Assembly: GCA_029550925.1 (NCBI GenBank)
Contig: JAKPGL010000183.1
Location: forward strand, 1 to 64,000
Reading direction: 5' to 3'
DNA: 64,000 nucleotides
Source of the DNA: Planctomycetota bacterium
GTDB taxonomy: Bacteria > Planctomycetota > Planctomycetia > Pirellulales > Thermoguttaceae
A program made the position numbers and the translations under genes. The notes beneath the pieces were generated by a model that worked only from the letters and a program-made list of their open reading frames with translations, was not told where the DNA came from and searched no databases. Shown piece after piece: positions 1 to 64,000 of this stretch. How positions within the stretch are numbered: position 1 is the first letter of the stretch; every line of letters starts with the position of its first letter.

Positions 1-173
1 TTTCTTAGCAAACCCCGAGATTTTTCCGGCGAATATGTCATTCCCGCTCTAGCGGGAATCTAGGCTTCTTGCAGCCGCTACTTGGGAGGAATAACAAGGT
101 CGCCGCCTCACAGGACCCTGGATTGAGAGCTTGCGCGGGAATGACAAGGTACTGCATTCGGCTAAAATGTTAC
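1..173. repeat. Partial MITE-like element, copy A (left end outside window)
   Basis: The right terminal inverted repeat (152-173, CTGCATTCGGCTAAAATGTT followed by AC) matches the ends of the other copies. The interior holds the inverted REP-like palindromes (CATTCCCGC...GCGGGAATC near 40-60) and the shared core around CTAGGCTTCTTGCAGCC. The outermost left sequence resembles the reverse complement of the right interior of copy E, with a shared CGAGATTTTTCCGGC stretch. The left terminal repeat lies before base 1. Confidence 0.75.
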
Positions 174-432
174 AAAATACCGAGAACTGCCAAACCAAGA
201 AGTCACTGCTTAATTATCTAAGGTTCCCGGATCACCCAGAATTTCTTTTTCTCTCAATTCCCTATTTTCTCCATTTTACAATATCATATTCAGTACTTCA
301 CTCGACGAAAGTGTTCCCAAAATTCCAGCCTCTTTCAGAAAGCAGCAGGGAAGTCCCTGTCCGGATCATGGAGACGTTTTTCTGCTCCCCTTGGACTGTA
401 TTTTTGTCAGCAATTCCGATCCCAGGAGGCTT

Positions 433-523
433 AGAGCCTCGAACAAAACCACATTGACTGGTACTACATCCCTAGTAGAGGGGTACGTAAACCTTTTGAG
501 GGTTATGTTTTGTTAGAGCCTCT
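433..523. repeat. Second repeat family (R2), copy 1
   Basis: The sequence GTTTTGTTAGAGCCTCT (507-523) recurs at 27856-27872 and 53634-53650. An imperfect inverted copy lies at 433-449, so the unit can form a long hairpin. It lies downstream of the minus-strand methyltransferase. No coding potential is evident between 174 and 522. Confidence 0.5.
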
Positions 524-1197
524 TAGCCTCTGGCCGGGGAGGTGGGCAAGTGGTTTGGCTGGGGCTGAAGATGGTGGACCCAGGCGGGCGGCGTGTTTAG
601 CCAAACCCAATCCCGCCGCTTTTCCGATTGCCGAAACAGCTCCTGAAAGATCGCCTTGATCTCCCGGAGTCGTTGACGATCTGCCCGGCCCGCGATGAGA
701 GCTTTCATTTTCCGAATTCCGATATACTCGAAAAACGAGAGCATTCCGCCCGGTTTGAGCAAACGGATCATTTTGTCCAGAATCTCTTGCACTACTGCCG
801 CCGGGAAATTGTTCAACGGCAAGCCGGAAATAATCAGATCATAAGGTTGGTTTTCCGAGGCCTGTTGGATCGGCATATGGAAAATCCGCACCTGGGTCTG
901 GAATTTTCGGAAAGGTTCTTCGGCCTCGAATCGCTGGCGGAGCCCGGCTGCGAACCGCTCGTTGAGTTCCACCAGGTCCAATCGGTCTTCGGGGCGCATC
1001 CGGGCCAGAATGCACCGTGTAACGGCCCCGGTACCTGGGCCGACCTCTAAAATCCATTGAGGTCCGTCCGCCTGGCCCACATAGCGGGCAAGCGATCTTC
1101 CCAAGGAGCGACTGCTGGGCAGGATCGCCCCTGTCGTATGATACGCCCGCCACACTTCTTGCCAAAAAAGCCTATATTCCCGCAGCCATCCTTTCAC
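523..1197 (-). CDS. SAM-dependent methyltransferase, phospholipid N-methyltransferase-like
   Basis: A 224-residue class I methyltransferase. SAM-binding motif I is ILEVGPGTGAVT near residues 49-60. The IISGLPLNNFP motif is typical of the PmtA/rRNA-dimethylase-like group that methylates phosphatidylethanolamine or small substrates. A C-terminal LLKPGGMLSFFEY strand follows. There is no signal peptide, so it should be cytosolic or peripheral to the membrane. The start codon is GTG, preceded by AAGGAG about 9 bases upstream. The ATG inside that spacer is out of frame. The substrate cannot be settled from sequence; membrane lipid is an inference. Confidence 0.7.
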   Translation of the reverse strand: MKGWLREYRLFWQEVWRAYHTTGAILPSSRSLGRSLARYVGQADGPQWILEVGPGTGAVTRCILARMRPEDRLDLVELNERFAAGLRQRFEAEEPFRKFQTQVRIFHMPIQQASENQPYDLIISGLPLNNFPAAVVQEILDKMIRLLKPGGMLSFFEYIGIRKMKALIAGRADRQRLREIKAIFQELFRQSEKRRDWVWLNTPPAWVHHLQPQPNHLPTSPARG

Positions 1198-1364
1198 TCG
1201 CCATATCTCCTTACCCGCGAGGAGGGCGCCGCCTCGGCCCTTCGTGAAGTCTAGGCGGGGAAGCCGAGAAAGGCCGCCCCGCAGAGAGAAACATTTTCAC
1301 CACCGTTGTTCTTTCTGCGCCCAGAAAAACGGAGGGGGCAAAGATCGCCGATCGAACGCACACC

Positions 1365-2753
1365 TTAGAGCCATTTCTTCCGGTGTTCCAGATGGATCCA
1401 CCGATCGGCTTCCGGCACGCCGGGGACTTTCATTGCGCGGTCGTCCCACTCGATCGGTCGGCCAAGTCGCAGGGCGACCATCCCGATCATCGCCACTTCG
1501 GCGATCGGGGCGGCCGATTCCAGCGGTTGGAACGTTTTCCCAAGGCCCTTGCAGGCGTCGATCCATTCTTGCATATGATTTTGACCTTTGGCCCGAGGCA
1601 ACGTAACGGGGATGGGTTTGGCGGCTTCGTGGTCCAACACGCCGCGGCATTTGGCGTCGCCATGCAGCTTCAGTACGCCGCCCACGCCCCAGGCGTTGGC
1701 ATAGAGAATACCTTTTTCCCCAACGAAAAGCACTCCGTTGGTGGGGACTTTGCTATAGGTGGACAAAAGCTCCTTCCCCAGGTGTTCCGGCGGCGCCGCT
1801 TGGGCGCCGTCATGCCACCACAAGCGAAGCGGTTCACCGCCCTGTTGTTGGGGATACTCCCAGCAAAACGTCGTCGCCGAGGGATAACTATCCCGGAGCG
1901 GCTCAGGAATTTTCACCGACGCTTTGGCCGGCGGACCAAGTTTCAGCGCCCGATGGGGCAGGTTGATCGCATGGGCGCCCATGTCGGCCAGGTGTCCGTC
2001 GCCAAAGGCCAACCATCGACCCCAATGGAGACAACCGACCTGACCGGGCGCAGCGATGTAATAACTCTTAAACGGCAATAGCGGCGACGGTCCGCACCAG
2101 AAATCCCAATTCAATCCTTCCGGAATCGGGTCCGCATTCGTATCGATCGGCGCACTGGGCGGAAAGCCGCGGTTGATCCAACAATGCACCTCCTGAATTC
2201 GGCCGAGAAGCCCCGCCTGGATCAGTTCCATACTTCGGCGGAAGGTGTCGGTGGAGCCGCCTTGCGTGCCGATCTGGGTGGCGAGTTTCTTCTGCTGGGC
2301 CAGTTGGCCGATCTGGCGGGCCTCGGCTACGCTGTGGGCCAACGGCTTTTCGCAGAAGACATGTTTTCCGGCTTCCAATGCCCGCTTGGACATCGGCACA
2401 TGCCACCGCTGGCCCGCCGAAATCACCACGCCCTCGACCGTTTTTTCCTCGTCGAGAAGTTTTCGATAATCATCATAGACTTTCGCCCCGTCGAACTTGC
2501 CGGCAAAGGTCTTTTTTATCTGCGCAATTTGTCGGGCGTCCACATCGCACAAGGCGACGATGTTTTCGCCTGAGTTCAAAATGTTAGGGACCAATTGCGC
2601 CGCCCGGCCGCCGCAGGCTAATAGCGCCACGTTCAGCCGCTGGTTGGCCCCCGCCCAGGCCCGTTCGGGAATCACCACAGGCGCCGCCCACGCCCCCAAA
2701 GCCGCCGCCGTAGCGCCGCCCAAAAAACGCCGCCGGGTAACGCATCGTTTCAT
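1365..2753 (-). CDS. Exported Gfo/Idh/MocA-family oxidoreductase
   Basis: A 462-residue NAD(P)-dependent oxidoreductase of the family that acts on sugars, inositols and related polyols. The N-terminus is a twin-arginine signal (RRRFLGGATAAALGAWA), implying folded export through Tat; tatC lies elsewhere in the window. The Rossmann region begins RLNVALLACGGRA, and the conserved catalytic-lysine segment is CEKPLAHS. A substrate-binding alpha/beta domain follows, with a Trp- and His-rich stretch (GQVGCLHWGRW, GDGHLADMGAHA). Secreted members are strongly expanded in planctomycetes. It stands alone. The natural substrate is unknown. Confidence 0.85.
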   Translation of the reverse strand: MKRCVTRRRFLGGATAAALGAWAAPVVIPERAWAGANQRLNVALLACGGRAAQLVPNILNSGENIVALCDVDARQIAQIKKTFAGKFDGAKVYDDYRKLLDEEKTVEGVVISAGQRWHVPMSKRALEAGKHVFCEKPLAHSVAEARQIGQLAQQKKLATQIGTQGGSTDTFRRSMELIQAGLLGRIQEVHCWINRGFPPSAPIDTNADPIPEGLNWDFWCGPSPLLPFKSYYIAAPGQVGCLHWGRWLAFGDGHLADMGAHAINLPHRALKLGPPAKASVKIPEPLRDSYPSATTFCWEYPQQQGGEPLRLWWHDGAQAAPPEHLGKELLSTYSKVPTNGVLFVGEKGILYANAWGVGGVLKLHGDAKCRGVLDHEAAKPIPVTLPRAKGQNHMQEWIDACKGLGKTFQPLESAAPIAEVAMIGMVALRLGRPIEWDDRAMKVPGVPEADRWIHLEHRKKWL

Positions 2754-3229
2754 GATTCACACCTCCTGAAAAAATTCTTAGGAAACACCATGTAGGCCGA
2801 TTTTGCAACCTTCTTGATCGAACTTTACATGAACTTTAGTTCTTATCCTCGCCGTTCGGCTTGGAATCGCTTCCCAAAGCCCCCGGACGCTTTGACTCTA
2901 CCATCTCGAATTCCCAGAGTCAATCGTTCCAGGTGTGTAAAAGGTGAGGCTTATCTTTTCACAAAGAGACAGATAAGCCCTCCCAAAGAACAACGGCATC
3001 CGGTTGTTCACTCGGTTTTTCGAGTGGGGGGCTTACGGCTTTTGCCATCTTCTCCATTTTACCCAAATTCCTCTAGACAAAAACTGGTGGCGGGTCTATG
3101 ATTTTTTCGCATAACTTCCGGGAGGCGCCCTGTTCCCTTCAAGGTGGAGAAGTCTTTTTTCTCTTCATCTGCTGATTCGCCTCCCTGAACAGAATCCGAT
3201 GTCTTTTGTCGTGTAGGGAAAGCTCCAAG
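2754..3229. other. Intergenic region, no gene seen
   Basis: It separates the minus-strand oxidoreductase from the plus-strand lipoprotein. The only notable structure is a 9-bp perfect stem (2948-2956 with 2971-2979, GGCTTATCT/AGATAAGCC) without a U-tract, so it is not an obvious terminator. No convincing reading frame or RNA gene was found. Confidence 0.4.
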
Positions 3230-3493
3230 ATGTTTTCTCGGTTTATGACCAACAGACTGGCTGTGGGCAAAAGCGTGGCGGGGTTGGCCGTTCAGGCGGC
3301 TGTGCTGGCAATGGTATGGTTTCTGTTGGTCTTAGGGGGGTGTTCGGGGTGGAACCTCCGGGGCGAGGGTTTTTCTGAAAATGAGCTTTCCGAGTTTTGC
3401 CGCCAATATCGGAAAACAGACCCGGGCACCGGACCAGCCGCCGTTTCTACGAAAGCCCAACAGATCGAAGAGAGTCTGGGCGTTCATCGGTAG
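3230..3493 (+). CDS. Small putative lipoprotein
   Basis: An 87-residue protein with a hydrophobic N-terminal segment ending in the lipobox LVLGGC, predicting lipidation of the Cys and anchoring in a membrane. The mature part is about 50 residues, acidic then basic, ending KAQQIEESLGVH. Similar short lipoproteins with an ending of this kind occur beside sigma-54-type regulators in planctomycetes (from memory, not checked). ATG at 3230 is preferred over the upstream TTG at 3206. AGGGA lies about 11 bases upstream. It converges on the NtrC-like gene with a 26-base gap. Function unknown. Confidence 0.6.
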   Translation: MFSRFMTNRLAVGKSVAGLAVQAAVLAMVWFLLVLGGCSGWNLRGEGFSENELSEFCRQYRKTDPGTGPAAVSTKAQQIEESLGVHR

Positions 3494-3519
3494 AAGAAGC
3501 CCCGTAGGCTGGCGGCCCC

Positions 3520-4908
3520 TCATTCTTTCAGCAGGCCGTGTTCTACCAGGAGTCGGTAGAGCCGGGGCCGGGACACGCCCAGGAGTCGGGCCGCTTTGGC
3601 CTTGTTGCCCTTGGCCTGGCGCAAGGCCCGCCGGAGCAACTCCTGTTCGATCTTTTTGAGGAACTGGTCCAGCACGATGGTTTCCTCGATGGGGCGGGGA
3701 TAGGCAGCCGCCTCCCATGCCAAGTGGATCATTTTGGGAAGGTCCGCCGGGCTGATCAAGGGGCCTTCGCTCTTCGTGTAGGCTTCTGCGACCACCTGAG
3801 CCAATTCGTCGAGATTGCCCGGCCAATCGTAGGCGGCCATTCGATCCAGGGCCTCGGAGCTAAAACCGCGGATTTGTTTTCGGCCTTGGGCGTTGAGCTG
3901 TTCGACAAACGCCTGGGCCAACAGGGGAATGTCCTCCCGACGTTGGGCCAGGGGCGGCAGTTCGATGACAATGGTGCTGAACCAGACGGCCAGGTCCGCC
4001 GGAAATCCCCCTTCTGCGGCTAAGGGCAAGAGAGCTTTCTGCGCCGTGGCCAATACCCGCAAGGCGGATCGGGAGCTTTTATGGAACTCGACAAGCCCCC
4101 GTTGCACTTCCTGGGGGAGTTGATCGACCTCTTGCAGAAGGATGGCAGCCCGCTCCCGGCCGCCCCGAGGATAGCGCCGAGAGAGATTGGCCAAGGTCGA
4201 TAGGATCACCTCTTCCGGCAGGATCGCACAGTCCAAGGGGACCAGCGGCCCCCGACCGGCGGGATCGCTTGCATAATAGATGGCCTGGGCCGTATGCCGC
4301 CGACCGCTGCCTGGCGGCCCGACTAGGAGCACATTGGCCCCGGAAGCGGCAGCGGCGTCCACCTGCGCCCGGACCCGTTCCATGAGCAGCCCTTGCCCAA
4401 CGAGCCGATCCATCCGACAACGTCCCGCCTTTTCTAGGTGAAATTGACGAAGCTGCTCGTGAAGTTGATGGGCTTCGTCGCTCAGTGGAGCGGCCAACTT
4501 TTCCGGCCCTTCCCCCGCCGCCCCTTCGGGAAGGTCTTCGTCTTGGGCAATAGCCAGCAGCCCGATGGGTTCGCCGTCCGAATTTTTCAGGACCAAAAAG
4601 CAGGCTTGGCGTCGGCGAACGGGTTCGACAAAGCGGCCTCCGGTTATCACGCCGAGGGCGGCCCAACCGGTCCAAGCCTCTGGCGGCGGGGCCAGGCCGC
4701 TGGCCGCCGCCTCCGCAGTCCCAGGCTCCGCCTGCGAATGATACAAACACTTCTGCCCTAGAAGCATCTCCGCCGGTGTTCCCACCCACTCCGCACACGC
4801 CTGGTTGCAGAAGATCAGCACGCCGTCCTCATCCAATAGATATACAGGATGTGCTGCTTCTGTCGTCAACCGGGCCAGTACTCGGGCGGTTCGCGGCAAC
4901 CGGGTCAT
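3520..4908 (-). CDS. NtrC-like regulator with degenerate AAA+ domain and Fis-type HTH
   Basis: A 462-residue protein arranged as PAS-like sensor (about 15-125), AAA+ domain (about 165-400) and C-terminal Fis-type helix-turn-helix (KAARLLGVSRPRLYRLL). It resembles bacterial enhancer-binding proteins for sigma-54, but key motifs are altered. Walker A reads GPPGSGRR (197-204, Arg in place of Lys). Walker B reads ILLQE instead of LFLDE. The GAFTGA loop that contacts sigma-54 is absent. The sensor II segment is WPGNLDEL rather than WPGNVREL. It may be an ATPase-dead DNA-binding regulator. It begins 3 bases after the nuoN stop, so it is probably the last gene of the nuo transcript. Confidence 0.8.
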   Translation of the reverse strand: MTRLPRTARVLARLTTEAAHPVYLLDEDGVLIFCNQACAEWVGTPAEMLLGQKCLYHSQAEPGTAEAAASGLAPPPEAWTGWAALGVITGGRFVEPVRRRQACFLVLKNSDGEPIGLLAIAQDEDLPEGAAGEGPEKLAAPLSDEAHQLHEQLRQFHLEKAGRCRMDRLVGQGLLMERVRAQVDAAAASGANVLLVGPPGSGRRHTAQAIYYASDPAGRGPLVPLDCAILPEEVILSTLANLSRRYPRGGRERAAILLQEVDQLPQEVQRGLVEFHKSSRSALRVLATAQKALLPLAAEGGFPADLAVWFSTIVIELPPLAQRREDIPLLAQAFVEQLNAQGRKQIRGFSSEALDRMAAYDWPGNLDELAQVVAEAYTKSEGPLISPADLPKMIHLAWEAAAYPRPIEETIVLDQFLKKIEQELLRRALRQAKGNKAKAARLLGVSRPRLYRLLVEHGLLKE

Positions 4909-4911
4909 GGG

Positions 4912-6633
4912 TTAGTCCCGTTCCGGCGCAAAGAAAACAAAATGGACCAACGAAGAATCGGCGGCGTCTTCTGGGGATAATAGAGATACGGCGGGAATGG
5001 TTTGGACTCCAAGCTCAGGATTTCCATCCGAAGAATCCCAGAAAATAAGAGGTTGCCCCGGCTGGGCCAACGGTTCCACCGCGCTGGCGGCCGTATTCCA
5101 CAACGGCCAAGGCATCAGCCCAATCCCCACACAAAGAAGCCCGCAAAGCACTGCGGCGATCCAAGGCCCGGCAGGTCCGGCGGCAGTATGCGTCTGAGCA
5201 GGCGGCCGAAAATACGCCGCCGCTACCACTCGCAGGTAATACGCCGCCGCTGCGGCCGCATTGAGCATCACCGCCGCCGCCAGGATCATAAACCATAGAC
5301 TTTGCTGCGTCCCGGTCCGGGGCGAAAGACTGCTTTGAATCGCTCCGAGCACGACCGCCCATTTTCCCCAGAAACCGGCCAAAGGCGGCACTCCCGCCAG
5401 GCTAAACATAAAGATAGCCAGCCAGGCCGCCGACCACGGCCGATGTCGGCTCAGACCGGCCAAATCTTCCATCGTTTCTACCGGCCGGCCGCTCCGGCGA
5501 ATTCCTTCGAACACCGAAAAGGCGCCGATCGTGGCCGCCGCATACACGGCCAAATACAGCAGCACCGCCGCCAAACCGTCGGACCGACTCTCCGCTGTCT
5601 CCGCTCCCAACGCGACCGCCAAGGCGGCCAAAATATAGCCGGCCTGTCCCACAGAACTATAGGCCAACAACCGACGCAGATGCGTCTGCCACAACGCCGC
5701 CGTATTCCCCACCGTCATCGTCAGGATCGCCAAGGCCAACACCACCCGCCAGCCGAAACCATGTTGTTCCCACGGCCATAAACTCTCGATGAGAATCCGC
5801 ACTAGCGCCGTAAACCCGGCGATCTTCGGCGCCGCCGACAGCAACGCCGCATTCGGATAGCTTGTCCCTTGATACACGTCCGGGGCGTAAAAATGGAACG
5901 GCGCTGCGGTGATCTTAAACCCCAACCCGGCCAAAAGAAAGATCACGCCGAGTTGGGTAAAATCAGAGAAATACCCTTCCGAAACACTCAGTTTGCCAAC
6001 CAAGTTCTGCCGGATCGCCGTCAACTCCAGCGAACCGCTCGCCCCGTAAAGGAAACTGATTCCGTAAAGAGTCATGGCCGACGCCGCTAGAGAAAGAAAA
6101 AAGTACTTGGCCGACGCCTCGTAGCCGTCGGCGTCTCGTCGGCCCAGACAGAGAACGATATACGTCGGTATGGAAACCAATTCCAACGCCACAAAAAGCA
6201 GCACCAGGTTATCAGCCGCCGCCACGGCCATCACGCCGGCGCCCGCCAAAAGTACGGTTCCCAGATATTCCGGCCGGTTCGTTCTCGATGCGTCTGTCGA
6301 AGCCAATAGCACCAGCAATCCGATCGCCGCCAAGCTAAGCCAGCGAATATAAAGCCCTAATGGGTCTAAGATCACCGGTCCGACACTCTCTTGGGGCAGC
6401 CCGATCCGCACCAACGCCCAACCGGCCAACACCACACCCACTAGCGCGATCTGAAGACTTAGCGTATCTTGGGACAGAGATTTTCCGGCGGCGATCGGTT
6501 GGTCTTCCCACCGGCGAAACACTCCCCGCAAATACAACACCACCGCCGTCAAAACCAGGGTCGCTTCCGGCCCTAGATACCATAACGTTTCAGTCGTTAG
6601 CACGGTCGCATTCTCCGACATAAACGACAACAT
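4912..6633 (-). CDS. nuoN: NADH-quinone oxidoreductase subunit N
   Basis: An antiporter-like proton-pumping subunit of complex I in the cytoplasmic membrane, 573 residues with about 14 hydrophobic segments. The family is recognised by GLGFKITAAPFHFYAPDVYQ, RRLLAYSSVGQAGYILAAL and FSLAGVPPLAGFWGKW, which carry the conserved Lys residues of the pumping channel. It overlaps the nuoM 3' end by 44 bases; an internal ATG four codons later shortens the overlap to 32. The C-terminal tail is longer and more acidic than in E. coli. It is the last core nuo gene in the cluster. Confidence 0.95.
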   Translation of the reverse strand: MLSFMSENATVLTTETLWYLGPEATLVLTAVVLYLRGVFRRWEDQPIAAGKSLSQDTLSLQIALVGVVLAGWALVRIGLPQESVGPVILDPLGLYIRWLSLAAIGLLVLLASTDASRTNRPEYLGTVLLAGAGVMAVAAADNLVLLFVALELVSIPTYIVLCLGRRDADGYEASAKYFFLSLAASAMTLYGISFLYGASGSLELTAIRQNLVGKLSVSEGYFSDFTQLGVIFLLAGLGFKITAAPFHFYAPDVYQGTSYPNAALLSAAPKIAGFTALVRILIESLWPWEQHGFGWRVVLALAILTMTVGNTAALWQTHLRRLLAYSSVGQAGYILAALAVALGAETAESRSDGLAAVLLYLAVYAAATIGAFSVFEGIRRSGRPVETMEDLAGLSRHRPWSAAWLAIFMFSLAGVPPLAGFWGKWAVVLGAIQSSLSPRTGTQQSLWFMILAAAVMLNAAAAAAYYLRVVAAAYFRPPAQTHTAAGPAGPWIAAVLCGLLCVGIGLMPWPLWNTAASAVEPLAQPGQPLIFWDSSDGNPELGVQTIPAVSLLSPEDAADSSLVHFVFFAPERD

Positions 6634-8590
6634 CTCTACCGCGCGTCAACCATCCGGAACCAACAGGTTTTCTCGAAATTGCCCCAGGCACGCCGAACAA
6701 ACAGAACGGCTGTTTCTCAGCCGCCGCTTCCGCCTCGTTGACAGAAAGAAGACGTCGGGGAAGACTTTCCCAAGAACGAAACGCAGCCAGCCCCCCTGGT
6801 GTGTGACTCTGTACATCGGCAGAGTCGTTTCTCACCAACTTAGCCGCCGGAGCGGATAGCTCCTCGACCGTCGGCCTAATCCGATCCAGGAAAAACTTCG
6901 GATATACCCCGATCCACAGCATCAGCAGCCCCAGCGGCGCCAGGGCGGCAATCTCCCGCCAACAAAGGTCCTCCACCCCGCCAGCCCCACCCAAACCGGC
7001 CCCCTCGCCCTCTAAACCGACAGTTTCAGAGGCATGTCCGCTCGAAAAACCATGGTCGATCGGACGAACCGACGGCTCTTCATCGCACGGGGTATGAAGC
7101 CGTTGTTCCTGTCCGGACCTGGCAGAGGACGGCTCTTCTGCGGAAGAGGGCTTGCCAGCTTCTCCTGTTCCAGTGTGCGCCGAAGGTTCACGCAGCGGGC
7201 CGAAAAACACCCGCTCCACCATCCAAAGCATATACCAGGCGCCCAGCACTACCCCGCTCAACGCCGCCACCGAAAGGACCCGATACACCCCGGACCATTC
7301 CGCCGGCGCATCGGCCCAGGCCCGATGGAACATCCCCCACAGGGCTAGGAATTCGCCCACAAAGCCGTTCAGCCCCGGCAGCCCGATGCTGGCCAAGCTG
7401 GCCAGCACCATAAAGAAGGCCAACCAGGGCAACCGGCGGGCCAGGCCGCCCAGATCGGCCATTTGCCGGGTATGGTAACGTTCGTACATCATCCCCACCA
7501 GGGCAAACAACGCCCCGGTGGATAGCCCGTGGTTGAGCATCTGCAACACGCCCCCCTGTCCGCCAGACCGATTCAGGGCAAAAATCCCCATCATGCAAAA
7601 GCCCAGATGGCTAATGCTCGAATAGGCGATTAGCCGTTTGATATCCTTCTGCGCCAGGGCCACCAGCGCCCCATAGACAATCCCGGCTACCGAGAGGATA
7701 AGTAGGTACGGAGCGGAGACCGCCGTGGCTTCCGGAAGCATTGGGATATTGAATCGCAGGAACCCGTAGCCACCCACCTTCAACAGCACCCCGGCCAGCA
7801 CCACACTACCAGCGGCCGGCGCCTCCACATGCGCCAGCGGCAACCAAGTGTGCAGCGGAAACAGGGGCACTTTGATCGCAAACCCGGCAAACAAGGCCCA
7901 AAAAATCACCAGTTGTAAGCCTAGCGGCATCCGATCCCCGCCGTGCAGATTCTGCAAATAATCGGTCAAATCGGGGATCGAGAAGGTCAGCCGATCCGTC
8001 TGCTGGTAAACCCATAGCACAATGGCCAGCAGGCCCAAAAACGTAAGCACACTGCCGGCCAATGTAAAGAGGAAGAACTTCATGGCCGCATATTGCCGCT
8101 GTTCACTCCCCCACACCCCGATCAGCACAAACAGCGGCACCAGCGTAAACTCGAAAAACACATAAAACAGTAAGATATCCTGGGCCAGAAATACGCCCAA
8201 CATGCCGGTTTCCAGCAGGAGCCAGCAGCGGTAGAACCGGGCCGCCTCTTCCCGTATGGCCTCCCAACTTATCAAGACGCCCACCACCCCTAGCAGGGCC
8301 GTCAGCCCGTAAAGCCAAAGGCTCAACCCATCCAGGGCCAACGAAAAACTCACCATAGGCAGACTTTGCTCGGCGCTTACGCCGGGCGCCCACGGCAGGC
8401 TCAACCGGGCAAACTCCTTCGCCCCAGGCGGATAGGCCGCTATGACCAACAGACATAAAAACAGCGTGAACAGAGTGGTAGCCAAGGCCGACTGCCTGGC
8501 TTGCACCCGATCCCGGCCCAACACAAACGCCCCCACCACCGGCGAAAGCACACTTACCACCAACAGCACTCTTACACCCGCTTCGGTCAT
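6590..8590 (-). CDS. nuoM: NADH-quinone oxidoreductase subunit M
   Basis: A 666-residue antiporter-like membrane subunit of complex I. Typical segments are FFEFTLVPLFVLIGVWG (conserved Glu), KVPLFPLHTWLPLAHVEAP (conserved Lys), KRLIAYSSISHLGFCMMG and GLPGLNGFVGEFLAL. It is longer than the usual 500-510 residues. A hydrophilic insert (about 470-560), rich in Gly, Ser, Pro and Glu, sits before the last helix, and a charged tail of about 90 residues follows. These extras are outside the proton path and their role is unknown. It is translated from the nuo mRNA and overlaps nuoN. Confidence 0.95.
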   Translation of the reverse strand: MTEAGVRVLLVVSVLSPVVGAFVLGRDRVQARQSALATTLFTLFLCLLVIAAYPPGAKEFARLSLPWAPGVSAEQSLPMVSFSLALDGLSLWLYGLTALLGVVGVLISWEAIREEAARFYRCWLLLETGMLGVFLAQDILLFYVFFEFTLVPLFVLIGVWGSEQRQYAAMKFFLFTLAGSVLTFLGLLAIVLWVYQQTDRLTFSIPDLTDYLQNLHGGDRMPLGLQLVIFWALFAGFAIKVPLFPLHTWLPLAHVEAPAAGSVVLAGVLLKVGGYGFLRFNIPMLPEATAVSAPYLLILSVAGIVYGALVALAQKDIKRLIAYSSISHLGFCMMGIFALNRSGGQGGVLQMLNHGLSTGALFALVGMMYERYHTRQMADLGGLARRLPWLAFFMVLASLASIGLPGLNGFVGEFLALWGMFHRAWADAPAEWSGVYRVLSVAALSGVVLGAWYMLWMVERVFFGPLREPSAHTGTGEAGKPSSAEEPSSARSGQEQRLHTPCDEEPSVRPIDHGFSSGHASETVGLEGEGAGLGGAGGVEDLCWREIAALAPLGLLMLWIGVYPKFFLDRIRPTVEELSAPAAKLVRNDSADVQSHTPGGLAAFRSWESLPRRLLSVNEAEAAAEKQPFCLFGVPGAISRKPVGSGWLTRGRDVVVYVGECDRAND

Positions 8591-8639
8591 AGTCGTCGAT
8601 TATCCTTCTGGGAGGCTCTTTGGGATCGCTTGTAACGAC

Positions 8640-8740
8640 GGCTGTTTTACGTAACGCCGGCTGTTAGCCGGCATCCGTACCGTCGGCTATCAAGCCGGCA
8701 TCCGTTCTGCCGGCTACTCAGCCTGGACAGGCTAAGTTAC
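8640..8740. repeat. Short palindromic repeats between nuoL and nuoM
   Basis: Three imperfect copies of a roughly 27-base unit built on a GCCGGCT-n-AGCCGGC palindrome, with a shared GCCGGCATCCGT core, fill most of the 154-base gap between nuoM and nuoL. They would form consecutive hairpins in the nuo mRNA and may affect its processing or stability. No U-tract follows, so they do not look like a terminator. Confidence 0.6.
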
Positions 8741-8744
8741 ATTC

Positions 8745-10835
8745 TCATCCGGTCATCAGTGCTCCGAGTAATACCAAAACGCCAAGGATCATGGCTAATG
8801 CATAAAAAGGCACCAGTCCTACTTGCAGGCTTCGGAACAAAGCGCCTAGGGCTCGCGGCGCAGCGCCGACGTCATCCACCGCCCTGTCAATCGCCTGGTT
8901 ATCCAGCCAGCCGCACAACCGGGCCAGACCCGTTAACGGCATGACAACCACCGCCTGATAGAGCTCGTCGAAGAAAAACTTGCCGTAGGAAAGCCCGTAC
9001 AGGCCCACCGCGGCGCTCGCCCGAGTCAGCCCTTCCAGCACCGTGCGTGATCCCAGATATAGGAGGGCTGCCAAGCCGATCCCGGCCAGAACGACCAGTG
9101 TGCTCAGCAGGGCCACTTGGCTGTGGGAGACCAACTCGGCCCGTGGGCCTTCCAGGGCCAGGCCGGCCAGACACAGGCTGGGCGTTTGGGCCAGGAAGTG
9201 GGCGAACCCATGGGTCCATTCAAAATACGCCCCCACCACCAGCGAAGCCGCCGCCAGCACCACTAGCGGCGCCGTCATCCACGGAGGGCCTTCATGCACA
9301 TGGCCGCCTGTCTCTTCCGGTATCCGCTCCGGCCCGTAAAAGGTACGGAAAAACGCCCGGAAGGTATAAAAGGCCGTCAAAAAGGCCGTAGCCGTGGCCG
9401 CCCAGCCAAGCACCTGATACACCAGGCCCTCCTGCTGGCCAACAGCCAGTAGGATCGCATCCTTGCTCCAGAACCCGGCAAACGGCACGACCCCGGCCAA
9501 GGCCAAACAGCCGAAAAGCATGGTCGTATGCGTCCAGGGCAGATGCCGACGCAGGCCGCCAAACTGCCGAATGTCGATCACGCCGCCCATGGCGTGCATG
9601 ACGCTTCCGGCCGCCAAAAACAAAAGGGCCTTGAAAAAGGCATGGGTAAATAGATGGAACATCCCGGCGGTTACGCCCAGCGCCGTGCCGGTTCCCACGG
9701 CCAAAAACATATAGCCCAATTGACTGATTGTCGAATAGGCCAGGATGCGTTTTAGATCGGTCTGCGTCAGGGCGATCAAGGCGGCCAGCAGGGCCGTGCC
9801 GCCGCCAATGCAAGCCACAACCAGCGGCCCTATCGGGGCGGCCAAAAACAGCGGCAAACACCGGGCCGTTAAATACACCCCCGCCGTTACCATCGTGGCC
9901 GCATGGATCAGTGCGCTAACTGGCGTGGGGCCTTCCATGGCGTCGGGCAACCATACATGAAGCGGCCACTGGGCGCTTTTGCCGCACGCACCGGCCATAA
10001 GCAGCAGGGCAATGGCCGTGCCCACCGCCCCGCCGACGTACTGTTCCGGCTGTTGGAGGAAGGTTTGTCCGAGGATGCCCGGCTGGGTTTGCCCACCGGT
10101 TTGCACATCATGGAAATTGAGCGTGCCATAGGTCAACCACAGCAAAAATACCCCCAACGCAAAGCCGAAATCGCCCACCCGGTTCACCAGAAACGCCTTT
10201 TTGCCGGCCGCGGCGGCTGCCGGTCGCTGGTACCAAAAACCGATCAGTAAATAACTGCAAAGCCCCACCGCCTCCCAAAAGACATAGAGCAATAGAAAAT
10301 TGCTCACCGAAACTAACATGCACATCGAAAAGACAAACAAGGCAATATAGCTATAAAAGCGCCAGTAGCCCGGATCCCCGTGCATATAGCCGACCGAATA
10401 CACCGCCACCAGAAACGAAATGGTTAGCACGGTGGCCAGCATGATCGCCGTAAGCGGATCGATCCGGAGGGTAACTTCAATGCGGGGCGGCGGTCCAAGT
10501 GGATCTTGCACAGGCTGCACGGACAGGGCGGTTTGCCCCACCTCGCCGCCGCCCGTCCAGGTCCAAAGGGTCAGGGTGCGTTCATAGCCGAGCGAATGCG
10601 ATGTCGGCTGGGCAGAGGGCACAGGTTCGTTCTGCCGGGCCGTATGGGTTGCTTCCGCCTCCTGAGCTACCTGCCAAACCAAAAGCAAACTGGCCGCCAG
10701 CGAGATGGCCAAGGCGACAATCGTTGGCCAATGGCTCTGGCTGCGCAAAAGCCGAGGCCCAAACAGGGCCGTCAACACCGCCGCCGCCAGCGGCATCACC
10801 ACCGTAACGACCAAGAGGGATTCTATTCCGAACAT
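8745..10835 (-). CDS. nuoL: NADH-quinone oxidoreductase subunit L
   Basis: A 696-residue antiporter-like membrane subunit, close to the usual 610-700. Family signatures are NFLLLYVFWEAVGLCSYLLIGFW, KSAQWPLHVWLPDAMEGPTP (channel Lys and the DAMEGPTPVSALIHAATMV segment) and KRILAYSTISQLGYM. The C-terminal region carries the amphipathic lateral-helix part expected of NuoL. In complex I it is the distal proton pump. It lies between nuoK and nuoM in the conserved order. Confidence 0.96.
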   Translation of the reverse strand: MFGIESLLVVTVVMPLAAAVLTALFGPRLLRSQSHWPTIVALAISLAASLLLVWQVAQEAEATHTARQNEPVPSAQPTSHSLGYERTLTLWTWTGGGEVGQTALSVQPVQDPLGPPPRIEVTLRIDPLTAIMLATVLTISFLVAVYSVGYMHGDPGYWRFYSYIALFVFSMCMLVSVSNFLLLYVFWEAVGLCSYLLIGFWYQRPAAAAAGKKAFLVNRVGDFGFALGVFLLWLTYGTLNFHDVQTGGQTQPGILGQTFLQQPEQYVGGAVGTAIALLLMAGACGKSAQWPLHVWLPDAMEGPTPVSALIHAATMVTAGVYLTARCLPLFLAAPIGPLVVACIGGGTALLAALIALTQTDLKRILAYSTISQLGYMFLAVGTGTALGVTAGMFHLFTHAFFKALLFLAAGSVMHAMGGVIDIRQFGGLRRHLPWTHTTMLFGCLALAGVVPFAGFWSKDAILLAVGQQEGLVYQVLGWAATATAFLTAFYTFRAFFRTFYGPERIPEETGGHVHEGPPWMTAPLVVLAAASLVVGAYFEWTHGFAHFLAQTPSLCLAGLALEGPRAELVSHSQVALLSTLVVLAGIGLAALLYLGSRTVLEGLTRASAAVGLYGLSYGKFFFDELYQAVVVMPLTGLARLCGWLDNQAIDRAVDDVGAAPRALGALFRSLQVGLVPFYALAMILGVLVLLGALMTG

Positions 10836-10926
10836 ATCCGAACCACTTCCTACGTGGGATGCTAGAGATTGGTTTCAAATAAAGCGGGACTCTTTGAAGA
10901 AAAGTTTTTCCGTTTTTCCCAGCCAC

Positions 10927-11373
10927 TCACACCATATCTCGGAACTCGGTAGTTTCATCGGTTTCGGCAGGGCGGACGCCGGCCGGGGCCAGGCGAGGCC
11001 AAACCGGCGCCGGTTCTTCGGGGATCGGCGCTGGCCGGTCCTCTTGCCAAGGCGGTTGATTGGCTTCTCGGAGCCGCTGCCAAAGGGCAATATCCAACGA
11101 ACCTGTCTGGCGGTAAAGCACCACGATCAACGCCAAGCCAATGGCCGCCTCGCAGGCCGCCACCACCAGAATGAAAATCACCAACATCTGGCCGCCAAAA
11201 TCGTCGTAAAATCGGCTCCAGCCGACCAAACTCAACGACACCCCCTGGAGCATCATCTCCGTGCAGAGGAACATGAGGATCATGTTCCGCCGGGTGAAAA
11301 AGCCCACCAGCCCGATGCTAAAAAGCACCGCACCGACGGCCAGGTATTGATGCAAAAAAGCGTAGTCGTTCAT
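10927..11373 (-). CDS. nuoK: NADH-quinone oxidoreductase subunit K
   Basis: A small three-helix membrane subunit of complex I. The first 100 residues match NuoK: AVLFSIGLVGFFTRRNMILMFLCTEMMLQGVSLSLV has the conserved membrane Glu, and VAACEAAIGLALIVVLYR has the second Glu. At 148 residues it exceeds the usual 100. The extra C-terminal 45 residues are hydrophilic and Pro-rich (PPWQEDRPAPIPEEPAPVWP), probably a cytoplasmic tail. The order nuoJ-nuoK-nuoL is canonical. Confidence 0.95.
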   Translation of the reverse strand: MNDYAFLHQYLAVGAVLFSIGLVGFFTRRNMILMFLCTEMMLQGVSLSLVGWSRFYDDFGGQMLVIFILVVAACEAAIGLALIVVLYRQTGSLDIALWQRLREANQPPWQEDRPAPIPEEPAPVWPRLAPAGVRPAETDETTEFRDMV

Positions 11374-11403
11374 GGGTTGGTGTATTTCTGGATTTTCGAA
11401 GGT

Positions 11404-12261
11404 TTAGGAGTTTCGCTGGGATTCGGTTCTCGGAGCTTGTCCGGCAGCAATGGGCGCCGGGGAGTGTCCGCCTGGTTGTTGGGGGCCTTCCAGCGGGCCG
11501 TGCAATCGACCAATGATAACGGCCGCTCCGACCAGGGCCGCTAACAGCAACACCCCAGCCGCTTGCACGGCCAGCCAATGACCGCCAAACAGGTGCTGGC
11601 CGATCCGGGCCACATGTTCGGACGCCAAGACTCCCTGGCCTGCTTTGGGCGGCAGAAAATTCTCTTCTGGCGGCGGGGGGACAGTTGCTGTGGCGGGCTG
11701 GTCGGCGCCGGTTTGTTGGCGTTGGTCTTCCGCTTGGGCGGCCAACTGTTCCGGCCCGGCCAAACTGCGGGTGATCAACAGACTCAGCATCGCCAAAAAT
11801 ACCACAGCGGTACCGGCCGAGACGAACACCTCCCATCGATTCCAGTCATACGTGGCCCGGCCGCGAGGATGGGCCAGCATCAATACAAAAAGCAGCACGA
11901 CCAAAATGGCTCCCACATAGACGATGAGCGTGCCGGCAGCCAAAAACTGCGCCCCGCCATAAGCCATCAGGGCCGACACGCCCACTAGCGTAAGCCCAAA
12001 ACATACGGCGCAATACAGTGGATGCACCAGGCTCACCGCAGCCAATGCCGCGCCCACCGTCAACGCCGCCAACAAATAAAATACCACTCCTTCCTGGATC
12101 GGCCGAATCATCGGCGCCTGGGCGAGCACCGCTCCAAAGGCAATGGCCGATAGTGCGGCCCCCAACAATCGCAGGCCGCCCCAGCCCGGACGCAATAGCA
12201 GCACCAGACCCGTAGTACCGAGGATAATCGTGGTTAAGAAGATGACTTGTTGCGGATGCAC
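11404..12261 (-). CDS. nuoJ: NADH-quinone oxidoreductase subunit J
   Basis: A 285-residue membrane subunit of complex I. Five hydrophobic helices include the diagnostic HPLYCAVCFGLTLVGVSALMAYGGAQFLAAGTLIVYVGAI region, which carries the TM3 pi-bulge segment. It is longer than the usual 160-200 residues because of a polar linker (about 185-225, Gln/Pro/Glu-rich) before the last helix and a polar C-terminal tail. It lies between nuoI and nuoK. GTG or alternative starts are possible, but ATG at 12261 gives a natural N-terminus. Confidence 0.93.
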   Translation of the reverse strand: MHPQQVIFLTTIILGTTGLVLLLRPGWGGLRLLGAALSAIAFGAVLAQAPMIRPIQEGVVFYLLAALTVGAALAAVSLVHPLYCAVCFGLTLVGVSALMAYGGAQFLAAGTLIVYVGAILVVLLFVLMLAHPRGRATYDWNRWEVFVSAGTAVVFLAMLSLLITRSLAGPEQLAAQAEDQRQQTGADQPATATVPPPPEENFLPPKAGQGVLASEHVARIGQHLFGGHWLAVQAAGVLLLAALVGAAVIIGRLHGPLEGPQQPGGHSPAPIAAGQAPRTESQRNS

Positions 12262-12382
12262 GCTCTGTAGGCTCCGTTAGGGAAAAAATTTTGCCGATGG
12301 AAGTCCTGCCGACATACTTCGTTCCATCATCCGTTGTTCGTTTTCGGGCGGTTGACTCCTTCAAGTTCGAGGCTTCTCGGAC

Positions 12383-12946
12383 TCATTTTTTCTGGGCGTT
12401 TTCCTGTTCGGCCGACACGGCCGGCAAAGGCCAACTTTGGAAAATTGGTTCGGCATCTTTGGTTTGGTCATAGACGCTCAGGAGTTTTTCCTTATCGAAG
12501 ATCATCTCCTCTCGGCTTTTGCCGGTAAGATCGTAGAGGGTAGTCAGTTCGATGGCCTGCACAGGGCAAGCCTCTTCGCACATGCCGCAGTAAATGCAGC
12601 GAAGTTCGTCGATGGTGAAACTTTCAGGATATTTATCCCGATCAGGCCAGGGCGAAGGGGCAGCCACAATGTCGATGCAATGAGCCGGGCAGATCGTGGC
12701 ACACAAAAAACAGGCCACACATTTGACCCGTCCTTGTTCGTCGCGATTCAGCCGATGTACGCCCCGGTAAATGAGCGGCTCCGGAATCTCGTGCCGCTCC
12801 TCGGGCGATTGGACCGTCAGCTTCGGCCCCACCAGATGCCGAAGCGTGGTCCGCATCCCTTCGACAAAAAGCGGCAGATACACCTTGCCGGTCCAACCCA
12901 ACTCCGGCTCTTTCAGCCATCGCACTTGAGGGTCATTCGGTTGCAT
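12383..12946 (-). CDS. nuoI: NADH-quinone oxidoreductase subunit I
   Basis: A 187-residue ferredoxin-like subunit holding the two [4Fe-4S] clusters N6a and N6b of complex I. Both motifs are complete: CVACFLCATICPAHCIDI and CIYCGMCEEACPVQAIEL. The segment HRLNRDEQGRVKCVACFLC is characteristic of NuoI. The C-terminal YDLTGKSREEMIFDKEKLL is also typical. It passes electrons towards NuoB at the quinone site. A second NuoI-like gene at 55325 is clearly divergent. Confidence 0.96.
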   Translation of the reverse strand: MQPNDPQVRWLKEPELGWTGKVYLPLFVEGMRTTLRHLVGPKLTVQSPEERHEIPEPLIYRGVHRLNRDEQGRVKCVACFLCATICPAHCIDIVAAPSPWPDRDKYPESFTIDELRCIYCGMCEEACPVQAIELTTLYDLTGKSREEMIFDKEKLLSVYDQTKDAEPIFQSWPLPAVSAEQENAQKK

Positions 12947-12985
12947 GGTAGGTCGTCGTATTTCTCGGTAAGGTCAAAAGGTTTT

Positions 12986-14209
12986 TCACGGAATCGTTTC
13001 CGGCGCGGGGGCCTGGGGGCGGATGGGACCTCGCAGGGGCCGATTGTCATAATGGGCCGGGACCAAGCAGGCCGCCGCAACCCAGACCACCAAAAATATC
13101 GTCCAATTGGCCGCCGCCATAAATAACGGAAGCGACAGTCCAAGCCGAGCCGCCCAATCGGGACCATACTCGGCCAGCACCGCCGCACCGACCACGTACA
13201 CCAACCCAATTGGGATCAGCACATACCAGGCCAGGTGCATGATCTGGTCGAATCGAAACCGCGGCCAACTCCACCGGGCGACCATGAAGAACCAGATCAC
13301 CACCAGCACCTTGCCCAGCAGGATGAGCACCCGGAGCAGGGCCGTCGGCCAAGCAACCGCCGGTTCGCCGCCGCTTAGCCCCCAGAAATGCCAGCCGCCA
13401 AAAAACACCAGCACCAACAGGAACGAGGCCAGGATCATGTGCAGATACTCGGCCACCATATACATCATCAGTTTCATGCCGGAGTATTCGGTATGATAGC
13501 CGCCGACCAGTTCCTGTTCGGCCTCGGCCATGTCGAACGGCAGCCGACCCGCCTCGGCAAAGGCGGCCAGGAAAAACAGGCTAAAACCCAGCGGCTGCCA
13601 GAAAATGTTCCACAGACCGGTCTGCGCCTGCCAGAGGACGATCTCCTCCAGACGGAGCGACCCAGCGGCCAACACAATCCCCAGCAACGCCAAACCCAGT
13701 GGGATCTCATAAGAGAGCAGTTGAGCGGCGCTACGGATGCCGCCAAAAAGACTGTATTTATTATTGCTGGCCCAACCGCCCAGCAGCACCCCCAACACCC
13801 CCAGTCCGCTGACGGCCACGAGATACAGCAGTCCCACATCCACGCCCGGCGCAACGGCAAGCCGAAGTCGATACCCAAAAATTTCTACCTCTCCGAACGG
13901 TACGACGGCAAACACCGCCACAGCCGCCGTGAGCGACACCACCGGAGCCAAAAAGTAGAGCACCTTTTCCACATGGCCTGGGGTGAACTCTTCCTTGAAG
14001 ATGAACTTTCCGCCGTCGGCAATGGGCTGGCCCAAGCCGAACAGTCGGATTTTCGTTAGCGGGATCCCGGCCCGGTTTGGTCCAAGCCGATCCTGGATCC
14101 ACGCCGCCACCCATCGCTCGACCAACACCAGATAGGCGGCGGCTCCCATCAGCCCGCCAAACAAAATCACCATCTTGACGCCAGCTTCCAGCGTGGTCAG
14201 CAGGTCCAT
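12986..14209 (-). CDS. nuoH: NADH-quinone oxidoreductase subunit H
   Basis: A 407-residue membrane subunit that forms the quinone chamber with NuoB and NuoD. Signatures are RWVAAWIQDRLGPNRAGI, QPIADGGKFIFKEEFTP, SNNKYSLFGGIRSAAQLLSYEIPLGL (starting with GWA), and PFDMAEAEQELVGGYHTEYSGMK. The latter carries the conserved acidic residues. Eight or nine membrane helices are present, as in the family. The C-terminal tail is hydrophilic and Pro-rich. A 445-base gap filled with repeats separates it from nuoG. Confidence 0.96.
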   Translation of the reverse strand: MDLLTTLEAGVKMVILFGGLMGAAAYLVLVERWVAAWIQDRLGPNRAGIPLTKIRLFGLGQPIADGGKFIFKEEFTPGHVEKVLYFLAPVVSLTAAVAVFAVVPFGEVEIFGYRLRLAVAPGVDVGLLYLVAVSGLGVLGVLLGGWASNNKYSLFGGIRSAAQLLSYEIPLGLALLGIVLAAGSLRLEEIVLWQAQTGLWNIFWQPLGFSLFFLAAFAEAGRLPFDMAEAEQELVGGYHTEYSGMKLMMYMVAEYLHMILASFLLVLVFFGGWHFWGLSGGEPAVAWPTALLRVLILLGKVLVVIWFFMVARWSWPRFRFDQIMHLAWYVLIPIGLVYVVGAAVLAEYGPDWAARLGLSLPLFMAAANWTIFLVVWVAAACLVPAHYDNRPLRGPIRPQAPAPETIP

Positions 14210-14294
14210 CTTAGGTCAACCTCGTTAGGTATTCATTTCCATCTCTTCAGCCCAGGGAAAAAGTTTCCTCTTTCTCCGAGGAAGGCGATATGGT

Positions 14295-14404
14295 GTCATT
14301 CCCGCGCACGCGGGAATCCAGGCTTCTTGCGTCTTCCCTTTGTAGGCATAACAAAGTACCCGCCTCATCACATCCTGGATCCCCGCTTTCGCGAGGATGA
14401 CAAG
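14295..14404. repeat. REP-like inverted pair without terminal repeats
   Basis: Two REP-like palindromes face each other: GTCATTCCCGCGCACGCGGG near 14295-14318 and the decayed CCCCGCTTTCGCGAGGATGAC near 14381-14401. Between them is the same GGCTTCTTGC core as in copies A, E and G. Neither GTAACATT terminal repeat is present. It lies between nuoH and nuoG, 31 bases from copy B. Confidence 0.65.
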
Positions 14405-14434
14405 AAAGGTTTTTCATGACAAGAAAAATTTCTC

Positions 14435-14620
14435 GTAACATTTCAGCCGAGTGAAGAACATTCGCCTCTCCCCTGGCGGGAGAGGCCGGCTAGCCCTCAG
14501 GCTAGCCGGGTGAGGGGGAAAAGGGGGGATTTGTATCTTGCTTTGCCCCTTTCCTAACCCGCTTGACGCGGGACAAGAGGGGAGAAACCTAGGGTTAACT
14601 CCATTCGGCTGAAATGTTAC
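14435..14620. repeat. MITE-like element, copy B, with a different interior
   Basis: Inverted termini lie at 14435-14456 (GTAACATTTCAGCCGAGTGA) and 14599-14620 (its near-exact reverse complement). The interior is unrelated to the other copies. It contains other palindromes (CTCTCCCCTGGCGGGAGAG, GGCTAGCCCTCAGGCTAGCC) and CCCGCTTGACGCGGG. It lies inside the nuo operon between nuoH and nuoG. Its flanking 8 bases match poorly (about 4 of 8). Confidence 0.7.
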
Positions 14621-14654
14621 CAATTTTCCTCCATTTTCTTCCCATCTTTTTGTT

Positions 14655-16316
14655 TTACCCTTTTAGCTCGGACGCCGTCTTGGCGGTAGTGGCGGCCAAA
14701 AGGCCGGCTTTCAAGTCCAGACCGACTTCGGGAATTTCATATACCGCCGGCGCAAAATAGGTGATTTGCTGGGCCATTTCGTCCAGCACAGCAGCGGCGT
14801 CGAATTGGCCGGCCCGCTGGTGCATTTGCCACAGGAGCCAACCTTCCGGCAACACCCCGCGCGGCGGTCGGATGGCCCGGCGAAAACTTTGCAGGCGATC
14901 CTGGCAGTTGACATAGGCGCCGTCTCGCTCCGCCCAGGCCGCTCCCGGTAGCACATAGTGCGCCCGCTCCGCCACCGGCGAAGGGAACAAATCCTGCACA
15001 ATCACCAAATCCAGCCCTTCCAGCCGATCGGCTATGGCCTGGTCCAGCACATGCGACACCGGCGGCGTGGGGGCTTTGTATCCGCCAGTAATCCACAGGC
15101 CCCGCACGCCCTGGGGACCAAGCTGGCCAAGAAGTTCGTCAAATTGCAGCACTCGGCCTTTCATGAAATAGCTGAGCACGGCTTCCACGCCGCGGCGATT
15201 AGGACATTTTTCGGCCGAAATCGTAAAACCGCCGGGGAATCGTTCGTCCTGGCCCATGCGGGGTACCGGACCAAGGCCCAGCAGGGCCTCCGGATCAATC
15301 CGCCGCACCAGCAGGGCCAATAGATACGCTTCTTCGACGGTCAAAAACGGCGAGAGGACGGCGGCCAGTCGGCCCGCCCGCTCCAAAGCCTCCCGAACCA
15401 CCAGCGGCGCCTGTGCCCAGTCCAATTCTTCCCACCCATCGGCCGTCCGACGCCGAGCACCAAGCAGCCGCCGCCGATCATGCACCTGATGATACCCGTA
15501 TCGGCCGTCGTTGCAAATCCACCATCGGTTTACATGCGGATTTTCCCTTGGCCGAATCCGCCAGAGGTGGTCCTGGTTTTCATCGATCCAGATGCTACAC
15601 CCTGCGGCACAGTGGGGACAAACGCTTCGGTGCGATCGGAGGAACCAAACCCGCTGCTTATAGAGAAAATCTTTGTCAGCCAAAGCGCCCACCGGGCAAA
15701 GATCGACCACATTGCCGGAAAGTTTGTTATTGAGTGGATATCCCGGCAGCACCGCAATTTCTTCATGGGCGCCTCGGGCTAGAACCAAAAGCTCTCCCGT
15801 ACCGGCCACCTCCCGCACAAACCGCACACAGCGGGTACACATGACGCAGCGATCGACAAAAAGGAACACGTCGCCCAGATCGCGGCGTCGGCTATGGAAG
15901 GGCAGTATCTCCGCCCGGCGTTCCTTTTGGCCATACCGGAAATGATAGTCCTGCAATCGGCATTCGCCTGCTTTGTCGCAGATAGGGCAGTCGATCGGAT
16001 GCCGAAGCAGCAAGTCTTCTTCCACCATGGCTCGGGCCTGCTGTACCTTTTCCGATTGGGTAACAATGACCGTGCCATCGGCGGCCGGGGTGTTGCAGGC
16101 CGGCTGGAGTTTGGGAAACATGGTGATATGGCCGGTCTGGGGGTCCCGCTTACCGATCTCGACCAAACACATTCGGCAACTGCCCACCACCGAAAGCCCC
16201 GGATGGAAACAATAGTGCGGAATTTCCACCCCGGCCAACGCCGCCGCCTGAATGCAGTTGAGCTGCACGCCCTCGGGCAACTCCACTTCGCGATTATCGA
16301 CAATCACTGTAGCCAT
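14655..16316 (-). CDS. nuoG: NADH-quinone oxidoreductase subunit G, short form
   Basis: The peripheral-arm iron-sulfur subunit of complex I, 553 residues against about 690-910 in most bacteria. The N-terminal [2Fe-2S] domain is intact (CIQAAALAGVEIPHYCFHPG, GSCRMCLVEIG). The His-Cys cluster (HPIDCPICDKAGECRLQDYHF) and the next [4Fe-4S] set (RCVMCTRCVRF) follow. A further four-Cys motif, CPHCAAGCSIWID, is the start of the molybdopterin-like domain. That domain is present only as a reduced version, so the protein is shortened rather than frameshifted. It lies between nuoF and nuoH. Confidence 0.93.
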   Translation of the reverse strand: MATVIVDNREVELPEGVQLNCIQAAALAGVEIPHYCFHPGLSVVGSCRMCLVEIGKRDPQTGHITMFPKLQPACNTPAADGTVIVTQSEKVQQARAMVEEDLLLRHPIDCPICDKAGECRLQDYHFRYGQKERRAEILPFHSRRRDLGDVFLFVDRCVMCTRCVRFVREVAGTGELLVLARGAHEEIAVLPGYPLNNKLSGNVVDLCPVGALADKDFLYKQRVWFLRSHRSVCPHCAAGCSIWIDENQDHLWRIRPRENPHVNRWWICNDGRYGYHQVHDRRRLLGARRRTADGWEELDWAQAPLVVREALERAGRLAAVLSPFLTVEEAYLLALLVRRIDPEALLGLGPVPRMGQDERFPGGFTISAEKCPNRRGVEAVLSYFMKGRVLQFDELLGQLGPQGVRGLWITGGYKAPTPPVSHVLDQAIADRLEGLDLVIVQDLFPSPVAERAHYVLPGAAWAERDGAYVNCQDRLQSFRRAIRPPRGVLPEGWLLWQMHQRAGQFDAAAVLDEMAQQITYFAPAVYEIPEVGLDLKAGLLAATTAKTASELKG

Positions 16317-16397
16317 AGCCGATCCTGAGAGTTCTTACGATCGGGAAATCTCTGCTTATGAATCAATAATGTTTACTCTACAGCACGTTATGTTTAG

Positions 16398-17798
16398 TTA
16401 AATCGTTGCTTCGGCGCCGAGCAGTTTCCGTCCTGTAATGGACTGATGCTCCCGCCACTCCGGCAGGGCTTCGACCGGAGCGGGGTTTCGGCAGCCCAGC
16501 GGGTTGGTCCGACGGATGTAGTCTTCCAGTTCATCGCGGAATTTGGCCAGGGTGGTTTTGATCGGCCAGGCGGCGCCGTCGGCCAAACCGCAAATGGTGC
16601 TGCCGGGGATGATGCCGATGGAGTTGCCGATTTCTTCCAAGAGGTCCAGGTCAACCAGTCGGCCCCGGCCCGCTTTGATCCGCTGCATGATCCGATACGC
16701 CCAGGCTGTGCCTTCTCGGCATGGCGTGCATTGGCCGCAGCTTTCGTGGGCGAAAAATCGGCAACTATTGTGGAGAAAATCCACCATCGAATACGTCTCG
16801 TCCAGCACAATCACTCCGCCGGTACCCAGGCCGAGACACCCTGCCTTGCACGGTCCTGAAAAATCCAACGGCGTATCCAGTTCATGGGCCGACAGCACTC
16901 CGGTGCTCAGTCCGCCCGGAACGACTGCTTTGACTTTGCGTCCCTTCCACACGCCGCCGGCGTGCTGTTCGATCAGTTCCCGCACCGGAACGCCCAGCGG
17001 CAATTCCACGCACCCCGGCCGATTGACATGGCCGCTAATGCTAAACACTTTCGGCCCGAAACTGCCGGGGTCTCGGGGATCGCTGGGATCGGGCGGTGTG
17101 CCGATCGACTGGAACCACTCGATACCCCGTTCCAAAATGTGTTTCACACAGGCCAGGGTCTCTACGTTATTGACCACCGTCGGGCGTTGGAACAGCCCCT
17201 TGACGGCCGGGAAGGGCGGTTTAGTTCTGGGCCAGGCCCGATGGCCCTCGATGCTTTCGATCAGTCCGGTCTCTTCGCCGCAAATGTAAGCCCCGGCCCC
17301 TCGATGGATATAAATATCCAACGACATGTCTGATCCGAGGATATTCCGCCCCAAATATCCCGCCCGGTAGCACTCCTCAACGGCCTGCTGCAACCGCTCA
17401 TAGGCCAGCGGATATTCATACCGGAGATAAATGTACGCCGCCGAAGCGCCGGTGGCATAACAGGCCAGGATGATCCCCTCCAGAATCTGATGGGGATCAT
17501 GTTCCATTTGCACCCGGTTGCAGAAAGTGCCAGGTTCGCTTTCGTCGGCGTTCGCACAGAGATAGATCGGCCCTGGATCGTCTTTGGGCAAGAAGGACCA
17601 TTTCAGTCCCGTTGGGAAGCCGGCGCCGCCTCGGCCCCGCAGTTGGCTGGCCCGGATACGATCTACCACCTCCTTCGGCGCCATTTCCTGCAGGACCCGC
17701 CGGAGCGTCTGATACCCGCCGGCAGCCTCATAGACCTTCAACGTATGGCTATCCGGTTTACCGACATTAGCCAATAGTACAGGTTCAAACGTGGGCAT
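16398..17798 (-). CDS. nuoF: NADH-quinone oxidoreductase subunit F
   Basis: The NADH- and FMN-binding subunit of complex I, 466 residues. It has RGRGGAGFPTGLKWSF (NADH/FMN glycine-rich loop), AYICGEETGLIESIEG and the [4Fe-4S] ligands in ESCGQCTPCREGT. The open frame extends upstream through nuoE in another frame. ATG at 17798 is chosen because homology begins there (MPTFEPVLLANVG) and it lies after the nuoE stop, leaving a 41-base gap. NuoE, NuoF and NuoG form the NADH dehydrogenase module. Confidence 0.95.
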   Translation of the reverse strand: MPTFEPVLLANVGKPDSHTLKVYEAAGGYQTLRRVLQEMAPKEVVDRIRASQLRGRGGAGFPTGLKWSFLPKDDPGPIYLCANADESEPGTFCNRVQMEHDPHQILEGIILACYATGASAAYIYLRYEYPLAYERLQQAVEECYRAGYLGRNILGSDMSLDIYIHRGAGAYICGEETGLIESIEGHRAWPRTKPPFPAVKGLFQRPTVVNNVETLACVKHILERGIEWFQSIGTPPDPSDPRDPGSFGPKVFSISGHVNRPGCVELPLGVPVRELIEQHAGGVWKGRKVKAVVPGGLSTGVLSAHELDTPLDFSGPCKAGCLGLGTGGVIVLDETYSMVDFLHNSCRFFAHESCGQCTPCREGTAWAYRIMQRIKAGRGRLVDLDLLEEIGNSIGIIPGSTICGLADGAAWPIKTTLAKFRDELEDYIRRTNPLGCRNPAPVEALPEWREHQSITGRKLLGAEATI

Positions 17799-17839
17799 GA
17801 TCGTCGTCCCATTCGCAGGCGGATGCTCTGTGGTATCCT

Positions 17840-18319
17840 TCAGGGCAAGGTTTCCAGCATCTGGTCGATTTTCTCTTTCGTCATATTTTTCCAGAGGACC
17901 CGGCCGGCCAGAATGGCCGGGGCGTAATCGCAGGCGCCGATACACTCGGCCACTTCGAGGGTGATTCGGCCGTCGGGCGTGGTTTGGCCCGGCTGGACGC
18001 CCAACCGTTGGCAAAGGTATTCCAATAGTTCTTCTCCCCCGCGAGCGCCGCAACTCAAGGACCGGCAGACCCAAATCCGCGTTCGGCCCACCGGCTCGTC
18101 TTGGGCGAAAAAGCCGTAAAACGACAGGGTATCCTGCACCCGCGCCGGCGGCACGCCCAACAAATGGGCCAATTCTTCCACCGCCTTGGGCGGTACATGC
18201 CCGATCGCCTCCTGAATCAGATGCAGCGCCGGCAGGATCACCGCCTCTCGCGTGGGGTACTTCGGATAGCAGGCTTCGATCTGTTTGCAAATTCCCTCAG
18301 TAAGAACCTTTTCCATCAT
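17840..18319 (-). CDS. nuoE: NADH-quinone oxidoreductase subunit E
   Basis: A 159-residue thioredoxin-like subunit binding the off-pathway [2Fe-2S] cluster N1a. The four Cys ligands appear as CRSLSC (C-x4-C) and CIGAC (C-x3-C). The helical N-terminus contains ALHLIQEAIGHVPPKAVEELA and FYGFF, matching the family. It lies upstream of nuoF and downstream of nuoD, in canonical order. Confidence 0.95.
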   Translation of the reverse strand: MMEKVLTEGICKQIEACYPKYPTREAVILPALHLIQEAIGHVPPKAVEELAHLLGVPPARVQDTLSFYGFFAQDEPVGRTRIWVCRSLSCGARGGEELLEYLCQRLGVQPGQTTPDGRITLEVAECIGACDYAPAILAGRVLWKNMTKEKIDQMLETLP

Positions 18320-18369
18320 CCTCTATCCTCTATTTTCTCTTCTGGCTGCCTGCCAAGGGCGAATCCTTC

Positions 18370-19599
18370 TCACCGGTCCAATTCGCCGGCAATGATGTTG
18401 AGGCTCCCCAATACAGGCACAATATCGCTGATCATATGTCCCCGGATCAGGTGCGGCATCAGGGCGTAGTGGATAAACGACGGCGGCCGACAACGGGCCC
18501 GATACGCCGCATCGCCGCCCTGACCCACAATGTAAAATCCCAACTCTCCGTTCGGGGCTTCGGTGGCCGCATAAATCTCCTCATACGGCGCTTGAAAACC
18601 CCGGTTGGGCATGATGATCTCAAAATGAGTAATCAGGCCCTCAATCGTTTGATAGACGGCGCCCTTTTCCGGCAAGATCACCCGATAACCCGGATCGAGA
18701 TTGACCGGACCGGTCGGCAGATTCTCAATGGCCTGTTGGATAATTTTTAGACTTTCTTCCATCTCAGCAAGCCGAACCCGATATCGGGCGAAACAATCCC
18801 CCTCCGTCGCACAGCACACTTGAAAATCAAAATCCCGATAGCACAGGTACGGTTCGTCTTTGCGCAGGTCTCGAGTAACGCCGCTGGCGCGGGCCACCGG
18901 CCCGGAACAACCCCGGTTGACCGCCTCCTGTTTACTTAAAACGCCGATCCCCTTGGTTCGATCCACAAAGATACGATTTCGATCCATCAACAAGTGCAGG
19001 TCCCGGAGCACGCTCGGAAAAAATCGGCAAAACTCTCGGATCATCTGGATCGCTTTGGGCGAGGCGTCCCGACACAGGCCGCCCACTCGTGTGTAGCTGG
19101 TCGTAAACCGGGCCCCGCACAGGGCCTCGAAAATATCGTTGATTCGCTCCCGGGGGTTAAAGGCGTACATAAAGTGGGTATATGCCCCGGTATCTAGGCC
19201 CATCGCCCCGATACACACCAGGTGGTCGGAAATCCGAGCCAATTCCGCGGCAATCACCCGCAGGTACTGGCACCGCCGGGGCGGCTCGATCCCCAACAAT
19301 CGCTCGACTGCCTCGTGCCAGGCCACATTGTTGGCCGCCGAAGACACATAGTTCATCCGGTCCGTTACCACGACATACTGGTTATAGTCGAGCGATTCGC
19401 CCAGCTTCTCGAACCCGCAGTGAAGATAGCCGATGTCTGGCACAGCATCGACAATCCGTTCCCCGTCCAGCGTAAGGATCAGACGCAGAGTGGTGTGCAT
19501 GGCCGGGTGCTGCGGCCCAAAGTTCATCCGCCACACATACGGTTGCGGCTGGCCCGGCTCTGCCGATGATTCGGCCAATTCGCTTCGCTCCAGAGGCAT
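18370..19599 (-). CDS. nuoD: NADH-quinone oxidoreductase subunit D
   Basis: The 49-kDa-type subunit of complex I, 409 residues, shaping the quinone-binding pocket with NuoB and NuoH. Signatures are NFGPQHPAMHTTLRL (pocket His), GYLHCGFEKLGESLDYNQY, DRMNYVSSAANNVAWHEAVE and the C-terminal SLNIIAGELDR. It is separate from nuoC, not fused as in some gammaproteobacteria. The repeat-filled gap to nuoC (352 bases) is unusual for an operon that is otherwise fairly tight. Confidence 0.96.
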   Translation of the reverse strand: MPLERSELAESSAEPGQPQPYVWRMNFGPQHPAMHTTLRLILTLDGERIVDAVPDIGYLHCGFEKLGESLDYNQYVVVTDRMNYVSSAANNVAWHEAVERLLGIEPPRRCQYLRVIAAELARISDHLVCIGAMGLDTGAYTHFMYAFNPRERINDIFEALCGARFTTSYTRVGGLCRDASPKAIQMIREFCRFFPSVLRDLHLLMDRNRIFVDRTKGIGVLSKQEAVNRGCSGPVARASGVTRDLRKDEPYLCYRDFDFQVCCATEGDCFARYRVRLAEMEESLKIIQQAIENLPTGPVNLDPGYRVILPEKGAVYQTIEGLITHFEIIMPNRGFQAPYEEIYAATEAPNGELGFYIVGQGGDAAYRARCRPPSFIHYALMPHLIRGHMISDIVPVLGSLNIIAGELDR

Positions 19600-19664
19600 T
19601 GGAGATCTTTCCTCCTGAGGTGGGTCGTCTGCTTCCTTTTCTCCTTCTTTCTTTCAGCTTCCTC

Positions 19665-19690
19665 AAAAGGCTTCGACGGGGAAGCCTTTT
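19665..19690. other. Perfect 10-bp hairpin next to copy C
   Basis: AAAAGGCTTC (19665-19674) pairs exactly with GAAGCCTTTT (19681-19690) around a 6-base loop. On the plus strand it ends in a 6-U run and looks like a terminator, but no plus-strand gene precedes it. On the minus strand it lies inside the nuo mRNA, between nuoC and nuoD, and its U-tract is part of the stem, so it may be a weak attenuator. Confidence 0.5.
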
Positions 19691-19693
19691 TTC

Positions 19694-19879
19694 GTAACAC
19701 TTCGTCCGAATGAAGAAGCCACCTGATCTATGCGAGGAAAACCCTAGGTTGTCATTCCCCCGTAAGCGGGAATCCAGGTTCGTTCTCGTGAAAGCGGGAA
19801 ACCAGGAAATTACAACAGAAAAAACTGGATTCCTACTTTCGCAGGAAAGATAAGTTCCTCCATTCGGCGGAAGTGTTAC
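19694..19879. repeat. MITE-like element, copy C
   Basis: Terminal inverted repeats at 19694-19715 (GTAACACTTCGTCCGAATGA) and 19858-19879 match each other at about 20 of 22 positions. The adjoining 8 bases are CTTTTTTC on the left and TTTTTTTC on the right, a 7/8 direct repeat. The interior has a REP-like palindrome (GTCATTCCCCCGTAAGCGGG) and decayed copies. It sits in the nuo operon between nuoC and nuoD. Confidence 0.75.
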
Positions 19880-19951
19880 TTTTTTTCGAAATTACCTCCA
19901 ACGTTTCGGCTACATCGTATCCGGCTGGCTTTTGAATAGGTTCGAGTGGTT

Positions 19952-20452
19952 TCAACTTTCCGCTCGGCGGATTACCGGGAAATTATTTCGTTCGCCCAAG
20001 CCTTGCAGGGGGTAATCTTTCCGAAGCGGATGGGACGTAAACCCATCCGGCAGGAGTATCCGGCGAAGGTCGGGATGGCCAGCAAATCGGATGCCGAACA
20101 TGTCCCAGACTTCCCGTTCCAGCCAATTGGCAGCCTCCCACAGAGGGGTTACTGAGGGGGCCACCAACTCCGGCTCATCCAAAAAAGTGCGGACCACGAT
20201 CCGCTGATTGGTTTGGGTATTGGTCAGCACATAGACGAGTCCGAACCGGCCGGGCATCTTTTGAAGATAATATAGGTAATCTACACAGGTTATGTCAGCC
20301 AGCATGTCAAATCCATGCTGCTCCTTGAGCGTCTGAAGCAGCAGGAAAAGCCGATCCCGGCTCACACAAACCCGCACCTGCCCCCGAAACTCACTCCAAC
20401 TGAGCGAAGGAAATTCCTTTTGCAGCAGTTGCACAATGCCCGGCACGTCCAT
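19952..20452 (-). CDS. nuoC: NADH-quinone oxidoreductase subunit C
   Basis: The 30-kDa-type connecting subunit, 166 residues. It contains DITCVDYL, FGLVYVLTN and the signature WEAANWLEREVWDMFGIRFAGHPDLRRIL, ending DYPLQG. It has no cofactor and joins the hydrogenase-like core with NuoB and NuoD. It lies 56 bases after nuoB. Confidence 0.95.
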   Translation of the reverse strand: MDVPGIVQLLQKEFPSLSWSEFRGQVRVCVSRDRLFLLLQTLKEQHGFDMLADITCVDYLYYLQKMPGRFGLVYVLTNTQTNQRIVVRTFLDEPELVAPSVTPLWEAANWLEREVWDMFGIRFAGHPDLRRILLPDGFTSHPLRKDYPLQGLGERNNFPVIRRAES

Positions 20453-20508
20453 GACAGATGATCCAAATTTCGCCCCTAAGAAATAAAAACTCCAAAACCA
20501 GAGCAGCC

Positions 20509-21093
20509 TTATGCGAAATGCTCTCCGTCAAGCGGCTGGGAAGCAATGACTCCTGGCAGCCCGGCCCGACCCTCAGGCCGCATCGCCAGGGGGGGTTTCT
20601 GCCGCTCCGGATCCACAAACTCCCGGCCCATCACCGTCCCTTCTCGTTGGATTTTCTCCTGTAGGTCCACAATAGCCTGGATCAGTTGCTCTGGCCGGGG
20701 GGGACAGCCCGGCACATAAATATCCACCGGAATAAACCGGTCGATCCCTTGGACCACCGCATAGGTATCAAATACCCCCCCGGTCGAGGCGCAGGCCCCC
20801 ATTGAAATACACCATTTCGGCTCGTGCATCTGGAGCCAAATCCGCTGTAAGACCGGCATCATTTTGATAGGCACTCGGCCCGCTACGATCATCAGGTCTG
20901 CTTGCCGGGGACTGAACCGAAACACCTCCGCCCCGAACCGGGCAATATCGTTTCGGCTTGCGCCGGTGGCCATCAGTTCGATCCCGCAACAGGCCGTGGC
21001 AAAAGGCATTGGCCAAAGGCTGTACTTTCGGCACCAGTTGGCTATGGCATCCAGTTTGGTGATCCGCACATTATCGGGCAGTTCTAACGCCAT
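20509..21093 (-). CDS. nuoB: NADH-quinone oxidoreductase subunit B
   Basis: A 194-residue subunit carrying cluster N2, the last electron donor to quinone. Ligands are visible in [12 protein letters not shown] (adjacent Cys pair), GACASTGG and [16 protein letters not shown]. The region [21 protein letters not shown] is family-typical. The gene overlaps nuoA by 10 bases, suggesting translational coupling. Confidence 0.96.
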
Positions 21094-21620
21094 CGCAGAA
21101 TACCCTTGCGCCAGTCATAGAGATAGCCGACGGCCAGCAGGCCGATAAACACCAAAGCCCCAGCCAAGACGAGCCGTCGGCTTTCGATCATACCGGCCGA
21201 GACCGCCCCGTCCATCCCCACCGGAGGCGGTTGAGGGCTTTCTTCGGAGACGGAGGTCGATTTTGGTTCGACCCTCTGACCAGCCTCTCCCTGAGTGGAG
21301 GAAAACGCCGACGGGGCGGCCTGGGTGCGTGGGCTCGAGGAAAAGAGAATTGTTTGGCGTCCTACCCCGGCAGCCACCGCCCAGGGATACAGCAACAACA
21401 CCTCTACATCAAACACCAAAAAGGCCACCGCCAAAAGATAAAATCGCACATCCAGCCGGCGGCGGGCGTCGTGGAACGGGTCCATGCCGCTTTCATACGG
21501 CATGGCCTTGACCGGGTTTGGGCGTCGGGGGTTCCAGACATACCCGATCCCGATGAAGACCCCGCCAACGGCCAAAAGAAACAGAAAAAACAAAAAAATG
21601 GGCCAAAATGACGTGAACAT
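21084..21620 (-). CDS. nuoA: NADH-quinone oxidoreductase subunit A
   Basis: A three-helix membrane subunit at the hinge of complex I. Conserved parts are [49 protein letters not shown]. At 178 residues it is about 40-50 longer than usual. The extra sequence is a Ser/Pro/Glu-rich loop (about residues 92-145) between helices 2 and 3, with helix 3 resuming at [19 protein letters not shown]. It is the first gene of the operon. Its ATG lies only 9 bases after a consensus -10 box. Confidence 0.95.
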
Positions 21621-21628
21621 GGCTCCGC

Positions 21629-21657
21629 ATTATAAAAAAAATGCTTCTGCCGGTCAA
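21629..21657 (-). promoter_or_regulatory. Promoter of the nuo operon
   Basis: On the minus strand TTGACC (21657-21652) and TATAAT (21634-21629) are separated by 17 bases, an excellent sigma-70-type match. Transcription should start about 6-8 bases later, almost at the nuoA ATG (21620). The GGAG motif lies between the -10 box and the ATG, so the leader may be extremely short. Confidence 0.7.
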
Positions 21658-22101
21658 TCACGGGGGGCAGTCGGGAAGCCGGTTGCGATGCCCCCCTCCG
21701 ACCTACAACCGCTTCCGATAGCATCATGATGCTCGCTTCCAGCTGTAGCAATGACCGCCGGATGGGGCGGAGACGACTGTGCGGATGGAAGGCGTGAGGG
21801 CTAGTCTCCGCTGGCCAAACGATCCCGTCGCCCCGGATAATCGCCGACCAGGCGGCGAACCTCCTCAGAATCTCTATTTTTGTTGTAATTTTCTCCTACT
21901 ACTATTTTCTTCTTACCATACATATCTATTCCTTCCCCCCAACGGGTCTCTTACTGCTCTGAAAACTCCAACGCCCCTCCTCCTAATCCCTCGCCCCCCG
22001 TTCCCGAATCGCGCCCCCGCAACCGGCTGGCGGGGGAATCGGCCCCTCCAAGAAATTTCTCCGCGGACAAACGCTGTGATTCCAGGACCGGAAGAATTTT
22101 T
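21658..22101. other. Intergenic region, no gene seen
   Basis: It lies between the nuo promoter and copy D. It contains pyrimidine-rich, low-complexity sequence around 21890-21960 and short frames without recognisable starts or composition. No RNA gene was recognised. Confidence 0.4.
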
Positions 22102-22264
22102 GTAACATTTTAGCCCAATGCAGTACCTTGTCACTGCTACACAAGCAGGGATCCAGGTCTTTCAAGAGTTTTTGTTTTTCTGGATTCCCGCTTCCGCGGG
22201 AACGACAACCTTGGGCCAATTTCGCTCTAAAATAAGCCTCCTCTGCATTCGGCTAAAGTGTTAC
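22102..22264. repeat. MITE-like element, copy D, with exact 8-bp flanking repeat
   Basis: Terminal inverted repeats at 22102-22123 (GTAACATTTTAGCCCAATGC) and 22243-22264. The 8 bases on each side are identical, GAATTTTT at 22094-22101 and 22265-22272, as expected of a target-site duplication. The interior is shorter than in E or G (163 bp in all). It keeps GGATTCCCGCTTCCGCGGGA and the CCTTGGGCCAATTTCGCTCT segment shared with copy G. Confidence 0.82.
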
Positions 22265-22402
22265 GAATTTTTTCCCTCTTGCCGGTTGATCTTGGCGAGC
22301 AGAGCGATTAGCCTAGGAAGAGCGTCGGGGCTTTTCGACGCGAGGAGTTTCGTTTGGGTGAATGAAGAAATAGAAGCGTCTTATTTCCTGGAGTAGAAAC
22401 AT

Positions 22403-23776
22403 ATGATGAGAAAAGAGGATCGGAGAACGTTTTTACGGCAAGCGGCGGCGGTGGGAACGGTTTGGACGGCGGCGCCGGCAATCGCCAAAAGTTCACAAAG
22501 TCCTAATGAGCGGATTCGGACGGCGGTCGTGGGCCTGGGAGGCCGCGGCAGGTATAGTCTATGCGGAGCCATCTATCAATTGGCCAAGGAGGAAAACGTC
22601 GAGATCGTCGGCCTGAGCGATTGCGACCAACACCGTATGGAAGCGGCGGCAAAAGAGGTCGAGCAGCATTTGGGCGTTCGGCCTCGGTTGGAGGTCGATA
22701 TGCGCCGGCTGTTGGAGGACAAAAGCATCCACGCCATCCTATTGGCTACTCCGAACCACTGGCACGCCTTGCAAACCATCTGGGCCTGCCAGGCGGGAAA
22801 AGATGTTTATGTGGAAAAACCCGCCTCGCACAACCTGCGGGAAGGTCGAAAAATGGTCGAGGCCGCCCGAAAGTACCAACGCATGGTCCAGGTGGGTACC
22901 CAGTGCCGATCCAGCCCGAAAATCCGCGAAGGAATCGCCAAACTCCATCAGGGCGTCATTGGGCGGGTGTATATGGCCCGAGGGATCGCCTTTAAACTTC
23001 GCGCCGGCGGCAAAAACGCCATCGGGCCTGTGCCGGAAGGAATGAATTGGGACCTCTGGTTGGGGCCAGCCCCGGAGGCCCCGTACAATCAGTTGGCCGT
23101 TACCCGATGGCGATTCCTGAAGGCCTACGGCAACGGCGAACTGGGCGACCAGGGCGTGCATCAGGTGGATATGATCCGATGGGGCCTTCGGCTGGATCAG
23201 CACCCGATCCGGATTCAATCCCTGGGGGCCAGCAACTTTCGGCCTGCCAGCGACGAGGATACTCCGGGCCAGCAAACCATGACCGCCAAGTTCGCCGGCA
23301 AAGATGAGGGCCGGGACTTGCTGGTGCATTTTGAGACCCGCGACGGGTTTACCAACGACGAGGCGGGCATGGGCATTAAGTATCCTTTTGTTGATCATCG
23401 GAACGTCTGCGGGGTGATTTTCTTCGGCACAGAAGGCTACATGATCATCCCGGACTATTCCAGCTATTACACGTTCCTGGGTCCGAACCGAGAGCTGGGC
23501 CCTCATGACAGCGTGCCGGAAGCCCCGATGATGGATCAGGACCATGTGCGCAATTGGCTGCGGGCCATCCGCTCCCGCCGTCGCGAAGACCTCAGCGCCG
23601 ACATCGAAGAGGGGCATTTGTCGGCGGCTGTCTGCCACCTGGCCAATATCGCCTGCACCCTGGAACGGACCCTCCGGTTCGACGCGGCGGCGGAAAAGTT
23701 CGTCGGCGACCCGGACGCGGATAAGCTGCTTAGCCGACAGTATCGGCCGCCGTATCTACTGCCAGAACAGGTGTAA
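22403..23776 (+). CDS. Exported Gfo/Idh/MocA-family oxidoreductase
   Basis: A 457-residue secreted oxidoreductase. The N-terminal twin-arginine-type signal is RRTFLRQAAAVGTVWTAAPAIA. The Rossmann start is RIRTAVVGLGGRGR, and the catalytic-lysine segment is VEKPASHNLREGR. A C-terminal substrate domain follows, with NWDLWLGPAP and ELGDQGVHQVDMIRW, typical of planctomycete members. GGAG lies 11 bases upstream of the ATG pair. The next gene starts 41 bases after its stop, so the two are probably co-transcribed. Substrate unknown; a polyol or modified sugar is an inference. Confidence 0.87.
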   Translation: MMRKEDRRTFLRQAAAVGTVWTAAPAIAKSSQSPNERIRTAVVGLGGRGRYSLCGAIYQLAKEENVEIVGLSDCDQHRMEAAAKEVEQHLGVRPRLEVDMRRLLEDKSIHAILLATPNHWHALQTIWACQAGKDVYVEKPASHNLREGRKMVEAARKYQRMVQVGTQCRSSPKIREGIAKLHQGVIGRVYMARGIAFKLRAGGKNAIGPVPEGMNWDLWLGPAPEAPYNQLAVTRWRFLKAYGNGELGDQGVHQVDMIRWGLRLDQHPIRIQSLGASNFRPASDEDTPGQQTMTAKFAGKDEGRDLLVHFETRDGFTNDEAGMGIKYPFVDHRNVCGVIFFGTEGYMIIPDYSSYYTFLGPNRELGPHDSVPEAPMMDQDHVRNWLRAIRSRRREDLSADIEEGHLSAAVCHLANIACTLERTLRFDAAAEKFVGDPDADKLLSRQYRPPYLLPEQV

Positions 23777-23817
23777 CTGTTTCTTCTTCCACCGATTTTT
23801 TACGAAAGGGCCAGACG

Positions 23818-24960
23818 ATGCATCGTGCTTGGGCGTTTCGAGTAGGAGTAATGGGGCTGGTTTGGGGGGCAGTTGTTGGGCAGACGGCCAGATCGGCCGA
23901 GCCAGCCGCTCCGCCCGCCGCTTCGGACTCCTGGGCGGTGGTTAGCGAAGACGACCGGGCCATCAAGATCGAAACCGATCGTCTGGAAGCCGTCATCCCG
24001 AAGAAAAACCCCAAACACTGGATGACCGGCATCGAGAAAGGCTCTTTTTTGGACAAGGCCACCGGCTTCCGAGAGGTGGGCGACGGCCTGATGGTGGTCG
24101 ATTGGCTGATGGAACCCGGCAGCGACCAGGAGTACGCCGACCAACTTTCCGCCCCCAACGGCGAGGGAATCGTCCGCTACACCTGGTACGAAAACGAGAC
24201 GGACCCGAACCGGCGGCATTACGCCCTGATGGCCCACGGCAGTAGCCATCGCAAACGGATCATCGAAGGCCCGCAGCTTTGCCATCGGATGAAGCCGGTC
24301 CAGCCGGAGGTGATTCGGGGCAAAGATTTTGTAGCCGTTCGGACGACCTATCGGTTTGAATATGCGGCTCCGGGCCGAAAGCCGGGCAGCCGATGGACCC
24401 AACTGCTCGTTTTCCCCAAGGGGGAACGATTTTTCCTCCTGATGGACCAAATCGACAGCGTGAACGATTCGCCGGAGATGTTCCTGCGGAACGATACGCC
24501 CGGCTGTATTCGGCACAACCGGGGCGACACGTTCAGCGAGGTGTATTTGAGTTATTTGAGCGGACCGAAGGGGGTGCGCATCCCGACCAGCGAGTTTTTC
24601 GAGCCGTTCCCGCCGGACCGGAAGTTCAACTATCGGCGGGATACCCACCGAGTGCCGGAACATTTTATCCGGGCCTATCGGCTTCGGGACCCAAAGACAG
24701 GACAGGATGGGCCGTGGTTGGCTGGCTTGACCTTGGAGCCATCGGTCGTCTATGAGGCCTGGTGCAGCCAGCGACCGGGCGGCATTATTGTGATGATCGA
24801 AGAGGTGCACGGTAAACCTGTGAAGGCTGGAGAGACGTTCCGGGCGGCCCACCTGGTCGGCTATTTCGACTCAATCCCCGAGATGCACCAGGTCTATGAG
24901 CGGTACAAGGGCCACACCGGCCTGGAAGTTGACAAAACCGCTTGGCGCTTGGTCAAGTAG
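23818..24960 (+). CDS. Exported protein of unknown function
   Basis: A 380-residue protein with an N-terminal signal peptide ending near AARSAEPAA (residues 1-30, ARSAEPA cleavage region). I do not recognise the family. The mature part is rich in aromatic and charged residues and appears all-beta, with repeated short strands (RTTYRFEYAAPGRKPG, WTQLLVFPKGERFFLLMDQID), reminiscent of carbohydrate-active or sugar-binding beta-sandwich proteins. It follows the secreted oxidoreductase by 41 bases, so a shared role in catabolism of an exported substrate is plausible. A GC-rich stem with a T-rich tail downstream (25007-25051) may terminate the transcript. Confidence 0.7.
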   Translation: MHRAWAFRVGVMGLVWGAVVGQTARSAEPAAPPAASDSWAVVSEDDRAIKIETDRLEAVIPKKNPKHWMTGIEKGSFLDKATGFREVGDGLMVVDWLMEPGSDQEYADQLSAPNGEGIVRYTWYENETDPNRRHYALMAHGSSHRKRIIEGPQLCHRMKPVQPEVIRGKDFVAVRTTYRFEYAAPGRKPGSRWTQLLVFPKGERFFLLMDQIDSVNDSPEMFLRNDTPGCIRHNRGDTFSEVYLSYLSGPKGVRIPTSEFFEPFPPDRKFNYRRDTHRVPEHFIRAYRLRDPKTGQDGPWLAGLTLEPSVVYEAWCSQRPGGIIVMIEEVHGKPVKAGETFRAAHLVGYFDSIPEMHQVYERYKGHTGLEVDKTAWRLVK

Positions 24961-25006
24961 GTTTCGGCCGAAGCAGCTTGCGGCCGACTATTTGGGGGTC
25001 GGTTTA

Positions 25007-25051
25007 GGGGCTGGGACAGATGGGCTTTCCCGAACCAGCCCCCTTGCTTTT
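25007..25051 (+). terminator. Possible intrinsic terminator
   Basis: GGGGCTGG (25007-25014) pairs with CCAGCCCC (25035-25042), followed by CTTGCTTTT. The 20-base loop is large, so the call is tentative. It lies 46 bases after the preceding stop codon. Confidence 0.4.
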
Positions 25052-25182
25052 GGGGTTAAAATGGAGGATGATAAAGGACTTTAAGCAGGAAGGCGGCACT
25101 TGCGGTCTGGCCGCTGTGGGTTTTGCCCTTGCGAAGTCTATCTACTTCCTCCTAGAAGTCTAACCCTCGGAGTGGCTCTGGT

Positions 25183-25656
25183 ATGGCGGAGGGAAGCCAC
25201 TGGGATTTTCATAGGCTCCAGATGGTGGATATTGGGGCCAAGGAGACTACGTTACGGATTGCCCGGGCAAGCGCTTGCGTGCGGATGCAGCCGGAGACGC
25301 TGGATCGGCTTCGGCGGGGGCAGTTGCCCAAGGGGGATGTGTTGCAGGCGGCGCGGGTGGCCGGTATCATGGCGGCCAAACGGACCGCTGAACTGATCCC
25401 TTTGTGCCATCCGGTACCGCTGGATGTGGTCCGGGTGGAGTTCAGTTTTCCGGATAGCAGTACGGCGGCCATCGAGGCGGAGGCGCGGGCGACAGCCCGA
25501 ACCGGCGTCGAAATGGAGGCCCTGACCGCGGCGGCGGTCGCCGCATTGACCATTTACGATATGTGTAAGAGTCTGGACCGAGCGATGGTCATTCAACAGA
25601 TCCAATTGGAAGAGAAATCGGGCGGCAAAAGCGGCCACTTTCTCCGAAGTTCTTAA
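25183..25656 (+). CDS. moaC: Cyclic pyranopterin monophosphate synthase
   Basis: A 157-residue enzyme of molybdenum/tungsten cofactor biosynthesis that rearranges the MoaA product into cyclic pyranopterin monophosphate. Recognised by MVDIGAKETTLRIARA, KGDVLQAARVAGIMAAKRTAELIPLCHPVPLD and GVEMEALTAAAVAALTIYDMCKSLD, which include the active-site Lys, His and Asp. Length is standard. No other moa gene is close by. The cofactor would serve enzymes such as the AOR-family protein at 33104 (not linked in one operon). Confidence 0.95.
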   Translation: MAEGSHWDFHRLQMVDIGAKETTLRIARASACVRMQPETLDRLRRGQLPKGDVLQAARVAGIMAAKRTAELIPLCHPVPLDVVRVEFSFPDSSTAAIEAEARATARTGVEMEALTAAAVAALTIYDMCKSLDRAMVIQQIQLEEKSGGKSGHFLRSS

Positions 25657-25683
25657 GCGTATTTGCTCGCGAGGAAAATAAGA

Positions 25684-26730
25684 GTGAGTCAAAGGATGGT
25701 CCCGGAACAGGAATCCTATCCCTCCGAGGCGTCGGCTCAGAGGTTCCCCTGGGCTGTTCCGTTGGATTTGCGCAAGATTTACGCTCCTGTGGAAGCCGAA
25801 ATCGCCCAAGTGGAACAACTGCTAGAGCAAGAACTTTCCAGCCGGTTCCCGACGGTGGATGAATTGATGAAGCACGGATTTCGGCTTGGGGGCAAGCGGA
25901 TGCGGCCGGCGCTGGTGCTTCTCAGCGCCAAGGCAAGCGGCAAAGTGTGCGAGGAACACATTCTTATCAGTGCGGTGGTGGAGATGATCCACACGGCCAC
26001 GCTCGTCCATGACGATGTGCTGGACGAGGCGACGTTGCGGCGTCATTTGATGACTGTAAACGCCCGTTGGAACAATGAAGCCAGTGTGCTGCTGGGGGAC
26101 TATCTTTTCACCCATGCCTTGTGTTTGACGACTCGCTTGGAAGATATTTCCGTTTATCGACTTTTGGCCGAAACCACCCGGACGCTTTGCGAGGGGGAAC
26201 TCCGGCAGGTGCAACACCGCGGCAATTACGAGATCAGCGAAGAGGAGTATTTAGACATCATTGGCGAGAAGACGGCGGCGCTATGCCAATGCGCCGCCTA
26301 TTTGGGCGCGTATTACGCCGGGGCGTCGGCCAGCCAACAGGAGGCCCTCCGGAGCTACGGCGGCGATCTGGGCGTCGCCTTCCAGATTACCGACGATCTG
26401 TTGGACCTGGTGGGCGATGAACAAACCGTGGGCAAATCCCTGGGCACCGACTTGGCCAAGCAGAAACTTACCTTGCCGCTCATCCGGCTGCTCGCTCAAT
26501 TGGCCGAGCAAGATCGCTCCGCGGTGGTGGAGTTGCTCCGCCAGCCGATCCAAGCCGTTCGGCCAGCGCTCTGCGATTGGTTAAGGCGCACCAACGCTTT
26601 GAACTATTCCTACCAAAAGGCGAAAGAATATATCCAACGCGCCCAATCGCATCTGGAAGTTTTCCCTCCCAGCCCGGCCCGTACTGCCCTGGCACAATTG
26701 GCCGACTTTGTACTCATACGTCAGCATTGA
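25684..26730 (+). CDS. Polyprenyl diphosphate synthase
   Basis: A trans-prenyltransferase, about 348 residues, extending allylic diphosphates with isopentenyl diphosphate for quinone side chains. Both Asp-rich motifs are present: HDDVLDEATLRRH (first) and FQITDDLLDLVGDE (second). GGKRMRPALVLLSAKA is also typical. The chain length of the product cannot be told from sequence. A menaquinone side chain would suit the adjacent complex I respiration. GTG at 25684 is chosen since GAGGA lies 8 bases upstream. The frame also opens at a TTG (25663). The gene follows moaC by 27 bases. Confidence 0.9.
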   Translation: MSQRMVPEQESYPSEASAQRFPWAVPLDLRKIYAPVEAEIAQVEQLLEQELSSRFPTVDELMKHGFRLGGKRMRPALVLLSAKASGKVCEEHILISAVVEMIHTATLVHDDVLDEATLRRHLMTVNARWNNEASVLLGDYLFTHALCLTTRLEDISVYRLLAETTRTLCEGELRQVQHRGNYEISEEEYLDIIGEKTAALCQCAAYLGAYYAGASASQQEALRSYGGDLGVAFQITDDLLDLVGDEQTVGKSLGTDLAKQKLTLPLIRLLAQLAEQDRSAVVELLRQPIQAVRPALCDWLRRTNALNYSYQKAKEYIQRAQSHLEVFPPSPARTALAQLADFVLIRQH

Positions 26731-26850
26731 CCAGGAATCCCTTCTCTTTGGAGTGTTTGGGGGAGGGCCGTCCCTCGTCCTCTATTGGGGAACGGAACCT
26801 TTGGGGGCCGCCGTCTGTGGCGCCGCCTTGGCCGACCGAATCCCGTCCCA

Positions 26851-27636
26851 TTACACAAATTTCGTCATTAACCAATCGGTCAGTCGGGGGAAGTGTCGAT
26901 TGAGCCAAAGGAGCACTTTGCCCCACCGGTAGGGGACGATTTCGTGTTTGCCGCGGCGGATGGCCTGGAGGACTTTTCGGGCGACATATTCCGCGGAAAC
27001 AGCCCGATGGGAAGGCCATCGAGGCCCGCCGCTGCGATGGATCACCCGTTCAAAAAATTCGGTTTCTGTCGTGCCGGGATGAACCATCAGTACATCAATC
27101 CCATGGCGCGCCCATTCCGCCCGAAGGGCTTCGCTGAATCCCTGCACGGCAAATTTGCTGGCGCAATACTCGGTGTTGTACGGGACGCCGCGCCGGCCCA
27201 AAATGGAACCGATGTTGACCACGATCGGTCGTCGGCCCAACTTCAAGAACGGCAAGGCCAGTCGGGTCATTTCTACAAGAGCAAAAAAGTTCACCTCCAT
27301 CACTTCCCGAAGTCGAGACGGAGTGGAGTCCTCGAACAGCCCGATGCACCCGACCCCCGCATTATTGACCAAAATATCCAATCCGCCGAATTGCTCCTGG
27401 GCGGTTTGGATGACCTTCAGTTGGAACATCGGTTGGGTAATGTCCCCGGCCGCCAGAGCGATAGTCCCGCCGTCGGTTTGGACCTGTTGGGCCAATTCTT
27501 GGAGTCGTTCCGCTCGCCGAGCGACGGCCACCACCTTGGCCCCTTGTTGGCACAACTGGCGGGCAATCTCTCGACCAATCCCGCTGGAAGCCCCGGTTAC
27601 CACCGCCCGACTATCTGCGATATTCCTTCGCGCCAT
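26851..27636 (-). CDS. Short-chain dehydrogenase/reductase
   Basis: A classical SDR of 261 residues. The NAD(P)-binding loop is TGASSGIG, with NNAG at the end of strand 4, and the catalytic Ser/Tyr/Lys set appears as NIGSILG and YCASK. The C-terminal part (RVIHRSGGPRWPSHRAVSAEYVARKVLQAIRRGKHEIVPY) resembles the DltE/acyl-group SDRs of unknown substrate. The frame runs upstream to 27717, but ATG at 27636 follows GAGGA at the proper distance and matches the usual N-terminus. Confidence 0.88.
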   Translation of the reverse strand: MARRNIADSRAVVTGASSGIGREIARQLCQQGAKVVAVARRAERLQELAQQVQTDGGTIALAAGDITQPMFQLKVIQTAQEQFGGLDILVNNAGVGCIGLFEDSTPSRLREVMEVNFFALVEMTRLALPFLKLGRRPIVVNIGSILGRRGVPYNTEYCASKFAVQGFSEALRAEWARHGIDVLMVHPGTTETEFFERVIHRSGGPRWPSHRAVSAEYVARKVLQAIRRGKHEIVPYRWGKVLLWLNRHFPRLTDWLMTKFV

Positions 27637-27787
27637 GCTCAGGAGTCCTCGGTTCGTCTTTGGGGAGGCGCTGTCCCGATGCTGCGACACGCAGTATATC
27701 CGGGCATTCAGCGCCATGGTTTAGCCTCTGTCTAATGATTTCGTTTTTTGATGACCCTTCCTACGAGAGCGCTTCGGATAGCTCGTC

Positions 27788-27880
27788 TCTTGGAAGCTCT
27801 AACAAAACGGCCTTTCCTACTTACTTCCTCCAGGGAGAGAGAATATTGGGGCTTCGTTTTGTTAGAGCCTCTTGGAAGCG
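27788..27880. repeat. Second repeat family (R2), copy 2, with inverted arms
   Basis: AGCTCTAACAAAACG (27795-27809) is inverted against CTTCGTTTTGTTAGAGCCTCT (27852-27872). TCTTGGAAG recurs beside both arms. The loop includes CTTCCTCCAGGGAGAGAGAA, which is also found in the 53.6-kb copy. It occupies the gap between the SDR and hflX. Confidence 0.55.
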
Positions 27881-27982
27881 TTGACTACCTCTGGGAAGTT
27901 TGGTAGCGGTTCTTTGTTTTAGAGAATCATTTTGGACGCAGCAGCGAACCAGTCAAGATGGGGCGGCCATTCCTGAGAAACA

Positions 27983-29338
27983 TTACGTTTCGGGAACGGC
28001 TTCGGTAGGGATGTCAAGGATCGTTTTTTCTTGTCTAGCCGAGGCGGTTCTCTCTTGCCCATCCCACTGGAACAGAGCGCGAACCTCTGGGTCCCGAAGC
28101 TGGAGGAGACAACGGCGAGCGATTCGGCAATGAAGCGTTATCCGATTGTCCTGGAACTGTTGGGAAAGGATTTCGGCGTGTTTGGCCAGAAAGGAGAGGC
28201 ATTTTCCGTTTTCAACGCCCACGACCACCTCCAGCTCGACGAATCCCCGGCCGAGGGTTTCCCGCACCGCGGCGGCAAGCTGATCGATCCCTTGGCCTGT
28301 GCGGGCGCTAATTGGAATGGCGTGAGGATACCGATTCAGCAGGCCGTCGAAGGCGGCGCGGTCTTGAACAGCATCCATTTTGTTCACTACCAAAAGGGTA
28401 TCCTTGGTTTGGATGCCGATCTCTTCCAGCACCCGATACGCCGCCGCTACTTGGTAGCCGACCGCCGGGTTGCTGCCGTCGGCCACGTGCAACAGGAGGT
28501 CTGCCTGACGGGCTTCTTCCAAGGTGGCTTTGAAACTGGCGATCAGATGGTGCGGCAAATCCCGGATGAATCCCACAGTATCGCTCAGCAGGACCGGCCC
28601 CCAGCCGGGTATCATCCAACGCCGGGTGCGGGTGTCCAAAGTGGCGAAAAGTTTATCGGCCACGAACACGTCCGAATCCGTCAACCGATTCAACAAGGTG
28701 CTTTTCCCCGCATTGGTATAACCGACCAGCGAGACCGTAGGGAATTCGGCTCGGGCGGCCGCCTCCCGCATTTTACGACGCTCCACTTGCCGCAACGCCG
28801 CCCGCAAATCCGAAATCCGCTTCTCCACGAGCCGACGGTCCACTTCCAACTGTTTTTCCCCAGGCCCGCGCAAACCGATCCCTTTACGCAACCGGGACAG
28901 GTGCGTCCACATCCGCCGAAGCCGAGGTCGCAAGTATTCCAACTGGGCCAACTCCACGGCCAAACAGGCTTCGTAGGTGCGCGCTCGACTGGCAAAAATA
29001 TCCAGCACCACTTCGGTCCGGTCCAGCACTTTAATATCCAGCACTTTTTCCAAATTGCGCACTTGGGCGGGAGTCAGATCGTTGTCGAAAATGACCACCT
29101 CGGCCTTTTGGCGTCGCACCAGATCGGCCAATTCTTGGAGTTTTCCTCGGCCGATGTACGTGCTGGCGTCCGGGGTCTGGCGACGCTGCACCAGCCGACC
29201 CACCACGATCGCTCCAGCCGCTTCGGCTAATCCCTGCAATTCGTCTAAGGGATTGTCTTCCTGCCGATGATTAGGCAACAAGACAGCCGCCAAAACAGCC
29301 GGTTCATGAACTAATGTCCTTTGTTCTATTTCGTACAC
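27983..29338 (-). CDS. hflX: GTPase HflX
   Basis: A 451-residue ribosome-associated GTPase that rescues or splits stalled ribosomes, often in heat stress. The N-terminal domain has the family motif YIGRGKLQELADLV and VIFDNDLTPAQVRNLE. The coiled linker contains RGPGEKQLEVDRR. The G domain has GYTNAGKSTLLNRL (G1), DTVGFIRDLP (G3) and NKMD (G4). The C-terminal extension is somewhat longer than in E. coli. A standalone minus-strand gene upstream of R2. Confidence 0.95.
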   Translation of the reverse strand: MYEIEQRTLVHEPAVLAAVLLPNHRQEDNPLDELQGLAEAAGAIVVGRLVQRRQTPDASTYIGRGKLQELADLVRRQKAEVVIFDNDLTPAQVRNLEKVLDIKVLDRTEVVLDIFASRARTYEACLAVELAQLEYLRPRLRRMWTHLSRLRKGIGLRGPGEKQLEVDRRLVEKRISDLRAALRQVERRKMREAAARAEFPTVSLVGYTNAGKSTLLNRLTDSDVFVADKLFATLDTRTRRWMIPGWGPVLLSDTVGFIRDLPHHLIASFKATLEEARQADLLLHVADGSNPAVGYQVAAAYRVLEEIGIQTKDTLLVVNKMDAVQDRAAFDGLLNRYPHAIPISARTGQGIDQLAAAVRETLGRGFVELEVVVGVENGKCLSFLAKHAEILSQQFQDNRITLHCRIARRCLLQLRDPEVRALFQWDGQERTASARQEKTILDIPTEAVPET

Positions 29339-29502
29339 CTTCTTGGACGCCCTCCTCCTTCTACAGGACTGGGAACCGATACGGCTTGGAAAACAAACCC
29401 CCTGTTGACCATGCCGCCCTCGAAATGAACTTTAACATCCCCAGAAAACGCCGATCTATCGCTTCTGCCGTCTATTCCCTCAATCTCAGGGCTATGGCTA
29501 AA

Positions 29503-30669
29503 CTATTCCTCTTCCGATTCTAATTCGCCCGCTAAAATTCGGCAATAACTTTCATACCGGCGCTGATCCAATCGGCCGTCAGCCACTGCGTTTTTCACCG
29601 CGCAATCCGCCTCGTGCGTATGGGTGCAATCGGGAAACTTGCAAAAATTGATGTAGGGGCGAAAATCTCGGAAGAAATTCACGACTTCCGCCGCGGCAAC
29701 GTCCCAAAGCTCAAACTGTCGAATCCCCGGCGTATCCACCACATACCCGCCAAAACAGAGCGGCAGCAACCGAGCGGTCGTCGTCGTATGCCGCCCCTTT
29801 TGGCTCTCCGGACTGACCGACGCCACCCGAAGCCGAAGCCCGCTATCCACCGCATTCAATAGCGACGACTTGCCCACCCCGCTTTGCCCGGCCATCACAC
29901 TCTGCCGATCCCGAAGCACCCGACGCAATCGCTCGATCCCCCAACCCGTTCGGGCGCTGAGCAGCAACACCTGATACCCCATCTGACTATAAAGGCCCGT
30001 CAAAGGTTGCAGTTGGGCTGGATCAACCAGGTCGATCTTATTGATACAGATCACCGGACGCATCTGCCCCTTTTCCGCGGCGATCAGCATCCGGTCGATG
30101 AGGTTCGGCTTCAGCGGCGGCTCGGCGGCGCTGCAGACGATCAACACCTGCTCTACGTTGGCCACGATCACCTGCTGGCGGCCGTGACTAGATCGGCTCA
30201 AAATACCCCGCCGAGGCTCCACCCGCTCGATGACCCCTTCGCCGGTCGCCTCCCTGACCGGTCGAAACATCACCCGATCGCCCACCGCAATCACATGCCG
30301 CTGTTCCGTCTGGAGGGTTTTTAACACCCGCCGGGTGGTACACCGATACACGCGGCCATCCGGGCCTTGTACTTCGCTCCACAAACCGTGCAGACTCAGC
30401 ACCCGCCCCGGACGACACACCGCCTCGTCCACTTCCAATAATACCGGGATGCTGGGATCGGTCTCGTCCGGAGGAGGCGCACCCCGGACGGTCCGCCGAC
30501 GAGTCAACTCCCCTTTGCCGCTCAGACGCTCCTGCCGATCCAGCAACGCCTCGTCTTCTTCCCCCAAATCCTCCCGGTCGAACAAGCGGGTCCAATCTTT
30601 GGACCGGGTGCGTTCCGCCCGGTTTTTGCGAAAATCGGCTCGGGTTTTACGTCCTTTTTTTTCGTCCAT
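29503..30669 (-). CDS. rsgA: Ribosome small-subunit-dependent GTPase A
   Basis: A 388-residue circularly permuted GTPase acting in late 30S assembly. An OB-fold region (VYRCTTRRVLKTLQTEQRHVIAVGDRV) precedes the G domain: NKIDLV, then GQSGVGKSSLLNAV and DTPGIRQFELWD. The C-terminal zinc site is CKFPDCTHTHEADCAVK. The frame runs upstream to 30738, but ATG at 30669 gives MDEKKGRKTRADFRKNR, the basic N-terminus expected in planctomycete RsgA. It sits 106 bases downstream of the FHA gene and may be co-transcribed. Confidence 0.94.
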   Translation of the reverse strand: MDEKKGRKTRADFRKNRAERTRSKDWTRLFDREDLGEEDEALLDRQERLSGKGELTRRRTVRGAPPPDETDPSIPVLLEVDEAVCRPGRVLSLHGLWSEVQGPDGRVYRCTTRRVLKTLQTEQRHVIAVGDRVMFRPVREATGEGVIERVEPRRGILSRSSHGRQQVIVANVEQVLIVCSAAEPPLKPNLIDRMLIAAEKGQMRPVICINKIDLVDPAQLQPLTGLYSQMGYQVLLLSARTGWGIERLRRVLRDRQSVMAGQSGVGKSSLLNAVDSGLRLRVASVSPESQKGRHTTTTARLLPLCFGGYVVDTPGIRQFELWDVAAAEVVNFFRDFRPYINFCKFPDCTHTHEADCAVKNAVADGRLDQRRYESYCRILAGELESEEE

Positions 30670-30775
30670 ACGACCAGCCAGGTCCCCCCGGCAATGATTG
30701 ACGCCCCACAGGTTGCACGCCGTTCCCGCGGAAAGCAAGGCCTGCCGAGCCGGTCTGCCTTGGGCAATCGGCTAC

Positions 30776-31294
30776 TTAGGGCTGCTTATCCGACGGCTTG
30801 TGCTGCGAGGAATACTTCCGAATGTCTCCGGGCATATCTTTCGGCAGTTCTTTGGTAATTTCGTACCCACCCGGTTCCTCGTCTGAAGAATCGGCTATTT
30901 TCCAAGGACGACCTTTCCGAGAGACCAAACCCGCCCGCTCCAATAGGGACTGAGAAAAAACGTCCGTTTCGGTCTCATCCGGCGGCGGTGGACCTACCGC
31001 CCCTAAATCCACCGGAGAATACCGCAATTCATACCGGTGTTTGGCAATCGAAAGGATATCCCCTGGATCGACCCGCTTTTCGGTAACCCGAACTCCGTTG
31101 ACCTTCGTGCCGTTTCGGCTATTCAAGTCCCGAACATACCAGTAGCCGCCAATCACCGTTAACTGACAATGATGGGCGGAAACATTGGAAAACCGAAGCA
31201 CAATGTCGCAGCTTTCTCGGCGCCCCACTAAAAGATTCTTCTTCAATAAAGGTATGGGATCTCCACCGCCTTGGGGAATCAACTCGCCATACAT
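30776..31294 (-). CDS. FHA-domain protein
   Basis: A 172-residue protein with an FHA phosphothreonine-binding domain at about residues 15-95: LVGRRESCDIVLRFSNVSAHHCQL and RDLNSRNGTKVNGVRV contain the conserved Gly-Arg, Ser-His and Asn residues. The C-terminal 70 residues are charged with no recognised domain. The frame extends upstream into repeat E, but ATG at 31294 has GGAGGAGAGGA just before it. Its phosphopeptide partner is unknown; protein kinases are common in these bacteria and one lies at 48.8 kb. Confidence 0.85.
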   Translation of the reverse strand: MYGELIPQGGGDPIPLLKKNLLVGRRESCDIVLRFSNVSAHHCQLTVIGGYWYVRDLNSRNGTKVNGVRVTEKRVDPGDILSIAKHRYELRYSPVDLGAVGPPPPDETETDVFSQSLLERAGLVSRKGRPWKIADSSDEEPGGYEITKELPKDMPGDIRKYSSQHKPSDKQP

Positions 31295-31338
31295 GAATTC
31301 CTCTCCTCCGAATGAATAAAAGAATGCTGTTTTTGAGA

Positions 31339-31545
31339 GTAACATTTTAGCCGAATGCAGGACCTTGCCATTCCCGCGCAAACGGGAATCTAGGCTTCTT
31401 GCAGCCTCTACTTAGGAGGAATAACCACGTAGCCGCCTCATAGTCCCCTGGATTCCCGCTAGAGCGGCAGTGCCATTTCTGCCGGAAAAATCTCGGGTTT
31501 TGGTTAAGAAAATCCCGGCACTTCTGCACTCGGCTGAACAATTAC
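31339..31545. repeat. MITE-like element, copy E (207 bp)
   Basis: Terminal inverted repeats at 31339-31360 (GTAACATTTTAGCCGAATGC) and 31524-31545 (diverged at 5 of 22). Interior: CATTCCCGCGCAAACGGGAA, then TCTAGGCTTCTTGCAGCCTC as in copy G, then a right arm (CCCGCTAGAGCGGCAGTG) matching copy A in inverted orientation. No clear flanking direct repeat. It lies just upstream of the FHA gene, 45 bases from its start codon. Confidence 0.8.
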
Positions 31546-31693
31546 GAAAATTTTCTTTCCCCCGCCCGGATTACTTCCGAAACGCCCCTCCTTTGTAGTG
31601 TAAAAAGAAGTTCCCACTTCGTCAACAAAATGGCGTGATCTACTCATTCAATAAATTGCCTATTCTGCCTACTCTTCTTCTTTGGTTCCCTTT

Positions 31694-32992
31694 TTATCGG
31701 GAAATCTCCCCCCTGGATAACGGCAGGATATATTGGGGAGCGTCGGTGAGGGTAATCGGCAGGCCATCCGGCCCGGCAGTTCGGTTGCCCAGCGGCTGGC
31801 CGGTGTGGTCGATCAACCGATACTGCCCCTCTGGTAGGGGGAGCTTTCGCTCCCGAGGGCTATCGGCCAACGTCCAGGCCACCCATCGGCTCTCTTCACC
31901 CTTCTGAAACCGCAACAGATAATCCTCCTCCTCCGGGAGTTTCACCTGCTGGGCAAACCGGAACCCCGCCAATTGGGTGGTCAACGTCTTGGCCGCCAAG
32001 TAGGCAGGTTTTGGATCATAGACCGGCGTGCGGTCCTTGAAATAAGGCTCTCGCACTGTTCCGAAATGATGTTCAGGTTCCTTTGGATCGGGGCCGTCGT
32101 CGTGCCAGTCGTACCAAATTGACAGCGGTACATCACACAACAGGTTCACCAAAAATTGTCGGGCCAGGTATTTTCCTTGTTTCGTTTCGTCGAAGTTCTT
32201 CCAGACTGCACTATAGCCCCATTCACCCGAAAGGATCGGGATCTTCTTACCGGGCGGGGCGTATTTGTCGATCAAGGCCCGAAGTTTGGCGTATTCTTCT
32301 CGCACGGTTTCCGGCGGCTTGTGCCGGTACGGATGCACCGAAACGGCGTCCCAATACTCCAACAGGCCCCCTTGGAAGCAGGCTTCCAAAAACTTCATGT
32401 CGATCTGGGAGGTTGCCGGACCGATATAAAGCTCTTTCGGCGCTACGTGCCGGATTGCTTTGCCGACCTCTTTGGCCAAGAGGACGTAATCCTGCACATT
32501 AGGTTTGGGTTTCCAGAAGTGGATGTTCGGCTCGTTATACATTTCCCAGAGGATGCCTCGGCCTTGGTATCGTTGGACGGCGGCGGCTGCCCATCGGGCC
32601 ATCGCTTGCCGACCTTCGTCCGTATAGGGCGACAGACCTTTGTCGTAGAAGCGGTTCGAATAGTCCAGGATGAACAAGACCCGGATTTTATGCGGTTCCA
32701 GGGCGGCCAAAAGCCGATCATACGCAGAAAAATCGTACTGGCCTTTTTCCCGTTCGGTGGCTGCCCAGGTTAGGTCCATCCGGATCCAGGCGAATCCGGC
32801 CTCGGCCAGCATGTTCATTTCTCCCGGCTTAGGATCGGTAAAGTGAATATTGACCCCGAAAGCCTGGGGGACCACCGCTTCGGGCAAGCCCCGTCCATCG
32901 GTTCCCGCCGGTTTGTCTTCGCACCTGCTACTTCCCCCGACTCCCGTTAGGAACCAAAAACTAAGCATCCCGACCAAGAATGGTTTTCTCAT
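31694..32992 (-). CDS. Secreted clan GH-A glycoside hydrolase
   Basis: A 432-residue (beta/alpha)8 glycosidase with an N-terminal signal peptide (about 1-22). Catalytic residues of clan GH-A are recognisable: the acid/base Glu154 in WEMYNEPN and the nucleophile Glu257 in ILSGEWGYSAVW. The order resembles GH39 or GH5-like cellulase families. The substrate is not determinable. The frame opens at 33082, but ATG at 32992 carries the signal peptide and a GAGGAG site. It ends with a short all-beta part (about 370-432) that may be an accessory sandwich. Confidence 0.85.
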   Translation of the reverse strand: MRKPFLVGMLSFWFLTGVGGSSRCEDKPAGTDGRGLPEAVVPQAFGVNIHFTDPKPGEMNMLAEAGFAWIRMDLTWAATEREKGQYDFSAYDRLLAALEPHKIRVLFILDYSNRFYDKGLSPYTDEGRQAMARWAAAAVQRYQGRGILWEMYNEPNIHFWKPKPNVQDYVLLAKEVGKAIRHVAPKELYIGPATSQIDMKFLEACFQGGLLEYWDAVSVHPYRHKPPETVREEYAKLRALIDKYAPPGKKIPILSGEWGYSAVWKNFDETKQGKYLARQFLVNLLCDVPLSIWYDWHDDGPDPKEPEHHFGTVREPYFKDRTPVYDPKPAYLAAKTLTTQLAGFRFAQQVKLPEEEDYLLRFQKGEESRWVAWTLADSPRERKLPLPEGQYRLIDHTGQPLGNRTAGPDGLPITLTDAPQYILPLSRGEISR

Positions 32993-33103
32993 CGCGTTGT
33001 TCTCCTCAGTAGCTAATAGGTTTCGACAGCAGTTCTCGAAGTTTAGTTCCCAAAAGCTCCTGGGTGTCGGTAGGTTCGCCAATGGCAGGTTGGGCGTCGA
33101 GCT

Positions 33104-34975
33104 TTAGAACTCCCGCAGGAGTTCATGGGCGCCTTTGTGCATTTCGTACCAGAAATCCAGGGCGGCTTCGGAGCGATTGGTCTGGTATCGCTGGAGCCAG
33201 GCGTCTAGTTCGGGATTGGTTTCGCCTTCCACCTCTCGTTTTCGCCGTAGAAAGCCGAGCACATAGTCGATGTTCCGTTCGGCCTCCCAGTAGATGGAGG
33301 CGTTTCGGCTATGGATTCGGCTGGCAGTGATGGAGATTTGTTGGAGGTATTTGTCTTTTTTCCCGTACAGGGCGCCGATGATTTCCGGGATCATCGTTTC
33401 GGCCCAGGCGCGGTGGAACCGGCACATGCCGCAGTTGTCCAGGATGAGTTCGTTCATGAACTGTTGGGCGTTTCGCTGGCCGAGTTCCCGGGGCGGCAAA
33501 AAGTCGTACCCATAATACATGAAGTATTTCCCCATGATCGCCATCGGCGACAGCACGCCGGGCGTCCAGTACTGGTTGGGGACCATCCAGCCGCGCCGCC
33601 CAAAACCAACATGGACAAAGCAATCCAAAATCGCCTTGCCGCGTTCACGCGACAATTGCCGGGCCAATCGGCGGGCGCCTTCGCTCAACTGCAAAATTCC
33701 CCGCTGCTGCAAGATGCCCTCGACCAATTGGACGCCCAGTTGGGCGTTGTGGGCCGAATCCGCCTCTGGATCGAAATGGTCCAGGTCCCAATGGGGCCGA
33801 TCGTTGACTCCCAGTTCTTCCGGGCGCAAAAGCCCCGTGTCCAGACAGTCCATCAGCCAGGCCAACACGCCGCCGGCCGAAATGGCGTCGAAACCGGCCG
33901 AATCCACCCGGTGGACCAATTGTTCGGCCGCCCGCTGATCGAAAACGCCGCACAGCGGCCCGAGGGCCTGATAGGGTTCATAATCTTTTTTATACTTGCC
34001 ATATTGTTTTTTGCAAACAGCGGGGCACGGCTCGCCGCAGTCGCACTGTCGTTTTTGCTGGATCGTCTCCTCGTTGAACTGGCGAAGGTAATGTTCGACG
34101 ACCAGGCGTTGGTGGATTTCCTGACGGCGTTCTTCCGGGTCGTAAATGCTTCGATAATTGCAGTACAGGAGCCGACCGCCCAACGTAGCAAAGTTCACCC
34201 CAAAGGTGCCGCCGGTTTGGAACTTCGGGTCGAAGCGGTATTTGGTGGTGGCCTCGAAATCGACGGCCATGAGACGCTTATTGTATTTGTCGGCGAACCA
34301 TTGGTCGGCCACTTTGCGGTCGCGGAAGTCTTCGTCGATGTGGGTGCCGCCGAAGACGATGGCGGCCAAGTTATGGTCCCGGAGCATTTTGGTTCCCATA
34401 CCGCCCCGGCCGGCCCAGGTTTCCGCAGCCGTCAGTTTTCCCTGCTGAATCGGCGCCGAGGCAATGGCGCCGAAATCGGTCTTTTCGGCGGCTGGTCCGA
34501 CGGCCAGCACGCGCGGGTCCGTGCTATATCGGCCGCCGTATCGCTGGAGGGCCAATTCCATCATCGCATACACGCCGCCCTGTTCCCAGACCGTATGGAG
34601 ATTCACCGGCGAAAGTTCCACTTCCACGTGATCGCCGCCGGTCCGGTTCAGATAGAGGATCGACGGTTGAACGGCCCGGCCGACCAGGGTAAGCATATTC
34701 AGCCCCAAATTGTCGAACACCAGAGCCGCCCCCCCCATCGTCGAAATGTAGAAACCACCCCAACAGGGTGAAAAGCCGGTAACGATCAACCGGTTGGAGC
34801 CGGGCAGGATCGACCCGGCCAAAAGCCCCGCTCCGATATTGAGCGAATTGAATCGCCCGGCCAAGTGCAGCCCCAGATCGACCGGTCCGAAGAACGGCTC
34901 CCCCACAGGAAACCGATCAATCCGGTAATACCCGGTCTCTACATCGACAAACAACACCCGCTGATGCGTATCCAT
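33104..34975 (-). CDS. Aldehyde:ferredoxin oxidoreductase-family enzyme
   Basis: A 623-residue member of the tungsto/molybdopterin AOR family, which oxidises aldehydes to acids with ferredoxin as acceptor. The usual length is about 600. Present: the pterin-binding N-terminal beta domain with STMGGAALVFDNLGLN, and WAGRGGMGTKMLRDHNLAAIVFGG. The cluster-ligand region near residue 310 reads CDCGEPCPAVC (four Cys, spaced CxCxxxCxxxC). DNCGMCRFHR near residue 515 supplies the last ligand position. No signal peptide. Cytosolic AORs are known mainly from anaerobes and thermophiles. AGGAG lies just upstream of the ATG. The true substrate is not known. Confidence 0.88.
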   Translation of the reverse strand: MDTHQRVLFVDVETGYYRIDRFPVGEPFFGPVDLGLHLAGRFNSLNIGAGLLAGSILPGSNRLIVTGFSPCWGGFYISTMGGAALVFDNLGLNMLTLVGRAVQPSILYLNRTGGDHVEVELSPVNLHTVWEQGGVYAMMELALQRYGGRYSTDPRVLAVGPAAEKTDFGAIASAPIQQGKLTAAETWAGRGGMGTKMLRDHNLAAIVFGGTHIDEDFRDRKVADQWFADKYNKRLMAVDFEATTKYRFDPKFQTGGTFGVNFATLGGRLLYCNYRSIYDPEERRQEIHQRLVVEHYLRQFNEETIQQKRQCDCGEPCPAVCKKQYGKYKKDYEPYQALGPLCGVFDQRAAEQLVHRVDSAGFDAISAGGVLAWLMDCLDTGLLRPEELGVNDRPHWDLDHFDPEADSAHNAQLGVQLVEGILQQRGILQLSEGARRLARQLSRERGKAILDCFVHVGFGRRGWMVPNQYWTPGVLSPMAIMGKYFMYYGYDFLPPRELGQRNAQQFMNELILDNCGMCRFHRAWAETMIPEIIGALYGKKDKYLQQISITASRIHSRNASIYWEAERNIDYVLGFLRRKREVEGETNPELDAWLQRYQTNRSEAALDFWYEMHKGAHELLREF

Positions 34976-35082
34976 GCAGCACTCCTACCCGATACTAAAA
35001 AGAAAGAAAGGCAACATTTTATTATTCTGCCCAATAGACCGGCTGACCAGCCGGAGGGACAGATGGCCATGTAGCGGAAAGG

Positions 35083-36789
35083 TTAGGCCCCGTCGGTCTG
35101 TTGGGCCTGGAGACTTTTCTCGATTTTGGCCCAGGTGTCTTTCAGCGTTACCGTGCGGTTGAAGACCAGTCGGCCGGGCCGGCTGTCCGGGTCCATACAA
35201 AAATATCCGAGCCGCTCGAATTGGAAACGATCGCCGGGCCGGGCGTCGGCCAGACTCGGTTCCACCATGCAGCCGTCAAGCACCTGGAGAGAATCGGGAT
35301 TGACGGCGTTAAGCCAATTTTCTCCTTCGGGCAGTTCATCGGGATAGGGTGTGGTCAAAAGAGGATCATAGATGCGGACCTCCGCAGCGGCGGCGTGAGC
35401 GGCCGACACCCAATGGATGGTCCCCTTGACTTTCCGTCCGTCCGGCGTATTGCCGCCGCGGGTGGCCGGATCATACGTACATCGCAGCTCCACGACCTCG
35501 CCGGTAGCCGCGTCTTTGACCACCTCCCGACAGGTGATCAGATAGGCCCATCGCAATCGCACCTCCCGACCGGGTGAAAGCCGATAATACTTCGGCGGCG
35601 GAACCTCCCGAAAATCGTCCTGCTCAATGTAAATCACCCGTGAGAATGGCACTTGCCGGGTCCCCATCCCGGGGTCTTCCGGATTGTTGACCGCATCCAG
35701 GTATTCCACCTGGCCTTCCGGATAGTTTTCAATCACCACCCGAAGCGGCCGTAGGACAGCCATGACCCGCTGCGCCCGCTTGTTCAGGTCTTCCCGCAGG
35801 CAATGCTCCAAAAGCTGGATATCGACCACACTGTCCTGCTTGGCGACTCCGATCGTTTTGCAAAACAGCCAGATCGACTCCGGCGTGTATCCCCGACGGC
35901 GCAGGCCCCGGATGGTGGGCATCCGCGGATCGTCCCAACCACGGACCAGTTTCTCCTGCACCAGTTGCAAGAGTTTCCGTTTGCTCATCACCGTATAGGT
36001 GAGGTTCAGCCGGGCAAACTCTATCTGCCGAGGATGAAACACGCCCAACTGCTCCAGAAACCAATCGTACAACGGCCGATGATTCTCAAACTCCAGCGTG
36101 CAGATCGAATGGGTGATGCCTTCGATGGAATCCGATTGGCCGTGCGCCCAGTCGTAAGTCGGATAAATACACCACTGATCGCCCACGTGGGGATGCGGCA
36201 CATGGAGAATGCGATACATGATCGGATCGCGCATGTTCAGGTTCGGATGGGCCATGTCGATCTTGGCCCGAAGGGTCCGGGAACCATCGGGAAACTCTCC
36301 GGCGCGCATCCGAGCGAACAGGTCCAGATTTTCTTCCACGCTTCGGTCCCGATAGGGACTATTTCGGCCTGGCTGGGTCAGCGTGCCGCGATAGTCTCGA
36401 ATCTCGTCGGCCGACAGATCGCACACATACGCCTTGCCCATTTTGATCAATTGGACGGCCCACTGGTAAAGCTGCTCGAAATAGTCCGAGGCGTAAAACT
36501 CCCGGTCCTCCCAGTCGGCGCCTAACCAACGGACATCTTCCCGGATGGCGTCGATGTATTCCTGAGACTCCTTCACCGGGTTGGTGTCGTCGTAGCGGAG
36601 GTTGAACTTGCCGCCAAACTCTTTGGCGATACTGTAGTTGAGGATGATCGCCTTGGCGTGGCCGATGTGCAGATAGCCGTTCGGCTCGGGCGGAAAACGG
36701 GTGTGGACCCGGCCGCCAAATCGGCCGGTCTGAATGTCCTCCAAAATAATCTCTCGGATGAAATCGGTGGGTTCTGCTGGTTTGGCCAT
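35083..36789 (-). CDS. glnS: Glutaminyl-tRNA synthetase
   Basis: A 568-residue class I aminoacyl-tRNA synthetase charging tRNA-Gln directly. Motifs are [14 protein letters not shown] (HIGH) and [11 protein letters not shown] (KMSKS-type). The C-terminal anticodon-binding beta-barrels follow ([20 protein letters not shown]-like region, and [16 protein letters not shown]). Its presence implies a direct glutaminylation route rather than only the transamidation pathway. The gene stands alone with long flanking gaps. Confidence 0.95.
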
Positions 36790-37299
36790 CAGGTACGATC
36801 CCCTTGACTAGCTAAATCCGGTCTGACGCCCTCAGTATCGTCAGCCAGGGCATTTGAGTGGACTCCGGGCCGGACGTAAGCCAGAAGGTCGAGCCAATCG
36901 TCCTCCGGAGGCCCTATTTTACCCTCCACGTGTTTCCTTATCCTTAGAGTTCTTGTTTCGGAACAACCGGTTCAGTTTGCCTATTATATCCAAATCCCTT
37001 GATCCTTAAGAGGGTACCTGGCGATGCGGAACTCGCCGAGAGGTAGGCCGCCGCTGTTGCCGATTTTAACCAATTTGCCTATCATCCTAGAAAAGGTACA
37101 GATTTCCCGGAAGGCCCCGACAAGATGCCAGAAGGGAACCTCAAGAAAAGAATCCATCGGCCTTTTATTCGGTTTTGTGAAGAACTACCTAGCAGGGAGG
37201 TGGTCCTAAAGTCTTTTGGGGGGTTGGCCGATAGACTGTTTTACGGCTGTGGGTCTCCGGACAACGTGCTGCAAGAGCGCGAAGTTCGGTCAGCCTCAT
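36790..37299 (+). other. Gene-free region upstream of an orphan terminator; possible RNA gene
   Basis: No gene was recognised between glnS and the terminator at 37300. Short frames here have no good start or composition, and one runs straight through the terminator. GGGAACCTC near 37134 could pair with GAGGGTTCC in the terminator's 5' arm, which might form an alternative structure. No tRNA, tmRNA, SRP RNA or RNase P core was recognised. Confidence 0.35.
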
Positions 37300-37341
37300 G
37301 GAGGGTTCCCGACACGGCGAGCGGGAACCCTCCTTTTTTTT
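37300..37341 (+). terminator. Orphan intrinsic terminator on the plus strand
   Basis: A perfect 12-bp stem (37300-37311 with 37322-37333, GGAGGGTTCCCG/CGGGAACCCTCC) followed by eight Ts. The strand is plus because the T-run lies on the right. Both flanking genes are on the minus strand, so it must close another transcript. Confidence 0.85.
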
Positions 37342-37420
37342 CGCTTTCTTCTCTCACCCTTCCAGTTTGCCTAACCGACACAGGCCGAAACACTGCCGGG
37401 CCGGCGGAGTCAACAGCCAT

Positions 37421-38689
37421 TTACTTGGACATCGCACTGGTTTCCGGTTTGGCCGTTGGCTTTTGACCCAAACACCGGGCGATCTGGCGGACCGCCTGCC
37501 GGAGGCGTTGTTCGTTTTCGATCAAGGCCATCCGCAGATAGCCTTCGCCCGCCGCTCCGAACCCGCCGCCGGGGCTGACAGCCACATCCCCCTCTTTAAG
37601 CAATTTCATGGCAAAGTCGATGGAAGTCATTTGGCTGGCCCAGGGTTCGGGGATTTTCGCCCAGACGAACATACTGGCCTTGGGCCTGGAGATCGGCCAG
37701 CCCAGCCGCTCCAACCCCTCGCAGAGTACATCCCGCCGGGATTGGTAAATCCGGGCCTGTTCTTCCACGGCTGCCTCGGTATGCCGAAGGGCCATGATCG
37801 CCGCTATCTGTATGGGCCGAAACATCCCGTAGTCGTAATAGCTCTTAATGGTCGCCAACGCCCGGATCATCTCGGCATTGCCGGCGCAAAAGCCCACACG
37901 CCAACCGGCCATGTTGTAGCCCTTGCTCATCGTGGTAAACTCCACGCCCACATCCATCGCCCCTGGCGCGGCCAAAAAACTGGGCGCTTTGTACCCGTCA
38001 AACGTAATGTCCGCATACGCCAGGTCGCTGATGACCATAAACCCATACCGACGGGCTAGCCGAACCAACTCCACATAAAACTCCGGCTCCACCACCGTCG
38101 TAGTCGGGTTATGAGGAAAATTCACAGTTACCACCTTGGGCGTGGGATACAAATGCTGGCAGGTATAGGCCACGTTCCGAAGGAAGTTCTCCGGATTGGA
38201 GATTTCCAGCAGGATGGCATTGGCCGCCGCCAGCGCCACCCCGTAGATATGCGGCGGATACGAGGGCGCCGGTACGATCGCTGTATCTCCAGGGCCCAAC
38301 AGGGCCAAGCACATATGGCTGAACCCCTCCTTGGACCCCAGACAGACGATAATCTCCCGTTCCGGGTCCAGCCGAACGCCGTGTTGCCGAAAATACTTGC
38401 CTGCCACCTCCCGCCGGAGGTTCAAAATCCCCCAGGCTTCCGCATAGCCGTGGTTATCCGGGTTTCGGGCCGCCTCGGCCAATTTTTCCACCACCATCGG
38501 ATGCGGCGGATCCGAGGGGTTCCCCATGCCCAGATCGATCACATCATCCCCAGCCCGCCGCTTTTGATAGAGCAATTTGTTAATCTGGGCAAAAAGATAG
38601 GCGGGCAACCGGTTGACCCGGTCGGCCACCCGAATGGAAAACGGCTGATCCGGACTCGGAGGATTCTCTAATTCTCTTGGATTGTTCAT
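37421..38689 (-). CDS. Pyridoxal-phosphate aminotransferase, AlaC-like
   Basis: A fold-type I aminotransferase of about 422 residues. PLP Lys256 lies in [52 protein letters not shown] is close to alanine aminotransferase AlaC. LL-diaminopimelate aminotransferase is the nearest alternative. The Arg near the C-terminus ([17 protein letters not shown]) binds the substrate carboxylate. ATG at 38689 is preferred over the frame's upstream end at 38776 since homology begins there. Confidence 0.85.
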
Positions 38690-39021
38690 AGAAACCACCG
38701 AAAACCGATAGGAAGTATCTCCCACCTTTGGCGGGGGACTATAAGAAATAGCCCCCCGAAAGGAAGAAAGCCACAACTCCCACCAAGAAGGTGGCCATAT
38801 ACCACCACTAGGAATATATTCCCCCCACCCTCCGGTTGGCCGGTGAAAGGGGTACCCTTACCTGCTAGCGACTACCCCTAAATAGGTAGCCGCTCTGTTA
38901 GTAACCCCTTTCCCAACTGGGTGGAGAACTTTTTGATTATAATCGCCGGACCGGCGAAGAAAAAGATGAAAAGGCTTCCGCCTTCCTCCCGACCGTACAC
39001 GGTTTCGGAACAAGAATGTGC
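38690..39021. other. Intergenic region, no gene seen
   Basis: It lies between the aminotransferase and the corrinoid gene. It contains a small inverted repeat (CTACC/GGTAG near 38875-38890) and no recognised promoter or RNA. Confidence 0.4.
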
Positions 39022-39663
39022 TCAGGCGGTGGCGCCGACCAGTTGGCAGGCGTATTTCATGCCATCGACGGCGGTTTTGCCGTAAAAGTCGCAGCCAGTG
39101 TTTTCTTTGAGCAGTTCGCTGGCTGCCGCCCCGCCGAGCATGATTTTCACCTGGTCCCGCAGCCCGGCAGCCCGGAGCGCTTCGACTGTGCTGGAAACGG
39201 ACTTGAAGCAGGTCGTCAGCAGGATGCTCATGCCAACTACCTGGGGTTGATGTTGGCGAACCGCTTCGACAAACTTTTCCGGCGGCACATCCACCCCCAA
39301 ATCCACCACCTCAAAACCTACTCCCCGGAGCATCATGATCAGAATGTCTTTGCCGATGTCGTGGACATCGTGTTGCACGGTACCGATGACGGCCTTGCCG
39401 ATCGAAGGGCCTGTTTGCTCTTGGGCCAGGTGTGGGCCCAGCTCGGCCAGCACCTGTTTCATGATCATCCCACCGAACATCAGTTCTGGGATAAAGCATT
39501 CCCCCTTGGCAAAGCGTTCACCCAGTAGGGACATGCCCCGATTGCACTCGGCCACAATCTGCGAAGCGGGCGTACCGGCGCCCAATTGAGAACGAACCAT
39601 TTCCAAGGCCGCCTCGGCTTGGCAATTGGCCAACGCTTCCGCCAAACTCGTCGAACTGCTCAT
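39022..39663 (-). CDS. Corrinoid-binding methyltransferase protein (MtaC/MtbC-like)
   Basis: A 213-residue protein carrying a B12-binding domain. The corrinoid signature is DVHDIGKDI (His101 as the lower axial ligand), with SILLTT and GGAAAS completing it. The four-helix N-terminal cap is at about 1-85. Such proteins shuttle methyl groups between a substrate-specific methyltransferase and a second one. The gene lies 65 bases downstream of a URO-D-type methyltransferase on the same strand and is probably in its operon. The methyl donor is unknown. Confidence 0.88.
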   Translation of the reverse strand: MSSSTSLAEALANCQAEAALEMVRSQLGAGTPASQIVAECNRGMSLLGERFAKGECFIPELMFGGMIMKQVLAELGPHLAQEQTGPSIGKAVIGTVQHDVHDIGKDILIMMLRGVGFEVVDLGVDVPPEKFVEAVRQHQPQVVGMSILLTTCFKSVSSTVEALRAAGLRDQVKIMLGGAAASELLKENTGCDFYGKTAVDGMKYACQLVGATA

Positions 39664-39728
39664 AAGACATTGTCTCCTTTACGAAACGTATCTTGGGTGA
39701 TTCCCAAGGGAACCAAGACAACGAAATC

Positions 39729-41177
39729 TCAGAACGACAACAGCACTTGCCAAATGTAGGTATAGGCCATGGCGTCGCACTCTTCCCACACCCGGCGCAC
39801 TAACTGCTCATCGCCGGGGAGTTTTTCCGGAAGCTCTTTTCGTTTCTCCTCCCAAGGGATGACGACACCGGGCCGTCGGACTCGGCAACCGGGCCGATCC
39901 ATGCTGAGTGGTTCTCTGCTTGGGGCCGGCGGCAACGGCAGGTCCAGCAATTCCGGCTGGTCATAGACCCCGTATTGCCGGGTAAATTCAGTCATGGCGC
40001 GGACGTTTTCCAATTTTGGTTCGTTTTGCATGATGGCCGAGGCGTCCATGATGTAGCCGCCGTCTCGGCCCAAAAGGTCGATCAGCTTCTTGCAATAGGC
40101 TTTCACGTCCTCTGGCGTGCCGAAGGCGAGCAGGTCGTTCGGCAAGCCGCCGGACAAGCAGAACTTTTCGCCCAGTTTTTCCCGGCAGAGTTCGGGTGTG
40201 CTGCGATCGATGTGGAAGACGATGCTTCGTTCCGGCAACTGGGCGAAATAGTCCAGGTTGCCGTCCCAATCGCCCTCGCCGTAGTAAAGGGTTTGGATGC
40301 CATCCCGCCAGAGTTCTTCGGTGATCCATTGGAGGGTGGGCCAATAGAATTTTTCGAATTGTTGGCGGGACAAAAACGGCACACAGCCCCGGTGCAACCA
40401 CAGACCTACGGGCAGGTTCCGCTGGGGATCGGCCCCGCCGCGGGCTACCTCCAACAGATGCGGGGCCAACGCCTCGCAGGCGGCCAACACCTTTTGCGGA
40501 CGGAGGAAAAGGTCCGTACACAACCCTTTGTAGCCGCGGAGTTTGTCGGCCAAGATGTCCAGCGGCGCTTTCAAAATACCCGACAGCGCCGGCGCCGTGC
40601 CCGACTCTTGCCGGAGCATGGTGTTTTGTTTTTCAAACCCCATAAAATAGGCCAGCATGTTCATCCCGCCTTTCAGGAACGACATATTGTTCCTGAAGGT
40701 GTTCGGCTGGCCCAGCGGCGCCACGTCGGCGGCCACCCGCGGCAGCCAAACGTTCATCAAATAGCCGGTCGGGTCTTCGACCAGCAAATCATATTCATCC
40801 GCACGCATCCACGCCTGGTCTTCCGGCGGTTCCAGGTATTGGAAGCCGGTATCCGGCGGCAGATCCACGCCGGGGGTGGCGTAGTAGCGCAAGCCGATCG
40901 CCTGCACCAGACCGGCCCACCCATAGACCATGTTCGGCACGACGGCGTCCCAATCGAAGTCGGCCGCACATCGACGGGCCGCCGCAAACGCCTTCCAAAA
41001 ATCCTGCGTTACCTCCTGCACCGTGTAGCCGGCGTACATGGCCGTGAACTCGGCCACAAAAGGCCGGATCGGCACCTTGTCCGGTTTGCCTTTGCGCATG
41101 GCGGTTACATACCGGCGCAGCCGCTCCTGATACCGCCCCTCCATATCAACGGATGTGGTCTGCCTGGAACTACTCAT
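39729..41177 (-). CDS. Uroporphyrinogen decarboxylase-family methyltransferase
   Basis: A 482-residue URO-D-fold protein. Residues 1-400 contain the family core: VPIRPFVAEFTAMYAG, FDWDAVVPN, GLWLHRGCVPFLSRQQFEKFYWP and HIDRSTPELCREKLGEKFCLSGGLP. Members of this superfamily next to corrinoid proteins transfer methyl groups rather than decarboxylate uroporphyrinogen. The tail (about 420-482) is charged and unusual. ATG at 41177 is chosen with AAAAGGA upstream; the frame runs on to 41489. It probably acts with the corrinoid protein. No corrinoid-reductive activator was seen nearby. Confidence 0.85.
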   Translation of the reverse strand: MSSSRQTTSVDMEGRYQERLRRYVTAMRKGKPDKVPIRPFVAEFTAMYAGYTVQEVTQDFWKAFAAARRCAADFDWDAVVPNMVYGWAGLVQAIGLRYYATPGVDLPPDTGFQYLEPPEDQAWMRADEYDLLVEDPTGYLMNVWLPRVAADVAPLGQPNTFRNNMSFLKGGMNMLAYFMGFEKQNTMLRQESGTAPALSGILKAPLDILADKLRGYKGLCTDLFLRPQKVLAACEALAPHLLEVARGGADPQRNLPVGLWLHRGCVPFLSRQQFEKFYWPTLQWITEELWRDGIQTLYYGEGDWDGNLDYFAQLPERSIVFHIDRSTPELCREKLGEKFCLSGGLPNDLLAFGTPEDVKAYCKKLIDLLGRDGGYIMDASAIMQNEPKLENVRAMTEFTRQYGVYDQPELLDLPLPPAPSREPLSMDRPGCRVRRPGVVIPWEEKRKELPEKLPGDEQLVRRVWEECDAMAYTYIWQVLLSF

Positions 41178-41530
41178 ACGTGATGTCCTTTTACAGGGCC
41201 GCAAGGAAAAGACTGAAAAATCTCCGAAACCTCCCACATAGGAAAACACGCAGTGCAGGAAAACAGCGGAAAGGTTCCCTTCTACTTGTCCAGGGAGGCA
41301 CGGACATGGGCGAGGATAGCTTGTGGGGGATAGTATGCCAAGAAAGGCCGTCGTCGTCAATCGCTCCCCGGGGCGGTTTATCCAGCCAATTCGGAGATGG
41401 TCTAGATGGGGTGCAACCGGCCCGATTGCCTCGATTGGGGATTGTCCGGGGAGAGGGAAGGGCCTAGAATAAAGGCAGAAAAATACCAACTCTAGTTGTA
41501 AAAAATCTTTTCTATGAGGAGGCCCTGATC
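41178..41530. other. Divergent intergenic region
   Basis: It separates the minus-strand methyltransferase from the plus-strand MsrB. No gene or clear promoter was recognised. A ribosome site (GAGGAGG) for MsrB occurs at 41516-41522. Confidence 0.4.
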
Positions 41531-42298
41531 ATGCTGGTTCGCCAATTGGTTGGCTTGGCGATTGTTGTGGTAGGGGTTGGCGGTCTGTTGGCCCTGGGCG
41601 GCTTGGCGCCGACAGGTTCGGGACCATGCCCTGGAGGGATTTCCGGTTCCTGCGGGGCGAAAGGAACGTGTGGGACTTCGGCATGTCTGGGCTTGCCGGT
41701 CGAACTGCCCGGCTGTTGTCCAGGGACGCTTTCAGGAAAGGAGAATTCGCTCATGTTGCCTTCTTCTGCATCTTCGTCCAATCAAGGAAACCCGTCTCAA
41801 TCGCCGGAAGGATCGAAGTCTTCCGCCTCTTCTTCTCTTAGCCCATCCGCGCCGGTCCGCGAAGTCCAAAAAAGCGACCAGGAGTGGCGCAGTCTGCTCA
41901 CGCCGCTCCAGTATCAGGTAACCCGGCAGAAGGGGACCGAACGGGCCTTCACGGGCGAGTATTGGAATTGCACCAAGCCGGGCGTGTATCGGTGCGTCTG
42001 CTGCGGGGCGGAACTGTTTTCCTCGGAGGCCAAGTTCTTATCCAAAAGCGGCTGGCCGAGCTTCTGGCAATCCATCCGCCCAGAAGCTGTGGAAACCCAA
42101 CCCGACCATTCCCATGGGATGATCCGCACCGAGGTCTTGTGCCGACGTTGCGGGGCGCATCTGGGCCATGTCTTCGACGACGGTCCCCCGCCGACCGGGC
42201 TGCGCTATTGCATCAATTCCGCCGCGCTGCGATTGGAGGAGAAGCCTTCCGAAAAGGAACCCCTCAAAGATCAGCGGAATAGTACTTCCACCGAATGA
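41531..42298 (+). CDS. msrB: Peptide-methionine (R)-S-oxide reductase, membrane-anchored
   Basis: A 255-residue protein. The MsrB domain (about 115-240) reduces methionine-R-sulfoxide. Visible are GWPSFW, the two zinc CxxC pairs (CVCC and CRRC) and the catalytic Cys227 in RYCINSAAL. The N-terminus (about 1-27) is a hydrophobic anchor, followed by a Cys-rich stretch ([14 protein letters not shown], then CC) and a Ser/Pro linker. The GAGGAGG site 8 bases before the ATG supports this long start. An exported location is inferred. Cytosolic MsrB is usually about 140 residues. Confidence 0.9.
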
Positions 42299-42342
42299 AG
42301 GTATAGGCTGTTTTGGAGAGCGGATCGCCTCCGTTTTCATTT

Positions 42343-42369
42343 GTCATTCCCGCGAAAGCGGGAATCCAG
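42343..42369. repeat. Solitary REP-like palindrome, copy F
   Basis: TGTCATTCCCGCGAAAGCGG followed by GAATCC closely matches the REP-like motif inside the MITE copies, but the GTAACATT ends are absent. It lies 45 bases after the msrB stop. Confidence 0.6.
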
Positions 42370-42489
42370 TATGTTGGCCGCTCCCGCGGCGGGAAAGGCC
42401 GCGTAAGAGCCGCCTCCGTGCAGCGCCGCCCGACCGTCAATCTGAAGACAGGGGGCGGCCCCGTTAGGGTCTCATTGTGTGAGAGACTC

Positions 42490-44664
42490 TTACTTCTTTG
42501 CCGGGGACGGCGGATCGGCGTAGAGTAAAAACTCCGGCTGGAAGCTCAACAAGGCCCCGAGGCCGCGAAACTGGATATAGACGTCTTCCAGAGTAGCCTC
42601 CTTGGGCCGAAGGAGCCGCAACTGGAGTATCCGATCTTTTTCTTGGGCCTCCAGGAGGATGGACCGGGGGCTGTCGCAATTGGCCTGTTGCCAGAGCAAT
42701 CGGCCTTCCTGATCCGTAAGTTCGACGCTGAATTGTTCTTTCGGTCCTTCGCCCGCTACGGAAACACCCAATCGTCTGTTGGCGGGCAGGTAGAGATAAT
42801 ACTGGCCGACGGTACCCAACAAGTGGATGAAGCCCCGCTGACCGCCGATAGCCGCCGGATGGCTGCTGCGAACCAATCGGAGGGTATTCAATCCCGGCAG
42901 GCCGACAATCTGGAAAACTCCGGTCTCTGGCGCTCGGAATTCCACCGAGGTGGTCTTTTGGAAGGGCAGTTCGACGCTTTGGACCTGGCGTCCTTCCGGA
43001 CTGTGGATTTCCACCCGGAGGAGTTTTCCCTGATATCGACCCACTTGCTGGTAGGCCATCTCCAACTGAACCAAATCGTTCTGTTGGGCGAAGATCAGAT
43101 AGCGGGCTTCGGCTCGGAGCCGATGCGGCGGCAGTTGTTGGAGCGCGCCGGCGGCCCGCTTGTTTTCCACCACACGCAGCCGGTCCAAGGGCGCCAACGG
43201 CAATTGCCGAATCGGATCGCACGGGAAATGCCGCTCCAACCACTCCGGCCCCAGGTCATACCGGATGGTCTCTTGCCCCTTTTGCACGAGGATTTGTCCG
43301 TGGATTTCCCGCAGACAGACGCCAGCCGAGTTTTCAAATCGGATGGGCGGTCGGCCCGCGGGATCGACGATCTGAAAGTCCTCGAACCGGACTTGGCCCA
43401 CATCCTGCTCATCGCCGCTGGACGACCGGAAGACAATCGGGGCGACCGGTTTAGGCTCTGGCGACGGGTCGGCAAGCCGACACCCGGAAAACCGCACCTG
43501 CAAACCATTCACCGGATTTTGGACCACGATCCTCATCTGGCCTGCGTCCTCAAACCGACAGCCCACTACCTCCACTACGCCTCGAACCGCCTCGTCTGGG
43601 CCGCCGCGGTTGACGATGCTCAGGGAACCAGCGTTGGTCCCCCGGCTGGTGCAGTTTTCCAGCCGGATGGAAATCGGTCGGCTTGAGGCGTTCATGGCCC
43701 CTAAATAGACATGCATCCCGAAACTGGCGTTATCCTCAAACACGCAGTTCCGTAACACACAGTTGGTCAGCAGTTCTTGGGGCCGGTTCGGCTCGAAGTC
43801 GATGCCCGCTGCGGGCGGCGTGCCCCGGGTCCCCCGCATGACGACATTTTCCAGCAGAAGGTTTTCGGCCGTGATGACGCTAATGCCTTGCCGATAGTTG
43901 TTCAGGCAGACGACGTTCCGGATAGTGATGTTTCGGTTGGGTTCGCCCCGACGGCCAGCACCCAGGTACACGCCGTCGCCGCCGCTTTCAGCCAAGGTGA
44001 GGCCCTCCACCAGCACGTCGGAGCAGCCACGCAGGCTCAAGACATGCCGCCACTCGGCCTTTTCGTAGGGCGGCTGGTCATAGTCGGCCCGCCACATCCG
44101 CAGGGTGGCCCTTGGGCCGATCAGCTTCAGATGGCTTTGGTTCCAGGCGGTAAACAGGCTATCGCCTTTGCCGCGGAAAGCGCCCCGTTTGGCGATCACC
44201 TCGACGCCCGGCTCAAAGACGATCTCCTTCTCGCCCACCAGCTCGATCTTATCGACGATCCAGGCGGTGGGCATTTTCGGGATGATCACCTTTTTGGCCT
44301 TCGACCGCAGCGCCGATTGCAAGGCCCGTGTGGCGTCCTGCGGGTCGAATCCCCACCAGGAGGCATACGCCACCGCCCGTCGGCCAGCCTCCACCTCTTG
44401 AACCGCCTCTGGATTGGCTGCGTGCAGGGCGGAATCGGCAGATGGACCGGCCTGAGCGGCAGAAAGGAGGGAGGATTTTTCCTTCGGAATCGGTTGGATG
44501 TTCGGCGGCATGGCCGAACCGGACGAAGGATCGGCCTTCTGCTCAGCGACCGCACCCCATGACCCCGCCGTTTCCCCCTTCCCCCATAAATGGATGCTGA
44601 CGCCTACCAGGATCATGCTGAACAGTGTGCAAGCAAACGGACTCGTGCAGGGTTGCTTTTTCAT
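42490..44664 (-). CDS. Secreted right-handed beta-helix protein
   Basis: A 724-residue exported protein with an N-terminal signal (about 1-32). The parallel beta-helix region lies at about 75-410: repeated short strands such as NITIRNVVCLNNYRQGISVITAENLLLENVVMRGT and GVYLGAGRRG. Such folds are found in polysaccharide lyases, hydrolases and surface adhesins. The C-terminal half is mostly beta (about 420-720) and may be a sugar-binding or anchoring region. No catalytic set can be named. ATG at 44664 follows AGGA; the frame continues to 44730. Confidence 0.75.
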   Translation of the reverse strand: MKKQPCTSPFACTLFSMILVGVSIHLWGKGETAGSWGAVAEQKADPSSGSAMPPNIQPIPKEKSSLLSAAQAGPSADSALHAANPEAVQEVEAGRRAVAYASWWGFDPQDATRALQSALRSKAKKVIIPKMPTAWIVDKIELVGEKEIVFEPGVEVIAKRGAFRGKGDSLFTAWNQSHLKLIGPRATLRMWRADYDQPPYEKAEWRHVLSLRGCSDVLVEGLTLAESGGDGVYLGAGRRGEPNRNITIRNVVCLNNYRQGISVITAENLLLENVVMRGTRGTPPAAGIDFEPNRPQELLTNCVLRNCVFEDNASFGMHVYLGAMNASSRPISIRLENCTSRGTNAGSLSIVNRGGPDEAVRGVVEVVGCRFEDAGQMRIVVQNPVNGLQVRFSGCRLADPSPEPKPVAPIVFRSSSGDEQDVGQVRFEDFQIVDPAGRPPIRFENSAGVCLREIHGQILVQKGQETIRYDLGPEWLERHFPCDPIRQLPLAPLDRLRVVENKRAAGALQQLPPHRLRAEARYLIFAQQNDLVQLEMAYQQVGRYQGKLLRVEIHSPEGRQVQSVELPFQKTTSVEFRAPETGVFQIVGLPGLNTLRLVRSSHPAAIGGQRGFIHLLGTVGQYYLYLPANRRLGVSVAGEGPKEQFSVELTDQEGRLLWQQANCDSPRSILLEAQEKDRILQLRLLRPKEATLEDVYIQFRGLGALLSFQPEFLLYADPPSPAKK

Positions 44665-44850
44665 CGGAAGTCGTCCTTTCAGGCGGGATGTTCTAGTGGT
44701 AATTTTTTCGGCCCACCCTATAGAGAACATGGGCCTCGTAACTGGGCAGGCGGAAGGGACGAAAAGGCCCCCTTCCGAATCAAGGCGGGTTTACCTATCA
44801 GTGTAATCCGCTACGGGAGCGGCGTCAAAGGCGGTCGGCGGGGAGAGGAG

Positions 44851-45045
44851 CTATTTGGGCCTTGGCTGATTGAGCACGGGTTGGTCGGACGGGGCAGAGC
44901 AGCCGAAACGCTCCAATGACGCCGAACAACCGAAACAACCGGGACAAGACGAGACCGCCGGATTTTTCTTCCCCCTCCGGAGAAAACGCCGCACCAGATA
45001 GACGGCCGCCGCAAGAATCATCGCTCCGACCAAGACGTGCTGCAC
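44851..45045 (-). CDS. FeoB-associated Cys-rich membrane protein
   Basis: A 64-residue peptide. One transmembrane helix (about 4-20, VLVGAMILAAAVYLV) is followed by a basic stretch and Cys residues (CPGCFGC and another Cys). Small proteins of this shape next to feoB are a known family, thought to aid ferrous-iron uptake, possibly in place of FeoC. It follows the feoB stop by 126 bases on the same strand. Competing frames on both sides are shadows. Confidence 0.7.
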   Translation of the reverse strand: MQHVLVGAMILAAAVYLVRRFLRRGKKNPAVSSCPGCFGCSASLERFGCSAPSDQPVLNQPRPK

Positions 45046-45171
45046 AGAACGAGCCTCCCAGAACGTATTTCACTGGAAACCATTTTAGACCGTCCGGTCA
45101 AGGCCCCGCCTTACGCCGGAACGATCGAACAGAACGTATCCCATATTATTGCCGCCGGGCGGCGATAGAGT

Positions 45172-47529
45172 TCAAATACCTGCCGCTCGACTGGCCAGTT
45201 GATAGGTCAGCACGGCGCCCAGATAGGCCAACGTGGTCATATAGGCGAAGACGAAGATCGGCCACCGCCAGGAGCGGGTTTCCTGTCGGATGGCGACCAG
45301 CGTAGCGGCGCACTGGGCGCAAAGCGTGTAAAAAACCATCAGTCCCAAGGCGACCGGAAGGTCGAAAAGTTTCTGCTCCGTCCCTTCCCAGACGGCCGAC
45401 CGAAGGCGTTGGTGCAATTGGGTCATCGCTTCGGGATTTTCAGGGTCCGTAGGACCGACATTGAAGACGACCCCCAGCGTGGCCACCACCACTTCGCGGG
45501 CCGGGAACGAGGCCATCACTGCCATCCCGATCCGCCAGTCCCATCCGGCCGGTCGAAACACCGGCCCCAATAGCCGACCTATCCGACCTAATAGACTTTG
45601 CCGTTGGTAGGCGCCCAATAGCTCGGCCCGCAACTGTTCGATCTGTTGGAGAAAGGATTCCGGGACATGTCCCTCCGGTAGTTGCGACACTTGGAAACTG
45701 GCTTCCTCCAGCAGGGGTTCTAAGGGGAGTTGGGCGGAAGCCAGTTGCTCGGCCAGATCGGCCAGGGCCGACTTGGCCGTCCCGGCGGCTACGGGGCTGC
45801 CGTCCGGCGTCTGGGCAAGCCAATGGTGAAGTTGGCGGCCCAATTGTTGCGTCTGGCTAACAAAAGGCCCTTCGACTTCCTCCGGTCGATGGGGGTAATA
45901 CAGGGCGGCCCAAACCAGAATGGACGTGGCCAGGATGATCGTGCCCGCACAACGCAAAAACACCCAGCCACGCTCCACCACCCGATATACGACCGTCCGA
46001 ACCGAAGGCCATTGGTAACTGGGCAGTTCCATGAAAAACGGCGGCGTTGGCCCCGTAAACCAAAACCGCTTCAAAAGCCATGCGACCACCGCCGCCGCCG
46101 TTACGCCCAATAGATACATCGCCCCCAACACCAGCCCTTGCAGATGCAGCAGACCACCCAGGTAACTTCGCTGGGGAATAAAAGCAGCGATCAGCATCGC
46201 ATACACCGGCAAACGGGCCGAACAGGTCATCAGCGGCGCTACCAACATCGTGGTCAATCGGGCGCGTGGTTCTTCGATGACCCGCGCCGCCATCACGCCC
46301 GGCACCGCGCAGCCAAACGACGAAAGTAACGGAATAAAACATTTGCCGCTCAGCCCCACCCGCATCATCCAACGATCCATCAAATAGGCCGCCCGGGCCA
46401 TATAGCCGCTATCTTCTAATATCCCAATAAACAAAAACAGAATCAGTATCTGCGGCAAAAAGGCGAGTACCCCGCCCACACCCGCCAGGACTCCATCGAC
46501 CAAAAGACTCCGCAGCGGCCCTGCCGGCAAATGGACCTGGACCATTTGCGAAACCCATTGTACCGCCGCATCGATGCCGGCCATGGCCGGCGCCGCCCAG
46601 GAAAACACCGCCTGAAATACTCCCGCCATCACCGCCGCAAACACCCCCAGCCCCCAAAACCGGTGCGTCAGCAGCCGATCCAACCAATCGGCGGCTGTCC
46701 GGCCCTCTCTTTCTGGCCGATGAACCACCGCTTGCACCGTCTGGTTGATCCACTGGTAGCGGGCCGTGGTTTCCACATCGGGCAGCACAATCCCGGCTTC
46801 CGCCAGCCGAGCTTTGGCCGACGACAATGCCGTCGCCTCCGGCCCATCCGACTCAGACAAAAAAAGTCTTAGCAAATCATCGGTCGGGTCCAATAAGAGC
46901 CGGGCAATCAGCGGTCGCGGCCACGACCTGCCCTCCCACGCTTGGGCCAATCGGTCCACTTCCTCCCAAAAACGTTCGGGCAAAGGACTGGAAATCGGAC
47001 GAACACCTTGCTCAATTACCCGCGCTAACGCCGCCTCCAAAGCAGTAATCCCTTCCCCACGTTTGGCCTGGGTGGACACCACCGGCACCCCCAACCGACG
47101 TTCCAACTCCACAACATCGATCCGAATCCCCCGACGCTGGGCCAGGTCGATCATATTCAACGCCACTACCGTCGGCAGGCCAAACTCCAACACCTGAGAA
47201 ACCAAATACAGATTCCGCTCCAGGTTGGTCGCATCGACGATCAATATCACCCCATCCGGCGATGCAACGCCCGGAGATCGGCCCAGAAGCACCTCCACGG
47301 CAATCGCTTCGTCTCGGCTCCGAGCCGAGAGGCTGTACAGGCCGGGCAGATCGACCAGTTCAAACCGTCGGCCTTGATAAGAAAAAACGCCGGTCTTCTT
47401 CTCGACGGTTACCCCCGGATAGTTGCCCACCCGCTGATGCACCCCCACCAACGCGGTAAAAAGCGTACTTTTCCCGGTATTCGGATTGCCCAACAGGGCG
47501 ATGGTCAAAGGGGGCTTTTCCGAGGGCAT
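45172..47529 (-). CDS. feoB: Ferrous iron transport protein B
   Basis: A 785-residue inner-membrane ferrous iron permease with an N-terminal GTPase. G motifs include GNPNTGKSTLF (G1) and DLPGLYSLSARS (G3). The Gate/core membrane domain includes GCAVPGVMAARVI, RAAYLMDRWMMR and a second gate. The C-terminal Nucleoside-recognition-like repeats are present. ATG at 47529 is chosen for homology; the frame extends into repeat G, which encodes only repeat-derived residues. No good RBS is visible, which is notable because an element ends 31 bases upstream. Confidence 0.95.
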   Translation of the reverse strand: MPSEKPPLTIALLGNPNTGKSTLFTALVGVHQRVGNYPGVTVEKKTGVFSYQGRRFELVDLPGLYSLSARSRDEAIAVEVLLGRSPGVASPDGVILIVDATNLERNLYLVSQVLEFGLPTVVALNMIDLAQRRGIRIDVVELERRLGVPVVSTQAKRGEGITALEAALARVIEQGVRPISSPLPERFWEEVDRLAQAWEGRSWPRPLIARLLLDPTDDLLRLFLSESDGPEATALSSAKARLAEAGIVLPDVETTARYQWINQTVQAVVHRPEREGRTAADWLDRLLTHRFWGLGVFAAVMAGVFQAVFSWAAPAMAGIDAAVQWVSQMVQVHLPAGPLRSLLVDGVLAGVGGVLAFLPQILILFLFIGILEDSGYMARAAYLMDRWMMRVGLSGKCFIPLLSSFGCAVPGVMAARVIEEPRARLTTMLVAPLMTCSARLPVYAMLIAAFIPQRSYLGGLLHLQGLVLGAMYLLGVTAAAVVAWLLKRFWFTGPTPPFFMELPSYQWPSVRTVVYRVVERGWVFLRCAGTIILATSILVWAALYYPHRPEEVEGPFVSQTQQLGRQLHHWLAQTPDGSPVAAGTAKSALADLAEQLASAQLPLEPLLEEASFQVSQLPEGHVPESFLQQIEQLRAELLGAYQRQSLLGRIGRLLGPVFRPAGWDWRIGMAVMASFPAREVVVATLGVVFNVGPTDPENPEAMTQLHQRLRSAVWEGTEQKLFDLPVALGLMVFYTLCAQCAATLVAIRQETRSWRWPIFVFAYMTTLAYLGAVLTYQLASRAAGI

Positions 47530-47559
47530 ATCGCGTTTTTTCAGAAAAAAGAGAAAAAG

Positions 47560-47753
47560 GTAACATTTTAGCCGAATACAGTACCTTGTCATTCCCGCGC
47601 AAGCGGGAATCTAGGCTTCTTGCAGCCGCTACTTGGGAGGAATAACAACGTAGTCGCCTCACAGGACCCTGGATTCCCGCCTCCGCGGGAATGACAACCT
47701 TGGGCCAATTTCGCTCTAAAATCAGCCTCCTCTGCATTCGGCTGAAATGTTAC
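47560..47753. repeat. MITE-like element, copy G, between feoA and feoB
   Basis: Terminal inverted repeats at 47560-47581 (GTAACATTTTAGCCGAATAC) and 47732-47753 (mismatches at about 2 of 22). Flanking direct repeat AGAAAAAG (47552-47559) versus AGAAAGAG (47754-47761), 7/8. The interior has two inverted REP palindromes (ATTCCCGCGCAAGCGGGAAT and ATTCCCGCCTCCGCGGGAAT) and the GGCTTCTTGCAGCC core. It is the best-preserved full copy. Confidence 0.85.
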
Positions 47754-47938
47754 AGAAAGAGAAAAAGGAAGTCTTTCCTGTATTCACCTCCTGCCCCACG
47801 AAGACGCCCGCCTTCTTCCGTTCGACATTTCCCTGGGATGGAGAAGCGTCTGTCAGACGGCAATCTATTGGTCCATCGGCCCCCAAGCCGGTAAAGACCG
47901 GCTTCCCACCCATGAGGCGCGAAGCGTCTCCTACGAAC

Positions 47939-48250
47939 CTACCTGCCCCTTCGCCGCCAACGAAATCTGCCGAAAGAAGAAACTCCCCCTCTCGAACCCG
48001 CACCGTCCGCACCAGGCAGCGGTTGTTCCGGCTGGACCAGCACCTGCACCCCCGGCCCGCAACGGAGGCAGAGTTTGTGTCCGTCGATCTGTAAGATACA
48101 GGGATTGCCGCACCGAAACACCTCGAACCGACGCCCCGGACGAAGTCCCAATTCCCGGAGTCGATGAATCTCGGCAGGTGGGCCGTCCATCGCTTCAATC
48201 CGAACCCATCGGCCTTCTGGACAACATGGAAGGGGGATCAAGGGATTCAT
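47939..48250 (-). CDS. feoA: Ferrous iron transport protein A
   Basis: A 103-residue SH3-like protein that supports FeoB. The core is RLRELGLRPGRRFEVFRCGNPCILQIDGHKLCLRCGPGVQVLV, typical of FeoA. Extra Cys and basic residues at both ends are unusual; usual length is 75-85. The first of the Fe-uptake genes, it lies 60 bases after a Fur box. The feoB start is 409 bases further on, with copy G in between. Confidence 0.88.
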   Translation of the reverse strand: MNPLIPLPCCPEGRWVRIEAMDGPPAEIHRLRELGLRPGRRFEVFRCGNPCILQIDGHKLCLRCGPGVQVLVQPEQPLPGADGAGSRGGVSSFGRFRWRRRGR

Positions 48251-48310
48251 AAAGGGCGGGGATTAGACGTAGGGTCTAGGAAGTACAGGGCTGTGGGAAC
48301 TTATTGCAAA

Positions 48311-48325
48311 TGAGAATCAATCTCA
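48311..48325 (-). promoter_or_regulatory. Fur box at feoA
   Basis: TGAGAATCAATCTCA is an imperfect palindrome matching the TGATAATNATTATCA Fur consensus at 11 of 14 fixed positions. It lies immediately downstream of a -10 box (ATTCTA at 48336-48341 read as TAGAAT) and so would block initiation. Iron-dependent repression is inferred. Confidence 0.75.
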
Positions 48326-48335
48326 TTTATTCTCT

Positions 48336-48363
48336 ATTCTATCTTTTTCGGGAGTTTCTTCAA
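48336..48363 (-). promoter_or_regulatory. Promoter of feoA
   Basis: TTGAAG (48363-48358) and TAGAAT (48341-48336) with a 16-base spacer on the minus strand. The predicted start (about 48329) is next to the Fur box at 48311-48325. Confidence 0.6.
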
Positions 48364-48803
48364 GCCTGGATTTCCCAAAATGGCGACAACCATGACCGGA
48401 AGCCGCCTTCTTGGTGGGGGAAAAGGCTATGAGAAGGCCAGAACCAAAGATCAACCTAACTTATTGCAAACGAAGAAGTTGCCTTTTTCCAAAATTCCAC
48501 GGGAGACAACTCCCTGGAATACATCAGGCCCCCTGGTTCGTGCGACGTTTTTTCCTCTTCGGGAGGGACATTTCCCCCCGCGAGGTTCTCCTTCCCTTTT
48601 TCTTCGCTTGCCGATAACCGGTTTTCCGCCTAGATTAAAAAGAAGGATCGGGAAATATCCAGGGCCTCCTCTCCCCAGGGGGGTGTTGACGCTCTGCCTC
48701 CCGATGGGGAGAAAAACCGGTCCGCTGGGAGGTTGGGGCTCCCCACTTTCCTCTGCCACACAGAAAAAACCTTTTGCGACTGTTCTAGGGTGGATCAGGT
48801 ACG
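48364..48803. other. Gene-free region upstream of the kinase
   Basis: No gene was recognised. There is a GC-rich stretch around 48500-48760 with several short frames that look like chance. No strong terminator or promoter was found for the kinase. Confidence 0.4.
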
Positions 48804-49676
48804 ATGGGACTTTTGGATCGGCTCAAGTCGGCTTTACGGTTGAATCGAGTGGATGTCAAAGAGCGGTTTGAGCTTCTACGGGAAGGGATTGCCGGGACGA
48901 TGTCGAAATTCTACATGGCCCGGGATCGGAAAACGGGCCAGATTGTGGGCCTGAAAATCCTGGACCCGAAAAAGACCGCCGCGGTGGAAGAACGTTTCAA
49001 AGGGCTGGGCAAACCCAGCGAAGGCGAAATTGCCATGCTCTTTGATCATCCCTATATTGTCAAAACTTTCGAGTATGGTTTAACCACGGATGGCTGCCAG
49101 TATTTGGTCATGGAATATCTGGGCGGACCGGGGCTGAACACGGTGTTGGCCACCCGGGCCCCCTTGCTCGAAGGCAACCAGGTTCGCTACATCCGCCAGG
49201 CGGCCGAGGCGGTGGACGTGGTCCATAAAGTCGGTTTTATCCATCGGGATATTTGTCCGCGGAACCTCATCCTGACCGAAGATTGCCAGACTGTGAAATT
49301 GACCGATTTCGGGCTTTCGGTCCCGGCCACCCCACCGTTTATGCAGCCCGGCAACCGCACCGGAACGCCCAACTACATGGCCCCTGAACTGGTTCGCCGA
49401 TTCCCCACCGATCAGCGGATCGACGTTTTTTCTTTCGGCGTAACCGCTTATGAAATTTGCACCTATGAGTTGCCCTGGCCCCGCGGCAGTACGGGAATGG
49501 CTGCCATGACCCATGATCAACCCCCCGCGGACATCCGCAAATATCGCCCGAAGATCCATCCCCGGCTTGCCGAGGCCATCCATTGGTGTATCCAGTCCGA
49601 TCCCCACCAACGGTGTCCCTCGATGGAGAAGTTCCTTCAGGCCATCCGACGGGTGGACTCCATAGACCAAAAGTAG
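48804..49676 (+). CDS. Serine/threonine protein kinase, atypical catalytic loop
   Basis: A 290-residue Hanks-type kinase without a membrane segment, so presumably cytosolic. Lys51 in VGLKIL is the ATP-binding Lys. The catalytic loop is HRDICPRN (Asp149), where the usual Lys of HRDLKPEN is replaced by Cys. DFG is at 168-170 and MAPEL closes the activation loop. The glycine-rich loop is weak (REGIAGTMSK). Function and partner are unknown. It stands alone ahead of glnB (216-base gap). Confidence 0.87.
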   Translation: MGLLDRLKSALRLNRVDVKERFELLREGIAGTMSKFYMARDRKTGQIVGLKILDPKKTAAVEERFKGLGKPSEGEIAMLFDHPYIVKTFEYGLTTDGCQYLVMEYLGGPGLNTVLATRAPLLEGNQVRYIRQAAEAVDVVHKVGFIHRDICPRNLILTEDCQTVKLTDFGLSVPATPPFMQPGNRTGTPNYMAPELVRRFPTDQRIDVFSFGVTAYEICTYELPWPRGSTGMAAMTHDQPPADIRKYRPKIHPRLAEAIHWCIQSDPHQRCPSMEKFLQAIRRVDSIDQK

Positions 49677-49892
49677 GTTTTCTGCTACGATTCTTCCAAG
49701 AGGCGTCTAGCCATACGGCCGCCGGCGGGGGGGGGGAAGGCCCCTCTACTCGCCTCCAGGAAATCACCTGGGGCTGGTGCCGGCGGAGGAGGGGTTTTGT
49801 CGATCGGTTCCCCTCTTGCCGGTGAAGAACCCGTTCGGTCTGCCTTGGGAAGGTGTTGATCCGCCGCATTTCCCCAAACAGGTGCTGTTGCC

Positions 49893-50240
49893 ATGAAACT
49901 GATCATCGCCATCGTCCAACCCCACCGACTCGAGGCCATCAAGGCCGCCTTGGCCGAGGTCGAGGTCTTCCGATTGACCGTGATGGATGTCCAAGGGTTC
50001 GGTCGGCAACGGGGACAGACGGAAATCTACCGGGGCCTCGAATTCACGGTCGATCTGGTCCGAAAAGTGCAACTGATGATCGGCGTCAACGACGAATTCG
50101 TCCAGCCGACCGTCGAGGCCATTCTCAAAGCAGGCCGATCCGGATCAAGCGGCGAAATCGGCGACGGCAAAATCTTCATCCTCCCCCTGGAAGACTGCAT
50201 CCGTATCCGAACCGGAGAACGCGGCGGCGAGGCCATCTAA
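49893..50240 (+). CDS. glnB: Nitrogen regulatory protein P-II
   Basis: A 115-residue PII trimer subunit sensing ATP/ADP and 2-oxoglutarate. It aligns residue for residue with E. coli GlnB: MKLIIAIVQPHRL, GFGRQRGQTEIYRGLEF (T-loop) and GEIGDGKIFILPLEDCIRIRTGE. Tyr46 is kept but Tyr51, the usual uridylylation site, is Phe. No amtB or glnK partner is adjacent. GC-rich sequence follows to 50455. Confidence 0.94.
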   Translation: MKLIIAIVQPHRLEAIKAALAEVEVFRLTVMDVQGFGRQRGQTEIYRGLEFTVDLVRKVQLMIGVNDEFVQPTVEAILKAGRSGSSGEIGDGKIFILPLEDCIRIRTGERGGEAI

Positions 50241-50455
50241 CAGCGTCTGGAACAATTCCCCCATACCAGCAGCGGCATGGCCCCCGAACCAGCAGCGGCA
50301 ATGGCCCCCGCCCCAGAGGAAAATCTTTCTGGATTCCCACTTGCACGGGCCGGACAATCACCGAGCCCTTGGATGCTGGAACCCTTCCACGGTCGAGGGC
50401 GTGTTGGGGGCGGTTCGGACAGCAGCCTTTTCCATAGGCAGACATCGGCCCGCCA

Positions 50456-51592
50456 TCAGTCATACGGACTCCACCGCCGAGGCATCAGCTTGCACATTAA
50501 TATCCCCAACACATAGAGAAACAGCAGCGGGATCGCCATCAGAAACATGCTGTACGGGTCCGCTGGCGTTAGGATCATCGACAGAACAAAAATCGTCAAC
50601 ACCGACACCCGCCAACTGCCCAGATACGATTGCACCGTAAAAATGCCGATCCGTTCCAGAAAGAGCATCGCCAGCGGCAATTGGAAGGCAATCCCAAAGC
50701 CCAACGGCAAGAAGAGCACAAATCCCAGCCATTCGCTGATCCGTGGGTCCGGGTCGATACCCAACCACCCGTTGAAACTAAACAGAAAATCCAACACCGG
50801 CGGAAAGACAAAGAAAAACGCCAACGCCACCCCGGCTAAAAACAGACTCAAACTGATCGGCAAAAAGATATGAATATAGCGCTTTTCATGCGGGTAAAGT
50901 CCGGCGGCAATAAATATCCATAACTGATAAAAAATCCATGGACTCGCCAAGATCACCCCCGTCAGCAGCGACGCCTTCACATAGATCAAGAACCCCTCCT
51001 GCACATTGAAGCTTTTGATCTGCACCCTGGGGTCCTCGGCCACGCGCCGCCAAAGAAACATCCGCATCAGGTTTTGTCGGGCAGACCCTGCCGCTGCCGA
51101 ATCCGCCGAAGTTTCTTCGGCTTGTTCGGCGCCGACGTTTTTCTTCGCCGCTCCTTCGGACGTAGAACTGGCCCCGGCGGCGTCCTGCAAAATTTTCCTA
51201 ATCACTTCCTTCGCCTGCGGATACCGCTCCTCCAGCCCCCGCAGCAATTCTTCCCGATCCACATACACCTCTTCGGGCAGGAGATGTTCTTTGGTTACCA
51301 ACTCTTTGACCGCATCCAAATCGGTGGGCAGCGGAAGATTCTGCTTTTGCAGTTCTTCCCATTGACGTTGGGCGTCTGCAAGGGCTTTTTGTTCATAGTA
51401 GCCCTCTAAAGCAGCCCGAAGCGGCGTCTGAATAAACTCCACCACATATCGGCCCACCGCCAACCCCACCAAAAAACCCACCATCAACCCCAGCAACGCC
51501 CGAAACAAACACCGACGGAGCTCCTCCAGGTGTTCCCCGAAGCTCATCGTGCTGTCTTTGAAAATATCTTCGTCGTATTGATATCGAGGCAT
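50456..51592 (-). CDS. tatC: Sec-independent protein translocase subunit TatC, with large insertion
   Basis: A 378-residue TatC; the family is usually about 250. The core is recognised by MSFGEHLEELRRCLFRAL (cytoplasmic N-terminus that reads the twin-arginine motif) and six helices. The extra sequence is a charged, Ala/Ser/Glu-rich loop of about 130 residues between helices 1 and 2, in the periplasm. ATG at 51592 has AGAGGTGG 8 bases before it. The frame also opens at GTG 51604. Its substrates include the two Tat-signal oxidoreductases in this window, by inference. Confidence 0.93.
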   Translation of the reverse strand: MPRYQYDEDIFKDSTMSFGEHLEELRRCLFRALLGLMVGFLVGLAVGRYVVEFIQTPLRAALEGYYEQKALADAQRQWEELQKQNLPLPTDLDAVKELVTKEHLLPEEVYVDREELLRGLEERYPQAKEVIRKILQDAAGASSTSEGAAKKNVGAEQAEETSADSAAAGSARQNLMRMFLWRRVAEDPRVQIKSFNVQEGFLIYVKASLLTGVILASPWIFYQLWIFIAAGLYPHEKRYIHIFLPISLSLFLAGVALAFFFVFPPVLDFLFSFNGWLGIDPDPRISEWLGFVLFLPLGFGIAFQLPLAMLFLERIGIFTVQSYLGSWRVSVLTIFVLSMILTPADPYSMFLMAIPLLFLYVLGILMCKLMPRRWSPYD

Positions 51593-51819
51593 GGTCGGCG
51601 CCACCTCTTTTTCGTCAAAGTCTGTCGGCCTCTAAGATGCTGCTACCGAAAAATAAAGCGATCCTCACTCCGCTGGATTCCTCTTCAACCTTCCGGTCTC
51701 CTACCAGGGGGGCGGGTATTTCCCGCCGAAACTTCTATAATACCAGGCTACGGGATGTCCTACAATGAATAACTCCCGGCCCCGGTGCAGGAATACCCAT
51801 GCAACCATAGGTCCCCGCC

Positions 51820-52830
51820 ATGCATTCCGCCCTGTATCCCCTGCGTTTTCAACCGATTTTTCAGCGATACGTCTGGGGAGGCCATCGGCTACGCACCCTC
51901 CTGGGCAAACCCACAGGCCCTCAGCCCTGCGCCGAAAGCTGGGAAATCTGCGACCGTCCGAATCTCCAATCTCTCGTCGCCGCCGGCCCGCTCGCAGGCC
52001 GATCGTTCCACGAATTGATCCAGCAGTACGGCGCCCAATTGCTTGGCCCCGCCGCCGACGCCCTCCTACCTCTCCCAACAATCGCCCCCCAGGCCAAGGG
52101 CCGATTTCCCTTGCTGGTCAAGTTCCTCGATGCGGCCCAAACCATCTCCGTCCAAGTCCATCCCACCGACACCCAGGCCGCCCAATTGGCTCTGCCCGAT
52201 CCCGGCAAAACCGAAGCCTGGATCGTCTTGGCCGCCGAGCCGGGCAGCCTCATCTATGCAGGACTCCAGCCGGGCGTGAATCGCCAACGGTTCCTCCAGG
52301 CCCTCCAAAAAGGCGCCTGCGCCGAACTCCTCCACCGTTTCGAGCCAAAACCCGGCGATTGCGTCTTTCTGCCCGCCGGTACCGTCCATGCCCTCGGCGC
52401 CGGCCTGCTGGTAGCCGAAATCCAGCAAAATAGCGATACGACCTTCCGCCTCTACGATTGGGACCGATTGGGACCGGACGGTAAACCCCGGCCATTGCAC
52501 GTGGAGCAAGCCTTGGCCGTGCTTGATTTCGACCAAGGCCCCGTCCATCCTCAAACACCCCAACCCTTGGCCGGGAAAGAAGCTGTGCAACTTGTCCATT
52601 GCCCCTATTTTGCCATCCTCCAGTGGCGGTTCGACCGCTCCCAGCCCATGGGAGGCGATGGCCGATTCCATATCCTGATCTTCCTCCAGGGCCAGGCCGC
52701 CGTCGAAGGCGACCCTTCAGGACTACCGGTGGGACCGGGCAGTTGCCTATTCCTGCCCGCCTGCTTGGCCCCAGTACCGATCATCCCCCAAGACGGCCCC
52801 ATCACCTTTTTGGACGTTTTTCTCGGCTAA
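51820..52830 (+). CDS. manA: Mannose-6-phosphate isomerase, class I
   Basis: A 336-residue cupin-fold zinc enzyme interconverting mannose 6-phosphate and fructose 6-phosphate. Zinc and active-site segments: KFLDAAQTISVQVHP, PGKTEAWIVLAAEPG and FLPAGTVHALGAGLLVAEIQQNSDTTFRLYDW. Length is typical of the short bacterial form. A TATAAT at 51736-51741 lies upstream, but no clear -35 box was seen. Confidence 0.92.
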   Translation: MHSALYPLRFQPIFQRYVWGGHRLRTLLGKPTGPQPCAESWEICDRPNLQSLVAAGPLAGRSFHELIQQYGAQLLGPAADALLPLPTIAPQAKGRFPLLVKFLDAAQTISVQVHPTDTQAAQLALPDPGKTEAWIVLAAEPGSLIYAGLQPGVNRQRFLQALQKGACAELLHRFEPKPGDCVFLPAGTVHALGAGLLVAEIQQNSDTTFRLYDWDRLGPDGKPRPLHVEQALAVLDFDQGPVHPQTPQPLAGKEAVQLVHCPYFAILQWRFDRSQPMGGDGRFHILIFLQGQAAVEGDPSGLPVGPGSCLFLPACLAPVPIIPQDGPITFLDVFLG

Positions 52831-53156
52831 AAAACCGGTTCTCTCCTGGGGGGAATGCCCTTCCGGAGGGATTCCTCCGGTCTAAAAAAGCGGCCCCGAC
52901 CGAAAAAAGCCGAAAGCGGCAGGCCAGGGGAATTCCTCTTTTCCCATTGCCAGCAATGCTCTTATAATCCGCTGACTTTTTTGGATGTCCCGCCTGGGGG
53001 GCGTGCGATGGGGCGATCGCGGTATCTGTCCGTTATCTCTCCGTTCTAAACCACCTCTACGAGGGGGGAGCCATCCGAAAACAGAAAAACCAGATTGGCT
53101 GGGCCAAAAATTCAGCGTTTAGCCCGCAAAGAAGAGAGGATCGAAAGGTATCGAAA
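52831..53156. other. Intergenic region
   Basis: No gene seen. It contains a stable hairpin CCGGAGG/CCTCCGG (about 52870-52890) without a U-tract. Confidence 0.4.
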
Positions 53157-53567
53157 ATGGCCGACCTCCCACAGCCCAACACACTACACCCCAGCCAGTC
53201 GAACTCCTATAGTTGGGCGAGGCGAGTACACAGTTTGGGGGATAGATCGGAGGGTCTGCCTGCCTCCCACCAAAAAACCACCCGCTGGAGGGGCTATTCG
53301 CTCCTGCTTCTTTTGTCGGCCCTGTTAGGAGTAGGGGGTATCCCAGGGTGTGCCGGTTTGGCCGGGCCGAACTGGCGACATCCCGGAACCGCTCAAACCC
53401 AACAGCTCCGCGCCCTTCAGTTCGACCCGTATCCGGAGGGTGATTTGGGGCCTTCTGTAGAGGGGGCACGTCCGATGGAATTTCAGAATCCGCCTCCGGA
53501 CATCCAACGGTCCCGGCCCCACGAGCTCCGCCGCCGCTGGTTCCCCTGGCAGACCTCCCCGCCGTAA
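53157..53567 (+). CDS. Planctomycete small secreted protein
   Basis: A 136-residue protein with an N-terminal cytosolic part and a hydrophobic segment (about 48-64) ending at a Cys (IPGCAG), resembling a signal-anchor or lipoprotein signal. The mature part has NWRHPGTAQTQQLRALQF, FDPYPEGDLGPSVEGARP and PPPDIQRSR. This combination, which I recall from short secreted proteins of Pirellulales, supports a real gene. Function unknown. Confidence 0.65.
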   Translation: MADLPQPNTLHPSQSNSYSWARRVHSLGDRSEGLPASHQKTTRWRGYSLLLLLSALLGVGGIPGCAGLAGPNWRHPGTAQTQQLRALQFDPYPEGDLGPSVEGARPMEFQNPPPDIQRSRPHELRRRWFPWQTSPP

Positions 53568-53591
53568 GGGCCCACCGCCTTCATCCCTCTC

Positions 53592-53652
53592 ACTTCCTCC
53601 AGCGGGGAGAATAGGTTGAATCTTTTGAGGCTTCGTTTTGTTAGAGCCTCTA
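53592..53652. repeat. Second repeat family (R2), copy 3
   Basis: CTTCCTCCAGCGGGGAGAAT and CTTCGTTTTGTTAGAGCCTC match the 27.8-kb copy, and TTTTGAGG also matches the 0.5-kb copy. The inverted left arm is missing here. Confidence 0.5.
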
Positions 53653-54183
53653 AATCCCTGCAAACTATTGAGAAAGAACGACTCGGCGGCGTTTCTCCAG
53701 ATTGGCAGGTTTTGGAAGACTGCCATTGCCAATCCGTTTTCGTCGGCTTCTATGGCGGTTATGACGAAGCGAGGTAATGGTGCGTGAGCGTTATTGGGGC
53801 TTGGCAAGCCGCGGTCCGCAGGTTCCTCGTGGCAAAGGGGCTGCTGGTTCCGAAGGATAAAGCCAACGGCTTCGTTCGATGGGTCGAGTGGTTCCTCCAG
53901 ACCGCCGCCTTTCAGGCCAACGGCATGGTGTTGGCCTAGCGACACGGTTGCCATACCGCCATTCCAGAAGAGTAACAGACCTCGATTTTGAGAGGGCCGA
54001 CAAGCCGTCCTCGGTGGGGGGAGGAACACAAAAGCGTCGTGGCGTAAAAAGTAACACAACCGGCGGCAATACAACCGTCGGAATCGCTTGGCAAGATAGA
54101 GAAGATTTCGGCTGAACCTCTTGAAGATTCCGAGGTTATGTAACCCTTTGCTTGTCGTAACTGGCTACTGTACTAAGGATTAG
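53653..54183. other. Gene-free region between small protein and tRNA-Glu
   Basis: Frames on both strands overlap, but none has a convincing start, composition or motif. A 249-residue minus-strand frame that also covers R2 is rejected. No RNA gene was recognised. Confidence 0.35.
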
Positions 54184-54257
54184 CGACCCCGACGGGATTT
54201 GAACCCGTGTTACAGGCTTGAAAGGCCTGTGTCCTGACCGGGCTAGACGACGGGGCC
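54184..54257 (-). tRNA. tRNA-Glu (UUC)
   Basis: Read on the minus strand it starts GGCCCCGTCGTCTAGCCCGG. The acceptor GGCCCCG pairs with CGGGGTC. The anticodon loop CTTTCAA gives UUC. The T arm is CGGGTTCAAATCCCG. The 3' CCA is not encoded. Its promoter and 5' hairpin lie at 54341-54412. Confidence 0.95.
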
Positions 54258-54340
54258 AAACGGTCGGCTGCTTACGCAGGCATGACCGGCTGCTGCTTGC
54301 GCAGCAGGAACAGGTTGATCCATTCGACGGAATGGGTACG

Positions 54341-54374
54341 AAAAACAAAACCCCCTTTGGGACCTCCGAGGGGG
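54341..54374 (-). terminator. Hairpin plus U-tract at the 5' end of the tRNA-Glu transcript
   Basis: On the minus strand CCCCCT (54374-54369) pairs with AGGGGG (54356-54351), followed by TTTTGTTTTT. It has a terminator shape but sits at about +1 of the promoter at 54381-54412, before the tRNA. It could be a premature terminator or a 5' stabilising hairpin. Confidence 0.55.
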
Positions 54375-54380
54375 ATTTCT

Positions 54381-54412
54381 ATTATATACCCTTCGAGTGG
54401 GTTGTCGGTCAA
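54381..54412 (-). promoter_or_regulatory. Promoter upstream of tRNA-Glu
   Basis: TTGACC (54412-54407) and TATATAAT (54388-54381); the spacer is 18 bases to TATATA or 20 to TATAAT. The predicted start is about 54374. Confidence 0.6.
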
Positions 54413-54572
54413 GGGAGGGGATGGAAACTGGCAGTGGGAATGGGAAAAATGGACTTCCAAGAAGCCGAAAACCACAAGGGGCTATGTTGACTTTTGGCAA
54501 GAGTCTGTTTTCTGTTCTGGGGCAAATCATCCCAGGGGCTTCTCCGGTGAACCCGGGCGTCCGAGAAGGCGC

Positions 54573-54607
54573 AAAAAAAACGCCCTGATTTTTTAGGTAT
54601 CAGGACG
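54573..54607 (-). terminator. Intrinsic terminator of csrA
   Basis: On the minus strand CGTCCTGAT (54607-54599) pairs with ATCAGGGCG (54589-54581, one G-U), followed by eight Ts (54580-54573). It lies 69 bases after the csrA stop. Confidence 0.85.
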
Positions 54608-54676
54608 GCAAAAGGGGTCGAAAAAAAATACTCTCCCTACCGGGGCGCAAACCTGACAGGCCCTGGGGAGGGGGGG

Positions 54677-54895
54677 TTAGGAGGGGGTGGAGGGATCGGT
54701 AGGGGAGGCGGCGTTATTGGCGGCCTCGGCTTGACTGCGTCGGATAGCCTCAAACACCTCTCGGCGGTGCACAGGGATTTCTTTAGGGGCTTCGACTCCT
54801 AAGCGAACCTTGTCCCCGCGAATGTCCACCACCACGATCGTAATGTCATCATTGATGACAATACTCTCGTTTTTCTTACGCGACAAAACCAACAT
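54677..54895 (-). CDS. csrA: Carbon storage regulator CsrA
   Basis: A 72-residue RNA-binding dimer that regulates translation by covering GGA sites in leaders. [47 protein letters not shown] is the full CsrA core, including the N-terminal MLVLSRK strand and the conserved VHRREV helix region. The tail is Ala/Ser/Pro-rich. A consensus promoter and an intrinsic terminator frame it as a single-gene transcript. Confidence 0.96.
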
Positions 54896-54987
54896 TGTCC
54901 GTTCCTTCGCCTGCTGGGATGGGTTCCCTTCTACACCCTTTTGGAGCGGATTCGGCTCGCTCTGGGTAGGGAACCTCTCTTCAATTG

Positions 54988-55016
54988 AGCATACTCTGCC
55001 AATCTTCTCTAGTCAA
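54988..55016 (-). promoter_or_regulatory. Promoter of csrA
   Basis: TTGACT (55016-55011) and TATGCT (54993-54988) with a 17-base spacer, giving a leader of about 85 bases before the csrA ATG at 54895. Confidence 0.65.
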
Positions 55017-55324
55017 GCAAATCTTCCACATTTAATAAGATTTATATATATCCTATAGTAGAGAGCTTCCCCCTCTCAAAGGGGGAGTAAATGCAAAAAT
55101 TACCCTATTTTCGTGCATCTCCAAGGGCCAGGGAAGACATTGGATAGCGGGGCAAGTCTTTCCGTGTCCAATGGATTGCGGCATCAGATCCTACCCGATA
55201 CACTCAAATTATACCTTAGTAAATAGGAAGACAAATGCTGTTATCCCTCCTTTCAGGGGGGTGCGATAGCCTGATTTTGGAAAATCCTGCACAACAAGAT
55301 CAAGAGAAGATAAGGGAAGTCCCC
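55017..55324. other. Gene-free region
   Basis: AT-rich near 55020-55080, with no RNA recognised. The frame of the next gene opens at 55235, but its likely start is 55325. Confidence 0.4.
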
Positions 55325-55858
55325 ATGAAAGGGTGGCTTAGGAATGTGTGGAATGCGGTCTGGAGCGTGGGAGAGGCCCTTTGGGTGACGGTGCGGACGT
55401 GGATGGCCAGCTATGACCCGAAACGAAGGACTTTTACCCATCGCTATGAATATCCGGAACGACCGGCTGTACTGGCAGAGCGTTTTCGAGGGTTCCACCG
55501 GTATGATCTCCGCCTGTGCATTGCTTGCGAACGGTGTGCGCGAGACTGCCCGATCCGGTGCATTTATATGAGCAAACGACGGGTAGAAGGGCGAAAGGGA
55601 TTTCAGGTTACCGCCTATGTGATCGACTATACCAAGTGCATGTTCTGCGGGATATGTACGGAAAACTGTCCAAAGGACTGTATTAAGATGGGCCGGAGTT
55701 ATGACCTGAGTGGATACGAGCGAAATGGGTGCATGGTGGATTTTGCGAAGCTCCCTTTAGAGATCGCTTGGGCAGAGGAGGGGCTGGACGGAGCAGCGGT
55801 GGCCCGTTCGGCCTTGGTAACCGAGCCGGTGCATCCGGGGCCAGAGGGACGTGGATAG
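55325..55858 (+). CDS. NuoI-like ferredoxin, outside the nuo operon
   Basis: A 177-residue homologue of complex I subunit I. Two [4Fe-4S] motifs are complete: CIACERCARDCPIRCIYM and CMFCGICTENCPKDCIKM. Between them lies a 20-residue charged hairpin (KRRVEGRKGFQVTAYVIDYTK). The N-terminus has a membrane-associating helix as in NuoI. It is clearly different from the operon copy at 12383. GGGAAG lies just before the ATG at 55325, and a terminator follows. Its partner is unknown: an alternative complex I or another ferredoxin-linked dehydrogenase. Confidence 0.88.
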   Translation: MKGWLRNVWNAVWSVGEALWVTVRTWMASYDPKRRTFTHRYEYPERPAVLAERFRGFHRYDLRLCIACERCARDCPIRCIYMSKRRVEGRKGFQVTAYVIDYTKCMFCGICTENCPKDCIKMGRSYDLSGYERNGCMVDFAKLPLEIAWAEEGLDGAAVARSALVTEPVHPGPEGRG

Positions 55859-55924
55859 TCTGTGGGCCAATTTCCAAGAAGTTGGGGATTTTTTGCGGGG
55901 GGGAAGGTACTTGGCTCTAAAAAA

Positions 55925-55952
55925 CCCCGTTGGCACGGGGAACTTTTCTTTT
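55925..55952 (+). terminator. Terminator of the NuoI-like gene
   Basis: CCCCGT (55925-55930) pairs with ACGGGG (55935-55940) with a 4-base loop, followed by AACTTTTCTTTT. It lies 66 bases after the stop codon and directly abuts MITE copy H. Confidence 0.7.
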
Positions 55953-55953
55953 C

Positions 55954-56149
55954 GTAACATTTTAGCCGAATGCAGTACCTTGTTACTGCCGCGCAATCGC
56001 CCAATCTAGGCTTCTTGCAGCCTCTCCTTGGGAGAAATAACAACGTCGCCGCCTCATAGGCCCCTGGATTGAGAGTTTGCGAGGGAATGACAATATCGGG
56101 CGAACTTCGCCCTACAAGAAGCCCCCTTTGCATTTGGCTAAAATGTTAC
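55954..56149. repeat. MITE-like element, copy H
   Basis: Terminal inverted repeats at 55954-55975 (GTAACATTTTAGCCGAATGC) and 56128-56149 (about 3 mismatches). The REP palindromes inside are decayed, but the CTAGGCTTCTTGCAGCC core and GGGAATGAC are kept. It lacks a clear flanking direct repeat. It lies next to the NuoI-like gene terminator. Confidence 0.78.
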
Positions 56150-56649
56150 AAAAAATCTTTATTTCGTTCCCATCCCCTCCCTCTAAATAGTTATACAGGA
56201 ATACTATTCTGGGACTATTTTTAGTAATTTTAGGGGACACGGAACCCCGTCTAAAGTCTTAATTTTTCCCTTCCGGGTACTAGAAAGAGACTTTTCAAGA
56301 GGTTATACTGAAAAACTGAAAGCCAGACACGTCTGCGTTACTGAGGGAAAGCAACCTGGCTGAAGGAAGCTCCTGCCAAGCTGACGGCTAATTTGAGCAG
56401 AATCTCATTTTCTCTTTCTATAGAACCCTTTGAAGGGGATTACAGTAACGCATTAGATCGGCAAGCCCGAGCTGGGCGGAATAGGGTGTTTGAAACCCGG
56501 TCTGTCCGACAGGGGAGAGTTTCGCCTAGTCGGACGGTGTTTCCGGCAGAGAGGGGGCTGTCCCTAGAAGGACGCCCGGATCGAGGGGAACCCGTAGCGG
56601 GTGGGCTTTACCGGTTTCTGGGGAAGTTGGGCAGCAGGAGGAGGATGCC
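56150..56649. other. Long gene-free leader region
   Basis: It lies upstream of the M20-like gene. A GC-rich stretch with several possible short stems (GCCAG/CTGGC near 56321-56362) might be a structured leader, but no known riboswitch class was recognised. An 86-codon TTG frame ending inside the next ATG is not convincing. GGAGGAGGA lies just before 56650. Confidence 0.35.
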
Positions 56650-57822
56650 ATGACGCTTACGGTGGAATTACGTCGTCCGGTGGAGGAGTTGCCCGAGGCC
56701 CTGAAGCCGCTCCGGGAGCGGATTTTATCGAATCTGACGATGTTGGCCCGGTTGCCGGCGCCGACGGGCAAAGAACAGGATCGGGTGCAGTTTTTATTGG
56801 ATCGTTTTTTGGAGGCGGGGCTGACGGACGCCACAACGGATGAGATCGGCAATGCGGTAGGGCGGATTCGCGGCCGACGGGGCAATCGCACGATTTTGGC
56901 GGCGGCGCATTTGGACGATATTGTTCGGCCTACGCAGGAACATGAAGTCGTTGTCCGAGCAGACCGGGTCATTGGACCTGGGGTAAGCGACAACGCCATG
57001 GGGGCTGCGGTGATAGCGATGTTGCCGGCCATATTGGAGCATTTGAATATTGAACTGAATTCCAATTTGGTGCTTGTGGGTTCTATTTTGTCCTTGGGAA
57101 GGGGGAACCATCGAGGGATTCGGGCCTTTTTGGATCAATATCCGGATGATATTCATTTTGGCGTCTGTGTGGAGGGGATCGAGCTGGGCCGATTGGATTT
57201 CTTTTCGATCGCCATGGCGCGGGCGGATTTGGTTTGTCAGGTGCGCAACGGGGGCAATCCGAGTCGGGGGTACCGCGCCGAGAGCGCCCTGGTGGTGCTC
57301 AATCAGATCATCAACCGGATTTTAGGCATTCCGACGCCGGTACGACCTTATACGGTGATTCGGATGGGGAAACTCCGGGCGGGTGTTTCGTATGATACCG
57401 AGCCAACTCGCGCCCTACTTGGACTGGAAATTGTTAGCCACGATGACGAACAGGTGGATCGGATCATCCGGGAAATAGAGGCGATTTGTTTTGAGACGTC
57501 GGCGCGTCATGCGGCGGAGGCCAAATTGGACGTGTTTTTCCGAACGCGGGCAGGCGGGATCCCGTTTGGGCATCGGTTGGTCAGCTCCACCATTGACGTG
57601 ATGCGGTCCTTGGGAATCGAACCGGACCAAAGGCACACCCCGTCGGAAGTTTCCGAAATGATCGCTCGCGACATCCCGGCGATTACGCTGGGGATTACTC
57701 ATGGGCGGAAACACGAGCGACCTAAACCGGACTATGTGTTGATCGAGCCGATTTTGCGGGGAGTGGCTCAAGTGGTCGGCGTGCTTTTGGCCATCGACGC
57801 AGGAGCTTGCGATGGTATCTGA
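56650..57822 (+). CDS. M20/M42-like peptidase-fold protein without the Glu pair
   Basis: A 390-residue protein with a metallopeptidase fold. Metal-ligand positions seen: His87 in AAAHLDD, Asp114 in GPGVSDNAMG, Glu175 in CVEGIE and a late His in GITHGRKHE. The Glu-Glu that normally follows a beta strand (as in VGEEG) is replaced by SLGRGNHRG near 148-155. This suggests a non-peptidase or altered-metal role. The gene ends inside the start of gpgS (11-base overlap), so the two are coupled. Confidence 0.75.
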   Translation: MTLTVELRRPVEELPEALKPLRERILSNLTMLARLPAPTGKEQDRVQFLLDRFLEAGLTDATTDEIGNAVGRIRGRRGNRTILAAAHLDDIVRPTQEHEVVVRADRVIGPGVSDNAMGAAVIAMLPAILEHLNIELNSNLVLVGSILSLGRGNHRGIRAFLDQYPDDIHFGVCVEGIELGRLDFFSIAMARADLVCQVRNGGNPSRGYRAESALVVLNQIINRILGIPTPVRPYTVIRMGKLRAGVSYDTEPTRALLGLEIVSHDDEQVDRIIREIEAICFETSARHAAEAKLDVFFRTRAGGIPFGHRLVSSTIDVMRSLGIEPDQRHTPSEVSEMIARDIPAITLGITHGRKHERPKPDYVLIEPILRGVAQVVGVLLAIDAGACDGI

Positions 57823-58834
57823 AGACTGGCTACAACGGCGCACGTACCATCATACGAATTTTTGGGACATTCGTTGGCTCTTGCAACAGAAAGAGCGGCA
57901 AGGGCTACGAATCTCGTTGTGTCTGCCTACCTACAACGAGGAGAAGACGATCGGTCAGGAGATCGTCATTTTCAAAGCGGAGCTGATGGATCGGTTTCCG
58001 CTGTTGGATGAAATTGCGGTGATCGATTCGGGCAGCACCGATAAGACCTGTCAGATTGCCGCCGAGTTCGGGGCGGATGTGTATATTGCCTCGGAGCACC
58101 TGGCCGAATACGGCGTCTATCGCGGCAAGGGCGAAAATCTTTGGAAGGCCCTGTATTTATTGCAGGGAGACATCCTTGTTTATGTGGATACGGACATCGC
58201 AAACATCCATCCCCGTTTTGTATATGGTTTGGTAGGGCCTTTGCTGGCGAATCCGGAAGTGCATTATGTGAAGGCGTTTTACGATCGGCCGATCGCGCAT
58301 TCCGGCCAACTGCGTCCGACCGGCGGCGGACGGGTAACCGAAATCTTGATCCGCCCGCTGTTTAGTCTTTTCTATCCGGAACTGACGGCCATTTTGCAGC
58401 CGCTTTCCGGCGAATACGCCGGCCGACGGTCCATCTTGGAGCAGATTCCGTATCCGGTGGGCTACGGGGTGGAGACGGCCATGCTGATTGACATTTATCA
58501 GCGCTTGGGTATGGAAGCCTTTGCCCAGACGGACCTGGATCGCCGGGTCCATCGCAATCAGGATACGGTGGCCCTAGGGCGGATGGCCTTTGGAGTGGCC
58601 CGGGTCTTTTTCTCCCGGCTTCGACGGGATGGGAAAATTCAGTATGACGGAGAGTTGCCCACGCTCATGCGCCAATTTGAGTTTGCTGACGGCAACTATC
58701 GACTTCGAGAATGCACCATCGAAGAGATCGAACGACCGCCGATGATCGAACTGGAAGCCTATCGCCGGAAATTCTATCCGGAAACCGTCGCTTCGGCGTC
58801 AGAGGCACAAGCCCCGGCGGCGGATACGGCCTAG
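57812..58834 (+). CDS. gpgS: Glucosyl-3-phosphoglycerate synthase
   Basis: A 340-residue GT-A-fold glycosyltransferase (GT81) making glucosyl-3-phosphoglycerate, precursor of the compatible solute glucosylglycerate. Key segments: YVDTDIANIHP (metal-binding DxD), LPTYNEEKTIG, KAFYDRP and PLSGEYAGRRSILEQIPYPVGYGVETAMLID. The N-terminus RRTYHHTNFWD matches the family. It overlaps the M20-like gene, so the pair is one operon. The matching phosphatase was not seen nearby. Confidence 0.88.
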   Translation: MVSEDWLQRRTYHHTNFWDIRWLLQQKERQGLRISLCLPTYNEEKTIGQEIVIFKAELMDRFPLLDEIAVIDSGSTDKTCQIAAEFGADVYIASEHLAEYGVYRGKGENLWKALYLLQGDILVYVDTDIANIHPRFVYGLVGPLLANPEVHYVKAFYDRPIAHSGQLRPTGGGRVTEILIRPLFSLFYPELTAILQPLSGEYAGRRSILEQIPYPVGYGVETAMLIDIYQRLGMEAFAQTDLDRRVHRNQDTVALGRMAFGVARVFFSRLRRDGKIQYDGELPTLMRQFEFADGNYRLRECTIEEIERPPMIELEAYRRKFYPETVASASEAQAPAADTA

Positions 58835-58945
58835 CCAATACGGCCAGCCGATCGAAACGACTCGCCTCTGCGGCCAGGGAGACGGGAGAAAAACACGACG
58901 GCTGCGGTCGGCTGGGGAAATGTTACTCATTTTCTTCGGGGGTTC

Positions 58946-61576
58946 TTACTCAGTCCCCTGGGAGCGTCCGGAAGCCCGTTTTCGGGAAAACCTGCTGCGG
59001 CGAGGTTGCGAGGCCCGACGGGCCAACAGCTCCAATGCCTGCTCCAAAGTAACCTCTTCGGGCGGCAGTCCGCGAGGCAACGAAGCATTGGTTTGGCCGT
59101 CGGTTACATACGGGCCGTATCGGCCAACCAGCAAAAGGACCGGCTTGCCCGTAACCGGAGACGCCTCGAACACCCGCAGCGGTTCTTTACTGGCCTGGCT
59201 GCGTCGCTGACGGGAGGCTTTCGGTTGGGCCAGCAAATCCAGGGCTTCCTGAAGGGTGATGGTAAGCGGCGAAAGAGGCTCCGGCAGAGACCGGGTCTGG
59301 TCGCCGCATTTGACAAACGGGCCATATCGACCGGATTGGACCACAACCGGTTCGCCGGTCTCGGGATGTTTGCCTAGTTCTCTGGGCAGACTCAGCACTT
59401 GGAGGGCCAGATCCAAAGTAACCTCCTCCGGCTTCATGCCTCGTAGCAAGGATGCCTTTTGGGGGTTCTCTTCGTCGTCGGCGCCTCGCTGGACATAGGG
59501 TCCGAACCGGCCAGTTTTCAAATAGACGGGTTTGCCGGTCTGAGGACATACGCCCAGGAGCTGACCGCCGTTTTGGGATTGTTCGAGCAGTTTCAAGGCC
59601 GCCGCCGCCGTCAATTCATCCGGGGCCATTTTTTCCGGCAGACTGGCCCGCCGATTGCCATGTTCCAGGAAAGGTCCATATCGGCCTACCCGTACATAGA
59701 TGGGGCCGTTGTCCGGGCCTGGGGCCTGGCCGATGTAAATGCGACCTACTTCCCGGGCGTTGATTTGGGCGGCCTTTTGCTCCAACTGGGGTTTTAGGCC
59801 CGGATGTTCCTTGCCAAAGTAGAACTCCCGCAAGTAGTCGAGATGTTCCAATTCGCCCCGGCTGATGGCGTCCAGTTCATCCTCCATTTCCGCCGTAAAA
59901 TCGTAATCCACCAATTCCGGCAGATGTTGTTCGAGCAGTTGGACCACCGCAAAGGCGGTCCAGGTAGGCACGAGGGCCGACCCTCGTTTGAACACGTAAT
60001 CCCGGGCGAGAATGGTGTCGATGATGGCAGCATAGGTGCTAGGTCGGCCAATACCTCGCTTTTCAAGCTCTCGGGTGAGGGTGGCTTCGCTATACCGGGG
60101 CGGCGGCTGAGTGGTATGGACTTTCGCCTCCAACGACTCCACCTGGAGCTTTTCCCCGACGCTAACAGAAGGCAACCGCTTTTCATTGCCGTTGGCCTCT
60201 TGAGGGTCGTCGGGGTCCTCGATATAGGCCCGCAAATAGCCGGGGAAATCGATGATTCGGCCGGTTACTTCAAACAGGGCGTCGTCCAGTTCGATGGTTA
60301 CGGCGACGGTTCGGCCTCGCGCGTCGGCCATTTGACAGGCCAGGGTGCGTCGCCAAATCAGTTCGTAGAGTTTTTCCTCATCGGGACCAAGTTCCCCGCG
60401 AAGGGTATCCGGATGCTCGAACGGATGACCGGCCGGTCGAATCGCTTCATGGGCCTCTTGGGCGTTTTTCACTTTCGTTGCATAGACGCGGACTTCCGGC
60501 GCGAGATATTCTGGACCGAATAGCCCCACAACCTCCTGCCGGGCCGCTTCTACAGCCACCGACGCCAAGGAGGTCGAATCCGTCCGCATGTAGGTAATAT
60601 GGCCGCTTTCATAGAGATTCTGAGCCGCCTGCATCGTGCGCCGGGCGGTAAACCCAAACTTTCGGTTGGCCTCTTGTTGGAGGGTGCTGGTGGTAAAAGG
60701 TGGATAGGGGCGAGAAAGGTACGGCTTTTCCTCCACCGAACGGACCACGGCCTCGCCTTGGCGCAGCCGTTCACACAAGGCGTTGGCCGCCGACTCGTCC
60801 AGCAGGAATAAAGATGGGTCTTTCAATTGGCCGGTGGCGGGGTCGAAATCCCGGCTGGTGGGAATCCGTCGGCCTTGGACGGAGACTAAAGCCGCCTGCA
60901 ATGTCTCCCCTGTCGCTTTGGCAAACACTCCTAGCAGGTCCCAGTAGGAGGCCGGGACAAAAGCCATCCGCTGCCGTTCCCGCTCCACGATCAACCGGAT
61001 CGCCACACTCTGGACCCGGCCGGCCGAGAGCCTCGGCCCAATCTTCCGCCACAAAAGCGGCGAGACCTCATATCCATAGAGTCGGTCCACAATCCGGCGG
61101 GCTTCCTGCGCCCGAACCAGGGCCTCGTCAATTTGACGCGGATGCTCCAGCGCCTCCTGCACCGCCTCTTTGGTAATCTCATGGAAAACCAGACGGCGGA
61201 CCGGCACCTTCGGCTGTAACACCTCACAAAGATGCCAACTGATCGCCTCGCCTTCTCGATCCTCGTCGGTGGCCAGATACAAATCTTTGGCCTTCTTGAG
61301 CACCTGTTGGAGCTTTCGGACCTGTTTGGCCTTCTGCCGAGGGATCACATAAATAGGCCGAAAATTATCATGGACGTTCACCCCCAGATGCCGCCAATCG
61401 GCTTGCTTATATTCTTTGGGAACGTCTTTCGCGCTTTCGGGCAAGTCTCGAATATGGCCGATCGACGCTTCGATCGTAAAACCAGGCCCTAAAAACTTGC
61501 TCAGGGTCCGGGCTTTGGTCGGCGATTCGACAATCACCAAGGAGGTTTCTGAGGAAGCAGACTTTTTTTTAGCCAT
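58946..61576 (-). CDS. topA: DNA topoisomerase I
   Basis: An 876-residue type IA topoisomerase relaxing negative supercoils. The TOPRIM core has VIVESPTKA (Glu) and ATDEDREGEAISWHL (acidic triad). The active-site region is HITYMRTDSTSL. The C-terminal third carries repeated blocks (TGKPVYLKTGRFGPYVQ-type, four copies between about 650 and 860) without the usual Cys-zinc fingers. It ends with a basic tail rich in Arg/Ser. ATG at 61576 is preferred over the TTG at 61588. Confidence 0.95.
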   Translation of the reverse strand: MAKKKSASSETSLVIVESPTKARTLSKFLGPGFTIEASIGHIRDLPESAKDVPKEYKQADWRHLGVNVHDNFRPIYVIPRQKAKQVRKLQQVLKKAKDLYLATDEDREGEAISWHLCEVLQPKVPVRRLVFHEITKEAVQEALEHPRQIDEALVRAQEARRIVDRLYGYEVSPLLWRKIGPRLSAGRVQSVAIRLIVERERQRMAFVPASYWDLLGVFAKATGETLQAALVSVQGRRIPTSRDFDPATGQLKDPSLFLLDESAANALCERLRQGEAVVRSVEEKPYLSRPYPPFTTSTLQQEANRKFGFTARRTMQAAQNLYESGHITYMRTDSTSLASVAVEAARQEVVGLFGPEYLAPEVRVYATKVKNAQEAHEAIRPAGHPFEHPDTLRGELGPDEEKLYELIWRRTLACQMADARGRTVAVTIELDDALFEVTGRIIDFPGYLRAYIEDPDDPQEANGNEKRLPSVSVGEKLQVESLEAKVHTTQPPPRYSEATLTRELEKRGIGRPSTYAAIIDTILARDYVFKRGSALVPTWTAFAVVQLLEQHLPELVDYDFTAEMEDELDAISRGELEHLDYLREFYFGKEHPGLKPQLEQKAAQINAREVGRIYIGQAPGPDNGPIYVRVGRYGPFLEHGNRRASLPEKMAPDELTAAAALKLLEQSQNGGQLLGVCPQTGKPVYLKTGRFGPYVQRGADDEENPQKASLLRGMKPEEVTLDLALQVLSLPRELGKHPETGEPVVVQSGRYGPFVKCGDQTRSLPEPLSPLTITLQEALDLLAQPKASRQRRSQASKEPLRVFEASPVTGKPVLLLVGRYGPYVTDGQTNASLPRGLPPEEVTLEQALELLARRASQPRRSRFSRKRASGRSQGTE

Positions 61577-61968
61577 AGGACTTAGCAAAACCCCACAATA
61601 ATAAGAAACTTAGTAATCATTCGCCGGGAAATAATCCCCTCTTGGCTTTTCCTAAAGGTTTTTGGTAGGTATGCCTTTGGGTATTCCATAGATGTTCTTC
61701 CCAAAAAAAGGGAAGCCAACACGGCTTTGCAAACTCCCAAAGGTTGTTAAAATAATAGGTTTCCTGAAAGGGGCGGGGCTTCCGCCTCATTTCTTTCGAT
61801 GGATTTAGGAAGGGTTTTTTAGAAAGAATACTTCGAGAATGGCACGACACCCCCCACAAACAGGGGGATTTGGGGAGTTTCCTGACCCCAATTCTCACCA
61901 AATAAGGGGGTTTTCTAAGTTTTGTCAAGCGGAAAAGTTTTGGCAATCCCACCAAAGAGGGGTTTTTT
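61577..61968. other. Divergent intergenic region
   Basis: It lies between topA (minus) and the chaperone gene (plus). No gene or RNA was recognised. Several short G/C and A/T blocks occur, and a GAGGGG ribosome site lies at 61957-61962. Confidence 0.4.
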
Positions 61969-64000
61969 ATGGCTAGTCCTTTCAGCATCTTTCGGAAACA
62001 TCAAAAAGCTTTTTTGGCAGTGTTGGCCCTGTTGGCCATGATCGCTTTCGTGTTTTTGTCCGGTCCGGTATTCGACTCGCTCACCAGCAGTGCCGTCCGA
62101 AATCCCGTTGTGGTAAGCACGAAGAGCTATGGGAACCTGACCGAGGCGGATTTGGCCAACTTGATCCGGCAGCAAACGATGGTGCTTACCTTTTTTGAAC
62201 GGATTTATCGGACCATGGGATTGATGTTGCCGGTGGAACCCCCTTCGGAAGAGGCCGTAGTGGAGACATGGATTTTAGCCAATCGGGCGAGGGAACTAGG
62301 CGTCGTCATCAGCAATCAAACCATTAACGCCTATCTGCAAGAGATGACCGGGGGGAAGATTCCCCGAGAAACGTTTCGGCAGATCCTTCGAGAGCTGCAT
62401 CTCTCGGACCGGCAGTTGTTCGAGGCGCTTCGGATGCGGCTAGCGGCCCAGCAAATGCTCGAAATAATCCAGTTCAGCGTGCTCCCGACCACCCCCGCCC
62501 AACGGTGGGACTATTATCAACGGCTGAATCGGCGGGCTACGGTGGAGCTAGTCGCCGAGCCGGTCGCCAAGTATGTCGATCGCATCGCGGAGCCCGACGA
62601 AGCTACTCTGAAGGAGTTCTTCGAAAAATATAAAGAAAACTATTATGACCCCAGTTTACCGCAACCCGGTTTCCGTCGGCCGCATCGCGTGGTGGTCGAA
62701 TATCTGAAGGCCGATATTGCCCAATTCATTGAACCCGCCTCCATCACCAAAGAACAAATTCAGCAGTATTACGAGAAAAACAAAGAAGTTCATTACCTCC
62801 GAAGCAAATTGCCTCCGGTCGAAAAGACCCTTCCCAAACAGTCCGCTCCTGCAGAACCGGGAAAGCCTGCCGAAGAAAAAACTCCTTCTTCGCCCCCGGA
62901 AAAACCTTCCGCTAAACCCACAGAACCCGCTTCGCCAAAATCTCCTGAAGAAAAGGCTGCTCAAGAAAAACAGTCTCCCTCTGGGGACGCAAAACCCTCT
63001 TCGGCGCCGAAACCAGAGGAAAAGCTCACGACCGATAAACCGCCGGCAGAAAAACCCTCGGCGGAAAAACCGCCGGCAGAAAAAAGTTCGGCGGAAAAAA
63101 CTCCGCCGGAAAAACCTCCTTTAGAAAAGCCTGGGCCGGAGAAATCAAAATCCGTCGGTCCTGAGCCGACCCCGGCGGAAAAGTCCGGTTCGGAAAAGTC
63201 CGGCGGAGAAAAAGCTCCTAAGGAAAAACCCGCCAGTTCTCCTCCGGCTGCCAAGGGAACGTCGGGCGCCGCGGATCAGGAGAAGATACGTTTCTTCTTT
63301 GTTGGACTTTCTGGAGAGTCCGAGGCGGAGGGAGACGGAGACTCTGGCCTTTGGAACACCTCGGCCGAGTCGGAACAACCGGCGCCGAAGCCGTCGGCTT
63401 CTCCAGAGTCTGGGGAGAAAGGTTCGGCTTCCTCTGGGGCGAAAGAAGCGGTGCGTGGAGAGAAAGGGGAGAAATCGGCTTCTGCCGGTTCGGAGGCGTC
63501 AAAAGGAGAAGTTCCGGCGGCTTCGAGCCAACCTGGAACTAAGGGCCCGGAATCCAAACCCACCCCGCCTGGAAAGCAGGGGCCATCCGAATCGCCCGGG
63601 GCGGCGGAAGCAGCCAAACCCGGCGAAAAGCCATCCGGCGCTTCTGTTCCTGCAACGCCGGAGACATCGAAGTATCTCTCCTTGGAGGAGGTGGAGGGGG
63701 AGATTCGGGAGGTGTTAGCCCGTGGGCAGGCCCAGGCGAAGATCGAGCAGATGCTCCAGAAGATACGCGATCAAATGAACGTCTATTCGCAGTCGCGGTT
63801 GGCCGCCGTCTCTCGGGGAAACGAGCCCCCCCCGCCGCCAAATTTGGAGGCGCTGGCCAAACAATACGGCCTGCAATACCGCAAGACGCCTTTGGCGGCG
63901 GAATGGCAATTCCGCCGCGACTATCGGGACCTTGCCCAAGCCCAAATTGCCGGACGGGAGTCGGTGATCCAATTTCTTTACTATCAAGGTCGGCCTCTGT
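61969..64000 (+). CDS. SurA/PpiD-like peptidyl-prolyl isomerase chaperone (runs off window)
   Basis: An open frame of at least 677 codons without a stop, so the 3' end is beyond the window. One membrane anchor at about 14-32 (FLAVLALLAMIAFVFL) places it as a periplasm-facing PpiD-like protein. The chaperone N-domain is at about 55-275. Then comes a linker of about 290 residues (about 280-570) made mostly of Lys/Pro/Glu/Ser, with repeated EKP units. Structured sequence resumes at SKYLSLEEVEGEIREVLA. The PPIase domain is probably beyond the edge. GAGGGG 6 bases before the ATG supports the start. Confidence 0.8.
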   Translation, partial: MASPFSIFRKHQKAFLAVLALLAMIAFVFLSGPVFDSLTSSAVRNPVVVSTKSYGNLTEADLANLIRQQTMVLTFFERIYRTMGLMLPVEPPSEEAVVETWILANRARELGVVISNQTINAYLQEMTGGKIPRETFRQILRELHLSDRQLFEALRMRLAAQQMLEIIQFSVLPTTPAQRWDYYQRLNRRATVELVAEPVAKYVDRIAEPDEATLKEFFEKYKENYYDPSLPQPGFRRPHRVVVEYLKADIAQFIEPASITKEQIQQYYEKNKEVHYLRSKLPPVEKTLPKQSAPAEPGKPAEEKTPSSPPEKPSAKPTEPASPKSPEEKAAQEKQSPSGDAKPSSAPKPEEKLTTDKPPAEKPSAEKPPAEKSSAEKTPPEKPPLEKPGPEKSKSVGPEPTPAEKSGSEKSGGEKAPKEKPASSPPAAKGTSGAADQEKIRFFFVGLSGESEAEGDGDSGLWNTSAESEQPAPKPSASPESGEKGSASSGAKEAVRGEKGEKSASAGSEASKGEVPAASSQPGTKGPESKPTPPGKQGPSESPGAAEAAKPGEKPSGASVPATPETSKYLSLEEVEGEIREVLARGQAQAKIEQMLQKIRDQMNVYSQSRLAAVSRGNEPPPPPNLEALAKQYGLQYRKTPLAAEWQFRRDYRDLAQAQIAGRESVIQFLYYQGRPL

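Follow-up and report, generated by a model that had tools for sequence, protein, structure and literature searches.

What does a regulator of the NtrC type do at the end of a respiratory operon when the motifs that drive such proteins have been lost from it? The question is raised by a gene, here called REG, on a stretch of 64,000 nucleotides from a planctomycete of the Thermoguttaceae (Pirellulales), which is referred to as the window. A preliminary description of this DNA had placed an NtrC-like protein with a PAS-like domain, an AAA+ fold and a Fis-type DNA-binding end 3 bases behind nuoN, and had raised the possibility that the nuo operon encodes its own ATP-independent regulator, which might control nuo or another target. 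The open reading frame coordinates agree with this spacing (4909-4911), and REG is one open frame starting with an ATG at 4908 (Table 1). Its Pfam matches all lie over the curated cut-offs, namely PAS_4 (27.9 bits), Sigma54_activ_2 (53), AAA_lid_14 (74.9) and HTH_8 (41), as does Sigma54_activat (PF00158; 39.6), which covers just the first 73 of 168 model positions. The NCBIfam bEBP models extend over residues 147-459 with scores far under their equivalog cut-offs. REG is homologous to NtrC-type AAA+ regulators over its full length (AAA+, lid and Fis HTH), and its predicted structure (mean pLDDT 83) matches the folds of ZraR, NtrX, FleQ and VpsR. Within the recognition helix, Arg447 and Arg452 are kept in 67 of 67 relatives. 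The closest named relative belongs to a Thermoguttaceae MAG (71%), and no description of REG was found in those parts of the literature that our searches reached. The end of REG faces a convergent 95-aa open reading frame on the plus strand (3206-3493), which has a lipoprotein-like signal (LVLGGCSG). A terminator scan directly 3' of REG gave 4 where 3.7 were expected from shuffles, i.e., no excess.

Table 1. Features of the window that bear on REG (aa, residues of REG).
Feature	Position	Strand	Description or basis
REG	3520..4908	-	PAS / pseudo-AAA+ / Fis-type HTH regulator, 462 aa
PAS domain of REG, ~aa 18-123	4540..4857	-	PAS_4
Pseudo-AAA+ domain and lid of REG, ~aa 166-395	3724..4413	-	Sigma54_activ_2, AAA_lid_14
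Altered Walker A GPPGSGRR of REG, aa 197-204	4297..4320	-	alignment with bEBPs
Altered Walker B AILLQEVD of REG, aa 255-262	4123..4146	-	alignment with bEBPs
Fis-type HTH of REG, ~aa 413-456	3541..3672	-	HTH_8
nuoN, gene directly upstream of REG	4912..6633	-	TIGR01770 over cut-off
nuo operon nuoA-nuoN	4912..21620	-	gene-by-gene matches in relatives
nuoA promoter TTGACC-N17-TATAAT, sigma-70 type	21629..21657	-	alignment with both congeners and scan

For the motif analysis, eight bEBPs of the same genome were retrieved and REG was aligned with seven of them, L008 being left out because it gave no alignment at 1e-20. The alignment confirmed what had been read from the letters alone (GPPGSGRR, LLQE, neither GAFTGA nor arginine fingers) and extended it. 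The Walker A Lys is replaced by Arg and the Walker B Asp by Gln (ILLQE), loop 1 with the GAFTGA motif is deleted and the pre-sensor-I loop is shortened, both arginine fingers are gone (the finger region reads FPADLAVWFS) and the sensor-II Arg has become Asp (Asp367), whereas the seven ordinary bEBPs retain every motif that REG lost. Judged by these positions, REG is without the marks of a sigma-54 activator, which are GAFTGA, Walker A and B, the arginine fingers and sensor II. The genome does have sigma-54 (one RpoN match) and ordinary bEBPs. Sigma-54 dependence of REG was rejected, since the contact loop is missing and the nuoA promoter is of the sigma-70 type. TyrR is also a GAFTGA-less NtrC relative acting at sigma-70 promoters; REG as a TyrR-like protein, or as an intact bEBP, was ruled out by the motifs.

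The motif loss is not peculiar to the window. In a first set of 30 orthologues, loop 1 is missing in 30 of 30, and the position of the Walker A Lys is occupied by Arg in 26, by Lys in 3 and by Thr in 1. The wider motif counts were made on 67 REG relatives from the Pirellulales and the sister order together with 8 ordinary bEBPs; from the collection scan, the best 17 of 80 loci (L079-L095) were used, and the 63 weaker matches (L096-L158) lie outside these counts. A GAFTGA-like motif, whose retention in homologues would have counted against the preliminary description, occurs in 0 of the 67 relatives compared with 8 of the 8 ordinary bEBPs. The sensor-II position is Asp in 46 of 67, and the finger positions 309 and 303 hold an Arg in 5 and 23 of the 67, respectively. 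The Walker A Lys is kept in 14 relatives, these being 8 of the 10 rows of family f21 in the sister order and 6 others, and one of the proteins with this Lys, L163, also has an intact Walker B (LFLDE). Nucleotide binding may therefore persist somewhere in the REG family, and the Arg-containing P-loop of REG itself might still bind a ligand. In a careful tree, whose bootstrap had not fully converged, the REG rows separate from the ordinary bEBPs with a support of 100/99. Counted over well supported branches of a quick tree, the Walker A Lys was gained or lost at least six times, which is expected if the residue is no longer needed. Comparison of the window with two congeners gave omega values of 0.11-0.17 over the full gene and of 0.09-0.13 within the AAA+ domain, which are rough since synonymous sites are near saturation. 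By this measure the AAA+ domain of REG is under purifying selection despite the motif loss. A sequencing error or a pseudogene was ruled out, as the loss is common to relatives and omega is about 0.1. Both the motif loss and the predicted DNA-binding fold of REG are well supported, and the observation has become stronger than first stated because the loss is a property of the whole clade. With the ATP motor dismantled across this planctomycete group, REG probably switches ordinary promoters without ATP.

The promoter region of nuoA agrees in type with such an activity. TTGACC-N17-TATAAT is the sole exact match in the 64 kb, where 0.02 would be expected, and this site, predicted from sequence only, is conserved in both congeners. 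Similar sites precede nuoA in four further genomes (G006, G012, G034 and G016), with TTGACC or TTGACG, a spacing of 17 and TAGAAT or TAAAAT; other promoter-like sites are found before nuoA in G048, G049 and G009, and in G026 no site upstream of nuoA reaches the scan cut-off. A promoter of the sigma-70 type means that complex I is probably transcribed by the housekeeping polymerase. In the window (21620-21657, minus strand), 8 bases separate the end of the -10 box from the ATG of nuoA, and nuo may therefore be transcribed as a leaderless mRNA; in the two congeners, this promoter is located some 115-190 bases farther upstream. A dyad search of 30 upstream regions for a REG binding site yielded nothing convincing: the best 5-bp half-site occurred in 3 genomes against a maximum of 2 in simple block shuffles, and the best 4-bp half-site in 5 against 4. 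Since no site was found there, we infer control of nuo by REG from the position of the gene. Within some 350 bases before nuoA, four loci from four genera (L183, L185, L188 and L196) share a promoter-like site, a short hairpin and a terminator-like hairpin with a T run, the latter with a conserved loop, TCCCTGCCCC or close to it, between matching arms. This unit may represent a small RNA that is linked to nuo. When the regions upstream of nuo at six loci were compared with Rfam, the hairpin unit had no match, and the only hits were two Acido-Lenti-1 RNAs at L188 (14885-14930, minus strand, and 15058-15103, plus strand). Both fall into the nuoL region of G034, in which the match to nuoL is split.

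In order to follow the linkage to nuo, 60 genomes, mostly assembled from metagenomes, were surveyed, the window's own and 59 relatives. NuoN orthologues were called at a threshold of 1e-60, with G007 added. REG was found in 46 genomes, orthologous NuoN in 37 and CL3, a small protein taken up below, in 37. The expected link between REG and nuo in relatives held within the order: in 23 of the 33 Pirellulales genomes that have both, nuoN immediately precedes REG in the same orientation, one of these REG genes (G025) being a fragment at a contig end. As for the other ten, two genes lie in between in G054, contig ends cut the region in G008 and G045, and the two genes are apart in seven (G009, G024, G026, G040, G050, G052 and G056). 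In the sister order the link is missing, as no nuo operon was seen beside REG in the 11 f21 loci viewed. Thus, the nuo linkage belongs to the order and not to the whole REG family. It is real yet partial. Among 294 genomes drawn from the phylum, full-length REG matches were confined to the window's order and to a further family of its class, f21, where 13 of the 16 genomes listed have one. The remaining matches do not include the PAS part, apart from G224, which starts at position 43 and was rejected as a REG since it has GAFTDA and is an ordinary bEBP.

From this distribution it might be argued that REG regulates another regulon, e.g., iron-sulfur supply, the envelope or carbon metabolism, and merely hitch-hikes at the end of nuo without controlling it. 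Five genomes with completeness values of 84-94% (G005, G028, G033, G035 and G036) have kept REG where neither NuoN nor NuoD was found. One f21 genus has genes for PfkB, DUF374 and a FAD-dependent protein as REG neighbours, and CL4, an M50 peptidase and LpxB, none of them evidently connected with respiration, belong to the gene-order block around REG. However, nuoN and REG are still paired in two congeners (G001 and G002) whose nuo operon is split, with nuoA-F on other contigs (NuoD 94% and 92% identical). Moreover, within family f1 REG and nuoN co-occur (21 genomes with both, 6 with REG only, 1 with nuoN only and 9 with neither), while outside f1 their co-occurrence is not above expectation (p = 1). 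Even in the sister order, four loci of one genus have an antiporter-type protein (Proton_antipo_M, about 390 aa) a few genes upstream of REG. Taken together, we regard hitch-hiking as rather doubtful. Five further genomes (G039, G041, G047, G051 and G059) combine REG with only a second, distant NuoD. CL4, which elsewhere precedes nuoA, precedes REG in several nuo-less genomes, so nuo has been excised from, or inserted into, that spot. CL4 itself, a small conserved protein of about 108 aa that looks secreted (PYVYYPQNFWGSDYYRS ... GHHF.LDVF), has no Pfam match, and it stands before nuoA, or before REG if nuo is absent, at L039, L041, L053, L058, L183, L188, L196, L197 and others.

By co-occurrence, the closest partner of REG is not nuo but CL3, a protein of about 150 aa whose gene lies downstream of REG and in the same orientation in 23 of 60 genomes. 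Both proteins occur in 36 genomes, REG alone in 10, CL3 alone in 1 and neither in 13 (Fisher 2.5e-6); the association holds inside family f1 (p = 3e-4) and outside it (p = 0.008), in statistics that ignore shared descent. Absence of CL3 in 10 of the 46 REG genomes means no match at 1e-3, and G059 has a diverged CL3. In the one CL3-only genome (G020) nuoN lies at a contig end, and REG may therefore be unassembled. The window's genome has CL3 together with CL2 on another contig, far from REG. No Pfam family could be assigned to CL3, with Response_reg appearing weakly in 2 of 26 members. Its profile matches receivers (2qxy, 6e-5; NtrC1 receiver, 0.0036), its AlphaFold model has the five-fold beta-alpha architecture of a receiver (pLDDT 82; 4 sequences), and the best Foldseek matches are mostly receivers, with some TadZ or CpaE. 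In four alignments a Glu stands at the position of the phospho-Asp, and the Lys of 2qxy and NtrC1 is replaced by Ser. As modelled and aligned, CL3 is a receiver fold without the phospho-acceptor Asp, acidic pair and Lys of working receivers. The interpretation of REG in the preliminary description was thus partly supported: a dead-motif regulator that is family-wide and, in its order, usually lies behind nuoN has stood up, but it is not simply the regulator of nuo, given the five nuo-less genomes, the unlinked sister order and CL3 as the closest partner.

CL2 usually follows next after CL3, and REG, CL3 and CL2 are often consecutive genes. It has FeS_assembly_P and NUBPL-type ATPase domains, i.e., those of an ApbC/Mrp-type Fe-S carrier. 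All of 34 loci have an intact P-loop (KGGVGKS), and the CxxC pair is present in 24 of these; the ten proteins without it, mostly by loss of the second Cys, are odd for an Fe-S carrier (L051, L066, L072, L161, L192, L194, L195 and others). Downstream of the ApbC gene, many genomes carry genes for LpxB and an M50 peptidase in convergent orientation (L053, L063, L064, L071, L072 and L076). The new finding here is that REG co-occurs with, and often adjoins, a stand-alone degenerate receiver followed by an ApbC/Mrp-type Fe-S carrier. This arrangement could also be read as a counterpart of FleQ and FleN, where FleN is MinD-like. REG would then be FleQ-like and the ApbC/Mrp protein (MinD/ParA-type) FleN-like, the ATPase cycle having moved to a partner that docks on the pseudo-AAA+ domain together with CL3. 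The best structural matches of REG include FleQ and FleQ-FleN complexes, the three genes are often consecutive, and the P-loop of the ApbC protein is more constant than its cysteines. According to PMC10723142, a stable FleQ-FleN complex needs receiver and AAA+ modules, and FleQ regulation at pel is sigma-70-dependent and ATP-independent. Nevertheless, FeS_assembly_P and the usual CPxC make Fe-S delivery the ordinary reading of the ApbC protein; moreover, REG is missing from 5 of the 43 genomes that have a strong ApbC match, and the ApbC gene directly follows nuoN in G057 and G043, where neither REG nor CL3 was found. We therefore consider a FleN-like role unlikely.

We return to REG as a transcription factor that is independent of ATP and sigma-54, controlled by its PAS domain and acting at the sigma-70 promoters of nuo and Fe-S genes, a reading that we hold to be reasonably probable, and whose targets and signal we infer. 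The PAS domain carries Cys34, Cys38, Cys54 and His57. Among the 67 relatives Cys54 is present in 52, Cys38 in 43 and Cys34 in 20, none being invariant, and position 73 is Cys in 48 and Ala in the window's genus. Given such conserved but variable cysteines, heme or an Fe-S cluster may be considered as a ligand of the domain. The profile of the domain weakly matches the PAS domains of BvgS, DosP and 3ewk, and it is our guess that this Cys-rich PAS senses a redox, iron-sulfur or oxygen-related signal. REG would have descended from an NtrC-type enhancer-binding protein that abandoned sigma-54 contact and ATP hydrolysis, with its AAA+ fold now possibly serving as an oligomerisation and docking platform. 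CL3 may bind REG and thus take the place of the receiver that is part of the chain in NtrC proteins. The complex of both would bind DNA via the HTH and tune the sigma-70 promoters of complex I and of Fe-S-delivery genes, nuo being one target and the CL3-ApbC unit or others the putative targets in nuo-less genomes. More tentatively, the whole could be a "dead" two-component system, in which the split-off receiver with its Glu and REG with its frozen ATPase read a redox/iron-sulfur signal via the PAS domain and bring the synthesis of complex I into line with Fe-S supply, while ApbC is possibly the sole working nucleotide switch. That REG or CL3 acts on complex I by protein contact instead of transcription, as Rv3143, a stand-alone receiver encoded beside nuo, is described to do with NuoD (PMC9274095), is very improbable, for although CL3, too, is a receiver fold that stands alone and is encoded in the vicinity of nuo, the DNA-binding HTH of REG is well conserved, CL3 persists in four nuo-less genomes (G005, G028, G035 and G036) and the putative conserved phospho-Asp of Rv3143 has no equivalent in CL3. 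As a transcription factor, REG is a candidate for tying the synthesis of planctomycete complex I to Fe-S supply.

Loss of GAFTGA has several precedents. NtrC of Rhodobacter capsulatus, Caulobacter NtrC and VpsR lack the motif and act at sigma-70 promoters, and VpsR is reported to work without ATP (PMC10274813). With them REG shares the NtrC-type AAA+ domain, the Fis HTH and the deletion of loop 1, and sigma-70 action is expected for REG as well. By its motifs, REG would work like these sigma-70-acting relatives, and not as a sigma-54 activator, while being further along in the loss of ATPase motifs. Caulobacter NtrC is reported to need its Walker residues and R. capsulatus NtrC to need ATP binding (PMC10274813), whereas REG of the window, like most of its clade, has lost Walker A, Walker B, the arginine fingers and sensor II; in addition, the N-terminal domain of REG is a PAS domain and not a receiver. 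Such a lineage-wide loss in a protein that is still selected would illustrate the passage from an ATP-driven activator to a simple DNA-binding switch, with the sister order, where the Walker A Lys is mostly present, as an intermediate step. FleQ of Pseudomonas, a structural match of REG, likewise needs neither sigma-54 nor ATP hydrolysis at some promoters and has the ATPase FleN as its partner (PMC10723142); however, an active ATPase and a receiver in cis, both retained in FleQ, are missing from REG, and the P-loop protein near REG belongs to the ApbC/Mrp family of Fe-S carriers. Rv3143 of the mycobacterial Nuo system resembles CL3 as a stand-alone receiver that is encoded beside nuo, as CL3 often is, but it reportedly binds NuoD and has a putative phospho-Asp, whereas CL3 has a Glu and tracks a DNA-binding regulator. 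As regards the third partner, Ind1 is described as serving complex I in mitochondria (PMC7980591). CL2 has the same FeS_assembly_P and NUBPL-type P-loop domains as Ind1/NUBPL and the ApbC/Mrp carriers and differs from them in its genomic linkage to nuo and to the regulator pair of REG and CL3.

Follow-up and report, generated by a model that had tools for sequence, protein, structure and literature searches.

The window, the whole 64-kb stretch of planctomycete DNA that we analyzed, opens at base 1 of its contig (C42). Within it the motif GTAACATT occurs 10 times, against 0.59 occurrences expected, and we delimited six complete elements (B, C, D, E, G and H) and one truncated element (A). The consensus of their 22-bp inverted-repeat ends is GTAACATTTTAGCCGAATGCAG. 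A first-pass annotation had reported at least seven copies of a short element with ends of about 22 bp; its borders were exact for the six complete elements, and the stretch that it listed as A (152-173) proved to be one end of a truncated element.

Element D (22102-22264, 163 bp), a short variant of the main interior family, is flanked by exact 8-bp copies of GAATTTTT at 22094-22101 and 22265-22272. Element G (47560-47753, 194 bp), also of the main family, lies between AGAAAAAG (47552-47559) and AGAAAGAG (47754-47761), which match at 7 of 8 positions. The same degree of match was observed for element C (19694-19879, 186 bp), which represents a third interior family and lies between CTTTTTTC (19686-19693) and TTTTTTTC (19880-19887). 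The flanking repeats that the annotation had described for D, C and G were thus confirmed. The flanks match at 5/8 positions for B (14435-14620, 186 bp; second interior family, with the palindrome CCTCTCCC...GGGAGAGG), at 2/8 for H (55954-56149, 196 bp; main family) and at 0/8 for E (31339-31545, 207 bp). Over 48 bp, the right end of E is 85% identical to the end of an IS66 copy on contig C4 that carries a deletion. Element A (9-173, minus strand) is an E-type MITE, of which positions 9-145 give an inverted match to the E-type interior and the sole terminal repeat (152-173) is the inner end. It is truncated because the contig start, where the window opens, falls inside it.

Profile searches detected no IS66 transposase on the window's contig, in agreement with the earlier statement that the window holds no transposase. 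The sole Rfam match in the window was a tRNA gene on the minus strand (54184-54257).

Copy number and size of the elements

When the 4.9-Mb source genome was searched with the degenerate end GTAACAYTTYRGCCGARTGNAG, allowing up to 3 mismatches, 531 matches were obtained (275 forward, 256 reverse); the control, the same pattern read backwards, gave none across the genome. The number of ends corresponds to approximately 265 elements, or roughly 1% of the genome. The search for the ends as an inverted pair, which the first-pass annotation had proposed, further yielded 107 pairs in a 1.08-Mb sample of this genome. Apart from four longer chance pairs, these were 76-357 bp in length; most measured 145-290 bp, with a strong mode at about 186-202 bp. 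No paired element contained a transposase, and the MITEs are short and non-coding. We considered paired ends 1.2-2.5 kb apart as candidate autonomous copies and rejected them as chance neighbors, as they enclosed ordinary genes and no transposases. None of 103 MITEs lay in an ORF of at least 250 aa, though such ORFs span 72% of the sequence. This strongly intergenic position is consistent with purging of insertions into genes.

Target duplications and empty sites

Exact 8-bp duplications flanked 28 of the 105 sample pairs with readable flanks. When right flanks were shuffled among elements in 500 trials, the mean number was 0.29 and the maximum was 3, and the mean flank identity at 8 bp was 0.62 compared with 0.31 after shuffling. 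No comparable excess was detected at any other duplication length from 2 to 14 bp. The flanking repeats are thus far better than random. Further, loci with the same ends in other MAGs carried exact 8-bp duplications in 14 of 39 cases. About three quarters of the elements now have no exact duplication; the presence of one in just a quarter or so fits a mostly old population of copies.

To find empty sites, the two flanks of an element were joined, one copy of the duplication was dropped and the product was matched to the source genome. Base-precise empty sites were found in two cases, both from within this genome. The element at L045:12754-12915 (162 bp, duplication CTGTTTTT) interrupts a dispersed repeat, of which uninterrupted copies run through the site and keep a single copy of the target (L089:12497-12654, L081:128-277, L044:543-686, L056:2-143 and L072:12184-12301). 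The element at L050:3169-3369 (duplication GAAGCCGG) has inserted into another MITE of the family, which is intact at L048:17786-17945, among other places.

The annotation had looked to close relatives for empty sites. A genome of the same genus (G001) has orthologs of the spacers that contain C, G and H, but these fall short by 190, 184 and 196 bp, respectively, and lack the three elements; the sequence is too diverged for a base-precise join, so that this precision was reached only within the source genome. In the same comparison, synteny breaks at D, and the spacers of B and E differ in composition.

An IS66 transposase beside identical ends

The profile PF03050 (DDE_Tnp_IS66) matched at three places in the source genome. 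On contig C224, a transposase ORF of at least 385 codons, with a GTG start preceded by AAGGAG, runs off the contig. It scored 196.4 bits against NF033517, the NCBIfam IS66 transposase model (cut-off 180), and 91.9 bits against PF03050 (cut-off 23.1). The ORF starts 89 bp inside an end (L031:932-953) that is identical to the MITE consensus at 22 of 22 positions. The first-pass annotation had called the ends of the elements IS66-like, and this identity bears it out. Neither tnpA nor tnpB was found upstream of the ORF, as just these 89 bp separate the start of the end from the GTG codon.

The annotation had also proposed a search for a full-length IS66 copy with the same ends. The transposase and its adjoining end were found, but no contig of the source genome holds a complete IS with both ends. 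The IS copies break at contig edges, with the left half on C224 and the right end on C232. The latter contig opens with an IS66 C-terminus, and the IS end there has 3 mismatches; the region of the catalytic Glu and the right end are accordingly known from C232 and not from C224. An internally deleted IS copy is present on C149, and the same left end recurs at the edges of C123 and C117. This left end is thus represented by at least four copies, which are 98-100% identical over 87-109 bp. C224 and C149 are broken at the same place, which suggests a multi-copy element that the assembly left unresolved. Since C123 and C149 bear MITEs as well as IS ends, the IS is unlikely to have been mis-binned. 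A stretch similar to a 27-bp dispersed repeat of the window (TTGGGGCTTCGTTTTGTTAGAGCCTCT) was noticed near an IS66 remnant in L032.

The second IS66, the deleted copy on C4, has an end with 6 mismatches to the MITE consensus. Sixteen loci of the source-genome sample, element E among them, have 31-49 bp in common with this end at 85-97% identity, a count that leaves out one further match at 80%. In the main MITE class, by contrast, the 22-bp ends alone are common to the MITEs and the active IS, and no subterminal sequence is. IS66-like genes of two other genomes of the same family, G003 and G009, have nearby ends with 3-4 mismatches in fitting positions (GTAAGACTTCAGCCGTCTGAAG and GTAACACATCAGCCCTTTGAAG, respectively).

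IS families other than IS66 also make 8-bp duplications, and mobilization by IS66 is itself deduced from sequence; hence one might suppose that a different 8-bp-duplicating family moved the MITEs and that the resemblance to IS66 ends is coincidental. We consider this very unlikely, as the genome itself has an IS66 transposase beside an end that matches at 22/22, a deleted IS66 has up to 49 bp in common with a subclass of the MITEs, and the IS66-like genes of G003 and G009 have related ends nearby.

Single-gene IS66 elements, the ISBst12 group, are not known to carry tnpA and tnpB. The closest known type for the partner would be such a single-transposase IS66 element. It resembles the IS66 family in a DDE_Tnp_IS66 domain above the NCBIfam cut-off, in GTAA ends and in 8-bp duplications, and differs from classical IS66, which has tnpA and tnpB upstream, in the 89-bp gap without these genes. 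The subgroup name ISBst12 is in use (PMC8024623), and 8-bp duplications are documented for IS66 elements (PMC3281130 Table 2; PMC11946415). The IS66 end has been given as GTAAGCG (PMC11946415), whereas the ends described here read GTAACATT.

Interiors, palindromes and conservation

Among 103 elements, 67 have the main interior, 11 the B-type and 4 the C-type. The palindrome ATTCCC-N8-GGGAAT was present in 59 of the 103, at a density of 3.6 per kb inside MITEs compared with 0.10 per kb outside, and the CCTCTCCC...GGGAGAGG palindrome was present in 14 elements. The palindrome arms consist of a few interchangeable variants, which are often non-complementary within one copy. In element G (window 47560-47753) and its relatives, the variants ATTCCCGC, ACTGCCGC, ATTGAGAGC and ATTGGGCGC (alignment A1, columns 55-87 and 146-177) occur in mosaic combinations between copies. 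Gene conversion between copies might explain these mosaics. Palindromes of the MITE type also stand alone in the window, outside the elements, at 14277-14322, 14372-14403, 42325-42370 and 50326-50357.

Such palindromes recall REP and dRS3-like repeats, to which the ATTCCC-N8-GGGAAT modules are similar. The elements could then be REP-like or BIME palindromes that were dispersed through a RAYT (Y1 tyrosine) transposase or in connection with replication, with GTAA ends that are incidental; in favor of this are the dispersed palindromes of the interiors, which are found in the window by themselves as well. However, the exact duplications in 28/105 pairs and the precise empty sites refute it, as REP/RAYT spread is not known to leave 8-bp duplications. 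Further, the ends are the best-conserved part of the elements, the same ends enclose unrelated interiors, and the genome has no Y1_Tnp (PF01797) gene. We therefore regard this explanation as scarcely credible. Unlike REP and dRS3-like repeats, the palindromes here are carried as cargo by units with transposon ends and target duplications, in a genome without a RAYT gene.

Conservation was 0.92 and 0.90 at the two MITE ends and 0.81 in the interior. No conserved RNA fold was detected (RNAalifold consensus, -3.8 kcal/mol), and the MITEs had no match in Rfam. The best-conserved ends and the lack of a common fold form a pattern that would be expected from selection for transposase binding and not for RNA. 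These results also bear on the idea that the copies, being strongly intergenic and palindromic, are regulatory or structural RNA or DNA elements, such as terminators or riboswitch-like sequences, that were duplicated with their neighborhood and not transposed. The flanks, however, are unrelated between copies and the duplications are exact; neither a consensus fold nor covariation nor an Rfam match was found, and the elements are missing from the orthologous spacers of G001. It is most improbable that the elements arose in this way.

Distribution among genomes

Among 196 genomes of the order, exact ends were present in six; the source genome had 313, compared with 29 and 42 in the two genomes of the same genus. 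The same ends occurred in named Planctomycetota and in Hydrogenedentota MAGs among the matches listed, and plasmid records gave no match. The named matches suggest a Thermoguttaceae-like lineage of Planctomycetota for the source genome. The distribution of the MITE family is thus patchy across Planctomycetota and Hydrogenedentota.

A MAG from another planctomycete (G030, VGYV01) has many copies of a MITE of exactly 151 bp that carries these ends (L125, L136, L150, L164, L170, L172 and other loci), and several of the copies have exact 8-bp duplications. This was apparently a separate burst. As a candidate second genome with both the MITEs and an IS66 that bears their ends, G030 was rejected: IS66 genes are present, but just a weak end with 7 mismatches lies near one of them.

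Probable mobilization of the MITEs by an IS66-type element

Taken together, the identical ends, the target duplications and the empty sites indicate that the elements are MITEs that owe their movement to the transposase encoded by an IS66-type IS with the same ends (probability about 0.92). The IS66 transposase would recognize the 22-bp inverted repeats of a MITE as its own ends and cut or copy the MITE out, and insertion at staggered cuts would create the 8-bp duplications. Mobilization in trans by IS66 had been proposed in the first-pass annotation; matching ends, duplications and empty sites now support the proposal, and from the sequences we infer that the movement itself would be due to a transposase of the C224 type or a recent relative of it.

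The MITEs, with a median nearest-neighbor identity of approximately 85%, thus predate the near-identical IS copies, and an earlier relative of the present transposase may have moved most of them. The two kinds of interior suggest two kinds of origin: the main class probably arose when unrelated palindromic DNA was captured between two IS66 ends, and the E class probably derives from an internally deleted IS66. It is possible, if rather doubtful, that IS66 ends repeatedly captured unrelated dispersed palindromes and spread them as cargo, with at least three interior families as the outcome, and that REP-like palindromes are distributed in this genome mainly by an IS66 transposase and not by a RAYT.

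MITEs related to resident IS elements are known from Pseudomonas syringae (MITEPsy1, related to IS5-type elements; PMC3189936) and Cardinium (MITECca01, related to IS982; PMC9769881). Like these, the present elements are short, non-coding and multi-copy, carry the inverted repeats of a resident IS and putatively move in trans. They differ in their link to IS66 and in that one kind of end encloses several unrelated interiors, and MITEPsy1 has far fewer copies than the approximately 265 found here. We found no paper tying MITEs to IS66 in the open-access literature, which is weak evidence of priority as subscription papers mostly lie outside it. Overall, this is an ordinary, well-supported IS-driven MITE family, numerous in its genome and mosaic in its palindromic interiors. 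Little has been described of mobile elements in this phylum, to which an IS66-linked MITE family is now added, and the case illustrates that reading the raw sequence together with statistics over the whole genome can match non-autonomous elements to the transposase that probably moves them. These multi-copy elements also help to account for the positions of breaks in this assembly.

Other dispersed repeats

The 27-bp repeat mentioned above is unrelated to the MITE ends. It occurs in the window at 497-523, 27846-27872, 42464-42490 and 53625-53651, in copies that are 74-100% identical to the reference copy.

Another dispersed repeat, of about 215-230 bp (GTTTACCCAGTGTGGGATGATCGCC...), was noticed at L033:1111-1325 (= L055), with copies in L044, L089, L066, L071 and L075; the copies are 84-97% identical. 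In L044 it directly adjoins the repeat that is interrupted at the empty site of L045, and both may belong to a single larger element.
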